A stretch of DNA of 63,472 bases, from NCBI GenBank assembly GCA_021199355.1, contig JAJQIF010000014.1:1-63472 (forward strand). The letters are read 5' to 3'. This stretch comes from Oscillospiraceae bacterium. Lineage in GTDB: Bacteria; Bacillota; Clostridia; Oscillospirales; Ruminococcaceae. A model generated the notes under the pieces. It had not been told where the DNA came from. It worked only from the letters and a program-made list of their open reading frames with translations, and did not search any database. Position 1 is the first letter of the stretch; each line of letters opens with the position of its first letter. The position numbers were made by a program, and so were the translations under genes. This document shows positions 1 to 63,472 of the stretch, in pieces.

Positions 1-973
1 GAGTCATATAGCTCGGTTGGTCAAAGAGCTTCGTCACGAAGTCGGTTATAGTCTGGATTCTCTGCTCACAGGATAGGCGCATAGCCTGAGTTATGACCTT
101 CGAGACGTTCGCCGGGACGTGGGGATTAATTTTGTTCGGCTCCATGAGGGAATCGTTGCCGATTCTCGACATCGGCTCGGGAGGCATACACCCGGTGAGG
201 AGCCGATACATTACCGCCGCGACGGCATAGACATCCGTCCATGTGCCCTCCCACTCGCTTGCGGAATACTGCTCGGGAGCTGAGAAGCCGTCATAAAGCT
301 CCGGTGCCAGGTCAGTATTGGCGGTCCTTATCTCGGGGATTGCAAAGCCGGTGAGCATGAGCTCGTTTTTATCTGTAACTATAATGTTGTCAAGGCAGAT
401 TCCACGATGCAGGATTCCGGCGTTATGTATGCACGCCAGAGTCGTCAGAAGCGGCGGGAAGAGCTTTTTGACCTGATCCCAGCTCAGTTCTCCCGCATTA
501 TCCTGAAGATATTGGCGGAGAGTTATCCCCTCAACCTCCGGGAAGACCGCATAAACGGTGTTATTCGCGGTGAACATATCCGTCGGGGCGACGATATGGG
601 ACATTGTTCTGAGCCTTGCCAAAGACTTATTGAGCTCGGCAAACTCGGACATATAATTCTTATATTGAACAACATAATTCTGGTCGACGATAAGCTCACT
701 GCCGTCCTTGGCTCTCTGGCAGAGGACATCCGGCATATACTCCTTTATCGTGACCTTCCGGGACTCGGTGTTGTCATAGCCGATATAGGTGGCTGATTCG
801 CCGTTGCTCTTTATGAGCTTTCCTACGATATATCTTGAATCCAAAACTGTCTTGGGCTGGAGGTAAGAAGGCAGATTTCCGGCGTTGACGCTCAGTCCGC
901 AATTCGGACAGACATCCTGACCCTCGCTCAAAGGCTCCATACAGCCCATGCACAGCATTTTATATTCACTCAT
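1..973 (-). CDS. Zinc-ribbon Ser/Thr protein kinase homologue, probable pseudokinase (partial, C-terminus off window)
   Basis: The reading frame opens at an ATG at 973 behind an AAAGGAAC-type ribosome binding site and runs off the left edge after 324 codons. The first ~25 residues carry two zinc-ribbon CxxC pairs (CMGC and CPNC). A bacterial Hanks-type kinase fold follows, with a VTIK lysine motif near residue 70 and APE-like and lobe motifs farther on. Two catalytic motifs are changed: the usual HRD reads HRG (HRGICLDN) and the DFG magnesium loop reads TGF (LTGFAIP). By family knowledge these changes should abolish or strongly reduce phosphotransfer, so a scaffolding or sensing pseudokinase is inferred. 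The zinc ribbon plus kinase layout is common in gut Clostridia. Membrane or sensor domains may lie in the missing C-terminus. Confidence 0.85.
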   Translation of the reverse strand, partial: MSEYKMLCMGCMEPLSEGQDVCPNCGLSVNAGNLPSYLQPKTVLDSRYIVGKLIKSNGESATYIGYDNTESRKVTIKEYMPDVLCQRAKDGSELIVDQNYVVQYKNYMSEFAELNKSLARLRTMSHIVAPTDMFTANNTVYAVFPEVEGITLRQYLQDNAGELSWDQVKKLFPPLLTTLACIHNAGILHRGICLDNIIVTDKNELMLTGFAIPEIRTANTDLAPELYDGFSAPEQYSASEWEGTWTDVYAVAAVMYRLLTGCMPPEPMSRIGNDSLMEPNKINPHVPANVSKVITQAMRLSCEQRIQTITDFVTKLFDQPSYMT

Positions 974-1030
974 CAACTGATTCGTTCCTTTCAGATTTCC
1001 ATACAGAAATCCACAATGATACATGATATT

Positions 1031-1059
1031 ATTTTACCAACAGAATCCCGACTTGTCAA
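1031..1059 (-). promoter_or_regulatory. Promoter of the kinase-like gene
   Basis: On the minus strand TTGACA (1059-1054) is separated by 17 bp from TAAAAT (1036-1031), about 60 bp before the ATG at 973. It fits a housekeeping sigma-A promoter. Confidence 0.6.
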
Positions 1060-1141
1060 TGAGGTTTTTTAAGCTGTCACTCAGTTGTAACCGAGTTGTA
1101 ACTATTTCACCACCCTTGGGACATTGTCCCTTCCCATAGGG

Positions 1142-1170
1142 TTGAAATTGATAATATTTTGGTGTATAAT
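1142..1170 (+). promoter_or_regulatory. Promoter of cls-GNAT
   Basis: TTGAAA (1142-1147), a 17-bp spacer and TATAAT (1165-1170) lie just before the cardiolipin synthase start at 1204. Confidence 0.65.
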
Positions 1171-1203
1171 GATGAGATAGTGTTTTACAAATGGGGTGAA
1201 CTC

Positions 1204-2730
1204 ATGAAGAAGATCGCGAAATTCTTTCAGTCAAAAATAGTTGTTGCCGGTTTTTTAGTTGTATTGCAGTTAGCCGTAATTCTCTTATTCGTCAACTACC
1301 TTGCAAATAAGTTTGTGTGGTACTACGCGCTGTCGATTGTGATTGCTGTCATAGTAGCTCTCGATATCACAAACGCGAATATGAACACGTCATTCAAATT
1401 GGCGTGGATGATAACGGTGCTTATCTTCCCTATAGTCGGGACGCCGCTTTATCTCATATTTTCAAAATCAAGAAACAACAGACGAATCGGGAAACGTTTC
1501 AAAAACTATCGGGAGATGATGCGGCACACAATGCCATCAGATCAGGATAATATCTCAGAAATCGCCGAGGAAGACCCCGAGATTGCGAAAAACCTAAGAT
1601 ATATCGAGAAGACGGCTTTTGCGCCTGTATATAAAAACACGTCTACGAAATACTTCTCCGTCGGAGAGGAATATTACACTCAGCTCCTCCGGGAGCTCAA
1701 CAGGGCTGAAAGATTCATATTCATAGAGTACTTCATCATCGAGCCCGGGAAGATGCTCAACTCAGTTATAGATATACTGAAAGAGAAAGTGTCCGAAGGC
1801 GTTGAAGTGAGATTCATGTATGACGACCTCGGCTCGGCTTCGAAAATTCCGAAGGATTACGAGAAGTATCTCCAGTCGCTCGGGTTCAGCGTTTCGGTCT
1901 TCAATAGAATCAGACCGTCGCCGGATACGTTCCTCAACTATCGTGACCACAGAAAGATTGTCGTTATAGATGGCAATACTGCCTTCACCGGCGGCATCAA
2001 CCTTGCGGACGAGTATATAAACGAGGTCCAGCGCTTCGGGCACTGGAAGGACACCGGCATCATGATCAAGGGCGACGCCGTCACGAAGATGACCGAAACG
2101 TTCCTGCAACTCTGGCACTACTCAAGAGGCGAATCCTGTGTTGACTATGCCGACTATCAGAGCACCGAGAAATGCGAATCAGACGGCTATGTCCAGCCTT
2201 TTGCGGACGGACCGTCGTCGGACGACCTGACGGTTGAGCTCTGCTACATGGGCATGATAAACTGCGCCACGAAGAACCTCTATGTCATGACGCCGTATCT
2301 GATTCTTGACGGCGAGATGACGACGGCGCTGTGCCATGCCGCAAAGAGCGGTGTCGACGTGAGAATCATCACTCCGAAGATTCCCGACAAGAAGCTTGTC
2401 TTTGCCGTTACACGTTCGAACTACCGCACGCTTCTTGACTCCGGCGTCAGAATCTATGAATACACTCCCGGCTTCATCCACGCGAAAACCGTCTGTGCCG
2501 ACGGCAAGATGTGCGTAGTCGGCACCGCCAATTTCGACTTCCGAAGCTTCTATCTCCACTTCGAGAATTGCGTCCTGACCTATAAATCGAGCTGTGTCAA
2601 AGACGCCGAGGCGGACTTTATCGAGACGATGAACAAGAGCGAAGAGGTCACCGTAGAATGGCTTAATAAACGTGGTGCGCCGTATAAGCTGTTGCAGGCG
2701 GTACTCAAAGTATTCTCCCCGTTAATGTGA
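1204..2730 (+). CDS. cls: Cardiolipin synthase (phospholipase D superfamily)
   Basis: This 508-residue membrane enzyme condenses two phosphatidylglycerols into cardiolipin. The ATG at 1204 is chosen because GGGGTGAA lies just before it; an upstream in-frame start at 1159 falls on the -10 region. Two N-terminal transmembrane helices form the usual PLDc_N anchor. Two HKD motifs are present, HRKIVVIDG near residue 249 and HAKTVCADG near residue 426, each followed by the typical GGxN or GTANFD segment, so both half-sites look intact. Length matches the family. The next gene starts 8 nt after its stop, so the two are probably co-transcribed. Confidence 0.93.
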   Translation: MKKIAKFFQSKIVVAGFLVVLQLAVILLFVNYLANKFVWYYALSIVIAVIVALDITNANMNTSFKLAWMITVLIFPIVGTPLYLIFSKSRNNRRIGKRFKNYREMMRHTMPSDQDNISEIAEEDPEIAKNLRYIEKTAFAPVYKNTSTKYFSVGEEYYTQLLRELNRAERFIFIEYFIIEPGKMLNSVIDILKEKVSEGVEVRFMYDDLGSASKIPKDYEKYLQSLGFSVSVFNRIRPSPDTFLNYRDHRKIVVIDGNTAFTGGINLADEYINEVQRFGHWKDTGIMIKGDAVTKMTETFLQLWHYSRGESCVDYADYQSTEKCESDGYVQPFADGPSSDDLTVELCYMGMINCATKNLYVMTPYLILDGEMTTALCHAAKSGVDVRIITPKIPDKKLVFAVTRSNYRTLLDSGVRIYEYTPGFIHAKTVCADGKMCVVGTANFDFRSFYLHFENCVLTYKSSCVKDAEADFIETMNKSEEVTVEWLNKRGAPYKLLQAVLKVFSPLM

Positions 2731-2737
2731 GGTATAT

Positions 2738-3181
2738 ATGGACATTATTTTCAGAAAAATGGAACCTGGCGACAGGGACGAAGTGCTTTCGATGATGCGG
2801 GTGTTCTACCGCTCGGCGGCGGTCTATACAAACGGCTCGGATGAGATTTTCGCGAACGATTTCGACAACTGCGTCAGCGACTGCCCTTACTTGGAAGGCT
2901 ACATCTTTTTGTCGGACGGAGAAGTCTGCGGCTATTCCATGATTGCGAAGAGCTTTTCAACCGAGTTCGGCAAGCCGTGCATCTGGGTCGAGGATTTGTA
3001 CCTGAAAGAACCCCAAAGAGGCTTGGGCATCGGCAGTCGGTTCTTTGACTACCTTGAAGAGCAGTATGCAAACCGGGACGTCATCTTCCGGCTGGAGGTT
3101 GAGAAGGAGAATGAGGCGGCTGTGCATCTGTACAGGAAAAAGGGGTATGGCGAGTTGCCGTATCTTGAGATGAAGAAATAA
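2738..3181 (+). CDS. GNAT-family N-acetyltransferase
   Basis: A 147-residue single-domain acetyltransferase of unknown substrate. The acetyl-CoA loop is visible as PQRGLGIGSRF near residue 90, and the C-terminal NEAAVHLYRKKGY strand is characteristic of GNAT enzymes. It begins 8 nt after cls behind GTGAGGT and ends at a strong terminator, so it is the second gene of a two-gene operon. The sequence does not show what it acetylates. Confidence 0.85.
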   Translation: MDIIFRKMEPGDRDEVLSMMRVFYRSAAVYTNGSDEIFANDFDNCVSDCPYLEGYIFLSDGEVCGYSMIAKSFSTEFGKPCIWVEDLYLKEPQRGLGIGSRFFDYLEEQYANRDVIFRLEVEKENEAAVHLYRKKGYGELPYLEMKK

Positions 3182-3185
3182 CGTA

Positions 3186-3215
3186 AGAGCGACCGGGTAA
3201 GGGTCGCTCTTTTTG
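3186..3215 (+). terminator. Rho-independent terminator after cls-GNAT
   Basis: Stem AGAGCGACC (3186-3194) pairs with GGTCGCTCT (3202-3210), followed by a T-run. The same hairpin core recurs near 39.9, 41.5 and 58.4 kb. Confidence 0.85.
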
Positions 3216-3228
3216 TATCTGTATGTAC

Positions 3229-5010
3229 TTACTCTCTGACGTAATTCTCCGCCTGTTTGGTGAACATTTCGCAGTAGTGACCGTTCTGTGCCATCAGCTC
3301 ATCATGGGTGCCGGATTCGACTATTTTGCCATGGTCGAAGACGTATATCTTGTCGGCATCACGGATGGTCGAAAGACGGTGGGCGATGATAATTGTCGTC
3401 GCCTTGTTAGCGGCACTGAGGATTGCTTCGCTCATCTTGTACTCTGCAATCGGGTCGAGTGCGGAGGATGGTTCGTCCAAAAGAAGCAGACTGAAATCAC
3501 GGCTCATGACTCTTGCAAGGGCAACCTTCTGGGCTTCGCCACCGGAGAGAAGAATTCCGTCCTCATAAAACTCACGGGTGAGCTCGGCGTTATAGTCGGT
3601 CTTGTTCTTCTTTGTGACCTCGTCAAGCCCAAGCTTTTCGGCGGTTTCAATCATCGACTTCTCGGAAATATTCCCGTAAAGCGAGATATTATCGGCAAGG
3701 CTCATGGCATAGATATTGGTGTTCTGGAATGCAACACCTATCTGCTGTCGGAGGGCATGGATGTCGTAGTCCTTGATAGATTTGCCGTTGATGAGGATTT
3801 CGCCGTTCTTTACGTCATAGAGCCTCAGAAGAAGCTTGACAAATGTTGACTTCCCTGCTCCGTTTTCGCCGACTATGGCAATCTTTTCACCGGGGTTAAT
3901 CTTGAGATTCAAGCCGGAAAGCGCGAACTCCGAATTTTCATAGGAGAAGCCGACATCTTTGAGTTCGACAGAGAAATTACCGGTTTCGGGCTTTGTCTTT
4001 TCCTCGTCCTGAACCTCTATTTCCGACTTCATGTTGAAGAAGTTGCGGATTTTCTCAACGTTCATCGAAAGGACATTGGCGTCGCTTAAAACAAACGTGA
4101 GATTGTGGATTCGGGTGTCAAGTCGGTAGAACGAGAGCATCAGGGTCATATACATTCCGACCTCGGCGATTCTGCCGGAGATGATGCTTCTGACGATGTA
4201 CAGAACGACTATAAGCTCGGTGACGGAGAAAACCAACTCCTGACAGTTATAGAGCATTTCGATTTTCCAAGCATAGGAGCCGACGACACTGACCTTCTTC
4301 TCGCCTGTTTTGCGATGTTCGGAAAGAACTTTCTCTCCGAGAGGTGTTGACTTGACATCGGCGGCGTAGTCCTTCATATAGAAAAGCCTGTGGAAATAAC
4401 CGAGCCTACGCTCCACGGGAACGAGTTCGTCCTTCTCACGAATCTGCATCTTGTTCGCCAGGACATTAATTCTTGAGATAAGGAACATCTCTAAGATTTC
4501 GGCAAGGAGAATCCAAGGTCCAAGAGTTGCAATTATCGAAACAAGAACTACAAGGCTGAGGACGCACTGGAAGAAGTCGATAAGAAGCTGTCGTGCGGCT
4601 TCCATCTGGTTTGAATACTCATCGACTGCCCAAGCGTAGTTGTCGTAATACTCAGGTGAGTCGATATAGCGGTAGTCAAGCTTCATTGCCTTGCGATAGA
4701 TTTCCTGATTGGCTTCAACTTCAACTCCGGCTTTTCTCTTGTTGAAGTAAGCTCTTGCAAGCTTTCTGACGGCATTGTTTAAGAAAGACGCCCCGCAGAT
4801 AAGAGCGGCAACAACCGCAATAGCCGAAAATGCCCGACCGGCGTTCAACATATTGATGATAATCTCCGGGAACCGAACATAAATCAGGTCGTCAATCGGC
4901 GTGTAGATGGCGGAAATGCAGACCGAAAGGATGATATAGAGCTTCCCATATTTCCAGAACGGCTTGCAGATCCAGACGATGTTTCCGAGGGTGAATTTTA
5001 GGTTTTTCAT
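3229..5010 (-). CDS. ABC transporter, fused permease and ATPase (exporter type)
   Basis: A 593-residue half-transporter expected to work as a dimer in the membrane. The N-terminal ~300 residues are hydrophobic helices of the exporter fold. The ATPase half shows Walker A GENGAGKST near residue 380, the signature LSGGEAQKVALAR near 488, Walker B LLLLDEP near 509 and a switch histidine in IIAHRLST. AAGGAG precedes the ATG at 5010. Substrate is not deducible; these proteins export peptides, lipids or drugs. Only one half-transporter is present, so a homodimer or a distant partner is inferred. Confidence 0.9.
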   Translation of the reverse strand: MKNLKFTLGNIVWICKPFWKYGKLYIILSVCISAIYTPIDDLIYVRFPEIIINMLNAGRAFSAIAVVAALICGASFLNNAVRKLARAYFNKRKAGVEVEANQEIYRKAMKLDYRYIDSPEYYDNYAWAVDEYSNQMEAARQLLIDFFQCVLSLVVLVSIIATLGPWILLAEILEMFLISRINVLANKMQIREKDELVPVERRLGYFHRLFYMKDYAADVKSTPLGEKVLSEHRKTGEKKVSVVGSYAWKIEMLYNCQELVFSVTELIVVLYIVRSIISGRIAEVGMYMTLMLSFYRLDTRIHNLTFVLSDANVLSMNVEKIRNFFNMKSEIEVQDEEKTKPETGNFSVELKDVGFSYENSEFALSGLNLKINPGEKIAIVGENGAGKSTFVKLLLRLYDVKNGEILINGKSIKDYDIHALRQQIGVAFQNTNIYAMSLADNISLYGNISEKSMIETAEKLGLDEVTKKNKTDYNAELTREFYEDGILLSGGEAQKVALARVMSRDFSLLLLDEPSSALDPIAEYKMSEAILSAANKATTIIIAHRLSTIRDADKIYVFDHGKIVESGTHDELMAQNGHYCEMFTKQAENYVRE

Positions 5011-5039
5011 AAATTTCTCCTTTCGCTTATGTACTTAAT

Positions 5040-5066
5040 ATTATACCCCCGAATTTTTTTTGTCAA
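5040..5066 (-). promoter_or_regulatory. Probable promoter of the ABC exporter
   Basis: TTGACA (5066-5061) and TATAAT (5045-5040) flank a short 15-bp spacer made of an A-tract and G-run on the minus strand. Confidence 0.45.
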
Positions 5067-5213
5067 GTGTTTTGACCCAAATAAAACACCGACCTGCTCT
5101 TTTCTCCCCGCCCCTGCTTTCATCCTTGAAGTTTCAATCCCTCCGCTTTAGTCAAATCATCTAAAAGATTCCTCAAAAATCGGGGCTGTGATGATTTATT
5201 TTGAAATTTCTGA

Positions 5214-6644
<1,431 letters not shown>

Positions 6645-6668
6645 TTAAGCTAAATAGAAATAATAAAA

Positions 6669-6697
6669 GGCGGTTTTGATACAAAACCGCCCTTTTT
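6669..6697 (+). terminator. gdhA terminator
   Basis: GGCGGTTTTG (6669-6678) pairs perfectly with CAAAACCGCC (6682-6691) over a 3-nt loop and is followed by CTTTTT. Confidence 0.9.
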
Positions 6698-6701
6698 GTT
6701 G

Positions 6702-6730
6702 TTGACTTGCATATTGCTTGATGCTATAAT
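6702..6730 (+). promoter_or_regulatory. Promoter of the SDR gene
   Basis: TTGACT (6702-6707), 17 bp, TATAAT (6725-6730) with an extended TGC. It directly follows the gdhA terminator. Confidence 0.75.
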
Positions 6731-6781
6731 GAGTGTGTTACGTTAGCTTTAGCTATCGAATAATAGAAAGAGGTGTCTCTT

Positions 6782-7621
6782 ATGAGCAATGTTTATGTAA
6801 TTACCGGCGGCGGTAGCGGAATGGGTCTGGAAACCGCAAAGATTGTCGGCAAAAGCGGAAAAGTAATTCTGGTCGGACGTACAGTCTCAAAGCTAGAAAA
6901 TGCGATTCAGGAACTTAAGGCTTTGGAAATCGATGCTGAAGCATATCCGGCTGATGCAGGAAATCGTGAGTCGGTAAAGGCATTGGCGGAATACGCTAAG
7001 TCTCTGGGCACCGTAAAGGCTGTTATCCACTCTGCCGGAGTTTCTCCTCATATGGCAGATGGCAAGAAGATTTTTGAAATCAACGCTTGCGGCACTATCA
7101 ACGTCGATGAGGAAATGGCTGAGGTCATGGAAGCAGGAAGCTGTATTCTGAATGTATCTTCTATGTCCGGCTACATGCTTCCCTCCGACAGAGCTCCTTA
7201 TCAGATTTATCAGCTAAGTCTTTCCAATGAGGACGCTTTCAAGGCTGCCGCAAATCAAATGATTGATTCTATTCCGGCAGAACAGCAGACTGGAATGGGC
7301 TACACAGTCTCCAAGAATTTTGTACAGTGGTATACAAAGAAGATGGCTCTCCGCTATGGAAAGAAAGGAATCCGTGTCGTTTCCATCTCTCCCGGCACCT
7401 TCAATACTCCGATGGGAGAGGTAGAAGGAGAAGAAGCCGCCTCATTTGCAAAAGCCGGTGCAATGGGAAGACTTGGCGAGCCGGAAGAAATCGCCAAGAT
7501 GATGGCTTTCATGGTAAGCGACGAGTGCAGTTATCTCGATGGCGTGGACATTCTCTACGATGGAGGAGCAATCTGTGCTTTTGAAGAAATGATGGCACAG
7601 CGCGCCGCGGCAGGCAAGTGA
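6782..7621 (+). CDS. Short-chain dehydrogenase/reductase
   Basis: A 279-residue SDR oxidoreductase. The nucleotide-binding TGGGSGMG is at residues 8-15, the NVSSMSG serine motif is mid-protein and the catalytic YTVSK is near residue 174. These are the classical SDR catalytic residues, so the enzyme should be active with NAD(P)H; the substrate is unknown. The ATG at 6782 is preferred because AGAGGTG lies 5 nt before it; the alternative GTG at 6773 lies inside that ribosome binding site. Monocistronic. An insert of about 25 residues before the catalytic tyrosine recalls 3-alpha-hydroxysteroid-dehydrogenase-like SDRs, but this is not proof of substrate. Confidence 0.88.
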   Translation: MSNVYVITGGGSGMGLETAKIVGKSGKVILVGRTVSKLENAIQELKALEIDAEAYPADAGNRESVKALAEYAKSLGTVKAVIHSAGVSPHMADGKKIFEINACGTINVDEEMAEVMEAGSCILNVSSMSGYMLPSDRAPYQIYQLSLSNEDAFKAAANQMIDSIPAEQQTGMGYTVSKNFVQWYTKKMALRYGKKGIRVVSISPGTFNTPMGEVEGEEAASFAKAGAMGRLGEPEEIAKMMAFMVSDECSYLDGVDILYDGGAICAFEEMMAQRAAAGK

Positions 7622-7654
7622 TGGTTGGCTTGTGAAGGCTGTATTAAAACTTAA

Positions 7655-7688
7655 AGGCGGTTCCTCGGGTGTGGGACTGCCTTTTTTG
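7655..7688 (+). terminator. Terminator after the SDR gene
   Basis: A 10-bp stem AGGCGGTTCC (7655-7664) with GGGACTGCCT (7673-7682), two wobble pairs, and a T-run. Confidence 0.75.
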
Positions 7689-7693
7689 TTTGC

Positions 7694-7723
7694 TTGACTT
7701 CCCTGCCCTGTTCATGCTATAAT
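7694..7723 (+). promoter_or_regulatory. Promoter of dtd
   Basis: TTGACT (7694-7699), 18 bp, TATAAT (7718-7723) with extended TGC. Confidence 0.65.
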
Positions 7724-7752
7724 CGTCTCAGCAAATTTTGAGGAGAAAGAGC

Positions 7753-8184
7753 ATGAAAACAGTTATACAAAGAGTGAATCACGCATCAGTAACGGTTGAT
7801 GGCGAGATTAAGGGGAGTATCGGGAAGGGATTTCTGATACTCTTCGGCGCTGAGCCGATGGACACGGACGAAGATTGTGCGAAGATTGCCGAGAAGATTT
7901 CGAAGCTTCGGATTTTTGAGGACGAGAACGGCAAGACGAATCTTTCAATCAAAGATGTCGGCGGAGATATTCTCTCGGTGTCGCAGTTTACACTTCTTGC
8001 GGACTGCTCCCATGGGAACCGACCGAGCTTCATAGGAGCCGCCAAACCCGACGAGGCGAACCGGCTTTACGAAAAGTTCAACTCTGAGCTTCGGGCTCGG
8101 GGCATCAAAGTCGAGACGGGAGTTTTCGGGGCTCACATGACCGTTGACCTCGAGAACGACGGACCGTTCACGATTGTTCTGTAG
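7753..8184 (+). CDS. dtd: D-aminoacyl-tRNA deacylase
   Basis: A 143-residue cytosolic proofreading enzyme that hydrolyses D-amino acids and glycine from mischarged tRNA. The family signatures are the SVSQFTLLA strand and the C-terminal NDGPFTI motif that forms the cross-dimer pocket. The start is ATG 7753 after AGGAGAAAG; the frame opens 15 nt earlier at a TTG within the ribosome binding site. The next gene begins 13 nt downstream with its own GGAGG, indicating an operon. Confidence 0.93.
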
Positions 8185-8197
8185 GAGGACCTGTGGC

Positions 8198-8539
8198 ATG
8201 AATATTCAGATTTTCTACAAATCCAAGTGCTTCGACTCGAAGAAAGCGGAGCGATGGTTCAAGGAGCGCGGCATCAAGGCGCAGATGATTGACCTGAACC
8301 AAAAAGGCATGAGTCGGGGCGAGCTTACTAACGTGCTTCGGGCTGTCGGATCTCTCGACGCCCTCATCGATGACAAAAGCAAGTCGCAGGATGCGGTTCT
8401 ACTCAAATATCTTGCCAGAGACGAAGACAAGATTGAAAAGCTGCTCGAGAGCCCCTCACTGATTAAGAGCCCGGTTGTCAGGAATGGAAAACAAGCCACA
8501 GTTGGGTACTGCCCCGAAATTTGGGCTAAATGGGAATAA
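8198..8539 (+). CDS. ArsC/Spx-family thioredoxin-fold protein
   Basis: A 113-residue protein of the arsenate reductase-like family. The N-terminal strand is followed by a single cysteine (C11) in KCFDSKKA, and the C-terminal SPVVRNGKQATVGY segment is diagnostic. It has one cysteine at the CxxC/CxxS position rather than the Spx redox pair, so a YffB-like reductase or redox adaptor is as likely as a transcriptional Spx. It starts at ATG 8198 after GGAGGAC and is co-transcribed with dtd. Confidence 0.8.
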   Translation: MNIQIFYKSKCFDSKKAERWFKERGIKAQMIDLNQKGMSRGELTNVLRAVGSLDALIDDKSKSQDAVLLKYLARDEDKIEKLLESPSLIKSPVVRNGKQATVGYCPEIWAKWE

Positions 8540-8541
8540 AA

Positions 8542-8568
8542 ATGTCGGCATAAAGCCGACATTTTTTA
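8542..8568 (+). terminator. Bidirectional terminator between convergent genes
   Basis: ATGTCGGC (8542-8549) pairs with GCCGACAT (8555-8562), with A-rich 5' and T-rich 3' flanks. The DUF2752 stop codon lies in its T-run. Confidence 0.85.
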
Positions 8569-8988
8569 TGCCACCCAAATGCCGTTATAAATCAGGATAT
8601 TCTTCACGACGAAATTTATCATAATCAGTGCGATTGAGATATAAAAATATATCGGGCGGAGTTTGAAGTAGCCGATTTTGCCTTTTGAAATCAGTGAGAC
8701 AGTATAGCTCACTATGAATATCGCGGCGATTATGGCGACGTATGGGACGAAGGGATGGTAGATGAAGCTCTGGATTATGTTCAGGTGCAGGAGGCTTATC
8801 ACAGCCCTTGTGCCTCCGCAACCGGGGCAATAGTAGCCGGTGAGCTGATTGAAGATGCAGGGGCGGATGAAGTCCGTTGGGCTTACTCCCAGAAAATAGC
8901 ACACTAAACAGACTGCCGCAGACAGCAAAATTACCGCCAGCGACAGGATGTAAAATATCTTCTGATATTTATGGGCGAACGGGGTCAT
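8566..8988 (-). CDS. DUF2752 membrane protein
   Basis: About 140 residues with four predicted hydrophobic segments and the DUF2752 hallmark YYCPGCGGTRAV near the middle. Function is unknown. ATG 8988 or TTG 8994 could be the start; the TTG overlaps the stop codon of the upstream zinc-ribbon gene (TATTGATAATG), so translation is probably coupled. The CPGCGG motif looks like a half metal-binding knuckle at the membrane surface, but no partner motif is visible. Confidence 0.8.
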   Translation of the reverse strand: MTPFAHKYQKIFYILSLAVILLSAAVCLVCYFLGVSPTDFIRPCIFNQLTGYYCPGCGGTRAVISLLHLNIIQSFIYHPFVPYVAIIAAIFIVSYTVSLISKGKIGYFKLRPIYFYISIALIMINFVVKNILIYNGIWVA

Positions 8989-8990
8989 TA

Positions 8991-9428
8991 TCAATACCAG
9001 CCGTAGCCAAGTTCAGCCATCCCCCAAAGACCATAGAGAACGCCGTACAAGATGGACGATATAATCGCCACGAGAATCGCCACGCCGGAGCAAGCGATAC
9101 CTGCGATTGCCATTGCCTTATTGCCCTTGTGCTTGACTATGACATAAATGCCCAGAACACAGCTTACTATTGCAAGAATAAACGAAAATGTGCCGGCACA
9201 GCAGGAAAGCACGAGCGAGCAGATACCGGTTACCATCGAGGCGATTGCCAGACCGTTGCCGGCACCGAGCAGGTCATCAGCCGGGCGATTCTGGCGATAT
9301 CCGCCGTTACCACCCTGATTATTTTGCTCATCATCCTGAACTACATATTCATTATGGACCTTTTCCCCGCAAGCCGAGCAGAAGGACGCACCCTCGGGGA
9401 TTTCATTTCCGCAGTTTGTACATTTCAT
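8991..9428 (-). CDS. Zinc-ribbon DUF4190-like membrane protein
   Basis: A 145-residue protein with an N-terminal zinc ribbon (CTNCG and CSACG, residues 3-22), a polar linker and two hydrophobic hairpins typical of DUF4190. It is first in a two-gene operon with the DUF2752 gene, behind an exact consensus promoter. The pairing of the two families suggests an envelope role, but function is unknown. Confidence 0.8.
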   Translation of the reverse strand: MKCTNCGNEIPEGASFCSACGEKVHNEYVVQDDEQNNQGGNGGYRQNRPADDLLGAGNGLAIASMVTGICSLVLSCCAGTFSFILAIVSCVLGIYVIVKHKGNKAMAIAGIACSGVAILVAIISSILYGVLYGLWGMAELGYGWY

Positions 9429-9477
9429 AATTCTATCTCCTTATCGTGAAACCAAAATGCCGATTGCCTTTTCGATT

Positions 9478-9506
9478 ATTATACTCTTAAACCCGGGTTC
9501 TGTCAA
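9478..9506 (-). promoter_or_regulatory. Consensus promoter of the zinc-ribbon/DUF2752 operon
   Basis: TTGACA (9506-9501), 17-bp spacer, TATAAT (9483-9478) on the minus strand. Confidence 0.8.
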
Positions 9507-9534
9507 TACTCATAAGTCAACATTTGTGGAAAGC

Positions 9535-9566
9535 TTGCCCTCCGCACCACAAAGCACGGAGGGCAA
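9535..9566 (-). terminator. Perfect 10-bp hairpin after the Fn3 gene
   Basis: TTGCCCTCCG (9535-9544) pairs with CGGAGGGCAA (9557-9566). The T-run is poor on both strands, so it may stabilise the transcript end rather than terminate efficiently. Confidence 0.5.
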
Positions 9567-9602
9567 ATTTGTATAGATATTTCTCCTTCTGTCTGACTTT
9601 GA

Positions 9603-10310
9603 TTATGGTGCCGTTATAGTGGCAACCTCGGAATCTTCGCCGCAGATTTCAACCTTGAAATCATAGCTCACGCCCGACTTAAGACCGACGATGTTTACTC
9701 TATTCCCAACGACAGTGCCGGCAACCTTCCACTCATCCGAAGATGAACGCTTCCAGTAAACAGTATAGTTCTCGTCTGAGATGTCCGCCCAAGAGAGCTT
9801 GACCTTACCGTTGGAGACAGTGGCATCGAGGTTTTGGGGAAGACCGGCGAAGACGTTCCATGCCGGGAAGAAATCACCGTTATCATCGCACCAATCAGGG
9901 ATGAGAGATTCAATCTCACCTAAAGTGTCAACATGGTCTACGACGTAAACCCTTGTGGTCCCCAGTATCTGCGAGGGATAGCTTTCCAAGACATCACCGG
10001 TATAGGTCATGGCAATTATGTCTCCCATAGAGATGTCTTCCATTGTAATTTCGCCGTCGGCGTTGAGAAGCTCTGTGTCTGCCTTTACCGTAGCAGTGCA
10101 AAGACCACGATGATTGATGTCGTTGACATTAAGCTCGCATAGTTGAAGATAGTTGTAGTCTGTACTTGCGTCTATGACAAGAGCATAAACCGTTGTCCCC
10201 TCTTCGGGTGCGATTTCCGAAATGTCGGGAAGTTCCAAGCCGAAAGCCGCCACCGACATCACCGTCACGAGCATAAGTCCTGCCAAAAGCATTGCGAATA
10301 ATTTTTTCAT
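9603..10310 (-). CDS. Secreted protein with a C-terminal fibronectin type III domain
   Basis: 235 residues. The start at ATG 10310 follows AGGAGG, and a signal peptide (MKKLFAMLLAGLML then VMSVAAFG) spans residues 1-27. Residues ~30-140 form an all-beta region with no recognised family. Residues ~150-235 match a fibronectin III fold, with VKLSWADISDENYTVYW and the terminal GLKSGVSYDFKV. It is expected outside the membrane with no visible anchor. Its upstream region closely resembles the one before the small membrane protein gene at 52786, suggesting shared regulation. Confidence 0.75.
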   Translation of the reverse strand: MKKLFAMLLAGLMLVTVMSVAAFGLELPDISEIAPEEGTTVYALVIDASTDYNYLQLCELNVNDINHRGLCTATVKADTELLNADGEITMEDISMGDIIAMTYTGDVLESYPSQILGTTRVYVVDHVDTLGEIESLIPDWCDDNGDFFPAWNVFAGLPQNLDATVSNGKVKLSWADISDENYTVYWKRSSSDEWKVAGTVVGNRVNIVGLKSGVSYDFKVEICGEDSEVATITAP

Positions 10311-10333
10311 TGTGATTCCTCCTTGAAAAAGCA

Positions 10334-10374
10334 TTTTCTACTTATAAAACACATTGAGAATGCGAATTATTGCA
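10334..10374 (-). promoter_or_regulatory. Upstream element shared with the operon at 52.8 kb
   Basis: Read on the minus strand from TGCAAT (10374-10369) down to TAGAAAA, about 30 of 41 positions match the region 52849-52809 without gaps. Both lie 63-64 nt before their start codons. A common alternative-sigma (ECF-like) or activator-dependent promoter is inferred. Confidence 0.5.
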
Positions 10375-10513
10375 CTCCTCCAAAAAAATTTTCGAGAAAT
10401 TTTAAGCGTGGCATGAAAACGAAACAAGCTGAATATGATATAGCAAACGTACGAGTTACGCACTTTTCAATTTGCGGGTTCGTGGGAAAACGGTGCCCGC
10501 TCAGGAGGAGATT

Positions 10514-12046
10514 ATGGATTACAAAGTTACAAAAGAAAACTTCACCGTACCGAGTCGCTTAGGCGGCGGGGTCAGTCAGCAGTCGGTGGAGCTTGACTAC
10601 ATACTGCCCGACTATTATCCCGAGATTTTCAAGGTCCTGAACCTTAGAATCCTGCCGAGCATTTCCGCAAGGACTCTGAACGGCACAAGGCTTGAATATG
10701 AGCTGTCGGCGAAGATAAGGCTCACCTATGTTTCCGAGTCGGGAGAGATGTGTGCGGCGGAGCAGGTGCTCACCTATAACCGCTCGGCGGAGCTTTCGGG
10801 GGCGGCAAAGTCGCCAAAGATAAGCATCATGCCCTATACCGAGAGCGCAAGCTGTCGGGTCTCGGGCAAGAGAAGAGCGGACATAAGAGGAATTATTTCC
10901 GTTTCCGTCACGGCGACCGCAGACGAGGCGAGGCAAGCTGTTTCGGAGGCTTCGGGCGACGGGTTACAGCTCAGAAAATCGCTCGTCACATATCCTTCAA
11001 AGAGAATCGCCGTCACGAAGAGAATCACGGTTGTGGACGAAGTGGACCTTGGGCAGTCAAAACCGGCGGTAAAAACGGTAATACGAGCCGATGCCGCAGT
11101 CATCACCGCAGACAAGAAGATTCTCTCGGGGAAGCTTCTGACGAAGGGCGAAGCGGAGGTCTCGCTTCTGTATGTCCCGGAAGACAGTTCAAACAAAGCC
11201 GAAAGCATTCGCTTCGCTGTCCCCTTCTCGCAGATTTCGGATGTCGAAGGGCTGGACGAAAGATATGACGTGATGATTTCGGCGAACGTTTCCGACTGCG
11301 AAATTAAGCCGTCGGGAAAGAGCGGCAACAACACCGTCAGCTGTGAGCTCAATATCGAGATAAGCTGTCTTGCGATGAGGTTCGAAAGCGTGCTGATTGC
11401 AACGGATGCCTATTCGACCGTCTATGAATCGAGCCTTGAGATGAGCGAGGAGGATATCGAATGCGTACCGCAGGAGATTTCGGAGAGCTGCAAGACGAAG
11501 GCATCGCTCACCTACTACGATGGTGAAATCGTTTCCGTAATGTGCGCCGGTGCGGAGGTCGGGAAGCTTGATGCGGTGACAGATACGGATGGGAGCGTTT
11601 CGGTTCGAGGTCGGATTACCTACTTCGCCTATGCCGAGAACGAATCCGGAAAGCCGATTTATCTTGAAGGGACGGACGAATTCGAGAAGAAGCTTCCGGA
11701 AGAGGCTTCGAGCTGTTCGATTGATGCTCATGCAACGGTCGCTCAGACAGCTTTTAAACTGACCTCTTCGAATGCGATGGAGATTACAGCCGACATAAGG
11801 CTCAAGGGCTATCTCTTCGGGTGCAAGACGCACAGGTTCATAAGCGGCATAACCGTCGACGAGGCGAGCCCGCTCGAAAAAGACTCAGACATTGCGATGA
11901 AGCTCTACTATGCCGAGAAGGGTGAGGAGCCATGGGACATCGCGAAGAGGACGCACACAACCTTGTCGGCTATCACCGAAGAAAACGACCTCGGCGAGGA
12001 GATTCTGACGGAGCCGAAGATGATACTCATACCGATTGTAGATTAG
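10514..12046 (+). CDS. sipL: SipL-like spore coat protein: SPOCS (DUF3794) repeats plus LysM
   Basis: 510 residues: repeated all-beta SPOCS/DUF3794 domains across residues ~10-440, ending in a LysM domain (~455-505; GEEPWDIAKRTHTTL and ILIPIVD). In Clostridioides difficile, SipL has this architecture and its LysM domain binds SpoIVA to tether the coat to the forespore. The gene directly upstream of spoIVA, 6 nt apart, supports the same partnership here. Start ATG 10514 follows AGGAGGAG. Expression in the mother cell during sporulation is expected by analogy; no confident sigma-E promoter could be picked. Confidence 0.88.
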   Translation: MDYKVTKENFTVPSRLGGGVSQQSVELDYILPDYYPEIFKVLNLRILPSISARTLNGTRLEYELSAKIRLTYVSESGEMCAAEQVLTYNRSAELSGAAKSPKISIMPYTESASCRVSGKRRADIRGIISVSVTATADEARQAVSEASGDGLQLRKSLVTYPSKRIAVTKRITVVDEVDLGQSKPAVKTVIRADAAVITADKKILSGKLLTKGEAEVSLLYVPEDSSNKAESIRFAVPFSQISDVEGLDERYDVMISANVSDCEIKPSGKSGNNTVSCELNIEISCLAMRFESVLIATDAYSTVYESSLEMSEEDIECVPQEISESCKTKASLTYYDGEIVSVMCAGAEVGKLDAVTDTDGSVSVRGRITYFAYAENESGKPIYLEGTDEFEKKLPEEASSCSIDAHATVAQTAFKLTSSNAMEITADIRLKGYLFGCKTHRFISGITVDEASPLEKDSDIAMKLYYAEKGEEPWDIAKRTHTTLSAITEENDLGEEILTEPKMILIPIVD

Positions 12047-12052
12047 GAGAAT

Positions 12053-13534
12053 ATGATGACTACCGATAAACTTTACCAAAGTATTTCAGAAAGAACCGGC
12101 GGCGACATCTACATCGGTGTCGTCGGACCGGTGAGAAGCGGAAAATCGACATTCATACGACGGTTCATGGAAAGCCTCGTTATCCCGAACATCAAAGAGG
12201 GCTACCTCAAGGACCGCACTGTCGACGAGCTCCCGCAGGCATCTGCCGGAAAAATGATCATGACCACCGAACCGAAATTCATCCCCGAGGAGGCCGTGCA
12301 GGTTACGCTCGGCGACGTGGCGAGCGTGAGCCTAAGGATGATTGACTGCGTCGGGTATGTGATTCCGAGCGCCGTCGGGTATATCGAGAACGACTCTCCG
12401 AGGATGGTGCGAACACCGTGGTTTGAGTCGGAGATTCCCTTTAACATGGCGGCGGAAATCGGGACGCAGAAGGTCATCACCGAGCATTCGACAGTCGGGA
12501 TTGTGATAACCTCCGACGGCAGTGTATCTGATCTTCCGAGGGACGAATACGAGGAGTGCGAAGAGAGGGTTATAAGCGAGCTATGTGACCTCGGGAAGCC
12601 GTTTGTCGTGCTGATGAACACCCAGAACGAACAAAGTGCTGAGGCGATTTCGTTATGCTCAGAGATGAGCGAAAAGTACGGCGTGCCGGTAATGCCGATT
12701 AACGTCCTGACGATGACTAAGGAAGACATAGAAAGCATTCTCACCGAGCTTCTGTATGCCTTCCCTGTCAAGGAGATAAACGTAGTGATGCCGAAGTGGG
12801 TCAGTTCCCTCAAGAAGGGGCACTGGCTCAAGGCGGAGCTTTACGACTCGATAAGAAAAGCCGCCCCGGAGCTCAGGTATATCAGGGATATAAAGAAGCT
12901 TTCGGAGACGGTCGGGTGCTGTGAGGATGTGTTGGGCTCCGAGATTACGAAAGTCGACCTTGGGAACGGCACCGCACGGCTCGGGGTGACGCTCGACAAC
13001 AGGCTGTTTTATCAGATTCTGAGTGAGGAAACCGGGCTTGAACTAAATTCAGAAGACGAACTGATGCCGAAGATATTGGAGCTTGTGAATTTCAGGCAAA
13101 GACTCGAGAAGTTCTCGGAGGCGCTCGAGCAGGTCGAGCAGACGGGCTATGGAATCGTGATGCCGACCGAAAGCGAGCTCACGGCATTCGAGCCGGAGAT
13201 TATCAGGCAGGGCGGCAAGTACGGCGTCCGGTTCACGGCGAGTGCGCCATCGATTCACCTCATCAAGGCGGATATCGCTGCGGAGGTGGCGCCGATTGTC
13301 GGGACCGAGAAGCAGTCGGAGGAGCTGATACAGTATCTCATGACCGACTACGAGACCGACCCTCTTAAGATATGGGAAACGAACATCTTCGGGAAATCCG
13401 TGAGCGAACTTGTCGAGGAAGGACTCGAGCAGAAGCTGGCAAGGCTCCCCGACGACGCGAGGGAGAAGCTGAGAGAGGCAGTCGAGCGGATAGTCAACGA
13501 GGGCTGTTCGGGACTGATTTGCTTGCTTGTATAG
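12053..13534 (+). CDS. spoIVA: Stage IV sporulation protein A (coat morphogenetic ATPase)
   Basis: 493 residues, the usual SpoIVA length. SpoIVA binds and hydrolyses ATP, polymerises on the forespore surface and forms the coat basement layer. The Walker A GPVRSGKS is at residues 25-32, followed by the conserved TTEPKFIPEEAV and DCVGY segments and the LMNTQN motif. Two adjacent ATGs exist (12053 and 12056); AGGAGA at 12045-12050 is only 2 nt from the first, so 12056 may be the true start. It follows sipL by 6 nt and ends at a strong hairpin, so the two form a dedicated coat operon. Confidence 0.95.
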   Translation: MMTTDKLYQSISERTGGDIYIGVVGPVRSGKSTFIRRFMESLVIPNIKEGYLKDRTVDELPQASAGKMIMTTEPKFIPEEAVQVTLGDVASVSLRMIDCVGYVIPSAVGYIENDSPRMVRTPWFESEIPFNMAAEIGTQKVITEHSTVGIVITSDGSVSDLPRDEYEECEERVISELCDLGKPFVVLMNTQNEQSAEAISLCSEMSEKYGVPVMPINVLTMTKEDIESILTELLYAFPVKEINVVMPKWVSSLKKGHWLKAELYDSIRKAAPELRYIRDIKKLSETVGCCEDVLGSEITKVDLGNGTARLGVTLDNRLFYQILSEETGLELNSEDELMPKILELVNFRQRLEKFSEALEQVEQTGYGIVMPTESELTAFEPEIIRQGGKYGVRFTASAPSIHLIKADIAAEVAPIVGTEKQSEELIQYLMTDYETDPLKIWETNIFGKSVSELVEEGLEQKLARLPDDAREKLREAVERIVNEGCSGLICLLV

Positions 13535-13542
13535 TTACAAAA

Positions 13543-13577
13543 ATACCCATCGAATCACGTCGATGGGTATTAATTTT
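13543..13577 (+). terminator. Bidirectional terminator after spoIVA
   Basis: ATACCCATCGA (13543-13553) pairs perfectly with TCGATGGGTAT (13560-13570), flanked by A-rich and T-rich tracts, between convergent genes. Confidence 0.85.
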
Positions 13578-14811
13578 ATTCTTCTATCATTGCTGTGTCG
13601 TAGCCCATAAGCTCGATTGCCGATATGAGGTCGTCGGTTATTTCACAGCCGGTTATCTTCGGGATTATTGTTACTCCCGTGCCGTCGAGAGATTCTTCAA
13701 CGAGATTGAAGACGGTTCTGAACAGATAGGCGGTGTTGAGCCCTTCAAACGAGACTTCCGTGCCGTCGGCTTTTGATATTCTGGTGCCGATGCTACCGGG
13801 GTTGAAGTTGACGTAAATGACACTTGTGCAAAGAGAATCTGTGTCGGTCAGGATTTCGGCGTCGCCGGAGATGATGTCCTCGGCGTCAACCTCGATATAG
13901 AACTCCTTGGCAGAGCCGAAGCTGTTATAGACCGTCTCGGCAAACGAGACGAGGGTCTGGTATCTCGTCGAGGACGCCACATCGGTGCCGGAGAAGTAGT
14001 TACGGATATCGGAATTTCTGAACGGCGGGAACTCGATTTCGCCTGCTATCAGTCCAACGAAGCCGGCATCGGAGATTTCGGAAACGAGGCTTTCGATATA
14101 CTCCGTAGCCGTCGAGCTGTATGGCGAAATCCACGGTTTGCCGCCGTTGGCGGTGTTGTCGTCGTACCAACGGGTGTCGGTGCCGGTTATCATGTAGGCA
14201 AGGGTCTTGTCATAGGTCGAAGCGATGTTGTCCGAAAGAGTCGAGATCCTGGCATATGCCGTGAGCCCCGAATCTGTGATAGTCGAGACCAATGCGGATA
14301 AATCAGATATTCCGCCGGTTACTACTGCGCCTGCTTCAATAGCGGTGGTGTTGGCGGACGAATAAGTTACCGCTCCGCCCTCGGCGATGAGCTCGACGCA
14401 GACGCCGCTATAGCCGTTCTGTGCGGCATATTCCACAGCCGAATAAACATAGCTCTCATAGTCGGCGATATCGCTTGAGTAAGAGATATAGTAGATGTTA
14501 TTTGTAACGGCGACGGTCGGCTCCGGCTCCTCGGTCGTGGCTTCAGTAGTCGCAGAAGTTGCGGCGGTTGTGGTGTTTTCCGTCGTTTCAGACGTGTCGT
14601 TCGAGGATTCCGTGCCGGAATTCACGGGCGTGTCACGCTCCCCCGACAGGAACTCGACAATCGGCTTGCCGACGCTGTAGCCGACGAAGACAAGCGCCGC
14701 AAGAAGTATAATCATGAATATAATACCCAGAACCGAATTGCCCTTTTTGCGCTTTTGCTTGAACATCGGTTTGGAAGAGTGTTTTACCTTGTATTTCCTG
14801 GAGTTTGCCAT
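13576..14811 (-). CDS. Membrane-anchored putative glycoside hydrolase (DUF4015-like)
   Basis: 411 residues. A basic N-terminus, one transmembrane helix (~30-50) and a Thr/Glu/Ser-rich linker (~55-95) put the rest outside the cell. Residues ~100-411 resemble the DUF4015/putative glycosyl hydrolase fold: the opening YYISYSSDI strand, then GVCVELIAEGGAVTY where the family has a conserved VIDVK-type strand. The usual acidic pair is not obvious, so catalytic activity is uncertain. It is the last gene of the rpe-rnfDEA operon, 9 nt after rnfA. Confidence 0.65.
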   Translation of the reverse strand: MANSRKYKVKHSSKPMFKQKRKKGNSVLGIIFMIILLAALVFVGYSVGKPIVEFLSGERDTPVNSGTESSNDTSETTENTTTAATSATTEATTEEPEPTVAVTNNIYYISYSSDIADYESYVYSAVEYAAQNGYSGVCVELIAEGGAVTYSSANTTAIEAGAVVTGGISDLSALVSTITDSGLTAYARISTLSDNIASTYDKTLAYMITGTDTRWYDDNTANGGKPWISPYSSTATEYIESLVSEISDAGFVGLIAGEIEFPPFRNSDIRNYFSGTDVASSTRYQTLVSFAETVYNSFGSAKEFYIEVDAEDIISGDAEILTDTDSLCTSVIYVNFNPGSIGTRISKADGTEVSFEGLNTAYLFRTVFNLVEESLDGTGVTIIPKITGCEITDDLISAIELMGYDTAMIEE

Positions 14812-14820
14812 AGAACTCTC

Positions 14821-15399
14821 CTACCTTCCCAGTGCATAGACCACCATGGAGACAATGCCTATATACAGTACATGTATCGGAAAGCCCGAAAATGAGGCGG
14901 GAACCTCATCGGAGTTGAGCTTTTCGTAATTTACGGAAAGAATATATGCGGCGAGTGCGAAGCCGATTCCAACTTCGAGTCCGAAAAGGACTCTCTCCCC
15001 CAGACCGCCGCCGATGAGGGTGTCGTTGAAGAGCACGCTTAAAACAGTGCAGTTGAATGCCGACAGATGGATATATCTTTTGACTTTATTGAACGCCTTT
15101 TTTGAGACGAACCAGATAACAAGGAGCGTGGCGATATAAACCAGCCCAAGTGATATTATATACAGTGTCGGCAAAAATCTTGCCGAAATATCGCTCTTAA
15201 GCATCAAGCCTTCGAAGACGTAAGCTATCATGCTCGATAAAACCGAGAATTCGGTTATGAAGAGACCGCAGAAGAAAATCTGACCGTCGCGCTTGGAAAG
15301 GCTGATTAATGTGCTCGTTCCGAACGCTGTTGTGAATATTACGTTTTCGACGATTATGGCGAGCAATGCCGCTCCGATTGTCTCGAAGAAGACAGCCAT
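14821..15399 (-). CDS. rnfA: RnfA-like membrane protein with changed iron-ligand site
   Basis: 192 residues, six predicted helices, with family matches across the full length: GTSTLISLSK in place of the LGLCPFMGVSK type, the NCTVL motif, and DEVPASFSGF near the C-terminus like DVPAPFRG. In Rnf/Nqr the first-helix cysteine and the NC cysteine help bind a membrane-embedded iron centre. Here the first is replaced (FGTSTL) while the second (FNCTVL) remains. It sits in an operon with rnfD- and rnfE-like genes but no rnfB, rnfC or rnfG. Confidence 0.75.
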   Translation of the reverse strand: MAVFFETIGAALLAIIVENVIFTTAFGTSTLISLSKRDGQIFFCGLFITEFSVLSSMIAYVFEGLMLKSDISARFLPTLYIISLGLVYIATLLVIWFVSKKAFNKVKRYIHLSAFNCTVLSVLFNDTLIGGGLGERVLFGLEVGIGFALAAYILSVNYEKLNSDEVPASFSGFPIHVLYIGIVSMVVYALGR

Positions 15400-15430
15400 T
15401 CATATACACCCTTTCCTTTGATTTCCGAAA

Positions 15431-16111
15431 TCAGCTATCCTTGTTTTTGGCGGAAAGCCTGAGAATCCACCTGTATGCGGCAGAGGTGAGCGCAAGAAGG
15501 ATAAATCCGCCATAGACCGTCCCGGCAGATGGAATACTGAGCGGCAGGAACTGCACTCCGAAAAGACCGCCGTTTGTCAAGAGCTCACGCATGAAGCCGA
15601 GGAACAGGAGCGCCAGATCATAGCCGATGATATAGAAGCCGCAGAGCTCCGCCATGAAGCCACGTCTGAGGCGGTAGAACTTCGATTCGGTCTTCATCGT
15701 GATGAACGAGTTTGTGATTAAGAGCGGCGCATATACTCCGAGTGCCGAGAACTGCGCCGGCATGATGTTCTCCATAAGTATCGCGACGGGAACATATACG
15801 AGCGACGCCACAAAAGTATAAACTATTATTCTGACGGTATAGACGAGCTTTCTCGGGACGAAGGAGCAGATTAAAACCGTTATGAACGTCACAAGACTGA
15901 ACACGATGCAGAGCGCCAGTGCGTTCTGGAAGCTTGTTGCGACAACTACCGCCGGAGCGATTATCGAGCCGGTTGAAAGGAGGGCATTCGACGTTAAGAC
16001 CGCTTCCTTGCCTGCGGTGCTCGCCTGAGAAGGAACAAGACCGTGGAGGTCGCTTATGTCGGAGACGGAAGCATCTTTGCGTTCCGAAGACCTGAAGCCG
16101 TTAATCTTCAT
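15431..16111 (-). CDS. rnfE: RnfE-like membrane protein lacking both iron-ligand cysteines
   Basis: 226 residues from ATG 16111, which follows AAAGGACGG and overlaps the rnfD stop by a few bases. The family backbone is clear: IIAPAVVVATSFQNAL aligns with the LCPLLAVTS...NAL segment, and APLLITNSFI with IPLIVTNCIV. Both cysteine positions are substituted (C to A and C to S). FMRELLTNGGLFG matches the conserved LREIIGNGTLF loop. The fold seems retained while redox chemistry is likely lost. The N-terminal ~30 residues are polar and cytosolic-looking. Confidence 0.75.
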   Translation of the reverse strand: MKINGFRSSERKDASVSDISDLHGLVPSQASTAGKEAVLTSNALLSTGSIIAPAVVVATSFQNALALCIVFSLVTFITVLICSFVPRKLVYTVRIIVYTFVASLVYVPVAILMENIMPAQFSALGVYAPLLITNSFITMKTESKFYRLRRGFMAELCGFYIIGYDLALLFLGFMRELLTNGGLFGVQFLPLSIPSAGTVYGGFILLALTSAAYRWILRLSAKNKDS

Positions 16112-17189
16112 CCGAGTCACCGTCCTTTCCGGTATTCTCTTCTATTTCAGTAGAAGATTCTTCGTTATCGGGAAGATTCTCGTATTTCTTGAATCTGCGA
16201 TAGATATAGTAGTCTTCGATTTTCGTGACGGCATAATTGCGGAACTTATCGAGGCTGTCGGTAACAAAGATTGCGAACTGGTCGAACTCGGACGGGAAGA
16301 TGGAAACTACCATCAGAGCCAGGACAGAGCTGTCCTCGTAGCCGGAGAACTTTCTGAGGAGAAATGCCGTAAGTCCGTAGGCAAAGCCATAGAGCACCTG
16401 CCCGAAGCCGTTCGACGGAGCGAAGCACGGGTCGCAGACCATGAACGTAAGAACGTACATATATGAGCCGGTGACAATAGAATAGAGCGCCGCCTGCCAT
16501 CCGGTTGCGGAAATCGGGAACAGGATGAATAGGAGCACTTCGGTTGCAATTCCCGAGAAGAGCACCGGTGCGGGGATATCACGGAAGCAATAAAGCGCAA
16601 TCGTGACGATGAGAATCAGTATTACACAGCTCGTGCCCATCGGTCCTGCGAGCTTGCCCCAGAGGATATCGAGCCAGCTTGATGAGCTGAGAGAAACGTC
16701 GACATAGTGGGTGAATGAACGATCCAATGCATCCGTCAGGCTCTCGGAAAGTGAGAGGTTGCCGAAGACAGCCGGTGTCGGGTATCTTAATACGCTTGAA
16801 GGCCAGCAGAGCGCCGATAGGAGATATGCCGTTGCGACGGGGTGGAAAATCCGGTTATGATGCCCGCCGAAAGCATACTTCATGACGGATGACATGAAGG
16901 CGCTTGCGAAAATCATGACGCCATAGGGAACGGATGCGGGCATAAGAAGTGCAAGCATGATTCCGTTTGCATAGGGCGACGGGTCGCGCCAGTCGTATTT
17001 TCTTCTCATAAGAGAATTGCATACATATTCGGTCAGGAGGCTTGTGGCGACGGAAATGGCAACAACAATCAAAGCCCTCAGCCCGTAATAGTAATATGGC
17101 AGGACGCAAAGTGTCAATAAGAAGCAACAGAGTCTTAGGTATCTGTGCCTTTCTGTTTTTCCGATTGATGTTACGACTGTGTCTGAAAT
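16101..17189 (-). CDS. rnfD: RnfD-like membrane protein, probable non-ATG start
   Basis: Up to 362 residues, polytopic. GLRALIVVAISVATSLLTEY and DWRDPSPYANGIMLALLMP match the RnfD/NqrB N-terminal half, and FMVCDPCFAPSN the C-terminal half. The flavin-attachment SGAT motif is not seen; VSLSSSSWL occupies that place. No ATG or GTG fits the N-terminus: TTG 17117 would lose the first helix region, whereas ATT at 17189 lies 9 nt after AAGGACGG, the same ribosome binding site used by rnfE. The C-terminal ~50 residues are an acidic tail. The ORF begins 21 nt after the rpe stop. Confidence 0.65.
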   Translation of the reverse strand: MSDTVVTSIGKTERHRYLRLCCFLLTLCVLPYYYYGLRALIVVAISVATSLLTEYVCNSLMRRKYDWRDPSPYANGIMLALLMPASVPYGVMIFASAFMSSVMKYAFGGHHNRIFHPVATAYLLSALCWPSSVLRYPTPAVFGNLSLSESLTDALDRSFTHYVDVSLSSSSWLDILWGKLAGPMGTSCVILILIVTIALYCFRDIPAPVLFSGIATEVLLFILFPISATGWQAALYSIVTGSYMYVLTFMVCDPCFAPSNGFGQVLYGFAYGLTAFLLRKFSGYEDSSVLALMVVSIFPSEFDQFAIFVTDSLDKFRNYAVTKIEDYYIYRRFKKYENLPDNEESSTEIEENTGKDGDSDED

Positions 17190-17210
17190 GGTGGTTTACC
17201 GTCCTTGTGT

Positions 17211-17846
17211 TTAGTCTTTCAGAAGCTTGCAGTTTGAAGCCATGTCGGCGGCTCGGAACAGGTATGAGCCGGAAACCAGGACATTCGCTCCCGCTTCTCT
17301 TACGAGGTGAGCTGTTTTGTCGGAGATGCCGCCATCAACCTCAATATCCAAGTCAGAAGAATATTCCCGAAGAGCCTTTATCTTCTCAAGGGTTTCATAG
17401 ATGAAGCCCTGACCGCCGAACCCGGGCTCGACCGTCATTATAAGTGCCATGTCCATTATTCCGACAAGAGGATATAAAAGGCTAACATCGGTTTTCGGCT
17501 TGACGGAAACGCCCGCCTTGAGTCCGAGAGAATGGATTTTATCTATAATCCCGACAGGATTCGCCGTGGCTTCGAGGTGGAATGTGATTCCGTCGGCTCC
17601 CGCCTTGGCGAACGGCTCAATATAGGCGTTCGGGTCGCTTATCATGAGATGAACGTCGAACGGGAGCCCAGAATACTTCCTGATTGATTTAAGAACCGGC
17701 ACGCCGTAGCTGATATTTGGGACGAAGTGACCGTCCATAACGTCGAAATGTATCATATCGCATCCGGATTCTTCGGCTCTTGTGAGCTCGTCCGAAAGGT
17801 GACCGAAATCCGCCGAAAGAATTGATGCTGAAACTAAAGTCTTCAT
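17211..17846 (-). CDS. rpe: Ribulose-phosphate 3-epimerase
   Basis: 211-residue TIM-barrel enzyme of the pentose phosphate pathway interconverting ribulose 5-phosphate and xylulose 5-phosphate. The motifs HFDVMDGHFVPN and VEPGFGGQGF hold metal-binding and phosphate-binding residues. ATG 17846 follows GGGAGGAAAG; the upstream in-frame extension has no family similarity. It is the first gene of the operon leading into the Rnf-like trio. Confidence 0.93.
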   Translation of the reverse strand: MKTLVSASILSADFGHLSDELTRAEESGCDMIHFDVMDGHFVPNISYGVPVLKSIRKYSGLPFDVHLMISDPNAYIEPFAKAGADGITFHLEATANPVGIIDKIHSLGLKAGVSVKPKTDVSLLYPLVGIMDMALIMTVEPGFGGQGFIYETLEKIKALREYSSDLDIEVDGGISDKTAHLVREAGANVLVSGSYLFRAADMASNCKLLKD

Positions 17847-17883
17847 TTCTTTCCTCCCTGATAGTGCCTGACTATCCACCATC

Positions 17884-17913
17884 ATTATACAGCAAGTACA
17901 CGTCGGTTGTCAA
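17884..17913 (-). promoter_or_regulatory. Promoter of the rpe operon
   Basis: TTGACA (17913-17908), 18 bp, TATAAT (17889-17884) on the minus strand. Confidence 0.65.
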
Positions 17914-18011
17914 ACAATCTTTGGTTACAAAACGGTTACTAAAAAGCAAAATATTGCCGACTATTCAGCGCCGATATCGGTCAAATTGACAAAGACAGAG
18001 CTTCAAATCCG

Positions 18012-18034
18012 AAAAGCCGCCATTTCCGGCGGCT
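18012..18034 (-). terminator. Minus-strand terminator hairpin of a short upstream transcript
   Basis: AGCCGCC (18034-18028 side) and GGCGGCT form a 7-bp stem with a 6-nt loop, followed on the minus strand by TTTT. No gene of normal size lies between this and the next minus-strand terminator at 18156, so 18035-18150 may hold a short transcript or leader. Nothing further is recognised there. Confidence 0.55.
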
Positions 18035-18155
18035 GTTATATAATCGGCAGGGATTCATGGCTCTTCTCTCCCCTTCTGAAACTGATTTTGTGAGCCTCCT
18101 GCCGTTAGTTTATATTATTCTGGAGTCGTCCGAACGGTTACAAAAACCGGAAACC

Positions 18156-18180
18156 AAAAAGGGAGCGGATAACCGCTCCC
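18156..18180 (-). terminator. Terminator of the 18.2-18.85 kb transcript
   Basis: GGGAGCGG and CCGCTCCC pair perfectly (18161-18180), followed on the minus strand by TTTTT. Confidence 0.85.
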
Positions 18181-18849
18181 TCATTATATCAATTTATCAC
18201 CATATGCTGTGCGCCTAAGACGTATCGTCAGCGCTTTGTCGCCTTGGTATCAGGTTTTAACTTAGCTTACTTCATCACGTCCAGGCTATTAAATAAACCT
18301 CACGCATGAACCATGTTATCGTCAAAGCTTGGTATCGTCAGATATTATCACTGATGCGACTACAGCCAATTTAAAGTCTTTGTTGGACTCACCCTCTCAC
18401 TGCTAGATTTTGATTTCCTTCTTGTGAAACAGTTTCATGGTGCATCAAATCCTTTCGGGCTTTAAACCTTTTTGATTCGGATTTTCTTGATTTATGTTGG
18501 GCAAGATATTTTCTTGCTGTTACAGAATCAATTTCATAGCTTTTATCTTTTATCTTGAGAAATTGGTTTCGTACCTAAGAGAACATCTCGTAATGTGTCA
18601 AGTATAAAGATTCTATTACTTTTGAATCTGTGAGTCGGTAAGAGTTATGCTGAGAATGCCGGACTCACCTCTTTCGTTTTATTTCAGTCGTAAATTCCGC
18701 TTCTTGCTACTCTTAATACTTTCATAACAATCGCTCCTTTGCTTTTAAGACGCGGTGTTATTTGCCTGTGATTCTGAAGATTTGTTACCTCTTCATCGGA
18801 ACCCTCTCCCTTTTAGATTTCAGTGACTTTTTATTTATCTCTCTTCTGT
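18156..18849 (-). ncRNA. Candidate ~690-nt non-coding or dual-function RNA
   Basis: An exact consensus promoter at 18884-18856 and a strong terminator at 18180-18156 enclose ~690 nt with no ORF over ~60 codons starting at a usual codon. Two very short ORFs have plausible start contexts: 18725-18684 (13 codons, AAAGGAGCG before ATG) and 18438-18403 (11 codons). A GAG(A/G)GGTGAGTCC segment follows each. TATCGTCA (plus-strand reading) occurs three times (18223, 18317, 18333) and CTTGGTATC twice, with GACG-ATA-CGTC and GTGAGTC/GACTCAC hairpins. No tmRNA, RNase P or SRP hallmark is seen. It could be a structured RNA, a leader-peptide RNA or a decayed gene. Confidence 0.45.
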
Positions 18850-18855
18850 GATTGT

Positions 18856-18884
18856 ATTATAACACACCCGAATTCAAATGTCAA
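18856..18884 (-). promoter_or_regulatory. Exact consensus promoter of the candidate RNA
   Basis: TTGACA (18884-18879), 17 bp, TATAAT (18861-18856) on the minus strand. A promoter this close to consensus is typical of stable RNA genes. Confidence 0.85.
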
Positions 18885-18986
18885 TAGGTTTTTCAAACTT
18901 TTTTCAAATTTTTTTGTGGAATTTTTCTGAAGGGCTCGTGTTATCTTTTGAATATAAATTTGAGCGGTTTCTACACAAAAGTACCA

Positions 18987-19015
18987 TTGACAAACCCGCA
19001 AGTTTTCACTATAAT
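18987..19015 (+). promoter_or_regulatory. Exact consensus promoter of the DUF1292 gene
   Basis: TTGACA (18987-18992), 17 bp, TATAAT (19010-19015), about 35 bp before the start codon and divergent from the candidate RNA promoter. Confidence 0.85.
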
Positions 19016-19049
19016 AGAATCAAACCTATTTGCAAAGGAGATTACCACC

Positions 19050-19412
19050 ATGGATGAAAACGAATATATGCCCGAAATCTATACCCTTGAGGACGAAGAG
19101 GGCAATGTCGGCAACTATGAGCTTATAGACATTTATGACGAAGGCGACAACACCTATTATGCACTTGCCCCCTACTATGAGAATCCCGAGGATCTCGTGA
19201 ACGACAACGGCGAGTTCATCATTCTGAAAGTAGAGGACACCGGCGACGAGATCACTCTTGTTTCCATCGAAAGCGAAGAGGAGTATGACAGACTGGGACA
19301 GATCTTCATCGACAGATTCGACAACTGGGACGACGAGTGTGAGTGCGACTGTGAAGATGACGACTGCGATTGCGACGACGAGGATTGCTGCTGCCATCAT
19401 CACGAAGAGTAA
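19050..19412 (+). CDS. DUF1292 protein with a Cys/Asp/His-rich tail
   Basis: 120 residues from ATG 19050 (AAAGGAG upstream). Residues ~5-80 match DUF1292, a small acidic fold of unknown function widespread in Firmicutes (IYTLEDEEGNVGNYELID, FIILKVEDTGDEITLVSI). The last ~25 residues alternate Cys, Asp and Glu and end CCCHHHEE, about seven Cys and three His, which looks like a metal-binding or metal-sequestering tail not typical of the family core. The protein is very acidic. Monocistronic. Confidence 0.8.
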   Translation: MDENEYMPEIYTLEDEEGNVGNYELIDIYDEGDNTYYALAPYYENPEDLVNDNGEFIILKVEDTGDEITLVSIESEEEYDRLGQIFIDRFDNWDDECECDCEDDDCDCDDEDCCCHHHEE

Positions 19413-19468
19413 AAACTTCGCATAGAATAGCTCAGGTGAGTTATACTAACCTTAGAATCCATTCTGCC

Positions 19469-19496
19469 TTGCTCGATTAAGCATGGTTTTTATAAT
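19469..19496 (+). promoter_or_regulatory. Promoter of the probable 6S RNA
   Basis: TTGCTC (19469-19474), 16 bp, TATAAT (19491-19496). Confidence 0.55.
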
Positions 19497-19502
19497 CCAA
19501 CA

Positions 19503-19652
19503 CATATATTTAGGGAATCTCGCTCCGGGCGCGGGGATGCAGACCTCCCAAAGTACGCACGGTTGATGCCCCCGCACGACCCTGTTCAAGTACTGAGGAC
19601 GAAGGGAGCACGAAACGTCAGGGCTGATACCCACCTGCTTCGTGCGGGTTTT
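19503..19652 (+). ncRNA. ssrS: Probable 6S RNA
   Basis: A ~150-nt transcript predicted from its promoter and terminator. It can fold as a long rod: CTCCC/GGGAG and GTAC/GTAC stems flank an asymmetric internal bubble, outside which GGGGATGCAGAC faces GTCAGGGCTGATACCC. A rod with a central bubble mimicking an open promoter is the 6S RNA design, and the 3' GGGCTGATACCCACCTGC segment resembles the 6S closing strand as I remember it. ACCTGC/GCGGGT with a T-run closes the 3' end. If correct it binds the housekeeping RNA polymerase holoenzyme in stationary phase. The call rests on structure and memory, not a covariance search. Confidence 0.55.
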
Positions 19653-19693
19653 ATGTATCATGTGGCGACAAGGCGGAAGCCCCCAAAAATTAA

Positions 19694-19726
19694 CGGCTGA
19701 TACTCAAACAGTACCAGCCGCTTTTT
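19694..19726 (+). terminator. Bidirectional terminator hairpin
   Basis: CGGCTGATAC (19694-19703) pairs with GTACCAGCCG (19711-19720) with one mismatch, followed by CTTTTT. It can also serve the minus-strand XRE gene ending at 19737. Confidence 0.75.
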
Positions 19727-19736
19727 CGTGCTTATT

Positions 19737-20315
19737 TTAAACAGATGCGAATATCGCCGCTATAAAGCATCCAAGGGCAACAATAGCACAGATTGTGATA
19801 ATGATTGCCGCCATCTTCTTCGAGAGCTTGCCGCTTTGCTTCACTTTTGAAAGAATATCTATTGTGTAGAGGAACGATACCAGCAGAGCGCTGAATGCCA
19901 AGCCCATCGAAGCTCCCATAATGAAGTCTACGACCGGAAGATGGTCTGAGTCGTCGGTCACCATAACTATAAAGCACAGCACAACCGCAATAATGCCCAC
20001 TATACTCGTTGTTCTGACCCGTTTTAAGAGTGTTGCCTTGTCCTCTTCGGCATATTCGGCAACCGCCTTGAGGTTTTTCTTTTCTTCTTCGTTCATGTTC
20101 TCGCTTTTCCTTTCTCCGTTGATGATTTCACGGATGTCGCAGTTATAAAAGTCCGCAAGCTCGATAAGTGTACTTATGTCCGGCAGGTTGCTCCCCGTCT
20201 CCCAACGTGAAACCGTCCTGTTTGAAACATAGAACTTCTCGGCAAGCTGTTCCTGTGTGAGCCCCTTTTCTTTTCGGAGCTCTTTTAAAAATTCGCCAAT
20301 TTTCTTCTGATTCAT
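19737..20315 (-). CDS. XRE-family regulator with a membrane-embedded C-terminus
   Basis: 192 residues from ATG 20315 after GGGAGGG. Residues ~3-60 form a canonical helix-turn-helix (LRKEKGLTQEQLAEKFYVS then TVSRWETGSNLPD). After a short charged linker come three hydrophobic segments (~95-115, ~125-150, ~165-190), so the DNA-binding domain is tethered to the membrane. Such proteins often sense envelope stress. It may autoregulate through the inverted repeat AATAACACG/CGTGTTATT at 20361-20396. Confidence 0.85.
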   Translation of the reverse strand: MNQKKIGEFLKELRKEKGLTQEQLAEKFYVSNRTVSRWETGSNLPDISTLIELADFYNCDIREIINGERKSENMNEEEKKNLKAVAEYAEEDKATLLKRVRTTSIVGIIAVVLCFIVMVTDDSDHLPVVDFIMGASMGLAFSALLVSFLYTIDILSKVKQSGKLSKKMAAIIITICAIVALGCFIAAIFASV

Positions 20316-20360
20316 GTTTTCCCTCCTTTCTTGCCCTAAGAATAGCACTTCGGGCAGAAA

Positions 20361-20396
20361 AATAACACGACATAAAGCGAGAAATGCCGTGTTATT
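20361..20396. promoter_or_regulatory. Possible operator upstream of the XRE gene
   Basis: Nine-base inverted repeat AATAACACG (20361-20369) and CGTGTTATT (20388-20396), spaced by about 18 nt, 45-80 bp upstream of the regulator start. Confidence 0.4.
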
Positions 20397-20415
20397 GATA
20401 ACTTTTCAGTGTCTG

Positions 20416-20988
20416 TTAATCCGCCGCTCGGGTTTTATTCGCCTTCTTGGTAAACCTGACGAGTCCCGTTTTATTGAGGGCGACCATGATGGCGGGGATG
20501 AGGATGAGCTGAATTATGATTCCGGGGATTGCTTCAAGGACTGCACCTGAAATAAATGCGCTCCATGTGAAGCTGTTGCCCCTGATGCCGAGAAGGATTA
20601 TCTCGGCGACGCCCCAGACAAGTCTTCCGGCAATCATGGCGGCTATCAGACTGCGGTAAAGCGAAACTATGCACTTCCACTTGGATGCGGCATAGAGGAT
20701 GCCGATTACCGCGCCGTAGGTTGCAAGCTCAAACGCCATTGCTATGGCTGATGGATAGAGCACCGGTCTGCCGAAAAGCAGGCTTCTCAGAAGTGGGGTT
20801 ATAAAGCCGACGGCAAGTCCGTGCTTCCAATCGCAGATAAGCCCGCAGAGAAGCACCGGGATGTGCATCGGGAGAAGCATGTTGCCGATTTCGGGAATCT
20901 GCCCCGTCAGGAACGGGAGAACGAGCCCGATGGCTAAAAACATTGCGGATAGGGTCAGGTTGATGAGGCTTTTGCGGGATTTTGTCAT
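20416..20988 (-). CDS. ECF transporter S component
   Basis: 190 residues, six predicted helices. GNMLLPMHIPVLLCGLICDW and FITPLLRSLLFGRPVLYPSAIAM are typical of substrate-specific S components of energy-coupling-factor vitamin transporters, with the small-residue helix-packing motif near the N-terminus. The T and A subunits are not in this window, so a group II arrangement sharing a distant ECF module is inferred. Ligand unknown. It follows ruvX by 31 nt. Confidence 0.82.
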   Translation of the reverse strand: MTKSRKSLINLTLSAMFLAIGLVLPFLTGQIPEIGNMLLPMHIPVLLCGLICDWKHGLAVGFITPLLRSLLFGRPVLYPSAIAMAFELATYGAVIGILYAASKWKCIVSLYRSLIAAMIAGRLVWGVAEIILLGIRGNSFTWSAFISGAVLEAIPGIIIQLILIPAIMVALNKTGLVRFTKKANKTRAAD

Positions 20989-21019
20989 TGGTGGGGTTAC
21001 TCCTTATGGATAAATTAAA

Positions 21020-21448
21020 TTAGTTTGCAAGCCCTTTCTTCTTCCTGTACTCAAGGTAATTCTCAAGAATGAGGGTTGCGGCGACGGTGTCGATTACGGC
21101 TTTGCGCTTTTTGCCCCGGACGTTGGTTTCGTTCAGGATGCCGATGGCTTCGACGGTCGTGATGCGCTCGTCCCAGAGGGCGGTTTCGATTCCCGAAAGT
21201 TCCGAAAGCTGAGCTGCGAATTCGCGGCACTTGTCTGCTCGCTCGCCCTCGGAACCGTCCATGTTTTTAGGCAATCCGACGACTATAAGCTCAGTGCCGA
21301 GTTCATGCGCCTTATCAGCTATTTTTTGAAGCAAGCGCTCACGGTTCCATTCTGAGATAGTCCCGACGGGAGAGGCGATGGATTCGCCCTTATCGCAGGA
21401 GGCAAGACCGGTTCTGGCATCTCCATAGTCAACGGCGAGAATTTTCAT
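21020..21448 (-). CDS. ruvX: RuvX/YqgF-family putative Holliday junction resolvase or pre-16S rRNA nuclease
   Basis: 142 residues from ATG 21448. VDYGDARTGLA at the N-terminus, the IVVGLPKNMDGSEG loop and the DERITTVEA motif are the RNase H-like family marks and supply the acidic metal ligands. Current knowledge favours a role in 16S rRNA 5'-end maturation. It begins 7 nt after glk. A longer frame reaching 21682 only reads through glk in another frame and is not used. Confidence 0.92.
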   Translation of the reverse strand: MKILAVDYGDARTGLASCDKGESIASPVGTISEWNRERLLQKIADKAHELGTELIVVGLPKNMDGSEGERADKCREFAAQLSELSGIETALWDERITTVEAIGILNETNVRGKKRKAVIDTVAATLILENYLEYRKKKGLAN

Positions 21449-21455
21449 AGGTTTC

Positions 21456-22406
21456 CTACTTTCTGCTTCTGCCGAGGAATGCCGCGCCGATGATTCCGGC
21501 GTCGTTTCCGAGAGATGCACGGACGATTTCGGTATTACGGGAGCCGCGCTTGGTATAGACCTCGTTTGCGACACGTTCCTTGAGAGGCACAAGAAGAGCG
21601 TCGCCCTCGTTGCAGACGCCTCCGCCGATGCAGAGAACCTCCGGCTGGAAGATGTTGATGACGTTTGCAATGCCGGTGGCAAGATACTTGATATACTTGT
21701 CGACGACCTCCTTCGCCGCCTCGTCGCCCGCTCTCATCGCGTTGAAGGCAAGCCTGCCGGAGACATGGTCGCCCATCATTTCGTGCATTTTCGATTCGGG
21801 GTGCTCAGCCATAGCTTCCTTGGTCATGCGGATAAGACCCGTTGCGGACGAGTAAACCTCGAAGCAACCGTGTCTGCCGCAGGTGCAAAGAGGTCCGTCA
21901 ACCTCGATGACGGTGTGACCGAGCTCGGCGCCGGCATAGTTGAAGCCGGAATAGATTTTGCCGTCGATTACGACTCCTCCGCCTACTCCCGTTCCGAGAG
22001 TTATGCAGACTGCGCTGTTGGCGTTCTTTGCGCTTCCGGCAACGTATTCGCCGTATGCCGCCGCATTGGCGTCGTTTTCGGCATAAATGGGCTTCCCAAG
22101 CTCGTTATAAAGAAGCTCGCCGACTGGGATGTCGTAGAAGTCGAGGTTGTTTGAATATTCGATATATCCCCTGTCGCTGTCGATGGTTCCGGGGGAGCCC
22201 AAGCCGACCGATTCGATATCGTCCATCGAAAGACCGGCGTTCTCGACAGCCTCGTGGGAGACCTTCGCCATGTCTTTTATAATCTCTTCTGCAGGTCTGG
22301 GGCAGTTGGTGCGGGTCGAAGCCCTCGCTACAATTTCATAGTTTTCGTTGACGACTCCGGCGACGATGTTGGTGCCGCCGAGGTCGATTCCAATATAGTA
22401 TTTCAT
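21456..22406 (-). CDS. glk: ROK-family glucokinase
   Basis: 316 residues from ATG 22406 (AGGAGC upstream). GIDLGGTNIVAG is the ATP phosphate loop, ENDANAAAYGEY carries the catalytic aspartate and CTCGRHGCFEVYSS is the ROK zinc-binding CxCGxxGC signature. It phosphorylates glucose at C6 in the cytosol. Middle gene of a pepF-glk-ruvX-ECF-S cluster; the gap to pepF is 25 nt. Confidence 0.92.
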   Translation of the reverse strand: MKYYIGIDLGGTNIVAGVVNENYEIVARASTRTNCPRPAEEIIKDMAKVSHEAVENAGLSMDDIESVGLGSPGTIDSDRGYIEYSNNLDFYDIPVGELLYNELGKPIYAENDANAAAYGEYVAGSAKNANSAVCITLGTGVGGGVVIDGKIYSGFNYAGAELGHTVIEVDGPLCTCGRHGCFEVYSSATGLIRMTKEAMAEHPESKMHEMMGDHVSGRLAFNAMRAGDEAAKEVVDKYIKYLATGIANVINIFQPEVLCIGGGVCNEGDALLVPLKERVANEVYTKRGSRNTEIVRASLGNDAGIIGAAFLGRSRK

Positions 22407-22431
22407 TCTTAGATTGCTCCTGTTAAAATAG

Positions 22432-24234
22432 TTATCCCAAAAGCTCGTCGAGCTCGTCAATCAGCTCGCCGAACATCTTTAAAGCCTCGTTGATGGGTTC
22501 GGGGGAGTTCATGTCAACTCCGGCAATCTTGAGAAGGCTTATCGGGTCGGTGATTGAACCGCTCGAAAGGAACTTAAGATAGTTCTTCACCGCAGGCTCG
22601 CCTTCCTTGATTATCTTCTGCGAAAGGGCGATTGCGGCGGAGAAGCCGGTTGCGTACTGATAGACATAGTAATTATAGTAGAAGTGAGGAATTCTCTCCC
22701 ACTCGAAGGCGATTTCGGGGTCGACGGTGATGTCGTCGCTGTAGTACTGCTTGTTGAGCTTGTAGTAGAGATCGCAGAGGTAGTCGGCGTTGAGGGTCTC
22801 TCCCCTCTCGGCGGCTTCCTTCGTCAGAAGCTCGAACTCGGCAAACATCGTCTGACGATAAAGGGTCGTTCTGAACTGCTCGAGGAAGTAGTTTATGAGG
22901 TATGCCCGCTCCTTCTTGTCAGTCGTCTTCGAAAGAAGATACTGCATCAGAAGCGCTTCGTTGCAGGTCGAGGCGACTTCGGCTACGAAAATAACATAAT
23001 CGCTGTAGCAGACGGGCTGGTTCTTCTGGGAAAGATATGAGTGGAGCGAGTGCCCCATCTCGTGGACGAGGGTGAACTCGCTGTCAAGGTTCTCCTTGTG
23101 GTTCATAAGGACATAGGGGTGAGGTCTTGCTCCGGCGGAATATGCACCAGAACGCTTGCCTTCGTTCTCGTAAACGTCAACCCAGCGGTTGTCGAAGCCT
23201 TCCTTAAGCATCGAGACGTAGTCGTCGCCGAGAATCTGCATTGCATCGAGGATATCCTTCTTCGAGTCATCGTAGGTGACCTTTGCATCGGCATCGGGTA
23301 CGAGAGTTGTATATAAATCGTACATGTGGAGCTCGTCGACGCCCATAAGCTTTTTGCGGAGGCTCATATACTTGTGCATATAGCCCATATTCGAGTGAAC
23401 GGCGTCGATGAGATTATGATATACAGATGTCGGGACTTCGTTGGCGGAAAGCGCCATCTCGAGGGTGGAATTGTACTTCTTTGCCCGGCACATGAACATC
23501 GACTGCTTGACCTCGCCGAAGTAGAGAGAAGCAAACGTGTTCTTGAACTGCTCATAGGTGCCGTAGAGCTTCCTGAAGGCATCTTTGCGGAGCTTCCTGT
23601 CGGGATTCTCGACAAGCGCCACATAGGAGCCGTTTGTGAGGGGATGCTCGTTGCCTTCGCTATCGACGGCATTTGGGAACTTCAGATCTGTGCTCTCAAG
23701 AGTGCCATAGACGTCGTCGGGGACTCCCCTTACCTGCTGGCTCATGGCAAGAATTGCCTCCTCAGACGCTGAGAGAACGTGGTCCTTTTCAATTCGGATT
23801 CTGTTGATTGAGATTCTGTAGAGCTCAAGGTCGGGGCAAGTCTTATAGAAGCCTTCAAGAGTTTCATCGGGGATTGAAATAATCTCGGGGACTGCATAGG
23901 CGCAGGAAGCTCCGATGTCCTGATAGAGCATCATAATCTTCGAGTAGAAGTCCTGATATTTCGGCTCGGCGGTGTCCTGGTCGTACTTGCGCATTGCGTA
24001 GTTGGCAAGGCGGTTTAATTCGAGAGTGATTTCATCGTCGAGTCTGAAATACTCGAGTAATGTTTCGGCGTTCGAGGCGAGCTTGCCCTCGTATGAGGCT
24101 AACTTCTCGGGGATGGACTTTGCCTTCTCCAAAGCTTCGAGCCACTTGTCGTCGGTTTCATATAAATCACAGAGATTCCATGTGAATTCCTCCGGAACCT
24201 CGCTTCTTTTCGGCACACTTCTTACTTCTGCCAT
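22432..24234 (-). CDS. pepF: Oligoendopeptidase F (M3B metallopeptidase)
   Basis: 600 residues from ATG 24234 after AGGAGGAATG. The zinc site HEMGHSLHSYLS is near residue 390, and the downstream conserved glutamate region (EVASTCNEALL) completes it. No signal peptide, so it is a cytosolic enzyme cleaving 7-17-residue peptides. Length and motif spacing match PepF. First gene of its operon. Confidence 0.94.
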   Translation of the reverse strand: MAEVRSVPKRSEVPEEFTWNLCDLYETDDKWLEALEKAKSIPEKLASYEGKLASNAETLLEYFRLDDEITLELNRLANYAMRKYDQDTAEPKYQDFYSKIMMLYQDIGASCAYAVPEIISIPDETLEGFYKTCPDLELYRISINRIRIEKDHVLSASEEAILAMSQQVRGVPDDVYGTLESTDLKFPNAVDSEGNEHPLTNGSYVALVENPDRKLRKDAFRKLYGTYEQFKNTFASLYFGEVKQSMFMCRAKKYNSTLEMALSANEVPTSVYHNLIDAVHSNMGYMHKYMSLRKKLMGVDELHMYDLYTTLVPDADAKVTYDDSKKDILDAMQILGDDYVSMLKEGFDNRWVDVYENEGKRSGAYSAGARPHPYVLMNHKENLDSEFTLVHEMGHSLHSYLSQKNQPVCYSDYVIFVAEVASTCNEALLMQYLLSKTTDKKERAYLINYFLEQFRTTLYRQTMFAEFELLTKEAAERGETLNADYLCDLYYKLNKQYYSDDITVDPEIAFEWERIPHFYYNYYVYQYATGFSAAIALSQKIIKEGEPAVKNYLKFLSSGSITDPISLLKIAGVDMNSPEPINEALKMFGELIDELDELLG

Positions 24235-24292
24235 AGTGCATTCCTCCTGAAAAAATATTATTTCGCCCAAGGGCGGTTAATGTCCGAAGGAT

Positions 24293-24321
24293 ATTTTACC
24301 ACATATGCGATAAAAAATCAA
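24293..24321 (-). promoter_or_regulatory. Promoter of the pepF operon
   Basis: TTGATT (24321-24316), 17 bp, TAAAAT (24298-24293) on the minus strand. Confidence 0.55.
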
Positions 24322-24439
24322 CCGTTGAAACGGAGGTCTTCAAAATTGAAATGAAAATCGAGAATCGAAGAAATATCGAAAGAAATCAAGAGAAATCGAA
24401 AGAAAACGGGATATATTTAAAAAAAGTTCTCAAAAGGGC

Positions 24440-24468
24440 TTGACAATCGAAAATTCAAGTACTATAAT
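24440..24468 (+). promoter_or_regulatory. Exact consensus promoter of rplM-rpsI
   Basis: TTGACA (24440-24445), 17 bp, TATAAT (24463-24468). Upstream 24350-24420 is an A-rich tract with repeated ATCGA-AAGAAA units resembling an UP element. Confidence 0.85.
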
Positions 24469-24470
24469 AC

Positions 24471-24535
24471 GAAACGTCGCTTGAAAAGCAAGGCTTTGTG
24501 CCCCGTTTCAAGGCGCAGAGTTTATTAATTCCAAT
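24471..24535 (+). promoter_or_regulatory. Probable L13 leader (autoregulatory 5' UTR)
   Basis: The 5' UTR starts at GAAACG and can close a stem with CCGTTTC about 35 nt later, around an inner stem of GCTTG/CAAGGC type. Firmicute rplM messages carry a structured L13 leader bound by the ribosomal protein; position and shape fit, sequence identity is not proven. Confidence 0.5.
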
Positions 24536-24548
24536 AGGAGGAAATTAA

Positions 24549-24977
24549 ATGTCAACATTTATGGAAAATCCGCAGAATGTTGAGCGTAAGTGGTATGTAA
24601 TTGATGCCGCCGGCAAGCCTCTCGGAAGAGTTGCCGCCGCAGCCGCTACCATTCTTAATGGTAAGAACAAGCCCACCTATACCCCTCACGTTGATTGCGG
24701 AGACCACGTTATCATCATCAACTGCGCTCAGGCAGTTCTCACAGGAAACAAGATCAACAAGAAGGTCTTGAGATGGCACACCGGTTGGATCGGACACCTC
24801 AAGGAGTACAAGTATTCCGACATGATGGAGAAGGAGCCGGAGAGAGCTATGAAGATAGCTGTCGAGGGTATGCTTCCCCACAACACCATCGGTGCCAACT
24901 CCGCAAAGAGACTTCGCGTTTACAAGGGTTCGGAGCATCCTCATGCCGCTCAGCAGCCCGAAACCATCGAGCTTTAA
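24549..24977 (+). CDS. rplM: 50S ribosomal protein L13
   Basis: 142 residues, full length. RKWYVIDAAGKPLGRVA at the start and the GMLPHNTIGANSAKRLRVY stretch near the C-terminus identify uL13. AGGAGGAAA precedes ATG 24549. Co-transcribed with rpsI as in most bacteria. Confidence 0.97.
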   Translation: MSTFMENPQNVERKWYVIDAAGKPLGRVAAAAATILNGKNKPTYTPHVDCGDHVIIINCAQAVLTGNKINKKVLRWHTGWIGHLKEYKYSDMMEKEPERAMKIAVEGMLPHNTIGANSAKRLRVYKGSEHPHAAQQPETIEL

Positions 24978-24992
24978 GAAGGAGGATGAAAC

Positions 24993-25394
24993 ATGTACGA
25001 ATCTAAATCAGCATACTTCTATGGAACCGGCAGAAGAAAGAGTTCTGTCGCCAGAGTAAGACTTTATCAGGGAACCGGCAAGGTTACCATCAACGGTAGA
25101 GACATCGACGATTACTTCGGTCTCGAAACACTCAAGCTCATCGTCCGTCAGCCTCTCAAGCTCGTCGGAGCTGACAGCACCTTCGACGTTGTCTGCACCG
25201 TTGCAGGCGGCGGAGTTACCGGTCAGGCAGGCGCCATCAGACACGGCATCTCAAGAGCTTTGCTCCAGTATAACAACGAGCTCCGTCCTCAGCTTAAGGC
25301 TGCAGGCTTCCTCACAAGAGATCCTCGTATGAAGGAAAGAAAGAAGTACGGTCTCAAAGCCGCAAGACGCGCACCGCAGTTCTCGAAGAGATAA
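24993..25394 (+). CDS. rpsI: 30S ribosomal protein S9, integration target
   Basis: 133 residues. Starts 15 nt after rplM with [22 protein letters not shown] and the C-terminal [17 protein letters not shown] tail, which reaches the P-site tRNA, are intact. Its last 16 bases are repeated exactly at 35090-35105, the other end of an integrated element; the element preserves the coding end. Confidence 0.97.
25379..25394 (+). repeat. attL in the rpsI 3' end
   Basis: Sixteen bases GTTCTCGAAGAGATAA, covering the last codons and stop of rpsI, match 35090-35105 exactly. Confidence 0.85.
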
Positions 25395-25420
25395 GAAAAT
25401 CAAATATTGCAAACTGTCAA

Positions 25421-25453
25421 AACCCTCGAAAAAGCCTTTTTTCGGGGGTTTTT
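25421..25453 (+). terminator. Terminator after rpsI, supplied by the element
   Basis: AACCCTCGAAAAA pairs with TTTTTTCGGGGGTT over a GCC loop, then TTTTT. It lies inside the element boundary, so the original rpsI terminator is probably the one now at 35124-35155. Confidence 0.8.
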
Positions 25454-25468
25454 CAATGTTGTTCAATC

Positions 25469-25582
25469 TGTGAGACGGTGTGAGACGATGTGAAACGGTG
25501 TGAGGTATGACACGCATATGACACGGGTATGACACATGATAATAGGTGTCTTCCGTAAGACTTTTGCAATCTTCCGTAAGAC
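25469..25582 (+). repeat. Three families of short iterated repeats next to attL
   Basis: TGTGAGACGG-type 10-mers are in tandem at 25469, 25479, 25489 and 25499. TATGACACG-type units recur every 11 bp at 25506, 25517 and 25528. TCTTCCGTAAGAC occurs at 25549 and 25570. One relative of each of the first two types lies near the right end (34903 and 35047). They fit integrase/excisionase arm-type sites. Confidence 0.7.
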
Positions 25583-25607
25583 ACGAAAACCAAAGAAAAG
25601 AGCGCAT

Positions 25608-25955
25608 TTAAACGCCCTTTTCCTTGCAGTATTCTATTATTGCAGTTCTGACTTCCTTTTTGGTTTTACAGTGTACTATGTAACCGTCTTTGAAAACCAC
25701 GTTATAACCATCGTGCATATTTCCTTGAATCCCTGATAGCATTTCCCGGTTCTTTTCTGCAATCTGCATTGTATCAAACATTCCATCCTGATCTTTGGTT
25801 ATCAAGTCCTGAATGTATGAGTTGACGGAAAGCCCCTTGTCTGAAGCAAGGCTTTTTATAACCGCTTTCATGCCTTTTGGTACAGCTAATTCTATTCGGT
25901 CATAGTGTTTTGCTTTGTGTTTGTTCTTGTATTCCGTTCTATCCAAGAAAAGCAC
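25608..25955 (-). CDS. Ribbon-helix-helix DNA-binding protein
   Basis: About 112-115 residues; start either GTG 25955 or TTG 25946, the latter better spaced from GGGTGGG. Residues ~18-55 (YDRIELAVPKGMKAVIKSLA then LSVNSYIQDLI) match an Arc/MetJ-type ribbon-helix-helix. The C-terminal ~35 residues (DGYNVVFKDGYIVHCKTKKEV) form a separate small unit of unknown role. It starts 5-14 nt after the integrase stop, so it is the last gene of that transcript and may act in excision or copy control. Confidence 0.7.
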   Translation of the reverse strand: MLFLDRTEYKNKHKAKHYDRIELAVPKGMKAVIKSLASDKGLSVNSYIQDLITKDQDGMFDTMQIAEKNREMLSGIQGNMHDGYNVVFKDGYIVHCKTKKEVRTAIIEYCKEKGV

Positions 25956-25960
25956 CCACC

Positions 25961-27013
25961 CTATATTTTGTTGATGGCTTCGATAAGTTCCTGAATTTCA
26001 AAGTGGGTATAAACAACTTCCGTTACTGATTGCCCTTTATGCCCTACAATCTTTTTGATTATCTTATCTTGCACTCCGGCAACGGTCAAAAGAGAAATGC
26101 AGGTGTGGCGGGTATCATGTGGATAGTGTTGCATTCCCATTTGTTCAATGAGCGGTAGCCAATAAGAATCATAAAAATTGCGATATTCAAAACGCTTTCC
26201 CTCAGGCGTTGAAAGAACATACTCGCAGTCGTTTTTGTTCATCCAGTACTCAAAGAACGGTACAATCTTTTCTGCAATCGGGACTTTACGGATTCCGGCT
26301 TCTGTTTTGGAAGCGGTCACGTCAAACCACCTTTCCGAAAGATTCACATCTTCTTTTTTGAGATTAAGCAGTTCACCAATACGAAGCCCGGAATAAATCA
26401 ACATGAGGATAACAGAAAAATATTCGTTTGTGTCTTTCCAGTTCCAGACCGTTTGAACTTCTGCTTTGCTGAATGGCTTTCGGTTTAGTGCGTTTGGGTT
26501 CTTATCCCGGTATTGCTCTATGTCCACATACTTTGAATAATCTTTACTACAGAGGTCATTCTGCATTGCGAACTTGTAAAGCTGATTGAAAAGGCTTTTT
26601 ATTTTCTTCATTGTGGGATAGTTCTTCCCGGAATTGTCAATCACGCCTTGCAGGTGCGCTCTCTTTATATCCACAAATCGCATATTCTCCAAAATCTCAC
26701 ATGAGCGATAAGCGGCATTGTAGCCCTTGATATTGGAATCTGATATTTTGTGATACTTTTCAGCAGACCATTTTTCAAAGACTTCCTTAAACGTGATTTT
26801 GGTGCTATCCATATCATACGGGTTTTGATGATAGAGTGAAAGAGCAATCAGACCTTCTTCTTTGGTTTCGTAATAGCCTATGGTTTTGAATTGTTGTCTC
26901 ACCTTCCCGGTGCTTTCGTCCACTTCCCAACTAACAGTTATTCTCGCCCGGTATGGCTTCCGCCTGTTTCCGGGGAGCTTCGACACATTGCCGAATCCGT
27001 TAGGTAAACGCAT
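25961..27013 (-). CDS. int: Tyrosine recombinase integrase
   Basis: 350 residues. ATG 27013 gives the family-typical MRLPNGFGNVSKLPG opening; in-frame starts at 27025 and 27049 are possible. An N-terminal arm-binding region precedes a SAM-like core-binding domain (~100-180) and the catalytic domain, with R in YSGLRIGELLNL, HDTRH (H-x-x-R) and a C-terminal VVYTHF tyrosine. Immediately beside attL, as expected for the enzyme that integrates into rpsI. A GAATCACG/CGTGATTC inverted repeat at 27042-27085 may regulate it. Confidence 0.92.
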   Translation of the reverse strand: MRLPNGFGNVSKLPGNRRKPYRARITVSWEVDESTGKVRQQFKTIGYYETKEEGLIALSLYHQNPYDMDSTKITFKEVFEKWSAEKYHKISDSNIKGYNAAYRSCEILENMRFVDIKRAHLQGVIDNSGKNYPTMKKIKSLFNQLYKFAMQNDLCSKDYSKYVDIEQYRDKNPNALNRKPFSKAEVQTVWNWKDTNEYFSVILMLIYSGLRIGELLNLKKEDVNLSERWFDVTASKTEAGIRKVPIAEKIVPFFEYWMNKNDCEYVLSTPEGKRFEYRNFYDSYWLPLIEQMGMQHYPHDTRHTCISLLTVAGVQDKIIKKIVGHKGQSVTEVVYTHFEIQELIEAINKI

Positions 27014-27114
27014 ATTAAATACCATTCCTTTCGTTGACTTTTGAATCACGGAATGGTATAATAAGATATAACCACTTCGTGATTCTTGCAGGTTTCTTGA
27101 TTTGGTTGCTTCGG

Positions 27115-27153
27115 AATTCCTATCTATTGCAGTAGATAGGGATTTCTTTTTTT
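27115..27153 (+). terminator. Hairpin with T-run upstream of int
   Basis: CCTATCTA and TAGATAGG (27119-27140) form an 8-bp stem extended by A/T pairs and followed by a run of seven Ts in plus orientation. No plus-strand gene lies before it, so it may block antisense transcription into the early operon. Confidence 0.45.
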
Positions 27154-27236
27154 GAATAAATTTGAATTTGCCGGTGTGTGCATAATTGGTTAGTAAAACT
27201 TAGCTTTTTGCAACTATGCACACACCCCGCCCGGAA

Positions 27237-27422
27237 TCAGAGACCGGCTGAGAAATACTTTTCGTTTTCGTTGAGATAGTCAAGAGCAACCTTCACCAAA
27301 TCAAGGACGTCAATATTTTCTCCACTACCCATTGCAAAAACTTCCGTGATACATTCAAGGGTTGACCTTGCTTTCTTCTCTCTATCGCTTATCTCACGCA
27401 TTTCCCGCTCTGTAAGTGTCAT
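27237..27422 (-). CDS. Small hypothetical protein of the satellite
   Basis: 61 residues, charged and helical (MTLTEREMREISDREKKAR), no recognised domain. Its ATG overlaps the stop of the upstream gene (TAATG at 27424-27420), so it is translationally coupled. Confidence 0.6.
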   Translation of the reverse strand: MTLTEREMREISDREKKARSTLECITEVFAMGSGENIDVLDLVKVALDYLNENEKYFSAGL

Positions 27423-27769
27423 TATATTTCACCACCTTTCGCTTCTGGAAGATTATCTATGCAGTAATCTTTTCTATACTCATATGTGGATGTGTGACAG
27501 TGTACAGATCTAAATCCTTTATAGTCTCCCCTGTCGTTTCCGTGGACGTGAATCTCACCACAATAGGGACATACGATATATACCTGTGATTCTGATAACG
27601 CTATCGGATAAACGTGCCATACTCCACCCTTCTGGAAAGACCGGCTGTCACGCACCAATACGGTAAGTTTATTGTTATCGGAAGGGTACTTTTCCAGACT
27701 GTCAAGGTCTATCAAGACCCGCTCGGCTTCCAACTGAGGAATCGACCGTTTAAATTCTGTGAATCTCAT
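27422..27769 (-). CDS. Zinc-finger-like phage protein
   Basis: 115 residues. The mid-region YIVCPYCGEIHVHG with a downstream HCHTSTY resembles a Cys/His zinc knuckle often seen in small phage replication-region proteins of unknown function. It is coupled to the 61-aa gene downstream and lies between primase and integrase. Confidence 0.65.
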   Translation of the reverse strand: MRFTEFKRSIPQLEAERVLIDLDSLEKYPSDNNKLTVLVRDSRSFQKGGVWHVYPIALSESQVYIVCPYCGEIHVHGNDRGDYKGFRSVHCHTSTYEYRKDYCIDNLPEAKGGEI

Positions 27770-27911
27770 TTAGTTTACTTTCCTTTCTGTCAACCTGTCA
27801 ATCTAATTATTATATTTTATACTTTTCCCTATGATAAAATAAAATTTGCATTTTTCTTTTTCTCTTCACGAAAGGGATAAAATCGCTGTTTCAGATTGAC
27901 AGGTTGACACT

Positions 27912-29882
27912 TTACTTTTTTAAGAATACCTGCGGTCTTTGCCCGTTAATGCGTTTTGTGCGAGTGACAAAACCGTATTTGTTGCATATTAGCTTTGAAA
28001 AGTCCTTTTGTGCTTTGGCTTCCTCTCCGGCACTAATACAAAACGCCGTGTATTGCGGATATAAGCCTTTGTAGCCGTCCATTTTTATTGGCTCACGCAA
28101 TAAATAATCTTCGGTAATTTCTGCTTCCCGTAACCACCTTATAACATTGTCATTTTCGCTGACAAAATCGGATAGTGCATTTTCGCTTTCTTCCGTTGTA
28201 ATAAAGCCGTCATTCTGAATCAGGGTTTTATAGCCTCTGATTGCGTGGTTAAGCAATGCAGACATACAATCGGCGGAAGTTAAGGCTGTAATAATCGCAG
28301 AATCGAATTGCGGATCATTCTTTTGGAAAACGTGTTTGAACTCAAATATCACAATACGCCTTTCTATTCCGTCAAAATCCTGCGAGAAATCCGGGTAATT
28401 GTTCATACCAAAAAGAAGCTTTCCTGTAAAAACGTAATTAAACGGTTGTCTGTACTTCTGATTGATTGTTAATTGTCCACCGTCTGACAGCATTTTAAAG
28501 GTTTCGGAAGATAAGACTTTCGTCTTTCGTATGTCTGAAAATATATTTGCTACCTTATTCACCAGTGGAGCAAGTCCAAAAGGCTTTCCTAAATCGTCAA
28601 GCTGTAATGCAGAAACATTTTCGCTTCCGCAAAAATGAGTTATCAGTTTTAACAGAGTGCTTTTTCCTGTTGACGGTGCACCCACAAAGAAAAATACCTT
28701 TTGGTAACGCACATGATTCATAAGCAGGTATCCCATCAACTGATCGAATAGTTCAATCTGCTTTGAACTTCCGTTGAACCATTGCAACAAAGTATCATCA
28801 AGCTTTTTACTTTGGATAGCCGGATTATAAGCGGCGTTAAACTGTCTGAAGCTTATGTGTTCATCCGTATGTGGTAAAAGCTCAACTGTACCATCCTGTG
28901 AGAAGTTCAAAATCCCGTTTTTAACATTTACCGTTCCATCGTCTTTTGGATATTCGGTATGTGTTTGTCCCTTGATATGCCTTATTACTTCCCGCTCAAA
29001 ATTGCTATTCAATTTAGGATGGCACACTGTTAAGTAATTAGTAATTCTCCCGTCTGAAAACGGTTTATATACCCCGTTTTCGTATGCGTAAAAATCACCG
29101 TTTACTGTGATTATCCCGAAATGCTCTATAATCTCTTCTGCCAAATCAGAATGTAGTATTGACTTTTCGGCTTTGTCCTCTTGCTGATCCATAGCCTTCT
29201 TCAAAGTCTTTTCGTTGAGTGTTTCGCTTTTGAGTGTTTCTTCTGGAATAGGTACTTCAAATATATATTTGTTCATCAACTCTATAGCCTGAAATGCCTG
29301 CTCCGCCGTCAATCCCTTACTGACTAAATGGAATACATACCCACCCAATTTTAGTGTTCTATCTCCCTTTGGAAATACAAGATTAAAAGGTTTTTTCTTG
29401 CTTTTCTGTAGCGGGTATAGGAACGGCGGTAATTCGTCTATATCCTCATTGGTGATTGAACCCTTAAAAAATTGTCGCTCTACACCGTTAATTTTCAGTG
29501 GTATATGGTCATCAGAATCAGGGAATTTCCACTCACACTTCACACCTAAAGGGCAATACCAGTTGATTTTATTTTCCTTCTTAAGGTCATCGGGGACACG
29601 GAAAAATAGGTGTTTTCCGTGTTCTGTAGCTATACCGTTATAGCGTATACCCAAAGAATCCAGTATTGCAATAATGGCTTCACTGCGAGGCTCACCATGT
29701 ATAGGCTCTTCAAGCTCCCCTGTTTCGTGACTGTAATCGTCAATATCCAGTTTAAAGAATTCTGAACTATACGAAGCACCGTAACTATTCCAATCACTTT
29801 GTGGATTGTCGGTATATACACGGTCTTCCTTTTTTACTCCCGGATATTTACCGCCGAGGAATCTAATATATTTAGGTTTCAT
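27912..29882 (-). CDS. Primase-helicase of phage P4/D5 type
   Basis: 656 residues. The N-terminal ~200 residues resemble a primase-polymerase domain, with an acidic pair in FKLDIDDYS and HLFFRVP. The centre contains a D5_N-like linker. The C-terminal half is a superfamily 3 helicase with Walker A VGAPSTGKST near residue 397, an RKTKVLSSETFK sensor region and ERRIVIFEF. Such proteins prime and unwind replication of P4-like satellites and PICIs. Start ATG 29882 follows AGAAAGGGGTGG. Full length with no frameshift, so autonomous replication looks possible. Confidence 0.9.
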   Translation of the reverse strand: MKPKYIRFLGGKYPGVKKEDRVYTDNPQSDWNSYGASYSSEFFKLDIDDYSHETGELEEPIHGEPRSEAIIAILDSLGIRYNGIATEHGKHLFFRVPDDLKKENKINWYCPLGVKCEWKFPDSDDHIPLKINGVERQFFKGSITNEDIDELPPFLYPLQKSKKKPFNLVFPKGDRTLKLGGYVFHLVSKGLTAEQAFQAIELMNKYIFEVPIPEETLKSETLNEKTLKKAMDQQEDKAEKSILHSDLAEEIIEHFGIITVNGDFYAYENGVYKPFSDGRITNYLTVCHPKLNSNFEREVIRHIKGQTHTEYPKDDGTVNVKNGILNFSQDGTVELLPHTDEHISFRQFNAAYNPAIQSKKLDDTLLQWFNGSSKQIELFDQLMGYLLMNHVRYQKVFFFVGAPSTGKSTLLKLITHFCGSENVSALQLDDLGKPFGLAPLVNKVANIFSDIRKTKVLSSETFKMLSDGGQLTINQKYRQPFNYVFTGKLLFGMNNYPDFSQDFDGIERRIVIFEFKHVFQKNDPQFDSAIITALTSADCMSALLNHAIRGYKTLIQNDGFITTEESENALSDFVSENDNVIRWLREAEITEDYLLREPIKMDGYKGLYPQYTAFCISAGEEAKAQKDFSKLICNKYGFVTRTKRINGQRPQVFLKK

Positions 29883-29968
29883 CTATTTCCCACCCCTTTC
29901 TCATTTCTAAATTTGTACATCATGATTTAACCTGCCTTTCTTGATTTTTTGGTTTGCTTCGGAATCAC

Positions 29969-30178
29969 TTAAACCCCTGCAAAGAAAATCTGCACACACT
30001 CTTCTGTCGATAAATTAAGCAGTATCCGCAAAGTCTCCATTTCAGTTGCTTTAAACTCTGCTTCATTGTTTATCTTCTTAAGAAGACTTTTAGGAGTTAT
30101 CCCAATCTGTTTTGCAATGTATGATAGCTTGTAACCGCTTTCATCAATCTTTTGTCTGAGTAAATCGGTATTTGTCAT
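29969..30178 (-). CDS. Small phage-type HTH protein
   Basis: 69 residues from ATG 30178 after GAAGGTG. LRQKIDESGYKLSYIAKQIGITPKS is a helix-turn-helix of the kind found in phage Cro/excision proteins. Second regulator of the early operon; excisionase or Cro-like are both possible. Confidence 0.7.
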   Translation of the reverse strand: MTNTDLLRQKIDESGYKLSYIAKQIGITPKSLLKKINNEAEFKATEMETLRILLNLSTEECVQIFFAGV

Positions 30179-30267
30179 TTTTACACCTTCTTTCTGTTTT
30201 GAATTTACCAAAATCACTTATCCTATTTTAGCCTTGTGTCGGTATTGCAGTACCGGCGGGGAGCGGG

Positions 30268-30537
30268 TTAATTGTTCTTCATTTCGAGAAGCTCATTGAT
30301 TCTATAAATCAACATTGCATATTGTCCGTAATCCTCGAAATGCACTTCATCGCCGAAACCGAATCCTCTGAGAAATTCGTTGCAATGAAAAATGTCAATG
30401 CCCTTTGTCAAGGTATATATAAATATACCTTCGTCTGATAAGATAAAGATAGCCGGTTTACCCTCTTCTGCCTTTATCAATTCAATGTCGTAGACCGTCT
30501 CATGTTTTGGGAAGGTCATTTTGTTTGTTGTGTACAT
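30268..30537 (-). CDS. Hypothetical protein of the satellite early operon
   Basis: 89 residues, mixed alpha/beta, no recognised family. AAAGGATTAGG precedes ATG 30537. Kept because of the ribosome binding site and tight packing between two regulator genes. Confidence 0.6.
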   Translation of the reverse strand: MYTTNKMTFPKHETVYDIELIKAEEGKPAIFILSDEGIFIYTLTKGIDIFHCNEFLRGFGFGDEVHFEDYGQYAMLIYRINELLEMKNN

Positions 30538-30555
30538 ACTACCTAATCCTTTCTT

Positions 30556-30768
30556 TTATTTGGTATTGTCATCTGTTAGATCAGATTTGAAATAATCCAG
30601 AGGAACTTTAAGCGCATTGCAGATTTTGAAATATTCTTCTGCTGATATTTTTCGGTCACCGTTAAGAAGGGCATTGACTGTACTTGCTTTCATTCCTAAT
30701 TGTTCTTTAAGAAATGACTGCTTTATTCCTCTTTCTTCCATGAATTTCTTAATACTTTGGTTAAGCAT
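30556..30768 (-). CDS. Cro-like XRE regulator, first early gene
   Basis: 70 residues from ATG 30768, with GGAGGTG 6 nt upstream; the GTG at 30777 is inside that site. The helix-turn-helix IKQSFLKEQLGMKASTVNALL spans residues ~16-40. It is transcribed divergently from the repressor at 30948 and is the first gene behind the operator-bearing promoter, the position of cro/str in phages and satellites. Confidence 0.82.
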   Translation of the reverse strand: MLNQSIKKFMEERGIKQSFLKEQLGMKASTVNALLNGDRKISAEEYFKICNALKVPLDYFKSDLTDDNTK

Positions 30769-30791
30769 TCCTTTCACCTCCTATCTTTTGC

Positions 30792-30842
30792 TACGAAAAT
30801 TTCGGATATACATATTATACTACGAAATATTCGTAATGTCAA
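30792..30842 (-). promoter_or_regulatory. Early promoter with embedded palindromic operators
   Basis: TTGACA (30842-30837), 17 bp, TATAAT (30819-30814) on the minus strand. The palindrome TACGAA-ATA-TTCGTA (30821-30835) fills the spacer, and a second copy TACGAA-AAT-TTCGGA (30792-30806) sits just downstream. Related CCGTAAT half-sites recur at 30861 and 30902 toward the repressor promoter. This is a classic repressor-controlled switch. Confidence 0.8.
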
Positions 30843-30894
30843 TATATATTTTCAAATTTCCCGTAATATTTTTCTTGAAATCCGTTTTTTTCTA

Positions 30895-30923
30895 TTGAAA
30901 ATCCGTAATTGTTATGCTATACT
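30895..30923 (+). promoter_or_regulatory. Repressor promoter
   Basis: TTGAAA (30895-30900), 17 bp, TATACT (30918-30923) with extended TGC. The start site would fall just before the ribosome binding site, giving a very short leader. Confidence 0.6.
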
Positions 30924-30947
30924 TTAAGATTGAAAGGCGGTGAAACC

Positions 30948-31571
30948 GTGGTTGATGTAAGAAAGAATATAGCCGCTAATATAACAAAGTATCGCAAATT
31001 GATGAAACTATCCCAAAAGGAATTAGCGGAAGCTATTGGTGCTAAAAGCTTCACGACTGTTTCAACTTGGGAAAGAGGCGGAAGTATGCCTGATGTCGAA
31101 ACTATATCTAAACTTTGCATTCTCTTTGGCATATCAGTAGATGAACTGTTTGGCATAGAAAACGCTCCGGCAGAGACAAAACTTGAAGCAACTGAATCTG
31201 TAGCTTCTGCTTTAGGCGTGAAAGGATTTGACCTTTTAGGTTCTGAATATTGGGATTTAAAATATCCCGATTTAGCAGAAAAGGTTAAAGAGTATGACGG
31301 TTTTAGAAGTTACCTTGAATCATTAGGCTATATTGTAAAAGAAATCCCCGAGCCTGTGGCGATACCGATTGAAGAGTTTGAAAAAGCCGGTAAAATGGAT
31401 TTAGTGCCGGATGAAGCTATTAAGGTGGGCTTTGTTATGGGTGAAAGCTACACTATTGAGCTATCCAAAGACGGAAAAAGAATCGTTTTTACTGAAGAGG
31501 AATTTAACGATTTCGAGAATAGTATTAAGGAATCAGTTGAGTATCAAATTTGGAAAAAGCAACAAAAATAA
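30948..31571 (+). CDS. XRE-family repressor of the satellite (Stl-like position)
   Basis: 207 residues. GTG 30948 is chosen because AAAGGCGG ends 7 nt before it. The N-terminal helix-turn-helix (ITKYRKLMKLSQKELAEAI, TVSTWERGGSMPD) is followed by a ~130-residue C-terminal domain that is not an S24 LexA-type peptidase, since no Ser-Lys dyad context is visible. As in satellite Stl repressors, induction may depend on a protein partner from a helper phage rather than RecA cleavage; that is inference. Divergent from the Cro-like gene over a ~180-bp operator region. Confidence 0.82.
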   Translation: MVDVRKNIAANITKYRKLMKLSQKELAEAIGAKSFTTVSTWERGGSMPDVETISKLCILFGISVDELFGIENAPAETKLEATESVASALGVKGFDLLGSEYWDLKYPDLAEKVKEYDGFRSYLESLGYIVKEIPEPVAIPIEEFEKAGKMDLVPDEAIKVGFVMGESYTIELSKDGKRIVFTEEEFNDFENSIKESVEYQIWKKQQK

Positions 31572-31618
31572 ATCGCTCCCGGTGTAGCGGAAGCGATGTT
31601 ATGCCTTAGATAACTACA

Positions 31619-31650
31619 AATCGCCGTGGATAATGCTTTCACGGCGATTC
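31619..31650 (+). terminator. Hairpin after the repressor gene
   Basis: AATCGCCGTG and CACGGCGATT form a perfect 10-bp stem, followed by CTTGTG. A second hairpin with a real T-run lies at 31709. Confidence 0.5.
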
Positions 31651-31708
31651 TTGTGTCATGTGGGTGTAATTATCCAGATTCAGAATTGAAGATAAACTTT
31701 CAAAAATA

Positions 31709-31733
31709 AGGGGTTGTATGCCCCTCATTTTTT
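31709..31733 (+). terminator. Terminator before the terS operon
   Basis: AGGGG (31709-31713) with CCCCT (31721-31725), then CATTTTTTG. Separates repressor and terS transcription. Confidence 0.65.
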
Positions 31734-31764
31734 GTGTAAAACCACTATATATAGTATTTTATTG

Positions 31765-31792
31765 TTGACTTTAGCACAATATATGGTATAAT
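31765..31792 (+). promoter_or_regulatory. Promoter of the terS-sigma operon
   Basis: TTGACT (31765-31770), 16 bp, TATAAT (31787-31792) with extended TGG. No operator palindrome of the early type overlaps it. Confidence 0.7.
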
Positions 31793-31828
31793 AGAGGTAA
31801 CAAATACTTCAGAATAGAAAGAGGGTTG

Positions 31829-32251
31829 ATGAATTTGCTTACAGTGAAGCAGAAGCGTTTTGCAGATGAATATCTGATTGATTGCAATGCAACGAAAGCC
31901 GCAATCAGAGCGGGGTATTCTCCAAAAACAGCGAATGAACAGGGTGCAAAACTGCTTGATAATCAAAAGATAGCCGATTATATCAACGGTGAACTTGAAA
32001 AAATCCATACTGAAAAAGTAGCTGAGATACAAGAGATTATGGAGTATCTGACCTCTGTAATGAGAGGCGAGCAGACAGAGCAGGTTTTGATATTCGTTGG
32101 TAAGGGTATTCAGGAAGTTATCGAGATCCAGACTTCGGCAAAAGACAGAATCAGGTGTGCAGAATTACTTGGGAAGAGATACGGGATTTTCAGAAAGAAT
32201 ATAGACACGGAAATCAAACCCGTTATAATCATTGGTGATATAGAAGAATAG
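31829..32251 (+). CDS. terS: Terminase small subunit
   Basis: 140 residues from ATG 31829 after AAAGAGGG. LTVKQKRFADEYLIDCNATKAAIRAGYS is the signature helix-turn-helix of the Terminase_2 family that recognises packaging sites. The C-terminal half is the oligomerisation region. No large terminase subunit is present anywhere in the element, so this TerS would have to redirect a helper phage's packaging motor, as in SaPIs. First gene of the rightward operon. Confidence 0.9.
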   Translation: MNLLTVKQKRFADEYLIDCNATKAAIRAGYSPKTANEQGAKLLDNQKIADYINGELEKIHTEKVAEIQEIMEYLTSVMRGEQTEQVLIFVGKGIQEVIEIQTSAKDRIRCAELLGKRYGIFRKNIDTEIKPVIIIGDIEE

Positions 32252-32282
32252 TTTGCAAACCACTTTGAATTGAGGCGGGAGC

Positions 32283-32480
32283 ATGGAGAAAACAGCATAT
32301 TTGAAAAATACCGGCTTGCAGGAATCCGAAAAACAGCTACAGGAAGAAGCGAAATATATCCTTATGGCAAAAGAAGCCGGAATCAGGCAGGATACCTTAA
32401 ACAAAATGATTGCAATGTTTTCTATCCACAAATCCTATTATGATGACTTGAAAAGGGCGGTGCTGGAAGGTGGACAATGA
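32283..32480 (+). CDS. Small hypothetical protein between terS and the sigma factor
   Basis: 65 residues, strongly helical with many Lys and Glu, no known domain. Starts 31 nt after terS and its stop overlaps the start of the sigma-like gene, indicating coupled translation. Confidence 0.65.
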   Translation: MEKTAYLKNTGLQESEKQLQEEAKYILMAKEAGIRQDTLNKMIAMFSIHKSYYDDLKRAVLEGGQ

Positions 32481-33414
32481 AGCGTTGGTTTTGCAGGTCA
32501 AAACCGGGGACAATCCAAAAGAGGCTATGCAACAACTTTTTCTCCAGAATCAACGCTTTATATACGGGATTGCAAAAAGATATACCGCCTATGCAGAAAT
32601 TGATGACTTAATGCAGGAATCATATTTTGGCTTGCTGAAAGCAGTTGAAGCCTTTGAGCCGGAAATGGGAAACAAATTTATAACCTTCCTATCCCCGTGT
32701 CTGAATCACGCCTTGCAACACTATATAACCGATACCAAAAGTACAAGGCGTATACCGAAATATCTACAGATACGGATAGCGAAATACAAGAAGTTTGTTT
32801 CGGAATGTTCTGCAAACGGTAGAGATCCCGCCGATTCCGAAATATGTGAAGCGTTAGGAATCAACGATAAACAGCTTTCTAATTTACGGAAAGCTATGCA
32901 TGAATCAGAGTGCATAAGCTTAAGCGACATTGTAGCCGGGACGGATGACTTCACAATAGAAGAATGCCTTGCTGATCCATTAGACATGGAATCAGAGATT
33001 ACAGAAACGATTGCGAAAGAACAGCTTTCCGCTCAACTTTGGAAAATCGTTGATGAATTGGACGGCAAACAGGGAGAAGTCATTTCTGAGAGATACCACT
33101 ATTCAAAAACGCTGGAAGAGGTCGGAAAGCGTATGAATCTGACCTCTGAGCGTGTCCGGCAAATTGAGGCGAAAGCCTTAGAGATATTGCACCAAAAGGA
33201 AAGCCTTAAAACCGTTGCTGAGAATTACGGTTATTGTGGTTATCTGGAAGGAAGCAAGGCTTATCACGGCAGTTTTCAGAATTTCAAAAATCATAGAAGC
33301 TCAATCGTTGAATTTCTGGCACTCCGAAACATCGAACGCTCCGAACGGGAGCAATCAGAGCGGGAAAGCATTGATAAACTGTTTGATGATATTATGAGCC
33401 TTGCAACAAATTAA
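32470..33414 (+). CDS. Sigma-70-family factor encoded by the satellite
   Basis: 314 residues, GTG start overlapping the upstream gene. Region 2 spans ~25-90 (QNQRFIYGIAKRY, EIDDLMQESYFGLLKAVEAF), a region-3-like segment ~95-150 and region 4 ~200-245 (ISERYHYSKTLEEVGKRMNL then SERVRQIEAKALEIL). A ~70-residue C-terminal extension has no recognised domain. It lacks region 1.1 and is closest in layout to alternative sigma factors. Probably directs RNA polymerase to late genes of the element or of a helper phage; direct targets are not identified. Confidence 0.85.
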   Translation: MDNEALVLQVKTGDNPKEAMQQLFLQNQRFIYGIAKRYTAYAEIDDLMQESYFGLLKAVEAFEPEMGNKFITFLSPCLNHALQHYITDTKSTRRIPKYLQIRIAKYKKFVSECSANGRDPADSEICEALGINDKQLSNLRKAMHESECISLSDIVAGTDDFTIEECLADPLDMESEITETIAKEQLSAQLWKIVDELDGKQGEVISERYHYSKTLEEVGKRMNLTSERVRQIEAKALEILHQKESLKTVAENYGYCGYLEGSKAYHGSFQNFKNHRSSIVEFLALRNIERSEREQSERESIDKLFDDIMSLATN

Positions 33415-33509
33415 GAAAGAGGGATGATTTTATGATATGGAAGCCGGACGGATGAAAATGTAAAGGCAAAAACCATTACAAATACTTAATACAGAAAGGA
33501 CGAACAAAA

Positions 33510-34253
33510 ATGAATTATTCACAGAAATTGATGTCTCATATGAGAGCATATGCTTCAGATTGGGATAAGGCGGAAAAGACCCGTAAAAGCGAAATGGAGA
33601 AAATCAAGCATTGGATTAAGGAAAGCAAGCAGTATACAGACCAGTACAACAAGATAATGAAGCAGTTTCACGAAGCCGTTGCCCCGTCCTACAAGGAACA
33701 TCTTAACGCTTGCGTTGACGTTATGAGAGAGGCATATAGCGAACTGAAAAAGATTGCTTGCGGTGATGTCCCGGAAAGCTTCAATACTGATATTGCCTTG
33801 ATTACGGCAGGACAGGATAGAATGACAGAATTAGAGTATCTGCTTTATCTTGAAAAGTATGCAACTTCCTATCCTTGCATTAGATCTATTCTTAACATTG
33901 CAAAGACTAACAAAAAGTGTGAAGGGTTGTACCTACGTTTTATTGACAGCTTCAAAAAATACGTTGATGAATGTGTAAGTATTATAAGCAATTTCTTCAA
34001 CGGATACGGACAGCCTACCGGCGACATAACCGCAAAAATGGCAATCAATACAGACGATGACGGAAACGAAAAGAATCGTATCTGTAAAATTTTCAATGAT
34101 GAACTTAACCCGTTCTATTCCGGCGACTACTACACCGGAAACATTGTAGCAAGTAAAAAGCAGACCGAAATGCTCCCCGTTCTGGAAGAAGGAAGCATAT
34201 ATACACCCTCTGGAGATATAATGAGGGCATTTACAACGGGCAATAAGATCTAA
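33510..34253 (+). CDS. Unknown satellite protein, 247 aa
   Basis: AGAAAGGACG precedes ATG 33510. The protein is largely alpha-helical with a charged N-terminal ~75 residues (KAEKTRKSEMEKIKHWIKES) that could form a coiled coil, then a helical core. No recognised domain, signal peptide or membrane helix. It occupies the region where satellites carry capsid-remodelling or interference genes, but nothing in the sequence assigns such a role. Confidence 0.7.
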   Translation: MNYSQKLMSHMRAYASDWDKAEKTRKSEMEKIKHWIKESKQYTDQYNKIMKQFHEAVAPSYKEHLNACVDVMREAYSELKKIACGDVPESFNTDIALITAGQDRMTELEYLLYLEKYATSYPCIRSILNIAKTNKKCEGLYLRFIDSFKKYVDECVSIISNFFNGYGQPTGDITAKMAINTDDDGNEKNRICKIFNDELNPFYSGDYYTGNIVASKKQTEMLPVLEEGSIYTPSGDIMRAFTTGNKI

Positions 34254-34263
34254 TTAAACCGCT

Positions 34264-34345
34264 CCGGCGGTGTGGGTGTCATGATGCCGCCTTTTTCCCT
34301 TTCTTAATCAGGCTATACAGGCTTACGGGCTTATATAGCCTGATT
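34264..34345 (+). terminator. Two hairpins closing the terS operon
   Basis: GGCGG/CCGCC followed by TTTTT (34266-34297), then a perfect 12-bp inverted repeat AATCAGGCTATA (34306-34317) and TATAGCCTGATT (34334-34345). The second is unusually long for a terminator and could be a protein-binding site. Confidence 0.6.
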
Positions 34346-34432
34346 TCTTGCTTATTTAGTCAGAAACGCTTGCAATAAGCAGTTGACGGCGATATAATAC
34401 TTATGGAAGCCAAAAGAAGGGAGTAGGCGGAT

Positions 34433-34642
34433 ATGCCAAATAAATTTTACAAGAAAAATCCCGATGATAGAATTTGGTGGGTTGCTGTCCCTGATAGAAT
34501 CGGCGAATGGCTATTTTCTTTCGACAAAAAGACGGTTTATAATATGTTTGCGGACTATCCATATAAGCTAACCAAAGAGCAAAAAACAATCTTTGATGAA
34601 GAAAATCCTTATTGGGCGGATTTCTTTAAAGACAGAAGCTGA
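34433..34642 (+). CDS. Small DUF7675-like cargo protein
   Basis: 69 residues, rich in Trp, Phe and Tyr (DRIWWVAVPDRIGEWLFSFD and ENPYWADFFKDR). I recall this as a conserved small family in Clostridia of unknown function. AAGGGAG lies before ATG 34433, and TTGCAA-17-TATAAT ends near 34398, giving it its own promoter. Confidence 0.65.
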   Translation: MPNKFYKKNPDDRIWWVAVPDRIGEWLFSFDKKTVYNMFADYPYKLTKEQKTIFDEENPYWADFFKDRS

Positions 34643-34660
34643 AATTAGGGGTATTTAATC

Positions 34661-34837
34661 ATGATGACAGAACCTATTTGGTGGGATTATATTATTCGGT
34701 ATCCTTATGAAGACGAGCCGGGTTATGATGGTATTCATGACGGCGAAATTAAGGGATTACGGGAAGATGCACCCGAAGAGGTAAAAGAAGAGTTCAACAG
34801 GGATATGGAATTAGAACATAATGGAATTAAGCTTTAA
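34661..34837 (+). CDS. 58-residue acidic protein downstream of the DUF7675-like gene
   Basis: ATG 34661 (second ATG 34664) with TTAGGGG upstream, ending at TAA 34837. The sequence opens MMTEPIWWDYIIRYPY and continues with DGIHDGEIKGLREDAPEEV; strongly acidic, no known domain. It starts 18 nt after the previous gene and shares its WW feature, so the two probably form a cargo pair. Confidence 0.6.
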   Translation: MMTEPIWWDYIIRYPYEDEPGYDGIHDGEIKGLREDAPEEVKEEFNRDMELEHNGIKL

Positions 34838-35231
34838 AGGCACACATACAGCCCAATTTCCGGCTTTTTAAGCGACTTTCCCGTTGCAGGTGAAGTTAAT
34901 CGTGTGAGCCGGTAAAACGCCTTAGAAAGCATTATATTAGCTCTCAGAGGCAATGTCTGCGATGATTAAAGCTATATCGCAGATAATTGCTTCTGAAAGC
35001 GTTGAACTCTCCCGATATTTCAGATAACTTTGAACATTGCACCCAAATGACACAAACAGGCGAAAAGCCTTTATTTTAAGGGATTCGGGGTTCTCGAAGA
35101 GATAATTTTTCCTACGGACATAAACCTCAGGCATTTTGTTTGGGGTTTATTTTTATCGCCGCAGGTCTTGCAGTTCCCACCAAAAAGTGCTATTATAAGA
35201 CTTACAAAATTGAGATTCGGGAGACAATAAG
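34838..35231. other. Right end of the satellite and host junction, no gene
   Basis: Contains one relative of each arm-type repeat (TGTGAGCCGG at 34903, ATGACACA at 35047), attR at 35090-35105 and then host sequence. In the host part AAACCTCA and TGGGGTTT (about 35124-35150) form a hairpin followed by ATTTTT, probably the original rpsI terminator. A 65-codon minus-strand frame crosses attR and is not credible as a gene. Confidence 0.6.
35090..35105 (+). repeat. attR of the rpsI element
   Basis: Exact 16-bp copy of the rpsI 3' end. Confidence 0.85.
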
Positions 35232-36140
35232 ATGGCTAATATTATTGCGGTTATATGGGATTTTGACAAGACGCTGGTGAGCGAGTATATGCAGACGCCG
35301 ATTTTTGAGGACAACGGGGTTGACGGGAGCGAGTTTTGGAAGGAAGTCGACGCGTTCGCCGAGAATATCAAGAAGACCGGCGTTCGGGTCAATGCGGACA
35401 CATGCTACTTAAACTTTCTTATAAAGTATGCCCAGAGTGGGAAATTCAAGGATTTATCGAACGCAAAGCTTCGGGAGTATGGACAGAGGCTTCGGTTCTA
35501 CAACGGTGTGCCGGAGATTTTCGACAGCATCAAGAACGTCGTCGCAAAGGACCCGAAGTATCAGGAATACGGCATCAAGGTCGAGCACTACATCGTCAGC
35601 ACCGGCACCGCCGAGACGATCCGGGGCTCGGTTGTGAACGACTATGTCGAGGACATCTGGGGCTGTGAGCTTTTGGAGGCTCCGAATGCCGAGGGCAAGC
35701 CGGTTATAAGCGAGGTTATCTGTGCGCTCGACAACACCTCCAAAACACGGGTTCTCTTTGAGATTAACAAGGGCGTCGGGAAGCAGGACGGAGTCGAGGT
35801 CAACAGCACTCTCGCCGAAGAATACCGCAGGGTCAAATTCAAGAACATGATTTACATTGCCGACGGTCCGAGCGACATTCCGGCGTTCTCACTCGTCAAC
35901 AAAAACGGAGGCTCGACCTTTGCAATCTATCCGAAGGGCAACATCACCGCCTTCAATCAGGTCGAAAAGATGCGCCACGACGGCAGAATTAACATGTACG
36001 CCGAGGCGGACTATTCGGAAGGCACGACGGCTTACATGTGGATTTGCAACAAGGTCAGGGAGTACGCCGACAGAATCTATCTTGAGGAGAAGGAGCACAT
36101 CGGCAAGCAGGTTTCCGCCGCACCGAAGCATTTGGATTAA
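35232..36140 (+). CDS. HAD-superfamily hydrolase
   Basis: 302 residues, cytosolic. The nucleophile motif DFDKTL is at residues 10-15 and the C-terminal motif IYIADGPSDIPAF carries the magnesium aspartates near residue 210; a helical cap lies between. A phosphatase or phosphoserine-phosphatase-like role is likely but the substrate is unknown. Its codon usage resembles the flanking chromosome rather than the AT-rich satellite. Confidence 0.88.
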   Translation: MANIIAVIWDFDKTLVSEYMQTPIFEDNGVDGSEFWKEVDAFAENIKKTGVRVNADTCYLNFLIKYAQSGKFKDLSNAKLREYGQRLRFYNGVPEIFDSIKNVVAKDPKYQEYGIKVEHYIVSTGTAETIRGSVVNDYVEDIWGCELLEAPNAEGKPVISEVICALDNTSKTRVLFEINKGVGKQDGVEVNSTLAEEYRRVKFKNMIYIADGPSDIPAFSLVNKNGGSTFAIYPKGNITAFNQVEKMRHDGRINMYAEADYSEGTTAYMWICNKVREYADRIYLEEKEHIGKQVSAAPKHLD

Positions 36141-36147
36141 AAAAAGC

Positions 36148-36180
36148 AATCCCGCAGAAAGAATCTGCGGGATTTTTTGT
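36148..36180 (+). terminator. Bidirectional terminator
   Basis: AATCCCGCAGA (36148-36158) pairs with TCTGCGGGATT (36164-36174), flanked by A- and T-runs, between convergent genes. Confidence 0.85.
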
Positions 36181-36196
36181 GCTTGTCCAATAAATA

Positions 36197-37414
36197 TCAG
36201 AAGTCGACTTCGGTGTCGTAGTAGCAGCACTTGAGGAGCTTCTCCATCTCTTCCTGAGTGGGAATACGAGGATTGGAGCCGGTGCAAGCGTCGCCGATAG
36301 CGTTCTTTGCGATTTCAGGAAGTCTCTCAAGGAATACTTCCTCGGGAACGAAGCCCTGCTCGCAAGGATAGCTGTCAGCACCGTAGTTCTTGATGCAGTG
36401 AGGAATGTTGAGCTCGTCGTTCATGCCACGGAGGTAATCGATGAGGAGCTTAACCTTCTCGTCGTCATTCGAACCACCGAGACCCATGTAGTCAACGATT
36501 ACGCCATAGCGCTTCTTAGCAGTGGGATCCTTGGCGTTGAAAGCGATGACCTTGGGAAGGTACATAGCATTTGCGGCACCGTGGATGATATGTGCACCGT
36601 AGTCGGCAAATGCGGCACCGGTCTTGTGAGCCATCGAATGTACGATGCCGAGGAGGGCATTGGAGAATGCCATACCTGCGAGGCACTGAGCATTGTGCAT
36701 CTTAGCACGAGCGTCCATGTCGCCGTTGTAGGAAGGAATGAGCTCCTTCATAATCATTTCGATTGCGTGGATAGCAAGCGGGTCGGTGTAGTCGCAGTTA
36801 GCGGTGGAAACATAAGCCTCGATAGCATGAGTCATAGCGTCCATACCGGTGTGAGCAACGAGCTTCTTGGGCATGGTCTCAGCGAGGTCAGGGTCTACGA
36901 TTGCGACATCAGGGGTGATCTCGAAGTCAGCGATAGGATACTTGATACCCTTGTCGTAGTCGGTGATGATGGAGAATGCGGTAACCTCGGTAGCAGTACC
37001 GGAGGTGGAAGGAATAGCGCAGAAGTGAGCCTTCTTGCGGAGCTCGGGGATGCCGAAGACCTTGCACATATCCTCAAAGGTGCACTCGGGATACTCATAC
37101 TTGATCCACATAGCCTTTGCCGCGTCGATAGGTGAACCGCCGCCCATTGCAACAATCCAGTCAGGCTCGAAGTCGAGCATAACCTGTGCGCCGTTCATAA
37201 CGGTTGTGACGGAAGGATCCGGCTCAACGCCTTCGAGAATCTTGACTTCCATTCCAGCTTCCTTGAGGTAATCCTCAGCTCTCTGAAGGAATCCGTTTCT
37301 CTTCATTGCGCCGCCGCCGACAACAATGATTGCCTTTTTGCCCTTGAGGGTCTTAAGGGTCTCGAGTGAGCCTTTTCCGTGATATAAATCACGAGGTAAA
37401 GTAAATCTTGCCAT
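36197..37414 (-). CDS. Iron-containing alcohol dehydrogenase
   Basis: 405 residues. MGGGSPIDAAKAMW is the NAD(P) phosphate loop, PSTSGTATEVTAFSII the conserved strand, and HTGMDAMTHAIEAYVS with GIVHSMAH supplies the histidine metal ligands. A butanol or 1,3-propanediol-type dehydrogenase used in fermentation is likely. A hairpin GGCTC/GAGCC lies in the leader near 37450, and TTTACA-18-TAGAAT is a plausible minus-strand promoter near 37490-37520. Confidence 0.92.
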   Translation of the reverse strand: MARFTLPRDLYHGKGSLETLKTLKGKKAIIVVGGGAMKRNGFLQRAEDYLKEAGMEVKILEGVEPDPSVTTVMNGAQVMLDFEPDWIVAMGGGSPIDAAKAMWIKYEYPECTFEDMCKVFGIPELRKKAHFCAIPSTSGTATEVTAFSIITDYDKGIKYPIADFEITPDVAIVDPDLAETMPKKLVAHTGMDAMTHAIEAYVSTANCDYTDPLAIHAIEMIMKELIPSYNGDMDARAKMHNAQCLAGMAFSNALLGIVHSMAHKTGAAFADYGAHIIHGAANAMYLPKVIAFNAKDPTAKKRYGVIVDYMGLGGSNDDEKVKLLIDYLRGMNDELNIPHCIKNYGADSYPCEQGFVPEEVFLERLPEIAKNAIGDACTGSNPRIPTQEEMEKLLKCCYYDTEVDF

Positions 37415-37571
37415 TATATTTGACCTCCATGTAATATTGTAATTAAGTTCTCAGGCTCGCGAGGTGTGAGCCTTTTGAACCGTACTTATTCTACCATACA
37501 TGCAGCCATATTGTAAATAGAAATAAGATGCAATTTCGGTGAGTATTTCGTGTGTTTTGGACAAGAAAATT

Positions 37572-37602
37572 GCATATCCCCACCAATTCAGTAGGGATAT
37601 GC
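37572..37602 (-). terminator. Terminator after dpaAB
   Basis: GCATATCCC (37572-37580) and GGGATATGC (37594-37602), followed on the minus strand by AATTTTCTTG. Confidence 0.7.
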
Positions 37603-37603
37603 G

Positions 37604-38194
37604 TCACTTGTCTGTTCGATTCTCAATCATCGGCTGTATCTGGATTTCCGAGAGTGCGAGCTCGATTGTGCGTTGCATTTTTGAAAAGTCGGCGACCATC
37701 GAAAATGGCTTCAGGATATAGTCGTCCTGACGGTACGGGACGAAGTAGTAGTGCTTCATGCTTTCGAGAATCCCGATATTTTTTGCGGCGTTTGAGAGGG
37801 CGTCGTTCGTCGAGACGGCTATCACAACCGGTCTCTGATTCCGCAGATGGCTCTTCACCGCCATCGTCACCGGCGTGTCGTTCACTCCCGATGCCAATTT
37901 TGCAACAGTGTTCGAAGTGCAGGGGCAGACGGCTATCAGGTCAAACATCCTCTTCGGTCCTATCGGCTCAGCCGCCTCTATCGTGTGAATGATTTCTTTG
38001 CCGGTGATGCTCTCTATCTTCGCTCTGTTCTCTTCCGCTGTTCCGAATCTCGTCGAGAGATTATAGGCGTTGAAGGACATTATCGGCGTGATGTCATAGC
38101 CGGCTTCAACAAGCCTTTCGGCTGTCTCAAACGCAGATTTGAAAGTGCAGAAGGAACCGGTCATGGCAAAGCCGATTCGGGGTTTGTCAGTCAT
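37604..38194 (-). CDS. dpaB: Dipicolinate synthase subunit B
   Basis: 196 residues, flavoprotein-like fold (IGFAMTGSFCTFKS and VCPCTSNTVAKLASGVNDTPVTMAV). With DpaA it converts a dihydrodipicolinate precursor to dipicolinic acid in the mother cell during sporulation. Its ATG overlaps the dpaA stop by 4 nt. Confidence 0.93.
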   Translation of the reverse strand: MTDKPRIGFAMTGSFCTFKSAFETAERLVEAGYDITPIMSFNAYNLSTRFGTAEENRAKIESITGKEIIHTIEAAEPIGPKRMFDLIAVCPCTSNTVAKLASGVNDTPVTMAVKSHLRNQRPVVIAVSTNDALSNAAKNIGILESMKHYYFVPYRQDDYILKPFSMVADFSKMQRTIELALSEIQIQPMIENRTDK

Positions 38195-39000
38195 GCGCCG
38201 TCGCCTTCTTTCAGGTGCCTTAAAACAGATTCGGCAAGGGTTCTTCCAGCTTCCTCGGGAGTGTATTTTCCGGGGACGCCCGAAGCTAAAATCGCGGGGA
38301 TTCCCATCTTGCGTGCTTTGCCGAAGTCGATTCCGTAGGGCTTGGAGGCTAATTCAAGTATAAAACTCCCCTTCTTCATGTGCATTAGCTCATTCTCGCC
38401 GAAAACTCGTGCCGGAATGGTGTTCACTATAACATCGGCATTGGAGATTTCGTCGGGGTTGATAAAATCGGTCGGGTGCTCCTTGCTCCTTGCCGAAATC
38501 GTAACGCCTGCCCCCATTTCGCTGAATAAATCGGCGCAAGCCTTTGCCACTCTCCCCTTTCCCAAAATGAGAATCTGAGAGCCGCTGACTCCGCCCGGGG
38601 CGTTCTTAGTTATAATCTGCGAAGCTCCCTCGGCGGTCAATCCGGCATTTGCAAGAGTCAGGGCTTCGTCAGAAAACCAGTTATGGACGGCGATTTTTCT
38701 CGCTTTGAGAGAATTTACAGCTTCATCGTCCATCTTTCCCGCAAAGACCGCACCGCCGTCTTTAATGCAATTCAGGGCATCGGATAAGTAAACTTCCCCG
38801 CCGGTTGCATCCACAGAACCGACAATCGTCTCTCCCTGCACCGGCTTATACGGCAGGAGAAGGACGTCGCACTGCGGGATTTCTCCCGAAAAAGCATCAG
38901 TCCCGAGAGCCGCACGCCGAACGCTCATCCCCGGCTCAAGCGCCAGCCGCCCGGCACAATATATCTGGCGGGAATCCCCGCCTATAATCAAAATGTTCAT
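38191..39000 (-). CDS. dpaA: Dipicolinate synthase subunit A
   Basis: 269 residues. An N-terminal Rossmann start (MNILIIGGDSRQIYCAGRL) and a second dinucleotide motif ILGKGRVAKACA near residue 145 are typical of SpoVFA/DpaA. Length is close to the family norm. First gene of the dpaAB operon, behind a sigma-K-like promoter, so mother-cell late sporulation expression is inferred. Confidence 0.92.
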   Translation of the reverse strand: MNILIIGGDSRQIYCAGRLALEPGMSVRRAALGTDAFSGEIPQCDVLLLPYKPVQGETIVGSVDATGGEVYLSDALNCIKDGGAVFAGKMDDEAVNSLKARKIAVHNWFSDEALTLANAGLTAEGASQIITKNAPGGVSGSQILILGKGRVAKACADLFSEMGAGVTISARSKEHPTDFINPDEISNADVIVNTIPARVFGENELMHMKKGSFILELASKPYGIDFGKARKMGIPAILASGVPGKYTPEEAGRTLAESVLRHLKEGDGA

Positions 39001-39038
39001 TCTAAAACAGTCCTTTCGTACTTGATTGGTACCTGTTG

Positions 39039-39066
39039 CAGTATATGAAGATTTCGGGGATGGGGT
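39039..39066 (-). promoter_or_regulatory. Possible sigma-K promoter of dpaAB
   Basis: On the minus strand AC (39066-39065) is 17 bp from CATATACTG (39047-39039), close to the sigma-K pattern AC-N16/17-CATANNNTA. Confidence 0.45.
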
Positions 39067-39084
39067 GAATGTGAGATATGCGAC

Positions 39085-39113
39085 TTGCTTTTTTCTTTGC
39101 TATATGCTATAAT
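39085..39113 (+). promoter_or_regulatory. Promoter of the MNT/HEPN pair
   Basis: TTGCTT (39085-39090), 17 bp, TATAAT (39108-39113) with extended TGC. Confidence 0.65.
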
Positions 39114-39157
39114 CTTACCAGAAAGGTTTTTAAACTGTTTAAAAAGGCGGTGATAAT

Positions 39158-39499
39158 ATGTGTTCAAGGCATGATTTGGATATAATTCTTGACGAGGTTG
39201 CGAAGTCATATAGGAAAACCTATGGGAATAACGTCACCAAAATTCTCCTCTATGGCTCCTATGCGCGAGGAGATTATCATGATGATTCGGATATTGACAT
39301 TGTGGCTATCGTGAAGGGAGACAGACTCGAGCTTCAGAACGAGCTCAAAAAAGTCTGGGATGTTTCAGACGACTTGGGACTTGAATACGAAGTTATCGTC
39401 TCCCCGACTGTCATTCCGTATGACGAGTTTGAAGAATGGAAGGAGGACCTTCCATACTACAGAAATATTGAAAAAGAAGGGATTGTTGTCGGTGGATGA
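39158..39499 (+). CDS. MNT-type minimal nucleotidyltransferase (antitoxin)
   Basis: 113 residues. LLYGSYARGDYHDDSDIDI holds the GSxxxG and DxD catalytic motifs of DNA-polymerase-beta-like nucleotidyltransferases. Paired with a HEPN protein whose start overlaps its stop, it matches the MntA-HepT type VII toxin-antitoxin arrangement, in which the transferase AMPylates and silences the HEPN partner. Not embedded in an obvious mobile element here. Confidence 0.85.
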   Translation: MCSRHDLDIILDEVAKSYRKTYGNNVTKILLYGSYARGDYHDDSDIDIVAIVKGDRLELQNELKKVWDVSDDLGLEYEVIVSPTVIPYDEFEEWKEDLPYYRNIEKEGIVVGG

Positions 39500-39890
39500 G
39501 TCGCATAGAAAAAGTTTGTCTGATTATCGTTTAAAATCAGCTGAAGAACATCTGATGTCTTCAAATCTTCTTTTGGAAAACGGTCTTTTCAAGGACTCCA
39601 TCGGTCGTTCCTATTATGCGATGTTCGCTTCAGCAAGAGCAATTCTTGCTCTTGACGGTAAGGACTTTTCAAAGCACGCCGGGGTCATTTCCTATTTTCA
39701 GAGAGAATACATCAAGACGCAAAAGTTCGACGTCAAATTTTCAAAATATCTGACATCGGCTTTTCAGGTCAGAAATCATGCAGACTATGATGACTACTAT
39801 ATTGTTTCAAAAGATGAAGCTGTTGAACAGTACGAAAAAGCCAAGGAGTTTTTAGAGGCTGTCAAGGCTTATCTCGATAATATTGAATAG
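39492..39890 (+). CDS. HEPN-domain protein (toxin partner of MNT)
   Basis: 132 residues from GTG 39492, overlapping the upstream stop by 8 nt. RSYYAMFASARAILAL and FQVRNHADYDDYY match the HEPN domain family; the canonical R-x4-6-H RNase motif appears compressed to RNH, so RNase activity is uncertain. Small helical bundle, expected to dimerise. Confidence 0.8.
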   Translation: MDESHRKSLSDYRLKSAEEHLMSSNLLLENGLFKDSIGRSYYAMFASARAILALDGKDFSKHAGVISYFQREYIKTQKFDVKFSKYLTSAFQVRNHADYDDYYIVSKDEAVEQYEKAKEFLEAVKAYLDNIE

Positions 39891-39897
39891 AAATTGT

Positions 39898-39922
39898 AAG
39901 AGCGGCTTGCGGGTCGCTCTTG
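39898..39922 (+). terminator. Terminator after the MNT/HEPN pair
   Basis: AAGAGCG and CGCTCTT pair around GCTTGCGGGT; a weaker member of the AGAGCGACC hairpin group in this window. Confidence 0.6.
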
Positions 39923-40078
39923 CTTTTGTTTTGGGAGTATGGTATACTGAGTCAAAACAAGTTTGGATGTGATTGGATGGAACTTGTGAAGCCGGAAATC
40001 GGGGATTTGAGATGGAATACAGGACGGATGAGTTTGTTATGGTGGGGAAAGAGATATAAAAAAGGATTCGTAAAAACA

Positions 40079-40744
40079 ATGATTAACATTTTACTTGAAG
40101 GCTACGACATTGCCGTGCCGTGGCTGTTTGATAAATTGAAAGCATATATCAAGCCGAACCACAAGATTGCGGTTATCGCTCTTGCCTACCGGGATAACCG
40201 TGTGAAAAACCTTGAGAACTGGGACGCTCTTTACGGCAAGTACAGCGGTAAATATTACGACGGTATCGTTGGTGGCTTGACTGCATATGGTATTTCCGAG
40301 GATAACATCGATTTCTTAAACTATTTTACCGACAGTAAAGAAACTGCAAAACAAAAAATCGAAAATGCCGATATTCTGTACTTCCTCGGTGGCTTGCCGG
40401 ACAGAATGTTTGAGCGAATCAAGGAACTTGATTTATATGATACGATTGTGAACCATAAAGGCATCATTATGGGATATAGTGCCGGAGCTCTGATCCAGCT
40501 TTCGGAGTATCACCTTTCTCCCGATGATGATTACCCCGAATTTTCCTACTATGAGGGTCTTGGCTATCTCGGTGACTTTTATCTGGAAGTCCACTATGAA
40601 GGCACAGATATACAGGATGCTTCTATCCGTAGAGTAATAAAAGAGCGTGGCAAGATAGTTTATGCTACACATCTAGGTAAGGGAGCGATTGTAGTTGATA
40701 ACGGGAATATAAAAGTGCTTGGTAAGGTTGAGATATACAATTAA
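40079..40744 (+). CDS. Peptidase E-like class I glutamine amidotransferase fold protein
   Basis: 221 residues from ATG 40079. GYSAGALIQLSEY near residue 135 is the nucleophile elbow with serine, as in S51 peptidase E (Asp-dipeptidase). The fold start IAVIALAYR and the ADILYFLGGLPDRM strand agree. ATG 39977 in the same frame would add MELVKPEIGDLRWN and about 20 more residues lying after a TTGCTT-17-TATACT promoter; this could be a true N-terminus or a remnant of another gene. Confidence 0.75.
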   Translation: MINILLEGYDIAVPWLFDKLKAYIKPNHKIAVIALAYRDNRVKNLENWDALYGKYSGKYYDGIVGGLTAYGISEDNIDFLNYFTDSKETAKQKIENADILYFLGGLPDRMFERIKELDLYDTIVNHKGIIMGYSAGALIQLSEYHLSPDDDYPEFSYYEGLGYLGDFYLEVHYEGTDIQDASIRRVIKERGKIVYATHLGKGAIVVDNGNIKVLGKVEIYN

Positions 40745-40837
40745 ACCCCATTTGCAACCGACGGTTGCGGAATTGCTTATCAGGATGTATAGAGTTCTAC
40801 CCACTTTGATGGTATGCTTAGGGTGAAAGGAGGAAAT

Positions 40838-41293
40838 ATGGCTTTATCGGAAAAACTATATGCGTTTCGTAAAAAGAGCGGTCTTTCGCAGGAGCAACTT
40901 GCTGAAGAGCTCAATGTGTCCAGACAGGCAATTTCAAAATGGGAGTCGGGCAGTTCAATTCCAGAAAGCGATAAGCTCGTCGCCATCAGCAACTACTTCA
41001 ATATTTCGCTGGATTACCTGTTGAAGGACGGTGAGCCTTCGCCAACAGACGAAAAAGTAACCTCTCCGACGGCAAACCGTACTCAATGGATTCTGGGAAT
41101 CGTTGCTTGCATAGGCGGGGCTATCTGCCTGATTGTGTGGGGATTGTTGTCGATACTCAGCCCCACTGCGTCAAATCAAATTGGCGAATCGTCGACGATT
41201 GCCATAGACGGGAATGGTGTTTTCCTGATCGCTTGTATAGCCGCCATTGTTGTCGGCTCAATGCTACTCCTTAAAGACACGAAGCGGAAATGA
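40838..41293 (+). CDS. XRE regulator with two membrane helices
   Basis: 151 residues from ATG 40838 after AAAGGAGG. LRKKSGLSQEQLAEELNVSRQ-type helix-turn-helix (residues 7-45) with AISKWESGSSIPESD, then hydrophobic segments at ~87-107 and ~128-146. Partner of the small membrane protein encoded 14 nt downstream. Confidence 0.85.
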   Translation: MALSEKLYAFRKKSGLSQEQLAEELNVSRQAISKWESGSSIPESDKLVAISNYFNISLDYLLKDGEPSPTDEKVTSPTANRTQWILGIVACIGGAICLIVWGLLSILSPTASNQIGESSTIAIDGNGVFLIACIAAIVVGSMLLLKDTKRK

Positions 41294-41307
41294 AGGGAGT
41301 AATTCGT

Positions 41308-41529
41308 ATGAAAAAATTGTCTGTCATCTTTGGCGCTCTGGCAGTTATTCTGTCAGACATCATGTGCGCTGTCGTGGCATATAACTATTGCGCCATCCGC
41401 TGGGGGATGGAGTATGCTGGCTATAGCGCCCCTCCAGGCGTCGCGTTTTTGTATGCTGTCCCATATGGGATAGGGATTGCCGCCTGTGTTGGGTTGGCTA
41501 TCGTTTTCAAAAAGCAAGAGCGACTGTGA
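41308..41529 (+). CDS. Small two-helix membrane protein
   Basis: 73 residues from ATG 41308 behind AAGGGAG. Two transmembrane segments (LSVIFGALAVILSDIMCAVVA and FLYAVPYGIGIAACVGLAIVF), no known family. Co-transcribed with the XRE regulator, so a target or signalling partner is inferred. Confidence 0.7.
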   Translation: MKKLSVIFGALAVILSDIMCAVVAYNYCAIRWGMEYAGYSAPPGVAFLYAVPYGIGIAACVGLAIVFKKQERL

Positions 41530-41540
41530 GGGTCGCTCTC
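41516..41540 (+). terminator. Terminator overlapping the end of the small membrane gene
   Basis: AGAGCGAC and GTCGCTCT pair around TGTGAGG and overlap the stop codon. Same hairpin core as at 3186, 39898 and 58421. Confidence 0.65.
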
Positions 41541-41543
41541 ATC

Positions 41544-42374
41544 TTATTTCACTATCGCCTTATTTGCAAAACCATTACAGCCAGAATCCACCGCATCTTT
41601 GAGAGCCATGTCTCCATCTTTAAGCCAGAGATTTGCGAGATACAGCATCCCGCACATGCAGGCGTATTTCTCATAATAGTTGCCGCAAAGTGCCTCATAC
41701 AAAAGGCGATTCTGTTTGTCAGAGTCTTTCTCAGCGATGGCATCTTCGAGCTTTTCTCTGCACTGCTCGTACACATTAATAAGCTTTTCGCTTCGCCAAT
41801 CTACTGCGTCAATTTCCGTAGCATCATATGACAGCAAATGAGCAAATCCCTCGTCGAAAGTTATTGCATCCAAGTGGGTAAGATAATCAGTATCATCGGT
41901 TATCTCCGTCAGTTCATGGCGATAATAATGTAACAAAACATGGGTGAACTCGTGTGACAACAGATTTCTTGCAGTTGCCTCAATATTGCATTTTCCGACG
42001 TACTTTGTCCAAAGAATCAAATCAAAAATGACATGGCAATCTCCCTGCTCGTCGAGCTCCACTGTCGCATCATACGGTTCAGGAAATCCCACTATCAAAT
42101 CAACACCGGTATTCTTCAGCAAGTTTTGCCAATCAGGAAAAAGCAAATCCCATAGCCGTCTGTTTACAGGATTAAAGTTATGTGCTGTGGCACTGATTGC
42201 GTCATACACTATCTGAGCTTTCTCAAACTGTTCTGCATCTGCACTAGGTAGAGTGAAAAACTCACCTTCATTAAATTTCGAAGTTTCGGTCTTTGTAAAG
42301 TACCACTCATCACGATAAGCGCTGATATCCAGACCGTTCAAATAATCTGTTGCTATTCTATCGTATATTATCAT
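41544..42374 (-). CDS. Putative zinc metallopeptidase (HEFTH motif)
   Basis: 276 residues from ATG 42374. The gluzincin motif LLSHEFTHVLLHYYRHE lies near residue 140, and FDEGFAHLLSYDA downstream could supply the third ligand glutamate. This layout recalls DUF2268-type predicted Zn-dependent proteases, but the rest is not recognised. No signal peptide. Single gene. Confidence 0.65.
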   Translation of the reverse strand: MIIYDRIATDYLNGLDISAYRDEWYFTKTETSKFNEGEFFTLPSADAEQFEKAQIVYDAISATAHNFNPVNRRLWDLLFPDWQNLLKNTGVDLIVGFPEPYDATVELDEQGDCHVIFDLILWTKYVGKCNIEATARNLLSHEFTHVLLHYYRHELTEITDDTDYLTHLDAITFDEGFAHLLSYDATEIDAVDWRSEKLINVYEQCREKLEDAIAEKDSDKQNRLLYEALCGNYYEKYACMCGMLYLANLWLKDGDMALKDAVDSGCNGFANKAIVK

Positions 42375-42502
42375 GCAAGAATCCCCTATCAGATAAAATT
42401 TGTCGATGTTTAAAGTATAGCATAACTTTCGGAGTTTGACAAGATGAATCGGATGCCTGCAAATCCCTTCCCCAAAAAATCGCAAAAAACTGAAATTAGG
42501 GC

Positions 42503-42531
42503 TTGCTTTTTTTGGCGGGGTGTGATATAAT
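42503..42531 (+). promoter_or_regulatory. tRNA-Pro promoter
   Basis: TTGCTT (42503-42508), 17 bp, TATAAT (42526-42531). Confidence 0.65.
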
Positions 42532-42547
42532 ATCAAGCGTTGTGAAT

Positions 42548-42624
42548 CTGGGTGTAGCTCAGCTTGGTAGAGCGCTACCTTGGGGTGGTAGAGGCCGTGG
42601 GTTCAAGTCCCGTCACTCAGACCA
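42548..42624 (+). tRNA. tRNA-Pro (anticodon GGG)
   Basis: A complete 77-nt cloverleaf including encoded CCA. Acceptor CTGGGTG/CACTCAG, D arm GCTCAGCTTGGTAGAGC, anticodon stem CTACC/GGTAG with loop TTGGGGT giving anticodon GGG, and T arm GTGGG-TTCAAGT-CCCGT (G at the first stem position pairs by wobble). Its 3' half is duplicated at 46246, marking it as the target of an integrated element. Confidence 0.95.
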
Positions 42625-42664
42625 ATAATTTTAATCCTCGCAGACTGGCTTGTTTGCGAGGTTT
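42579..42664 (+). repeat. attL of the tRNA-Pro element
   Basis: 86 bp, identical to 46246-46331 except one base, covering the anticodon loop to the end of the tRNA and its terminator stem. Confidence 0.9.
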
Positions 42665-42668
42665 TTCT
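42636..42668 (+). terminator. Terminator after tRNA-Pro
   Basis: CCTCGCA and TGCGAGG stem followed by TTTTTC; duplicated with the att repeat at about 46303-46336. Confidence 0.75.
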
Positions 42669-43603
42669 TAAATATTGTATATTCCGTTGATGTTTTTCAT
42701 GGTGAGCTTTCTGCGGTCTCTACCATAGTGCAGGTAAATGTTTGATGTGGTTTCAATGTCCGTATGTCTGAGCCAGTCTTTCACCTCTTCAAGGCTCTTG
42801 CCTTCGTCAAAAAGTACACTTGCCGCAGAGTGCCGTAGGTCGTGGAAGCGCATGCGTGGAAGGTCGTGACTTTTAAGCTGTCTTTGAAATGACTTAGTCA
42901 AGGAATCTGGTCGAATCGGTCTGCCGTCTTCCCATGTGACTACATACTCCGCATTAGGGTGCTTCTTTCTCAGTTCCAGAAGCATATCCCGAATATCTGG
43001 TAGTAGTTCATAGGTCGCCTTGCTGAGGTCGGTTTTTGTAGTGTCCTTTTCGTCAATCGTGAGGTTCTTAACGACTGTATGCTCAATTCGCATTTCGTTC
43101 TTCTCTAAATCTACGGACGACCAACGCAGACCGCAGACCTCGGAACGGCGCAAGCCGTAGGTAAGAGCAAGGACGACCGCAGGGTAAACAGGGTGACCAT
43201 AGCAAGCATCTATAACTTGTTGAGCCTCTTTTGCGTTGAGCATGACCGTCTTATCCGAAACAGGCTTCTGGGAGCGCCTCAAGCGCACGTTTGCCGCAGG
43301 ATTTGAGGGTATGTACTCATACACAACAGCATCATTCAGAGCTTGCTTGATGAGCGCAAGGTGCTTCCTTACCGAAGCAGTTCCGAGACCGCCCGACTTG
43401 CCGTCAAGCCGTCCAGAAGACTTGATGTAGTTTGTATAGTCCTTAATCGTTCTGGGCTTGATGTCTTCAAGGTTCGGGCAGTGTTCGTCAAAGTATGGAA
43501 TTATATGCCGACCAAAATATACTGTATAAGCCTCATAGGTGGACTTCGCAAGGTCGGGTTTCATGTCTGCGAGCCACTGGTTGAAGTAATCGGATGTCAG
43601 CAA
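42668..43603 (-). CDS. int: Tyrosine recombinase integrase of the tRNA-Pro element
   Basis: 311 residues. TTG 43603 lies 8 nt after GGGAG; TTG 43618 is an alternative. N-terminal core-binding domain, then the catalytic domain with R in LTYGLRRSEVCGLRW, the HDLRHSAASVL box and the final tyrosine in SNIYLHYGRD. Ends 3 bp into the element side of the duplicated tRNA terminator, typical of tRNA-targeting integrases. Overlaps the end of rep by 7 nt. Confidence 0.93.
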   Translation of the reverse strand: MLTSDYFNQWLADMKPDLAKSTYEAYTVYFGRHIIPYFDEHCPNLEDIKPRTIKDYTNYIKSSGRLDGKSGGLGTASVRKHLALIKQALNDAVVYEYIPSNPAANVRLRRSQKPVSDKTVMLNAKEAQQVIDACYGHPVYPAVVLALTYGLRRSEVCGLRWSSVDLEKNEMRIEHTVVKNLTIDEKDTTKTDLSKATYELLPDIRDMLLELRKKHPNAEYVVTWEDGRPIRPDSLTKSFQRQLKSHDLPRMRFHDLRHSAASVLFDEGKSLEEVKDWLRHTDIETTSNIYLHYGRDRRKLTMKNINGIYNI

Positions 43604-44541
43604 GGTATCATCTCCCAACCGTCAGCTTCAAAGAGAGCTTCAAGCCGTTCGGTGTGCCTCTCTTCCATGACCTTCGAAAAGCCTTCAAGCTTCGTAAGTG
43701 TTCGAATACGGTTATGAAGGATTGCCCTTGAATCAACGAGATTTTCAAGAAGCTCATTCAGGAGTATATCCGAGTATTCGTATGTAGATATAGCAACATA
43801 GTCATTCTGGAAGTCAGGTTCTGGCGGGTTCTCCATATATCCAGTTGCAAGCACATCTCCCCTGCTTAATCCTTGTGAGCAAAAATACATATGCTCATTG
43901 AGTTCGGAAACGCATTTTGCAAGGTCTTTTCTGATGTACTTAGTGGCATATTTTGAAGTTGCTTCTGGATTCTTTATAGGTTCGAGGTCGCAGAAACCAA
44001 ACTTTTCAGCATAGGCAAGCCAGTTGTAAACTTCTTCGCCTTTCTTAACTTTATTTGCTATATACTTACCCATTTTGTCGCCAATCTGGAAGCGATGAAG
44101 TTCATTTGCGGGAAGCCCTGCAATGAAACCGTGAACATGCCAAGCTCCGTCATCGTGCTTTTCAAACACAATAAGGTACTTAATCTTAACACCGAGCTTT
44201 TTGCTCTGGTTTCTTATCCATTGCGTAAAATCCTTTTTGTACTTTTTCAGATTATATCTATCGTACTTCTGAGGGTCAAGAGTTCCAGTAAAGAAATAAT
44301 CCCAATGATTGCAAGTAGCAATATCGAATATAGCGGATTTAGCACGAGAGATATTATTAGCAAGCTTCTCATCGTTCACAGTACAGCGAGCCGCACCACG
44401 TCTTGCATAGTCGTCTTCACTGACGTTTGAGTTCTTAACCGTCTTACAGGTAGTAACTTTTATTTTGAGATGGTCATCGCAACCGATAACTTTTATGGAC
44501 GTTTGATTTCGTAAGTACTTAGGCTCTGCAGGAGCAATCAT
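43597..44541 (-). CDS. rep: HUH rolling-circle replication initiator (Rep)
   Basis: 314 residues from ATG 44541 after GGTG. Motif 1 FTGTLDPQKYDRYN, the metal-binding HUH motif AWHVHGF near residue 145 and the catalytic tyrosine region SKYATKYIRKDL near residue 200 are in the right order for a Rep nicking enzyme. It would nick a double-strand origin and covalently join the 5' end. The C-terminal ~80 residues lack a helicase domain. Probably transcribed together with int. Confidence 0.88.
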   Translation of the reverse strand: MIAPAEPKYLRNQTSIKVIGCDDHLKIKVTTCKTVKNSNVSEDDYARRGAARCTVNDEKLANNISRAKSAIFDIATCNHWDYFFTGTLDPQKYDRYNLKKYKKDFTQWIRNQSKKLGVKIKYLIVFEKHDDGAWHVHGFIAGLPANELHRFQIGDKMGKYIANKVKKGEEVYNWLAYAEKFGFCDLEPIKNPEATSKYATKYIRKDLAKCVSELNEHMYFCSQGLSRGDVLATGYMENPPEPDFQNDYVAISTYEYSDILLNELLENLVDSRAILHNRIRTLTKLEGFSKVMEERHTERLEALFEADGWEMIPC

Positions 44542-44611
44542 TTTTTCACCGCCAATCAGGAATTTACCGCAATTTGATACTTAGTCAAGTAATAGAGTGC
44601 GCTCCGGCACT

Positions 44612-44736
44612 GCGAGCCAAGCCGAACGGCTCTTGTGCCGTAGCTGATCGGGTTACCGAGGGCGAATATACAAGTAGATCTAAAATTGTTTTGTCGGAGT
44701 GCGTGGCGGTAGCCGCCTACGGCTGGCGACCGCCAC
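44612..44736. other. Hairpins upstream of rep, candidate double-strand origin
   Basis: GAGCC/GGCTC around 44612-44630, and a long interrupted stem GTGGCGGT (44703-44710) to ACCGCCAC (44729-44736). RCR origins are cruciforms near rep; a specific nick site cannot be named. Overlapping ORFs on both strands here have no ribosome binding sites and are ignored. Confidence 0.4.
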
Positions 44737-44808
44737 ACACTGACCGACCGTCTGCCATTATTGCGGAACAACAGACACATCAAAAGGACAGAATGGAACT
44801 ATCAGGAA

Positions 44809-45147
44809 TCAAGCGGCATTTTCAAGGACTTTTGCAAAAATCATGCCGTAAAATTCAAAGTCGAAGTATGCACAGGTCAGGAAAACTCGGTCGAGGCTTC
44901 CGCGAACAAGCTCAATAAAATCGTCGTAGTTCGTGAGTTTATGCTCAACGATGAAGTCAACCAGTGTGCGACGAATGGAATCAAGAGCAATCTGCCAGAG
45001 CTCCGCAGAATCTATGAAGGTCATCGTTTCGGGTATGGAAACAATTTCGTCGCCGATTTCACATACAAAACCTTTTTCACTTCGGGAAGTGTTTGCGTCA
45101 TAGGTTATATCTCTTATGTCATCGATGTAATCAGGTAAATTCGCCAT
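44809..45147 (-). CDS. Unknown protein of the tRNA-Pro element, 112 aa
   Basis: ATG 45147 is preceded by AAAGGAGACC. Acidic alpha/beta protein (MANLPDYIDDIRDITYDA; FEFYGMIFAKVLENAA) with no recognised family. The longer upstream frame to 45276 is low-complexity and lacks a start signal. Could be a copy-control or cargo protein. Confidence 0.6.
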   Translation of the reverse strand: MANLPDYIDDIRDITYDANTSRSEKGFVCEIGDEIVSIPETMTFIDSAELWQIALDSIRRTLVDFIVEHKLTNYDDFIELVRGSLDRVFLTCAYFDFEFYGMIFAKVLENAA

Positions 45148-45289
45148 AAAGGTCTCCTTTTTTCGCCGCCATTGTTCGCTTCGCTCACTCGGCGGCTTCT
45201 GGTACAGACATCGGCGACTTCGTCGCCTCGTCTGGGTGCTATGTACAACTTTCTGCTTCTCCCCTGCCTCCTGCAAAAGGGAAAGTTTG

Positions 45290-45600
45290 CAAATATAGCA
45301 TAGGGAAGCTTCTGCGTTCTTTTCACACCGTCAGCCGTGCACCACGTTTTAAGGCGGACAAGTGCGGCTGATGTGTGCCAAAGGGGAAGCAACTGCCTCC
45401 GCAGAACTTTCAGCGGGTGCGGGGTTATCGTTCTTTATGCCGCGCGCCTACGGCGCATTTAAGGCAAACAACGGGGCTCTGCCCCGTTACCCCGCAAGGG
45501 CTCTGAGAGCCCTTGACCCGCAACTTTTGAAGGTACAACGTTCTGCTTCTATCGGAGGCTATACTAAACCGCAGTGAGTTCGATGTAAAAAATACACAGC
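45290..45600. other. GC-rich non-coding hairpin cluster
   Basis: Three consecutive strong hairpins: GCGCC-TAC-GGCGC (45444-45456), ACGGGGC-TCT-GCCCCGT (45471-45487) and AAGGGCTC-TGA-GAGCCCTT (45496-45514). No credible gene. Such clusters are commonly single-strand origins, oriT-type sites or terminators in rolling-circle elements. Confidence 0.5.
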
Positions 45601-45672
45601 GATTAGTTTTTACTCATTGTAGCATAAATTATGCAGAGTGTCAAGCTTTTTTCGCAAAAAATTCAAAATGAG

Positions 45673-45701
45673 TTGATTTTACGACTTGTAGATGTTATAA
45701 T
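45673..45701 (+). promoter_or_regulatory. Promoter of the element repressor
   Basis: TTGATT (45673-45678), 17 bp, TATAAT (45696-45701). Confidence 0.6.
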
Positions 45702-45719
45702 TCTTATGAGGTGACGACC

Positions 45720-46136
45720 ATGAACGAAGAAACCATCCAAACGACCCTAACAGGAGCAATCAAGTCAGGCTGGGACTCTGGAAAAGAATTCAACAAGACA
45801 ATTCAAGACCGAAAAAAGTTAGTCATAAATCGCCTAAAGAAGTTGCGTTTAGAGAAAGACATCTCACAGTCAGACCTTTGTGTTGCAACAGGCATAAACA
45901 GGCTAAATTATTCTAACTACGAGAACGAAAAGGCTTCTCCAAATGTTGAAGTTTTGGTGCGCCTTGCCGACTTCTACGACGTTTCCCTTGACTACATCTG
46001 TGGGAGAACCAATAAAAGACAAGGCTTATATGTAGAAGCTCAGGACAACAGCGAAGCAGTCAAGAAAGAGCTTCAAAACCTGAAAGAGCAACTTGCAGAC
46101 ATTCAAGGCAGGATTTCAGAAATCGAAGAGGCATAA
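45720..46136 (+). CDS. XRE-family repressor of the tRNA-Pro element
   Basis: 138 residues from ATG 45720 after GAGGTGA. The helix-turn-helix sits unusually far in, at residues ~37-75 (RLEKDISQSDLCVATGINRL; LDYICGRTNKR), behind a ~30-residue N-terminal stretch. The last ~35 residues form a probable coiled coil (EAVKKELQNLKEQLADIQGRI). Divergent from rep and int, so repression of their transcription is inferred. Confidence 0.8.
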   Translation: MNEETIQTTLTGAIKSGWDSGKEFNKTIQDRKKLVINRLKKLRLEKDISQSDLCVATGINRLNYSNYENEKASPNVEVLVRLADFYDVSLDYICGRTNKRQGLYVEAQDNSEAVKKELQNLKEQLADIQGRISEIEEA

Positions 46137-46245
46137 AAAAAGAGCGCTCTGCGCTACGTTCCGTGCCTTGCCCCACAGCCTCTTTTATTGTTTATAAGTT
46201 TGCGATTTTCTCGGCTTTCTGGCGACTTCTACAGCTTTTCCAAAT

Positions 46246-46331
46246 CTTGGGGTGGTAGAGGCCGTGGGTTCAAGTCCCGTCACTCAGACCAATAATTTTA
46301 AACCTCGCAGACTGGCTTGTTTGCGAGGTTT
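46246..46331 (+). repeat. attR: partial tRNA-Pro copy
   Basis: Carries only the 3' half of the tRNA and terminator stem; differs from attL by one base (A at 46302). Confidence 0.9.
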
Positions 46332-46356
46332 CTTTGTATAAGGAGACAATAAATAG

Positions 46357-46848
46357 TTGAAAGATTCTGAAATTGAAATCAAAAATGTAACATCGAACGA
46401 CGCCGAATTCTTATATCTTCTCATGAACAATGATGTAATTCTTGAGAGGCTGAATGAGGTTCCGACGACTATAGACGACTGGAAAGAAGCGGTTGAGGTC
46501 TGGAGTGGCGACCCTGACGAGGAAAACTATCTGGTTTGGCTGAATGATGATAGAATCGGGTGGTTTTCTCTTAACAATCTTGAATCTAATGACAGGGTTG
46601 CATATCTGAAGATGGCAGTGCTCCTGCCCGAATATCAGCATCACGGAGTCGGAAGTATAGTACTACAAAGGCTTCTCGAGGATTTGAAAGACAGAGGATA
46701 TAGTACTGTGATGCTTTACACCAACACCGACAATGTAAATGCTCAGAAGTGCTATCAAAAATGCGGTTTTGCGGTTGTTGAGGAGTTCCGGGATGTGATG
46801 GCGGATGGGAGTTGTGTGGGGAGATATAAGATGAAGCGAGTGTTGTGA
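46357..46848 (+). CDS. GNAT-family N-acetyltransferase
   Basis: 163 residues, TTG start at 46357 about 9 nt after AAGGAGAC. LKMAVLLPEYQHHGVGSIVLQRLLEDL is the acetyl-CoA binding region and NAQKCYQKCGFAVVEEFRD the C-terminal strand. Substrate unknown. It directly abuts attR, so before integration it lay just downstream of tRNA-Pro. Confidence 0.82.
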   Translation: MKDSEIEIKNVTSNDAEFLYLLMNNDVILERLNEVPTTIDDWKEAVEVWSGDPDEENYLVWLNDDRIGWFSLNNLESNDRVAYLKMAVLLPEYQHHGVGSIVLQRLLEDLKDRGYSTVMLYTNTDNVNAQKCYQKCGFAVVEEFRDVMADGSCVGRYKMKRVL

Positions 46849-46872
46849 TTATTCCACACTTGATGATACAAG

Positions 46873-46909
46873 AAAAAACCGACAAAGCACCAAGCCTTGC
46901 CGGTTTTTC
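46873..46909 (+). terminator. Bidirectional terminator
   Basis: AAAAACCG and CGGTTTTT pair with further inner pairs CAA/TTG, between convergent GNAT and ABC genes. Confidence 0.75.
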
Positions 46910-46921
46910 TTATGCCCGAAA

Positions 46922-47590
46922 TCAGTCTATAACGACTCCGTCTTCGATTTTGATGACCACATCCGCCTTGGCGGCAATCTCCGGGCCATGAGTTACCATA
47001 ATCAGCGTCTGCCCGAACTGCTGGGCGCAGTCCCGAAGAAGCTGAATAGTCGTCTCGCCGTTCTTCTTGTCGAGATTTCCCGTCGGCTCGTCGGTGAAGA
47101 TGAGCTGAGGCTTTGCGAGAACTGAGCGCGCAATCGCAACCCTCTGCTGTTCGCCACCCGAAAGCTCGGTCGGATACTTTTTCAGCTTGTCGGCGATTCC
47201 CAGAAGCTCGGTGACGTTCTGCAAAAACTCCGGGTCGGGCTTCTTATTATCGAGCTTCATCGGCATGCAGATGTTTGTTAAAACCGTGTACTCGTCCAAG
47301 AGGTTGAACTGCTGGAACACAAAGCCCATGTGCCTGCGCCTGAACTCCGCCATCTTGGCATCGGGATAGGAATATAAATCCTCATCGCCGAGGTAGATAT
47401 TGCCTGATGTCGGCTCGTCAAGACCGCCGAGGATGTGCAGAAGCGTCGACTTTCCGGAGCCGCTTCGCCCGATGATGGTGTAGAAGAGTCCCTCTTCGAA
47501 CTCAGCGCTCACGCCGTTCAGCGCGTGGGTTTCGCCTGATTCCGCCTTGTAGGTCTTGTAGATGTCTTTCGCTCTTAATACTGTACTCAT
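46922..47590 (-). CDS. ABC transporter ATPase (MacB/LolD-like)
   Basis: 222 residues. Walker A GRSGSGKST near residue 40, the Q-loop VFQQFNLLDEYTV, signature LSGGEQQRVAIAR, Walker B LIFTDEPTGNLD and a histidine switch in VTHGPEIA. Pairs with the FtsX-type permease encoded just upstream. Last gene of the sigma-factor operon. Confidence 0.92.
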   Translation of the reverse strand: MSTVLRAKDIYKTYKAESGETHALNGVSAEFEEGLFYTIIGRSGSGKSTLLHILGGLDEPTSGNIYLGDEDLYSYPDAKMAEFRRRHMGFVFQQFNLLDEYTVLTNICMPMKLDNKKPDPEFLQNVTELLGIADKLKKYPTELSGGEQQRVAIARSVLAKPQLIFTDEPTGNLDKKNGETTIQLLRDCAQQFGQTLIMVTHGPEIAAKADVVIKIEDGVVID

Positions 47591-47642
47591 AATTTTGTCT
47601 CCTTATCTGTCTTCTCGGCAATGCTAGTCATTGCGGCAATGA

Positions 47643-50033
47643 TTAGTCATTGCGTAGCATCTCCATCAGCGTATATTTATTCAGCCCTAACTTCGAGACG
47701 TAGCAGATTACAAACACAACCGCGAATAGCGCAAGTGAGATAAGAATCATAGTCCACGTCTCCATATGATAGCTTGCAAGGTCCTGAAGCTTGCTTTGGA
47801 AAGCGATGCCGAGCTCGCTGAGACTCAGCGTCGTTTCACTGTCCATAACGATTTTCAGCAGGACATACCCGAAATATATCACCCATCCGGCGACACTTGC
47901 AATAGCTCCACGGATGATTGAGGTTATCAGAAGCCTTGCATTTCTCTGTCGCTTCGACATTCCAATCGCTTGCAGGATGCCGTACTTTTTCTTTTCCCGT
48001 TCCGTTTCAAGTCTGATGGTGCTGTTAAGAATCAGAAGCGTTATGAACACAATACACCCGCCGCTTACCCAGAACATGATAAGCGTCTGGAGATATTCAC
48101 GGGCTCTGGCTGAGTTTTCGGCGCGGTTATTCGCGGTAATCAACAGGGAATTTGCGTTCATTATCTTTGTGATTGCTTTATCTGTCGAGAGATACTCGGC
48201 GTTCATGTCGGTGAATATGAGAACCTGCGTGAAGCCTGCTGAGTCTCCGGCTGTGTAGGATGAGCCCCACATTGTGCCTTCCGGAAGGGCGTCCAAAACC
48301 TTTTGCACAAACGCTGTAGAGCAGACTATATCGTAGGTATCCGGATATAGGCTATAATTATGCCCAAGTCCCGAAGAGCGGTAATAATTGCTGACACCGC
48401 CGACGGTTGTTGTGAATTCTGTGTCGTCGGAAATGGTCAATGTGATTTCGTCGCCGACTGCCGGAACAATTGATTCTAAATCAGTCGAGACTTTCATGAG
48501 AATAACACTGTCGCCTGAGTTGAAGCTTTCGAGGTCGGTGCAGTTGAAGTCAATCATCCCTTTCCAACTGTCGGCTGAATCGACGACATAGAGCGACACT
48601 TCCTGAGCATCAAAAGCATCTGTTGTCAGGCTAGCTGATTGTTCCGAAAAGCCCCATACTCCCGAAACTCCCGGAACAGAGGCAAGCTCGCTCAGGACAT
48701 CATCCCCAAGGTGCTGACCTGAAAAGCTAAGAGTGTTTATAGCGTAATAGGAATAGGTGGTCGTGTAGTATGTATAGTGATGGTATGGATCAAGCGAGAA
48801 GATGGTTGTGAAGACAACTGCAGAGCAGAAGACAACACACATCGCTATGATCAAGCCTTTCTGGAACCTGCGGGAGAACCGTTGCTTTCCGACCTGCATT
48901 TCCATCCTGCCGGTAAGCGGAGTTGCAACTGCAACCTGGAACATTACCATCTTGACTATAAGTGTGCCTGCAACCCAGAGAAGTAAGAACATACTAAGAT
49001 TCTTCCATGGAATACTGACTATAATTGCAATAGAACCTGAGAACACGCTGACCCTGAGTAAGATCCAGATGCCGATCACGCCGACAACTATTCCCATCAG
49101 CAAAGATGGAATGCAGAGTATCAGTGCCTCAACAGTTACAAGGAGCCTCAACTGTCCTTTTGATGCTCCGAGACTGCGAAGTCTTACTGTTTTTCTTATC
49201 TCCGACTGCATCTGGAGTATGTAGACGACTACAATCGCCAGAATTGCGACGGCAAAGATGAGCCAGATATAGATAGTATTTAATTCCGCCTCGCTGTGAT
49301 CCTGATAGGCATAGGAATTGAGCTTGACCTGCTTTCTGCTTGAGGCTACGTTTGAAGCCCTCGATTCCGAAAGATATGTATTGACTTCATCCGAAACGGT
49401 GTCCTCCATCCCGTCAATTACGGTGAAGAAGTAGGAGACAGTTGGTGTAACGCCGTCAAAAATAGCCTCTGCATCCTCTTCGGTTATAATTGCACTGTTC
49501 AGAGTGTCGGTATAGTCCCAGAGAGTGGTGTAGGTTGAAATTACACCGGTCAGGGTGAAATTATGATAGATTATTTTATCATCGGATATGGTTATCGGCA
49601 GGGTGATTGTCTCGCCGATGGTGTAATCATAGCCGAGCTTATTGAGCACAGCCACTTCGACAGCAATCTCTCCGCTGTTCTCGGGAAGAGTTCCTTCCTC
49701 CAGATGGATTCCCATTTCGACGAATGCATCATCGACCGTGCCAATTCCCAACCCACTTACAGTGCCGTAAGTGACACTCTCGCCGACGCTGTCAGCCCAC
49801 TCGGTAGACTCAAGATATTCCACGTCTCCGTCCTGACCATATACAATAGAGCCATACCAATAGCCGTATATCGAGAAACGATATTCTTGATTTGTCATTG
49901 CAATGCTACTTGTGTAACTCAGAAGCATAACCGCAAAGGCAAATGTTATCATGAGCACAAGCACGATCAAAAAGTTACTTTTGCGCTTTCGCCATAAGCC
50001 CTCGAAGGCGAGACCGAATATAGTCTTAATCAT
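47643..50033 (-). CDS. FtsX-type ABC permease
   Basis: 796 residues from ATG 50033 after GAGGTT. A first helix at ~17-40 is followed by a large extracellular MacB-like region, then three helices of the first FtsX module (~250-370), a second extracytoplasmic region and three C-terminal helices. This two-module layout is typical of Firmicute peptide-sensing or antimicrobial-resistance transporters. It is co-transcribed with an ECF sigma/anti-sigma pair, so envelope-stress defence is likely. Confidence 0.85.
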   Translation of the reverse strand: MIKTIFGLAFEGLWRKRKSNFLIVLVLMITFAFAVMLLSYTSSIAMTNQEYRFSIYGYWYGSIVYGQDGDVEYLESTEWADSVGESVTYGTVSGLGIGTVDDAFVEMGIHLEEGTLPENSGEIAVEVAVLNKLGYDYTIGETITLPITISDDKIIYHNFTLTGVISTYTTLWDYTDTLNSAIITEEDAEAIFDGVTPTVSYFFTVIDGMEDTVSDEVNTYLSESRASNVASSRKQVKLNSYAYQDHSEAELNTIYIWLIFAVAILAIVVVYILQMQSEIRKTVRLRSLGASKGQLRLLVTVEALILCIPSLLMGIVVGVIGIWILLRVSVFSGSIAIIVSIPWKNLSMFLLLWVAGTLIVKMVMFQVAVATPLTGRMEMQVGKQRFSRRFQKGLIIAMCVVFCSAVVFTTIFSLDPYHHYTYYTTTYSYYAINTLSFSGQHLGDDVLSELASVPGVSGVWGFSEQSASLTTDAFDAQEVSLYVVDSADSWKGMIDFNCTDLESFNSGDSVILMKVSTDLESIVPAVGDEITLTISDDTEFTTTVGGVSNYYRSSGLGHNYSLYPDTYDIVCSTAFVQKVLDALPEGTMWGSSYTAGDSAGFTQVLIFTDMNAEYLSTDKAITKIMNANSLLITANNRAENSARAREYLQTLIMFWVSGGCIVFITLLILNSTIRLETEREKKKYGILQAIGMSKRQRNARLLITSIIRGAIASVAGWVIYFGYVLLKIVMDSETTLSLSELGIAFQSKLQDLASYHMETWTMILISLALFAVVFVICYVSKLGLNKYTLMEMLRND

Positions 50034-50044
50034 ATCTTTTAACC

Positions 50045-50779
50045 TCAATAGATTTTCGCGATAAGTGCCTCTGCGGCTTCGGGGTCGGCAAGAGATTCGT
50101 CCATCGGAATCTCAAACAGGGTCTGGAGTCCACTGTAATCCTCGCTCATTGAAACAGTGCCATCGTCGTTCAGAGAGTATGTTCTTGGGAAGTCTCCGTC
50201 ATAGACGGCGATATAGATGGTGTGGTCGGCGAATACGCCTATGTTGGTTGTTTCAATAAGGCAATATTCAATGCCATCCTCGATGAGAAACCACCAATCA
50301 CCGTCGCCGAGTGTTAAAACGTTGACCTTCTCAGGGTCATATCCGGAAAAGAGCGGGCTTATTGTGATATTAAGGTAATTTGTGATCGGCTCGCCGTCCT
50401 CCCTTTCAATCGAAGCGACAATGTAGCTCTCGGTGAGGTCGACGTCCTCCGAATAGCGGGTGAGGTCGTCTCCGGTGGCAACTCCGAGAATTGATACGGT
50501 ATATCCTCCGCTGGTCTGAGATTCGATATTAAAGGCTTCTCCTCCGCCGTCCTCGAAGAACTCGGCAAGGGTCGTCATGCCCCACCTGTTTGCGACGTCG
50601 GAGGCGGTCAGAAACTCTTTTGTGGCAAATACCGAAACCGTGAGAATCACAGCCGCCACTACGCCGGCTATAATTCTTGAGGGATGGATTCTGTGGATTG
50701 TGGGTTTATAGTCCGCCGCTTGCTCGACATAAGTGGGATTTATGCCGGTGATTGCGTCTGAAATCAAATTTTTCTTCAT
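50045..50779 (-). CDS. Probable membrane-bound anti-sigma factor
   Basis: 244 residues. A short cytosolic N-terminus (~1-35), one transmembrane helix (~36-55, IIAGVVAAVILTVSVFAT) and a ~190-residue extracellular domain. Its ATG overlaps the stop of the ECF sigma gene by 4 nt, the usual arrangement for a cognate anti-sigma factor, and the layout resembles DUF4179-type proteins. The outer domain would sense the stimulus. Confidence 0.75.
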   Translation of the reverse strand: MKKNLISDAITGINPTYVEQAADYKPTIHRIHPSRIIAGVVAAVILTVSVFATKEFLTASDVANRWGMTTLAEFFEDGGGEAFNIESQTSGGYTVSILGVATGDDLTRYSEDVDLTESYIVASIEREDGEPITNYLNITISPLFSGYDPEKVNVLTLGDGDWWFLIEDGIEYCLIETTNIGVFADHTIYIAVYDGDFPRTYSLNDDGTVSMSEDYSGLQTLFEIPMDESLADPEAAEALIAKIY

Positions 50780-51339
50780 ACTTTATATCCTTCTTTCTGT
50801 AAGTACTTTTTCAGTTTGCTCCGTATGCGTGAAAGGCGAACTGACAGGTTGTTCTCGGTTATCCCGAAGCGCTCAGCGAGGTCCTTTATTCCGTCAGAAT
50901 ACCAGTATCTTCGGACGAAAAGCATTCTCGAATCCTCGTCAAGGGTTCCGAGGAACCGGTCAATCAGGGTCGACAACTCGCGCGCAGTTATCTCCTGCTC
51001 GACCGACGTGATTCCCGCAAGGCAGTCCTCAAGCTCGTCAAGCGCCACGTCATAGAAGCTGTTGCGCTTCCCGGCGGTGTTCGAGTGGTACTTCGATATC
51101 GAGATATTGCGGACAATCCGTAAGAGATAAGCCCGAAGGGGGTTCGGCTTCTCCGGCGGAATGGCGTTCCACAGAGCCAAGAGCGCATCGCTCACGCACT
51201 CCTCGGCATCAAGGCTGTTTCCCAGGATATTCTGGGAGATAGCCAGGCAAGCCGCTCCGTACTTCTCCCGGGTCTCGGAAATCGCCTGCTCCGAGCGGGA
51301 GTTAAACAGCTCGATAATCTCGCTGTCCTCAAGCATCAT
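50776..51339 (-). CDS. ECF-type RNA polymerase sigma factor
   Basis: 187 residues from the first of two ATGs at 51339/51336 after AAAGGAGC. Region 2 covers ~20-80 (GNSLDAEECVSDALLALWNAI; LRAYLLRIVRNISIS) and region 4 ~125-180 (DSRMLFVRRYWYSDGIKDLA; LSVRLSRIRSKLKKYL). It probably autoregulates: TGTAAG (51387-51382) and TATATAG (51361-51355) lie upstream. Co-transcribed with anti-sigma, permease and ATPase genes. Confidence 0.9.
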   Translation of the reverse strand: MMLEDSEIIELFNSRSEQAISETREKYGAACLAISQNILGNSLDAEECVSDALLALWNAIPPEKPNPLRAYLLRIVRNISISKYHSNTAGKRNSFYDVALDELEDCLAGITSVEQEITARELSTLIDRFLGTLDEDSRMLFVRRYWYSDGIKDLAERFGITENNLSVRLSRIRSKLKKYLQKEGYKV

Positions 51340-51354
51340 ATCAGCTCCTTTCAA

Positions 51355-51387
51355 CTATATACTAGGGATTTGGGCGAGAATCTTACA
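51355..51387 (-). promoter_or_regulatory. Candidate ECF-dependent promoter
   Basis: Minus strand TGTAAG then, 20 bp on, TATATAG, about 16 bp before the sigma gene ATG. It does not resemble a sigma-A promoter; autoregulation is inferred. Confidence 0.45.
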
Positions 51388-51444
51388 GAAAGATTGAAAA
51401 AAGCAGTCCGGGGGTAGGGACTGCTGTTTTCAAATTTGGTTTTG

Positions 51445-51831
51445 TTACTCCACCACCAGCTCCACTCCCTTGACGTGGAGGGTGACGGTGATGTCTTCTT
51501 CGGTGGCGTTCTGAACGGAAACGCCTATTTTGTACCAGGCGTCCTTCTCGATTTCAAATTTCACTGGCATACCAGGGGTTATATACGATGTTGCCTGCTC
51601 TCCTTCACCTTCACGGACTGGGACTATCGTGACTTCTGAGTCGCCGAGACCTTCTACAGAAGTGACGGTTATCGTCGATTTCGTCGGGATGAGGATTTCG
51701 TCGGCATAGGCGAACTCCTCCATGCTTCCTGCTGGAATGGTGATTTTGATGTCGAACTCGGTCTGTCTACCGCAAGCGGTAAGGGACAAGACAAGTGCCA
51801 GCACCGTGACGATTATCAATACTTTTCTCAT
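51445..51831 (-). CDS. Predicted lipoprotein
   Basis: 128 residues with a lipoprotein signal peptide ending in LSLTAC (cysteine ~20). The mature part is a small all-beta domain of unknown family. Last gene of a four-gene operon starting at 52786. Confidence 0.75.
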   Translation of the reverse strand: MRKVLIIVTVLALVLSLTACGRQTEFDIKITIPAGSMEEFAYADEILIPTKSTITVTSVEGLGDSEVTIVPVREGEGEQATSYITPGMPVKFEIEKDAWYKIGVSVQNATEEDITVTLHVKGVELVVE

Positions 51832-51840
51832 AATACTCTC

Positions 51841-52221
51841 CTATTCTGCCACCCCGACATATTCCCCATCAACCCGCCTTATAGCTGCGTAATAGTCGCC
51901 ATCAATCTCCACGATATAGACATTCTCCGTCTCCTGCGGGGCGTAGTTATACACAGGGATGTCGGTTTCTGATTCAACAACTTCATAAGCATTGTTGCCG
52001 GCGGATTCGAGAAAACCGATAAATTCGCCGCAGAGGTCGGCGGTCAGCTCTGAAGGCAAGCCACAGGCTTCGAGGACACTCCCCTCGCCCGTATCTCCCG
52101 CTCCGCAAATCCAGTACTCGTTGCCGTTATAGTAGACCTTATGGACAACGACACCGGTGGTGCAGGCGGTGAAGCAACAAAGTGTTGCCAAGGCTACAAG
52201 CAAAGATATAATTTTTCTCAT
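51841..52221 (-). CDS. Predicted lipoprotein
   Basis: 126 residues, signal peptide with lipobox CCFTAC (cysteine ~20). Mature domain acidic, with three further cysteines (in YWICGAG, LEACGLP and ADLCGEF); no known family. Starts 9 nt upstream of the next lipoprotein gene. Confidence 0.75.
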   Translation of the reverse strand: MRKIISLLVALATLCCFTACTTGVVVHKVYYNGNEYWICGAGDTGEGSVLEACGLPSELTADLCGEFIGFLESAGNNAYEVVESETDIPVYNYAPQETENVYIVEIDGDYYAAIRRVDGEYVGVAE

Positions 52222-52233
52222 GGTGATTTCTCC

Positions 52234-52500
52234 TTAATCCTTATCGGGTATTTCCTTACCGCAGTGGGAGCAGTACTTTCCGTTTGTCCACCTCGGTTTG
52301 CCACAGTGAGGGCATTTTGCAGACCCCCATCTAATGTAAACAAGCCCGCCAAATATGAGTGCAATACATGGCAAAGCGATATATCCTGTTACAGCGATGA
52401 CGTCCTCATCCATTTCATAGATTCCAAGCCCCATAACCGCCATCGCTATCACAAGGACAACAAACGCAACAGCTACAATCCAAATTGCTACTTTTCTCAT
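52234..52500 (-). CDS. Small membrane protein with a C-terminal zinc ribbon
   Basis: 88 residues from ATG 52500 behind a GGAGGTATCAC site. Two transmembrane helices (~5-27, ~38-58) then a zinc ribbon CPHCG and CSHCG. Function unknown. Confidence 0.75.
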   Translation of the reverse strand: MRKVAIWIVAVAFVVLVIAMAVMGLGIYEMDEDVIAVTGYIALPCIALIFGGLVYIRWGSAKCPHCGKPRWTNGKYCSHCGKEIPDKD

Positions 52501-52555
52501 AGTGATACCTCCATATCGTTTTTCGTGTTCTTGACAGCAACCACATTCTGCCCGG

Positions 52556-52786
52556 TTACGCCGTTTCACGCTTGCATTTTGGGCAGAACAACAGGCATTT
52601 ATTTTTCCTCACCATCCGGCTTACGGAGGACTGCGAGAACAATTCCGCAGACGCCGAGGGGATAAGTCCGAGGGCGAAGAAAAGACTGGTGAAGAAATAC
52701 AAGCCTAAAACTTCTGTTGGAACGGTGGCTACCTCAAAAAGAATGCCAGAAAGAATGAGTGCGATGCCGGAAAGCTGATTTTTCAT
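52556..52786 (-). CDS. Small membrane protein ending in CPKC
   Basis: 76 residues, two hydrophobic segments, with a terminal CLLFCPKCKRETA half zinc knuckle. AAAGGAG precedes ATG 52786. First gene of the operon and directly behind the upstream element shared with the Fn3 gene. Confidence 0.7.
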   Translation of the reverse strand: MKNQLSGIALILSGILFEVATVPTEVLGLYFFTSLFFALGLIPSASAELFSQSSVSRMVRKNKCLLFCPKCKRETA

Positions 52787-52808
52787 GATAATATCTCCTT
52801 TGAAATGG

Positions 52809-52849
52809 TTTTCTATAAGTAATACAAATTGAGAGGCGGGATTATTGCA
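52809..52849 (-). promoter_or_regulatory. Upstream element shared with the Fn3 gene at 10.3 kb
   Basis: TGCAAT (52849-52844) through TATAGAAAA on the minus strand; about 30 of 41 positions equal to 10374-10334. Confidence 0.5.
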
Positions 52850-53046
52850 TCTGGGAAAGATTTTTTTACTTTTTCACTGCTTAGAGGGTGGTGCGGAGGG
52901 CTAAAAGTTTTCCCGACGACAGTATAGCATAAAAGCATTTAAGAAGCAAGATTTTGCGAAAAATCTTAATGAAATCTTAATAATTGCAAAGCAAAGCCCG
53001 CCACGGGAGTTGAAACCTTTGGCGGGAGTTTTTTATGCAAAAATAA

Positions 53047-53190
53047 TCATTCAAGCGGCACTATCCGAAGCTTATCCGGGAACCTCGTCGCCAAATCTTC
53101 GACAATGGCGATAATCGGGGCAGACGCCCACGGGTGACAGCGCTCGCCAATAAAATCTTTTGTTGTAATCCAACTGCCTTGAAATTTCAT
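53047..53190 (-). CDS. 47-residue ORF coupled to the glycoside hydrolase gene
   Basis: ATG 53190 overlaps the upstream stop as ATGA and the frame ends with TGA at 53047. It contains FIGERCHPWASAPI, faintly like C-terminal parts of GH78-type rhamnosidases, so it may be a residual tail of a larger gene rather than an independent peptide. A hairpin CCCGCCA/TGGCGGG follows near 52998-53030. Confidence 0.45.
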   Translation of the reverse strand: MKFQGSWITTKDFIGERCHPWASAPIIAIVEDLATRFPDKLRIVPLE

Positions 53191-55079
53191 GTTTTAACCC
53201 TTGTGGGAGTATTCCGACAAATCTCGTACACTCCCTTCTTCAGATCAATCGTGACGGTTGTGCCGTCAGAAAATACAGTCCGCTGTTTATTGTAATCCCC
53301 GTCCGGGAACTCGTGGCGGAGCATTTCGCACTTGGCGACCTGCTCCTGCAAATCGGTAACCACCCGACAACGGGCGATTTCTTCGTCAAGGCGCTTCTCG
53401 GCTTCGCTGTCGAAGGCTCCGTCGGTGTTGGGGTAGGCTCCGTCCCTGTCGAGATAGGGTGCACCGGCATTCAAAAGAGCATAGAGCATGTAGTCCTCCG
53501 AGTCCGTCTTGTCCATGAACCACGGGAGTATCATGCAGTCGTGATAGACGAGATTGAAAAGCGGAACGGAAACGCCTCGCCGGGGACTTCCAGGCGCCTG
53601 GAGCATGAAGTCGTACGGTCCGTAATGGCAGAATACGAGCGAGCGCATTGCCCAGTCTGAGCACTCCTCACTGCTCGGGAGAATCCCCTTTGACCAGAGA
53701 TAATCGAAGCATGCGCCGCGGTATTCGAGGCATTCTTTACGGGTCATCCGGTGCCTCGGATGGGCGCATTCGTCCGGCTCATTGCAGGTGAAGACATCCA
53801 AGTAGGATGCCTGCAAACGGATGCCGTGACTGAGCACCTCCTCGAAGTTGCGCTTGACGTAATATGGAGCCTGAGTGGCGCAGAGATAGTTCTGCTTTCC
53901 TCCCGCCCAGACGGACATCTCGAAGACCGAGCCATCGGGAGCGTGGAGTGCGAACTCTTTGTCATAGGTTTCGGCGTCCATGTAGTAGTCACGGTACTGG
54001 TCGTGAAGCCCGAAGAGATAGCCGCAGTCGTGAATCGTGTCCGAGAGCTCTTTGAATCCTTCCCAACCGCCTGCTTCGGAACATGCGGGAAGGTAGTCGG
54101 GGTGCCGGTTGTCATAGCCGGGCGCGCCCCAACCGTCGAGGTGGAGGTAGAGCTTCGGAACGCCTTTACTGTGGTATCTCTGAATTTCAAGAGCTCGGGC
54201 ATGGAACGAGACGACAGAGTCGTTGTTTTCGGGATTCTCTTCGTCAAAATATCTCGAATCGGGCGAAACGTGCTTCTTGATGCCCTTGTGGACAATCACC
54301 GAGCCGATGAGCTCGTCGACGAAAGGATTGCGCGCCGCCTTCTCCCAAAGGGTCGTCAGAAGCCCCGTCTCGATGGCGTAGGCACGATATATCTTGCACA
54401 GGTCGTTATAGTCGCAGTTATCCCGGAAAATATAGCGGATGCTACGGCGATAGGAAAGCTCGCCGAGGCTCGGGAGGAAGTAGGCTCCGACATGAGTGTA
54501 TGAGCCGCCCGCCGGATGGTCGACATAGTAGCCGCCGTCCCACGGGGTCTCGCAGATGGCGATGTAGCCGCAGGAGTCCTCAATCTGACCGAACCACGGC
54601 ATATAGGCGCCCGAGGAACAGAACTGACCGTCGAACGGGAGCTTATTAACCTCATTTTCCCAAGTGTTCGGAATCAGGAGCCCCTGCAAAACCGGCATCA
54701 CCGTATAGGCACTGTCGCTGTTCTTTTCAAAATCGAAGTAGCCGGGATAGAGAATTTTTTCGAACTCTATGGAGCCCTCGCCCGGAATCAACTCGAACCG
54801 GACAGCCTGCGTCGAGGTTTCAATCCACGCAAGAGTCTCGAAAGAGAAGGCGAAATCATGCCATTCGTAGTGGGACAGAATCCCCTCGCCCACGCCGCTT
54901 TTGTAGGGCTCATGCCGGATTTCGTCGGCGGTGAGGAACGGCAAGGCTGTGCCGTCCTTCATGATTATACTCGGGCAAGAGGACTCCGACTGTTGCCAGA
55001 TGTGCTCCGGGGTCTCTATCGTGTAGAGCAGAGTTTCGGGGTTAAGGGATAATTTAATTGATGAGGTTATGACTTGCAT
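53187..55079 (-). CDS. Putative glycoside hydrolase, TIM-barrel type
   Basis: 630 residues from ATG 55079 after GGGAGGACG. An N-terminal beta-sandwich region (~1-240) precedes a barrel-like region with YLHLDGWGAPGYDNRHPDY, LFGLHDQYRDYY and ASYLDVFTCNEPDE, acidic residues placed like those of retaining glycosidases; similarity is closest in feel to GH101/GH129/DUF5696-type proteins. No signal peptide, so an intracellular enzyme. Exact family and substrate are not established. Confidence 0.65.
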   Translation of the reverse strand: MQVITSSIKLSLNPETLLYTIETPEHIWQQSESSCPSIIMKDGTALPFLTADEIRHEPYKSGVGEGILSHYEWHDFAFSFETLAWIETSTQAVRFELIPGEGSIEFEKILYPGYFDFEKNSDSAYTVMPVLQGLLIPNTWENEVNKLPFDGQFCSSGAYMPWFGQIEDSCGYIAICETPWDGGYYVDHPAGGSYTHVGAYFLPSLGELSYRRSIRYIFRDNCDYNDLCKIYRAYAIETGLLTTLWEKAARNPFVDELIGSVIVHKGIKKHVSPDSRYFDEENPENNDSVVSFHARALEIQRYHSKGVPKLYLHLDGWGAPGYDNRHPDYLPACSEAGGWEGFKELSDTIHDCGYLFGLHDQYRDYYMDAETYDKEFALHAPDGSVFEMSVWAGGKQNYLCATQAPYYVKRNFEEVLSHGIRLQASYLDVFTCNEPDECAHPRHRMTRKECLEYRGACFDYLWSKGILPSSEECSDWAMRSLVFCHYGPYDFMLQAPGSPRRGVSVPLFNLVYHDCMILPWFMDKTDSEDYMLYALLNAGAPYLDRDGAYPNTDGAFDSEAEKRLDEEIARCRVVTDLQEQVAKCEMLRHEFPDGDYNKQRTVFSDGTTVTIDLKKGVYEICRNTPTRVKT

Positions 55080-55095
55080 TTTCGTCCTCCCAAAT

Positions 55096-55815
55096 CTATT
55101 TATATTTCTCACCGGTCAGCGCTTCAAAGCTCGTCCTGACGGCATCCTCAGAGATGTCGCACTCAAGAAGATAAATAGGAATCGCCGAGACAATCCTGTC
55201 AAGAAGCCCGAGCGTCAGGGCCGCCGCTGCCGGCTCCTTCGGAAGAAACATCTGCCGCAGAAGGAGCGACGCCGACTTGTCAGGCTCAACGCGAAAGATT
55301 CTGTTCTCAGTGCCACGCTTTATGAAGCAGATTCCCGCCAGATTGGCGGATTCGTTGCGATTCCAGCCCTCTTTGCCGCACCACGGAGTCCCGAACGCGC
55401 GAACCGAGCCGCTCTCCCGGATATAAAAAATCGGCTTATCGCCGTTGATTATTGTCACATTATCGCCGAGGTACCTTTGCCAGAGCCCGATGTGGGTTGA
55501 TTTGCCCGTCCCGCTCGGAGCGGTGAAGAGGTATGCCCTGTTTTTATATGAAATGCATGCGCCGTGGAGCATCATGCGATTGTATTCGGGAAGCCGTGCC
55601 GCAATCTCGGAATATATCTCGTCGCGCTCAAGAAGCTCGTCGCAGATGTCGGGGCTTGCCGCCCGAAGCTCTGAAAGCCTTTCGTCGCCGACACTGACCG
55701 AAAAATCGGACTCATAACTTTCGGAAAGATAGTCGTGGCAGAACCGGCGAAGATAGTCGAAGCGGCTGTGAACCTCGATGCTCAGCCCGGCGAGTGAGAT
55801 AGCGATGGTGGGTAT
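55096..55815 (-). CDS. HPr-kinase/PEPCK-like P-loop protein with unclear start
   Basis: About 239 residues. The P-loop APSGTGKSTH and a downstream GDKPIFY metal-binding aspartate match the HPr kinase/PEP carboxykinase-like family seen beside peptide-maturation and sugar genes. The protein homology begins at IPTIAISLAGLSIEVHSRFDYL, but no ATG, GTG or TTG exists in frame there: ATA 55815 is the only nearby ATN codon. GTG 55823, ideally placed after AGGAAAG, is in another frame. Either a rare start or a one-base frameshift. Ends 16 nt before the glycoside hydrolase gene. Confidence 0.65.
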   Translation of the reverse strand: MPTIAISLAGLSIEVHSRFDYLRRFCHDYLSESYESDFSVSVGDERLSELRAASPDICDELLERDEIYSEIAARLPEYNRMMLHGACISYKNRAYLFTAPSGTGKSTHIGLWQRYLGDNVTIINGDKPIFYIRESGSVRAFGTPWCGKEGWNRNESANLAGICFIKRGTENRIFRVEPDKSASLLLRQMFLPKEPAAAALTLGLLDRIVSAIPIYLLECDISEDAVRTSFEALTGEKYK

Positions 55816-55852
55816 GTAATCACGCTTCTTTCCTGAAAGATTTACTGAAATG

Positions 55853-55881
55853 ATTGTAGCATATTATTTGTGGGGTGTCAA
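55853..55881 (-). promoter_or_regulatory. Promoter of the HPr-kinase-like gene
   Basis: TTGACA (55881-55876), 17 bp, TACAAT (55858-55853) on the minus strand; the start site falls about 25 bp before AGGAAAG. Confidence 0.65.
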
Positions 55882-55911
55882 GGGGAGATTGGGGTTAAGC
55901 TGAAAATGTGA

Positions 55912-55997
55912 AAAAATAACAAGGCGGGGCTTGGAGTTGATTCGCTTATAAGCATTGCGAACTCGCTTGGATTTCGGTTGATGACATACTTGTTAAT
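55912..55997 (+). pseudogene. Fragment of an XRE regulator
   Basis: About 80 bp are ~80% identical to 60351-60437, the middle of the HTH gene at 60231, with a one-base deletion after ACTCGCTTGG. No start codon or full domain remains. Followed by short AT-rich tandem units (AAGCGAATAGCGAAT, AACGATAAACGATAA) to 56060. Confidence 0.75.
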
Positions 55998-56064
55998 TGT
56001 AATGTATTCCGATAACAAATAAGCGAATAGCGAATAAAAATTAACGATAAACGATAATTTTCTA

Positions 56065-56093
56065 TTGACAACGGTGAGGGTGTGTGATATAAT
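56065..56093 (+). promoter_or_regulatory. Exact consensus promoter of the ABC-2 operon
   Basis: TTGACA (56065-56070), 17 bp, TATAAT (56088-56093). Confidence 0.8.
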
Positions 56094-56124
56094 GCAGTCA
56101 GAAACGCAGAAGGAAGGTTACTGA

Positions 56125-56811
56125 ATGCAAAAAGAAATACTGAAAGTAAGCGGCTTGAACAAGTCTTACGGGGAAGAATTGATATTCCGGGATGTCAATT
56201 TTGAAATCCGAGAGGGCGAAGTTGTCGGATTTCTGGGTAATAACGGCACCGGAAAAACAACCATGATGAAAATAATTCTGGGTCTGACTCCCTATTCTTC
56301 GGGACAAGTTGAATATCTCGACGACCTTGATTATCTGAGAAAAGCGGAATCGCTGAAATCAATCGGATATCTGATGGAAACGCCATTATATGGTTATCTG
56401 GATGCACATGATACTCTGAAGCTGATGTCATACTATAGTGGGCAAAGCATCACTGATGCTCAGATTGACGAGCTCCTGAAAAAAGTGAGGTTAAAAGCAA
56501 GCAAGAAAAAGGTCAAAGAGTATTCATTCGGCATGTGCCAGAAGCTGAGGTTAGCAATAGCGTTCATGTACAACCGTAAGCTCCTGATTCTTGATGAACC
56601 GACGGTTGGTTTGGACCCTCAGGCTGTGGATGAGTTTGTCGATATCATCAAAGAGATGGTAGCAGAAAAAGATGTCAGCGTGTTGCTTTCAAGTCATCAG
56701 CTGGAAGCGATTGAACCGTTGTGCGACAGGTATCTGTACATATCCGACCATCAGATTAAGGAGAAAGCAGTAATTGACAGAAGCATATACAGGAGGATCA
56801 GCAATGAATAA
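56125..56811 (+). CDS. ABC transporter ATPase (ABC-2 type)
   Basis: 228 residues. Walker A GNNGTGKTTMM near residue 40, signature YSFGMCQKLRLAIA (SFGM replaces the usual SGGQ), Walker B LLILDEPTVGLDP and switch LSSHQLEAI. Such ATPases serve lantibiotic-immunity or bacitracin-type exporters. Overlaps the permease start by 8 nt. Confidence 0.9.
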   Translation: MQKEILKVSGLNKSYGEELIFRDVNFEIREGEVVGFLGNNGTGKTTMMKIILGLTPYSSGQVEYLDDLDYLRKAESLKSIGYLMETPLYGYLDAHDTLKLMSYYSGQSITDAQIDELLKKVRLKASKKKVKEYSFGMCQKLRLAIAFMYNRKLLILDEPTVGLDPQAVDEFVDIIKEMVAEKDVSVLLSSHQLEAIEPLCDRYLYISDHQIKEKAVIDRSIYRRISNE

Positions 56812-57556
56812 GATTATTATCGGAGAGATGTATAAGCAGTTAAAGAAAAAGAGCATTATAGTTATTGCTCTTGTTGCTGTTATTCCCTTTGCATTTTCGT
56901 TCCTGATTTATTCAGAGCCTTCTTTTCTGGAAATGGACGGCGAATTCGGATATCTGTCTTATATGGTTGTTATGTGGCAGTCAATGTGGTCTATGTTTAT
57001 TCCGCACATATTGGTTGTGTACTTAATCGCTTGTATCACAGAGGACGAAACTCAGGGGCAGATTCTCTATGAACTCAGCAGGATTCCAAACAGAGGCTCC
57101 TTGGTTCTGGGACGGCTTCTGTCCATACTGATAATGGTCGGCGGGTATATAGCTCTTTTCTTCGTGTCGGCAACAGCAGGATTCTGGGTGTTTATAGCAA
57201 GAACAGAACACTATAATCCGAGTGACGCTATATCACATGAGGAAATTGTTCAACTGTGGATTGGATTTCTGCTCTTGCTACTTGTTGTAAGCTTGATATA
57301 TTCCATTTCATCGAAGGTCAAGCCTATCATCACACTGGTGATAATCATTGTCGGGCACTTTTTGCTGAGCAATATATCCTATATTGAAAACTGGAAGCTC
57401 ATTCCGGGCACATTAGCCTACAACATGGAGTACACAGTTGGTGGTGGGAATATGTCGCCGATTATAGCATATCAGTCGGTCGTTCTGGTCGCGCTGATTG
57501 CGTTGTGTCTGGCAGTCAAGCAAATATATTACAAGCATATGGAAGTAACATTTTAA
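56804..57556 (+). CDS. ABC-2 type permease
   Basis: 250 residues from ATG 56804 after AGGAGG. Six predicted helices, no ATPase motifs. Partner of the ATPase just upstream; exported substrate unknown. Confidence 0.85.
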   Translation: MNKIIIGEMYKQLKKKSIIVIALVAVIPFAFSFLIYSEPSFLEMDGEFGYLSYMVVMWQSMWSMFIPHILVVYLIACITEDETQGQILYELSRIPNRGSLVLGRLLSILIMVGGYIALFFVSATAGFWVFIARTEHYNPSDAISHEEIVQLWIGFLLLLLVVSLIYSISSKVKPIITLVIIIVGHFLLSNISYIENWKLIPGTLAYNMEYTVGGGNMSPIIAYQSVVLVALIALCLAVKQIYYKHMEVTF

Positions 57557-57576
57557 CAAAAGAAAGGTATGGTCTT

Positions 57577-58164
57577 ATGAAGAAAATCGAGAAAATTTCA
57601 AATGTAATTTTAGTAATCCTGAGAGCTTTGCAGGTTTTAAGCGTGGTGATTGCAATTTTGTGTGCAGTTGTACTTACCATTGGATTGGTCAGTAATTCAT
57701 TAAGCACAAGCGTATCCGTGGATTTGGGATATGTGACACTTGACGTGGCAGACGAAATAGTGCCCGAAATGCTCAATTCTCAAATGTTTCTGATTGTCGT
57801 ACTGATTATGAGTATTGTTGTTCTGGGTGCTGTCTTCATGGTACTGCAACTACTTTGCAAAATCTTTGACCCGATGCGCCAAGGGCGACCTTTCGAAAAG
57901 AGCGTGTCATCCAATCTCAAGAAAATCGCACTGCTCGTTTTGTGCGGCGGCACCGTCTGTGAGATTCTGAAAAATATACTCATAACATATCTGACGGAGG
58001 CGCTCAATATCACGGAAATTCTTTTGAATGAATACATAGTGAACGTCAATGTGGATATGAACTTCAACGCTGTCTATATAGTATTTGCGATTCTTCTGTG
58101 GCTCATCGCACTTGTATTTGAGTATGGAGCGATGCTACAGCAAGAGTCGGACGAGACTTTGTAA
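57577..58164 (+). CDS. DUF2975 membrane protein
   Basis: 195 residues from ATG 57577 after AGAAAGG. Four transmembrane helices with IFDPMRQGRPFEKSVSSNLKKIA, the DUF2975 cytosolic loop. This family is nearly always paired with a YozG-like HTH protein, as here (TAATG overlap). Confidence 0.88.
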   Translation: MKKIEKISNVILVILRALQVLSVVIAILCAVVLTIGLVSNSLSTSVSVDLGYVTLDVADEIVPEMLNSQMFLIVVLIMSIVVLGAVFMVLQLLCKIFDPMRQGRPFEKSVSSNLKKIALLVLCGGTVCEILKNILITYLTEALNITEILLNEYIVNVNVDMNFNAVYIVFAILLWLIALVFEYGAMLQQESDETL

Positions 58165-58397
58165 TGGAGATGCCTGACATGGGAAAAATCGTTTTGAGAC
58201 TTGACCGCGTAATGGCGGACCGTAAAATTTCTTTGAAAGAATTATCGGAAAAAGTAGGAAGGAGCAATGTAAACCTGTCCAAGATAAAGACCGGAAAAAT
58301 CAGTGCCATCCGTTTTTCCACATTAGAGGCTATCTGCGAAGCCTTGAATTGCCAACCGGGAGATATACTCGAGTATGTCAGGGATTCGGAGGAGTGA
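58164..58397 (+). CDS. YozG-like HTH regulator
   Basis: 77 residues. LDRVMADRKISLKELSEKVG then NLSKIKTGKISAIRFSTLEAI is a compact Cro/CI-type helix-turn-helix with the typical CQPGDILEYV tail. Start ATG 58164 overlaps the DUF2975 stop; the two probably act together to control this operon. Confidence 0.88.
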   Translation: MEMPDMGKIVLRLDRVMADRKISLKELSEKVGRSNVNLSKIKTGKISAIRFSTLEAICEALNCQPGDILEYVRDSEE

Positions 58398-58420
58398 GGA
58401 TTGGTTTTGATAAAACAAGA

Positions 58421-58449
58421 AGAGCGACCGTTAAAGTCGCTCTTTTTTA
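58421..58449 (+). terminator. Terminator of the ABC-2 operon
   Basis: AGAGCGAC (58421-58428) and GTCGCTCT (58436-58443) followed by TTTTTT; fourth copy of the recurrent hairpin core. Confidence 0.85.
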
Positions 58450-58608
58450 CATTCGTCTGCTTCCCTTCTCGTAATTTAGATTTTCGAACAATCAGCTACA
58501 AATTGTGCGGATATAATGCCTGAGCGCTCCCTCCATGGATTTCTTTCCGGCGAAACTAATTTTAATGGTCGAGATAAGCAAATGAGACTGCAGAAGATTT
58601 CTTGATAT

Positions 58609-58669
58609 AAAAAGCCCCAGACGGTTTGTCTCGACTGCTTTTACAGCGAGATATAGCCGTCTGGGCTTT
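58609..58669 (-). terminator. Long terminator after the truncated nuclease gene
   Basis: AAAGCCCCAGACGG (58611-58624) and CCGTCTGGGCTTT (58657-58669) with an inner GTCTCG/CGAGAT stem and a T-run on the minus strand. Confidence 0.75.
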
Positions 58670-58675
58670 ATGGTA

Positions 58676-59278
58676 TTAAACCTTCTCAATCACACAAGTA
58701 TGCTTCTTGGTCTCCCTGTCATAATTGATACCAACCATAAGGAGATTCCCGAAGTACTCTTTCAGCTTGCCGTTGTAACGCTTCTCTTTTATCTGTCTGA
58801 TTGCAGTGTCGGCATCCTGATTGTACTTAAGCTCGACTACCATTGCCGGATAGTCTGAGTTTTTGCGAGGGAGGAATGCCAAGTCGGCAAAGCCTTTTCC
58901 CGTTGGCAATTCATGAACTATCTCATAATGCTTTCTTGCTGTGTAGTATGCAAGAACAATCGCTGCACTCAGAGATGCCTCGTTGTTGTATTCCAAAGCA
59001 GAGCAAACTCCTTCGTGTGCTTTTTCAAGAGCAACAGCAACTTTTTCTGCTTTGCCCTGAATAGTTGCATCAAGCAGATTATCTGAATCCTTGATCGCCT
59101 CCGCTACATATGCCCAATCGGTTCCGCCGACTGCATCTCCGAAAGCACCGGCAACCTCTAAATTAGGGATAGTCGCCTTTTCAGTATTATCATAATACGC
59201 AAGGTATCCAAGAGGATTGTGGGGGACGTAACAAACTTTTCGCACATAAGATATTAAATCAATCTGAAAAATGGGCAA
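58676..59278 (-). pseudogene. C-terminal remnant of a DUF1703-type AAA-ATPase/PD-(D/E)XK protein
   Basis: About 200 residues match only the C-terminal part of a family usually near 500-600 residues: YLAYYDNTEKATIPN, ASLSAAIVLAYYTARKHYEIV, LPTGKGFADLAFLPRK and PAMVVELKYNQDADTAIRQI. The nuclease core (D in FADLAF, ExK in VELK) is intact but the N-terminal ATPase is missing and the frame opens at a TTG without a ribosome binding site. Probably a decayed gene. Confidence 0.75.
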
Positions 59279-59363
59279 AAAAAATAAGCCCTCCGAAGAA
59301 GGCTTATACCATCAACATCTTAAGTTACTGTGGATTTTCATAATCCGCTACTTTTCTCAAAAG

Positions 59364-60002
59364 CTAATTTATACTCAAATAATCTAAAAAGCTCTGAACA
59401 AGCTCTTTCGCAGAATTGCCCATCCGAGTATATACTTCACCCGAAAGAAACTCCTGATTTTTCTCCACGTCATTACTGATTTTTATAAATCTCAACACTC
59501 CGCCTAAGTCTTTAGATAGCGCCGCTATTTTGTCATCAGAAATTTTTGCCGGTTCTATCATATAAAAACTATAATCAAAGGGATACTCGCTTGCTACTCC
59601 ATGCAGATTACAATGTTCCGGACTTAAGTACAACACGACAGTAAAGAGCGGCAACAGTCCGCCATTATTCAAACAGTCCCACGTTTCTATCTGCGTGGCA
59701 TACAATCCACTTTCAAACAGACACACCTTTATAGGCAATACAGTACTTATTTCTGTCTCCACCAGAAGCGCACAATAGAACTTCTCTGCCTTCATTAAAA
59801 ATAAATTTCTATACATACTCTGAAATTTCTCAAGTGTCAGCTTACTGCCATAGTCCATAAGTTTATTTAAGACAGGCATAATATCTACCGGAGTCAGTTC
59901 CGTCTGATTCAAATTCTCGTTCAACACGAAACAATTAAATAGTTCTGCAATCACATCCTCCTGTCCAAAATAATCCCTTATAGCATCATCTAAACTGCTC
60001 AT
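59364..60002 (-). CDS. Rpn-family-like PD-(D/E)XK protein, divergent
   Basis: 212 residues from ATG 60002 (GTG 60005 also possible) behind GAGGGATTA. The opening DAIRDYFGQEDVIAELFNCFVL and LLVETEISTVLPIKVCLFESGLYATQ match recombination-promoting nuclease/putative transposase proteins, but the usual IENQ catalytic segment reads VETE, so activity is uncertain. Shortened relative to the usual ~300 residues. Confidence 0.6.
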   Translation of the reverse strand: MSSLDDAIRDYFGQEDVIAELFNCFVLNENLNQTELTPVDIMPVLNKLMDYGSKLTLEKFQSMYRNLFLMKAEKFYCALLVETEISTVLPIKVCLFESGLYATQIETWDCLNNGGLLPLFTVVLYLSPEHCNLHGVASEYPFDYSFYMIEPAKISDDKIAALSKDLGGVLRFIKISNDVEKNQEFLSGEVYTRMGNSAKELVQSFLDYLSIN

Positions 60003-60230
60003 CACATTAATCCCTCGTTTTTGATCAGATAGCCTTTTATTCTACTATTTTTCTGATGATTTGAACATGGAGTTCCTTTCACATAATCAGGAAAAGTAAA
60101 ATACATTTCGCAAAATAAGATACCATAATTGTTGAAGGCTGAGCTGAATTCATAAACCACTTGCTATATATGAAAATATGAGTTAATAATAGTAGCGCTT
60201 ATGCAGAAAATACATAGCAGGAGGAAAAAC

Positions 60231-60572
60231 ATGGTCACAGACTACATAACACTTGGACATCGTATCAATTACTTACGGAGGCAGAAAGGGCTTTCGCAGG
60301 AAGAACTCGCAGAGAAGGCAAACCTCTCACGGGAGTTTATCAGTATGATTGAAAATAACAAGACGGGGCTCGGAGTAGATTCACTCGTAAAGATTGCGAA
60401 CTCGCTTGGGGTTTCGACTGATGATATTCTTGTGGATTATTTGAAATATTCAACTTCCTCTGCGGACAGTGAGTTGCATCGATTACTTCTGGACTGCAAT
60501 GAGACTGAGGAATACATACTCACAAAGACAGTAAAAGCGTTGAAGGCGATTCTTTCATTACGGGGAATCTAA
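60231..60572 (+). CDS. XRE-family transcriptional regulator
   Basis: 113 residues from ATG 60231 after AGGAGG. INYLRRQKGLSQEELAEKAN and LSREFISMIENNKTGLGVDS form the helix-turn-helix; the helical C-terminus is ~40 residues. A degraded copy of its centre lies at 55.9 kb. Stand-alone; target unknown. Confidence 0.88.
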   Translation: MVTDYITLGHRINYLRRQKGLSQEELAEKANLSREFISMIENNKTGLGVDSLVKIANSLGVSTDDILVDYLKYSTSSADSELHRLLLDCNETEEYILTKTVKALKAILSLRGI

Positions 60573-60597
60573 CTACAAAGTAACATAAAATAAAAAA

Positions 60598-60657
60598 CTG
60601 CATAAGACACGACTGCACTCGGGATTTGACGTCCAAGTGCAGTTTGTGTTTATGCAG
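60598..60657 (-). terminator. Long imperfect hairpin between convergent genes
   Basis: CTGCATAA...ACTGCACT pairs with AGTGCAGT...TTATGCAG over about 22 bp with three mismatches, followed on the minus strand by CAGTTTTTTATTTT. Downstream of the AlbA-type gene. Confidence 0.65.
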
Positions 60658-60719
60658 AAAAGAAGCCCAGTAGAATATTCCATTTGCTGAAATGGAAAAC
60701 ACCCACCGGGTTGTTATCG

Positions 60720-62192
60720 CTACGCTTTCACATACTTCTGCTTAGGACTATTGGGCTTATCCGGCACAGTTCGCTTCAGTACTCCTTGCTGAAGTAATGG
60801 CTTTAGAATATTTGCTCTAAAGTAGTAATCAGACTTGATGGCACAGAATTCCATCATTTCTGACTTAGTTCGTTCCTCTGTGCAGAACGCAATCAGCGCA
60901 CTGGTTTTATCGGCATCAAGTTTGATTGTCAATGGTGAAACTCCGCCACCAGCTCCGCCTGTAACTCCGCCACTAACTATTGAATTTTCCGGTCCAACAG
61001 TTGCTGTCGCCGCCTCGTTCAGAGGAATTATCACGCGAAAAACATCGCCTTCGATAAACTCCGGGACTCCTCCTGAGTACAACGCCGTATACTTGTAGGT
61101 GTTCTTCATGCCAGAGCCAAGTTCATCTGCCAAGCCTATCTCACGGAAAACACTCGATATAACCGGATTCTTCGGATACGGGCTGAACGCCTTCACATTT
61201 AATGCGCCGAATCCATGAGAGCGGTTTGCGTTTTCAGTGTAAATGCGGTCTTTCTCTATTATGAATTTCGCGACGTACGCATTTGAATAATCACGATGTG
61301 CGAGCAGGTTCGAGACTATTTCTCTGAGGATTTTGTCTCTGGCACTTATGCTTACTATGCCATCCATAGCAAACAAATCATTCAAGTGTTTCCGTCCGAA
61401 AGCCATTAGTCTATCGTAACTATCTAACAGGTTAGTCACAATAACATCTCTATCGTCATATCTGTCGGTGTTGAATACACGAAAAATGGCGTCAGTTTTA
61501 TGGTGCGCAAGAACAGATACAATCAGGCTATCTGAACCAAAAAGCAAGATTGACGCAAGTGTCAAACCTTCCTTTCCTGTTTCGGGATCTGTAAGAACCA
61601 GCTTTGCACTTCGTAGCAATTCCTCATCCGTCATATCCATCCACGGATGATGTTCTGTTCTCGCCCTTGTCATCTGCCTCGCACGATCAATCAGGTCCTC
61701 CCTTAAATCAGTAACTGTAAGTGCCGGAAAGACCGTATTTACATAGTAAGTATTCTGCTTGCGGGCATAAAGTTGGTACACCAAGTGCTGGTTATCCGTA
61801 ATATCAATATCCGAGTCGTTATTTCTGTCGAAAATACGTCCTCCGCACCGTATGACACTCAGGCTTTCCGGAACGTGGATATGGATAATTATTCTTCCAT
61901 CAATATCGTATGGCTCCGGAATGAGATATAACGGAGGGTTAATCTTATTTCCGTTGTTTATTGTATTGACAAAGTCCTTTTTCATGTTTTCTACCTTATC
62001 TGGTTGAACGCCGAGAATAGAACCATCGTCTTTCACACCGAGAAAAATGTCGCCACCAAGCCTGTTTGAAAATGAGCATACGGTCTCGTAAACATCCTTC
62101 GTGATGTCCGTTGTAGACTTTTTGAACTCAACATTTATTGACTCGCCGGATGTGATTTTGTCCATAAGTTCACCTGGGATTCTGGAATTCAC
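60720..62192 (-). CDS. AlbA_2/Schlafen-type ATP-binding transcriptional regulator
   Basis: 490 residues from GTG 62192, 6 nt after AGGAGG; the longer frame to 62258 has no such site. N-terminal AlbA_2 domain (ESINVEFKKSTTDI; VCSFSNRLGGDIFLGV), middle region, then the HATPase-like half with LREIVSNLLAHRDYSNAYVA and LADELGSGMKN. A C-terminal winged-helix (~430-490) follows a Gly-rich linker. These proteins are found in accessory and defence regions; function here is unknown. Confidence 0.85.
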   Translation of the reverse strand: MNSRIPGELMDKITSGESINVEFKKSTTDITKDVYETVCSFSNRLGGDIFLGVKDDGSILGVQPDKVENMKKDFVNTINNGNKINPPLYLIPEPYDIDGRIIIHIHVPESLSVIRCGGRIFDRNNDSDIDITDNQHLVYQLYARKQNTYYVNTVFPALTVTDLREDLIDRARQMTRARTEHHPWMDMTDEELLRSAKLVLTDPETGKEGLTLASILLFGSDSLIVSVLAHHKTDAIFRVFNTDRYDDRDVIVTNLLDSYDRLMAFGRKHLNDLFAMDGIVSISARDKILREIVSNLLAHRDYSNAYVAKFIIEKDRIYTENANRSHGFGALNVKAFSPYPKNPVISSVFREIGLADELGSGMKNTYKYTALYSGGVPEFIEGDVFRVIIPLNEAATATVGPENSIVSGGVTGGAGGGVSPLTIKLDADKTSALIAFCTEERTKSEMMEFCAIKSDYYFRANILKPLLQQGVLKRTVPDKPNSPKQKYVKA

Positions 62193-62276
62193 GACTACTC
62201 CTCCTGATGCGTATTTATAACCTACTATTAGATTACCACAAATTCGGGATATAATCAAGGGTAGCTTGGAGATTTT

Positions 62277-63472
62277 TCATCCCACCATCTTCTCCACTCC
62301 AACCTCATCCAGAACTTCCTCAGTTTCTGCCGCTTCATTCAAAGCCTTCTCAACCAAATCCTCGCACTTCCATGTTATCTCAGCACACCATTTATCGTAA
62401 ACGGTAACCTTCTCGATGAAAGTATCTGCCATCTTACATGTCAAACGATTCTCATTCTCAAAGAGCCTGACGTTCTCCATCAAGTCGTCAAGTTCCGGCT
62501 TTCTTTGATTTCTGGTCTTTCGGAGTCTCACCTCTTTCTCGTGAAGTTTGTTAAGTTCGGTTCTAATGGAATCAATCTCGGCTGAGAGCTTTTCTTTCTC
62601 TGAGGCAAAATCTTCTTTACTGATTTGACCGTCACTGTAACTCTCATAAAGTTCAAGCTTTTTAGATTGGATAGCTTTAAATTCAGCTTGGAGGTTGTCG
62701 GCTTCATCATTCAGAATGCGTAATCCTTCCCATCGCCTCTGCTCGGCTTCGTCAACATTTCCGCAAGCGGTTTCTAAGAGCATCATCCAGGATTTAAGTT
62801 GTGTGAGCACTCTGGCACCAAGGAATTCTTCCATAATGCGTTCATCAGAACATCCGTCATTATTCCCGGTCTCCATAGTGTGATTACAGTAGAAATAACA
62901 CTCATCATAAATGTTGTCTTTGTAAGCCATCGCGTAACCGCAATTACCACAAAATACTTTTGCTTTTAACGGATAGCGTCTGCCCACAGCGTGTTTGAAC
63001 TTCCTGCTTTTAAAGATTTCCTGAGCTTTCTCGAAAGTCACTGTGTCTACTATTGCAGGGTGATTGTTGGGGATTTTCACAGGGTTCCTAACTTCAACGG
63101 TTTTCTTCATACCTGCTATTACTTGCTTTCTTCTCTGACTTATATATGTCCCAGTGTAAAACTCATTAAGCAGAATATTTCTGACCTTTGTACCTGTCCA
63201 TGCGGCATACTCACTTTTCTCAGGCGAAACCATTTTGCCTCTCATTTTATTTTTCTCATTGTACGAAGCAATGGTGGGAATGCTCTCTTTGTTCAGGATT
63301 TTTGCTATTTCACTTATTTGTTTTCCGTCGCAAGCAAGTGAAAAAACAAGTTGCACTATCTCAGCCGCTTCTTCATCAATAAGCACCTTGCCTTTGTGCT
63401 TCTCGTCTTTAACATAACCAAAAGGCACGTTGAAGAATACCTCTCCATGCTCTCGTTTCATGTCAAAAGTCG
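62277..63472 (-). CDS. Large serine recombinase, C-terminal part (N-terminus off window)
   Basis: About 398 codons, open to the window edge: codons before MKREHGEVFF stay in frame (TFD), so the internal ATG 63461 is not the start. Contains the recombinase domain (NVPFGYVKDEK; FYTGTYISQRRKQ), a zinc beta-ribbon (FCGNCGYAM; YFYCNHTMETG) and a long coiled coil, as in serine integrases. The catalytic resolvase domain should lie just beyond 63472, implying another mobile element at this edge. Confidence 0.88.
   Translation of the reverse strand, partial: TFDMKREHGEVFFNVPFGYVKDEKHKGKVLIDEEAAEIVQLVFSLACDGKQISEIAKILNKESIPTIASYNEKNKMRGKMVSPEKSEYAAWTGTKVRNILLNEFYTGTYISQRRKQVIAGMKKTVEVRNPVKIPNNHPAIVDTVTFEKAQEIFKSRKFKHAVGRRYPLKAKVFCGNCGYAMAYKDNIYDECYFYCNHTMETGNNDGCSDERIMEEFLGARVLTQLKSWMMLLETACGNVDEAEQRRWEGLRILNDEADNLQAEFKAIQSKKLELYESYSDGQISKEDFASEKEKLSAEIDSIRTELNKLHEKEVRLRKTRNQRKPELDDLMENVRLFENENRLTCKMADTFIEKVTVYDKWCAEITWKCEDLVEKALNEAAETEEVLDEVGVEKMVG

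Follow-up and report, generated by a model that had tools for sequence, protein, structure and literature searches.

The Rnf-like locus

Five genes lie together on the minus strand of the window, the whole 63,472-nucleotide stretch of Oscillospiraceae DNA analysed here. The first, rpe (17211..17846), encodes ribulose-phosphate 3-epimerase (PF00834, 8.9e-71). It is followed after 21 bp by an RnfD/NqrB-like gene, rnfD' (16101..17189; PF03116, 9.5e-44, profile positions 17-289 of 296), an RnfE/NqrD-like gene, rnfE' (15431..16120; 229 aa from a GTG; PF02508, 2.6e-21), an RnfA/NqrE-like gene, rnfA' (14821..15399; 192 aa; PF02508, 2.6e-16), and, 9 bp further on, a gene for a DUF4015 protein (13576..14811; PF13200, 4.3e-10). 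The D' protein would have 362 aa with the ATT at 17189-17187 as its start codon. All 10 close relatives compared have an ATT at this position, and initiation there, rather than at the TTG at 17117, is very likely.

Pfam and PDB-chain matches cover most of D', E' and A' and identify them as homologues of RnfD, RnfE and RnfA; together they represent the homologous membrane core of Rnf. A profile search of the window's open reading frames found no RnfB, RnfC or RnfG. Gene coordinates and search thus bear out a preliminary description of the locus as a membrane trio without rnfB, rnfC and rnfG, packed between rpe and a DUF4015 gene. By crude hydropathy, D', E' and A' have 5, 4 and 5 strong peaks, compared with 8, 6 and 6 in their canonical counterparts. 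Predicted structure models were of low confidence (pLDDT 34.9 for D' and 52.7 for the DUF4015 protein).

A second Rnf-like set within one order

A separate, complete rnf locus had been suggested as something to look for, and the same genome carries one: contig C12 holds canonical rnfCDGEAB with an apbE-like gene. We found no rnfB, rnfC or rnfG elsewhere that clearly belonged to the trio. Both RnfA/E sets, canonical and paralogous, were present in 28 of the 30 paralogue-bearing genomes checked. In one genome, G234 (2 contigs, 99% complete), the single RnfD-type gene and both RnfA/E-type genes belong to the paralogue, and no canonical RnfD/E/A core is present; FMN_bind had no hit there at E<=1e-3, and matches to the rnfB model were partial only (best 41 bits, positions 94-179). 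The canonical core is also absent from G031, where a lone rnfB-like gene is present.

The paralogue, which we call Rnf' (C'D'E'A'), is no oddity of one genome: judged by score, relatives carry it in 198 of 297 genomes of the window's family. To date its members fall into four families of a single order, and no clear member was found outside that order among 398 phylum-wide genomes. In our trees A' makes up a single clade (support 100/99), as does E' (100/96), both apart from NqrE and NqrD (one NQR sequence each), and a branch with 100/100 support separates D' from canonical RnfD. On this comparison of sequences, the trio almost certainly belongs, in reduced form, to a single ancient Rnf paralogue, a derived family of its own. 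A search of openly accessible journal papers listed none on such an Rnf paralogue; what is new here, and strongly indicated, is the recognition of the trio as the reduced state of this wider family.

The ratio dN/dS was 0.07-0.16 for D' and similar for E', A' and the DUF4015 protein (nine comparisons per protein, dS being high in many). Values near 0.1 point to purifying selection and argue against decay. A second Rnf-like set, kept by selection in numerous members of one order, probably does a different job in the membrane.

Loss of redox ligands and subunits

We aligned the window with 15 canonical loci to define ligand columns, and counted the paralogue over 54 sequences. Three of the four iron-sulfur cysteines of the A/E pair are lost in the window (all codons on the minus strand). 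Serine codons stand in the first RnfA column (15313..15315, FGTSTL; Cys in 14 of 15 canonical loci) and the second RnfE column (15707..15709, TNSFI; 14 of 15), and an alanine codon in the first RnfE column (15956..15958, IAPAV; 15 of 15); the second RnfA cysteine is retained (15049..15051, FNCTV). In D', a serine codon (16716..16718) stands where RnfD has its flavin-bearing Thr153 (numbering from PMC9588780), a column with threonine after alanine in 14 of 15 canonical sequences and in none of the 54 paralogues. The column of the riboflavin ligand Asn124 holds a histidine codon (16842..16844); Asn is there in all 15 canonical loci and in 1 of 29 members of the window's genus. The riboflavin ligand Asp248 is retained (16431..16433; 29 of 29 in the genus). 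The replacements first read from the window's letters, at the first RnfA cysteine, both RnfE cysteines and the SGAT motif of RnfD, therefore hold in the alignment, whose columns contained no shifted cysteines or SGAT.

The same sites are gone throughout the sampled family. Cysteine was found at the first RnfA and second RnfE columns in 0/54 paralogues each, at the first RnfE column in 2/54 and at the second RnfA column in 38/54, and each of the 53 loci having both A' and E' retains at most one of the four. Four of the 54 D' proteins have a threonine in the FMN column in another context, the nearest being SSQT at locus L099. The D' of L043 carries SAAT elsewhere in the protein. Arg130 of RnfD, near the FMN, is present in 15/15 canonical and 0/54 paralogous sequences. 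Thr110 and Thr111 of the RnfA Na+ site are likewise replaced (Thr in 0/54 at each), so a kept Rnf-type Na+ path in the paralogue is not supported. In Acetobacterium woodii, passages of PMC11889175 report, AE1 cysteine mutants or RnfD N123/D249 mutants are nonfunctional.

RnfG and RnfB were detected by profile search at 0 of 55 fetched paralogue loci, compared with 15 of 15 canonical loci; one smaller search gave a single weak RnfB-profile match (22 bits) on the other strand at L101. The A/E iron-sulfur site, the D' flavin attachment, RnfG and RnfB are thus missing at all sampled loci, and the window's genus has in addition lost RnfC' and, in 28 of 29 members, the riboflavin Asn.

RnfC' is found at 12 of the 55 loci (the type represented by L065), in the gene order C-D-E-A, and was not found at the other 43, of which one (L056) is cut by a contig end. 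All 12 RnfC' proteins contain two 4Fe-4S motifs (CxxCxxCxxxC). GxGGAGFP is the FMN/NADH motif of RnfC; it occurs in 0 of the 12 RnfC' but in 10 of 15 canonical RnfC by the same strict pattern. An RnfC' profile run over 299 phylum genomes was uninformative, its top score of 237 bits falling in a range shared by divergent C' and canonical RnfC. At the loci with C', D' keeps the riboflavin Asn in 11 of 12 cases and the Asp in 10 of 12; the Asn is also kept in 8 of 13 loci of other genera that lack C', and both ligands at many other-genus loci. With two 4Fe-4S motifs and most riboflavin ligands in place, some members of the family may yet process electrons at the cytoplasmic face. Of the original picture of an orphan trio with lost ligands, the Rnf descent and the missing redox ligands stand, but the loss is not a lone one: it belongs to a wider paralogue, with RnfC' and its two 4Fe-4S motifs elsewhere in the family.

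Gene neighbourhood and the DUF4015 protein

A frequent upstream neighbour on the same strand is rpe, within set limits at 51 of 55 loci; at the other four it overlaps by 50 bp (L093), the contig ends (L056, L073) or no rpe is in reach (L103). At other-genus loci rpe abuts the cluster in 10 of 23 cases (-50 to 74 bp), and mecA lies between the two on the opposite strand in 10 of 23. The rpe operon proposed earlier is plausible in the window and at the ten abutting loci, but given the intervening mecA, rpe and rnf' do not form a fixed operon. Neighbouring spoIVA and sipL were uninformative as a sporulation link, since spoIVA occurs in 32 of 33 genomes whether or not they carry the paralogue. Run to look for RNA control such as a riboswitch, Rfam searches at gathering thresholds found nothing on window positions 9000-24000; on 20 of the 55 paralogue loci their only hits were tRNAs and one Gut-1 RNA. 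For rpe of Caproicibacterium lactatifermentans, Table 1 of PMC9600882 lists a predicted Rex site, though a weak one, and expression that is raised on lactate. Rex control of the paralogue loci, which this suggested, was not supported: most best matches were at chance level, and the lowest shuffle fractions, 0.01 (L088) and 0.04 (L102), arose among many tests with shuffles that keep base composition only.

Downstream of A', a DUF4015 gene is present at 46 of 55 loci, in agreement with the suggested conserved synteny, and is missing at 8 of 9 loci of one family (f24). Within the window's family it stands at the locus in 19/19 paralogue-bearing genomes, and 3/3 paralogue-negative genomes had no match. 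The window protein has a short basic N-terminus, one transmembrane helix (26-44, by hydropathy), a linker rich in Ser, Thr and Glu, and an ectodomain with altered motifs. It matches the putative glycosyl hydrolases of PF13200 at 39.6 bits (curated cut-off 27). A genus member, L046, scores below the cut-off (22.7 bits), and a direct match to 4S1A is not significant (E 0.17). The Lys of VDIKD and the Asp of FDYIRFP, basic and acidic positions of the family's conserved motifs, are each present in 0/29 members of the window's genus; outside it the Lys is kept in 16/16 and the Asp in 2/16, and L066 represents a type with the motif intact. The partner had earlier been called glycosidase-like; with both motif positions lost, glycosidase activity is doubtful.

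A possible function for Rnf'

Compared with the Rnf complex (ferredoxin:NAD+ oxidoreductase; PDB 7ZC6, 9ERI, 8AHX), Rnf' shares the D/E/A homologues and the C-D-E-A order but lacks RnfG, RnfB, the FMN threonine and Arg130, has lost Fe-S cysteines, has an RnfC' without GxGGAGFP or none at all, and sits among other neighbours (rpe, mecA, DUF4015). Na+-NQR (7XK3), whose NqrE, NqrD and NqrB are homologous to A', E' and D', offers a precedent: passages of PMC4014512 describe it as an Rnf duplicate that lost RnfB, and passages of PMC12174285 describe its RnfC homologue, NqrA, as free of cofactors. Na+-NQR, however, stayed a redox pump and kept the cysteines in the compared chains.

The lost cysteines, FMN site, Arg130, RnfG and RnfB support the view that Rnf' is very probably not a transmembrane electron carrier. 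Granted that, the chance that it is a transporter or channel is nearly even. As the best overall explanation we tentatively propose a reduced complex: D', E' and A' would still assemble as a heterotrimer in the membrane, like their counterparts in Rnf, yet without moving electrons across it. Instead, the RnfD fold and the inverted A/E pair would make up a channel or secondary transporter that moves an ion or small solute without redox chemistry, and the anchored DUF4015 ectodomain would be its outside partner, binding or handling a glycan or substrate. Points against this are the replaced threonines of the RnfA Na+ site, the redox features kept at the C' loci, the lone rnfB-like gene of G031, the lack of a downstream DUF4015 gene at most f24 loci and the smaller number of strong hydropathy peaks. 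RnfD/NqrB is described as a relative of ammonium/urea transporters (PMC9588780 and passages of PMC12174285), and the likeness of D' to that fold rests on this literature on RnfD/NqrB. A bolder version, somewhat less likely, is that an Rnf pump was converted once, long ago, making D'E'A' a non-redox transporter class in its own right, equipped with an extracellular partner and retained in much of one family, and the C'D'E'A' loci intermediates in a stepwise loss of the electron path.

Among the alternatives, a redox-gated or sensing module seems rather unlikely. Here C'D'E'A' would be the basic form, with electrons passing from the 4Fe-4S clusters of RnfC' only as far as riboflavin in D' to gate a channel or regulator, and the window's genus would have lost the redox half. 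The motifs and riboflavin ligands kept at the C' loci fit this, though GxGGAGFP is gone, C' was not found at most loci, the Asn persists at loci without C', and no electron donor is known. It is slightly less likely still that the trio is a platform without transport that holds the DUF4015 ectodomain or regulates canonical Rnf: the close coupling of A' to DUF4015 in the window and the two RnfA/E sets in most genomes checked speak for it, but G234 has no canonical RnfD/E/A to regulate and most f24 loci have no DUF4015 gene downstream. A hybrid pump, with the trio borrowing canonical RnfB, RnfC and RnfG, is very improbable despite the full set in the same genome and the stand-alone rnfB-like gene of G031, since the Fe-S site and flavin attachment are gone at every aligned locus and G234 has only partial rnfB-model matches and no RnfG-type match. 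A functionless, decaying duplicate would account for the parts lost along the family but is hardly credible given the dN/dS values and the paralogue's prevalence.

Among anaerobes Rnf is central to energy conservation, and its presence is read from rnfA, rnfD and rnfE genes; with a conserved paralogue that lacks the electron path, annotation of Rnf from these genes can mislead in these bacteria. Models of the Na+ path differ, placing it in RnfD (PMC9588780) or in A/E (passages of PMC11889175, where data from A. woodii speak against Na+ movement through RnfD). Rnf' offers a natural experiment on how much of the Rnf membrane core can function without cofactors, and on whether the A/E pair, or RnfD, is able to transport ions or solutes alone.

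The rnf' locus of the window

The window's minus strand carries rpe (17211-17846), followed by the RnfD-like gene rnfD' (16101-17189), the RnfE-like gene rnfE' (15431-16120), the RnfA-like gene rnfA' (14821-15399) and a DUF4015 gene (13576-14811). We found no ATG, GTG or TTG in the rnfD' frame before the first helix, and an ATT codon (17187-17189) behind a AAGGACGG stretch is at the identical position in the window and all ten close relatives compared. We therefore take 17189 as the probable start of rnfD', with ATT as a rare start codon, giving a predicted protein of 362 aa. Genes for a SipL-like protein and SpoIVA (10472-13534) converge on the DUF4015 gene, and the same pair lies near the cluster in many loci of the genus. 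The genome also carries a separate, complete rnf locus, a possibility raised in the preliminary description: its contig C12 holds canonical rnfCDGEAB and an apbE-like gene.

Rnf' forms a paralogue family

Although the preliminary description called the RnfD-E-A trio an orphan, rnfD'-E'-A' recurs in the genus and in other genera; we collected 55 loci, no two sharing an identical D'. A search of 30 same-genus genomes gave two A' matches in every one, the first at 52-100% identity and the second at 20-25%, which is where canonical RnfA falls. The gene order in the loci fetched from other genera is rpe-(rnfC')-rnfD'-rnfE'-rnfA'-(DUF4015). RnfG and RnfB were found at none of the 55 paralogue loci and at all 15 canonical loci; a smaller search gave a single 22-bit match to the RnfB profile, on the opposite strand of locus L101. 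RnfC' is present at 12 of the 55, in each case with two CxxCxxCxxxC motifs. A strict GxGGAGFP pattern matched none of these 12 RnfC' proteins versus 10/15 canonical ones (one of the five canonical misses is a fragment).

The paralogues form one clade in the A' tree (100/99; 32 of the 54 sequences, with four RnfA/NqrE PDB chains) and in the E' tree (100/96; 32 of 54, with three RnfE/NqrD PDB chains). In the D tree, drawn entirely from within the order and with 37 of the 54 sequences, a 100/100 branch separates the canonical rows from the paralogues. With the root placed on the canonical side, the loci with RnfC' fall near the base, where several forks are unresolved; this placement fits an RnfC' that was ancestral and would then have been lost several times.

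Redox ligands are lost across the family

In the Clostridium tetanomorphum structure, Cys25 and Cys113 of RnfA and Cys26 and Cys109 of RnfE are the iron-site ligands, RnfD Thr153 carries FMN, and Asn124 and Asp248 flank riboflavin (PMC9588780). In Acetobacterium woodii, function is lost when the cysteines of the RnfA/RnfE cluster (AE1), or N123 or D249 of RnfD, are mutated (PMC11889175). Using the residue numbering of PMC9588780, we aligned 54 paralogue sequences (29 from the window's genus, 25 from other genera) with 15 canonical ones. Cysteine occupies the first RnfA column in 0/54 paralogues versus 14/15 canonical sequences, the second in 38/54 versus 15/15, the first RnfE column in 2/54 versus 15/15, and the second in 0/54 versus 14/15. 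No locus keeps more than one of the four (53 loci having both proteins). The FMN threonine preceded by alanine is found in 14/15 canonical RnfD proteins and 0/54 paralogues, four of which (at L087, L088, L093 and L099) have Thr in a different context; Arg130, near FMN, is kept in 15/15 and 0/54, respectively. The loss of Rnf redox ligands first reported for the window is seen across the sampled loci.

The riboflavin flanks follow another pattern. Asn124 is present in all 15 canonical proteins, 1/29 members of the window's genus, 11/12 loci with RnfC' and 8/13 other-genus loci without it; for Asp248 the paralogue counts are 29/29, 10/12 and 8/13.

The odd canonical row at the first RnfA and second RnfE columns is L068, on contig 9 of genome G053. 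This divergent rnfCDGEAB retains RnfG and RnfB and lacks GxGGAGFP; it is the second such cluster of G053, the other (L069) being more usual. The two E' sequences that keep the first cysteine, L098:5667-6725 and L103:5226-6428, are long frames with N-terminal extensions. At L103 a 134-aa TM protein occupies the DUF4015 place.

Neighbouring genes

Within the set limits, rpe lies upstream on the same strand at 51 of the 55 loci; the exceptions are L093 (50-bp overlap), L056 and L073 (contig ends) and L103 (no rpe in reach). Outside the genus, rpe is within reach at 23 loci. It directly adjoins the cluster at 10 of them (-50 to 74 bp; 4-bp overlap at L065 and L102) and is set apart by 525-691 bp at the other 13. 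In 10 of these gaps lies an opposite-strand gene, which Pfam identifies as MecA in all four cases examined (2.3e-8 to 2.9e-26). Shortened mecA versions at eight loci of the window's genus match weakly (12-27 bits). Such an opposite-strand mecA-like gene between rpe and rnf' was seen at L046, L087, L089, L095 and L098, and was not found in the window's subclade. The rpe operon originally proposed is plausible in the window, where mecA is absent and rpe and rnfD' are 21 bp apart, and co-transcription is likewise plausible in several lineages; the long gaps and opposite-strand genes elsewhere mean that the link is not fixed.

The suggested rpe-rnfDEA-DUF4015 synteny holds broadly at its downstream end too, with DUF4015 after A' at 46/55 loci, but breaks down in family f24 of the same order: of the nine loci without it, L042 lies at a contig end and the others are eight of the nine f24 loci. 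Genome-wide in the window's family, a DUF4015 match lies at the locus in 19/19 paralogue-bearing genomes, and three paralogue-negative genomes have none. The VDIKD lysine is found in 0/29 DUF4015 proteins of the genus and 16/16 outside it, the FDYIRFP aspartate in 0/29 and 2/16, and GExEFPPFR in 24/29 of the genus; a "dead enzyme" in the window's genus is only likely. At L065, where DUF4015 is missing, A' is followed by a large secreted-looking protein (L065:5952-8324) with a relative in L102; its N-terminus presumably resembles TasA/camelysin-type proteins.

Distribution and relation to canonical Rnf

Our order-level survey of 245 genomes gave 26 matches above 120 bits, 22 of them (window included) confirmed from the locus and four (G102, G157, G194, G246) by score alone. 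Just below 120 bits the classes mix (G244, 117.8 bits, is a paralogue by locus L103; G162, 119.2 bits, is canonical by L104), so 26 is a lower bound. Confirmed genomes belong to the window's family, f1, and to f24, f5 and f23. With a wider profile, 203 of 297 genomes of the window's family match at E<=1e-36; five lie between 1e-36 and 1e-39, possibly in the canonical RnfA range (1.1e-38 in the window's own genome), leaving 198 by score rather than locus by locus. In a phylum-wide search of 398 genomes, scores exceeded the canonical range in just two, the window's own and G058 from the same order; divergent members elsewhere may score lower.

As to INDEPENDENCE from canonical Rnf, 28 of the 30 paralogue-bearing genomes checked have four PF02508 genes, and two, G234 and G031, have the paralogue pair only; each of these two has one PF03116 gene and lacks any FMN_bind match at E<=1e-3. 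In G234 (99% complete, two contigs) the top rnfB-model match reaches 41 bits over positions 94-179 only; the rnfB of the window's genome, for comparison, reaches 60 bits across positions 3-92, a score that is itself below the cut-off. G031 (84% complete) has an rnfB-like gene (61 bits, L118:4088-4882) away from any other rnf gene, between genes that by eye are zapA-like and serS-like, which speaks against complete redox independence in that species.

A putative channel or transporter

In Rnf, electrons pass from RnfB through the RnfA/RnfE cluster, FMN in RnfG, and FMN and riboflavin in RnfD to RnfC (PMC11889175). Judged from sequence, Rnf' appears to be without RnfB, the A/E cluster, RnfG and the RnfD FMN. 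Forms with RnfC' would retain the cytoplasmic end (RnfC' clusters and riboflavin pocket). The window's genus has lost RnfC' as well, and the riboflavin Asn is replaced in 28/29 of its members. A D'E'A' heterotrimer would combine an ammonium/urea-transporter-related subunit with an inverted A/E pair, and is best read as a putative channel or secondary transporter. Against this reading, Rnf's own Na+-site residues, RnfA Thr110 and Thr111, are replaced in 54/54 paralogues, while the Glu of the RnfE GRAE motif is kept in 29/29 genus members and 11/25 others.

A redox-gated module and a scaffold role beside the DUF4015 protein are both lesser possibilities. A hybrid pump is unlikely, with at most one A/E cysteine per locus. 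Decay is also unlikely: Nei-Gojobori dN/dS (window versus six relatives, plus up to three independent pairs; dS exceeds 1 in many pairs) is 0.07-0.16 for D', 0.07-0.13 for E', 0-0.13 for A' and 0.06-0.13 for DUF4015, beside 0.05-0.14 for rpe and 0.02-0.04 for SpoIVA, and by this measure D', E', A' and DUF4015 look like working genes.

Our literature search found no description of the Rnf' paralogue in the accessible parts of the sources, whose reviews treat Rnf and NQR. The nearest precedent for Rnf' is NQR, an Rnf duplicate without RnfB (PMC4014512) that nevertheless still works as a redox pump.
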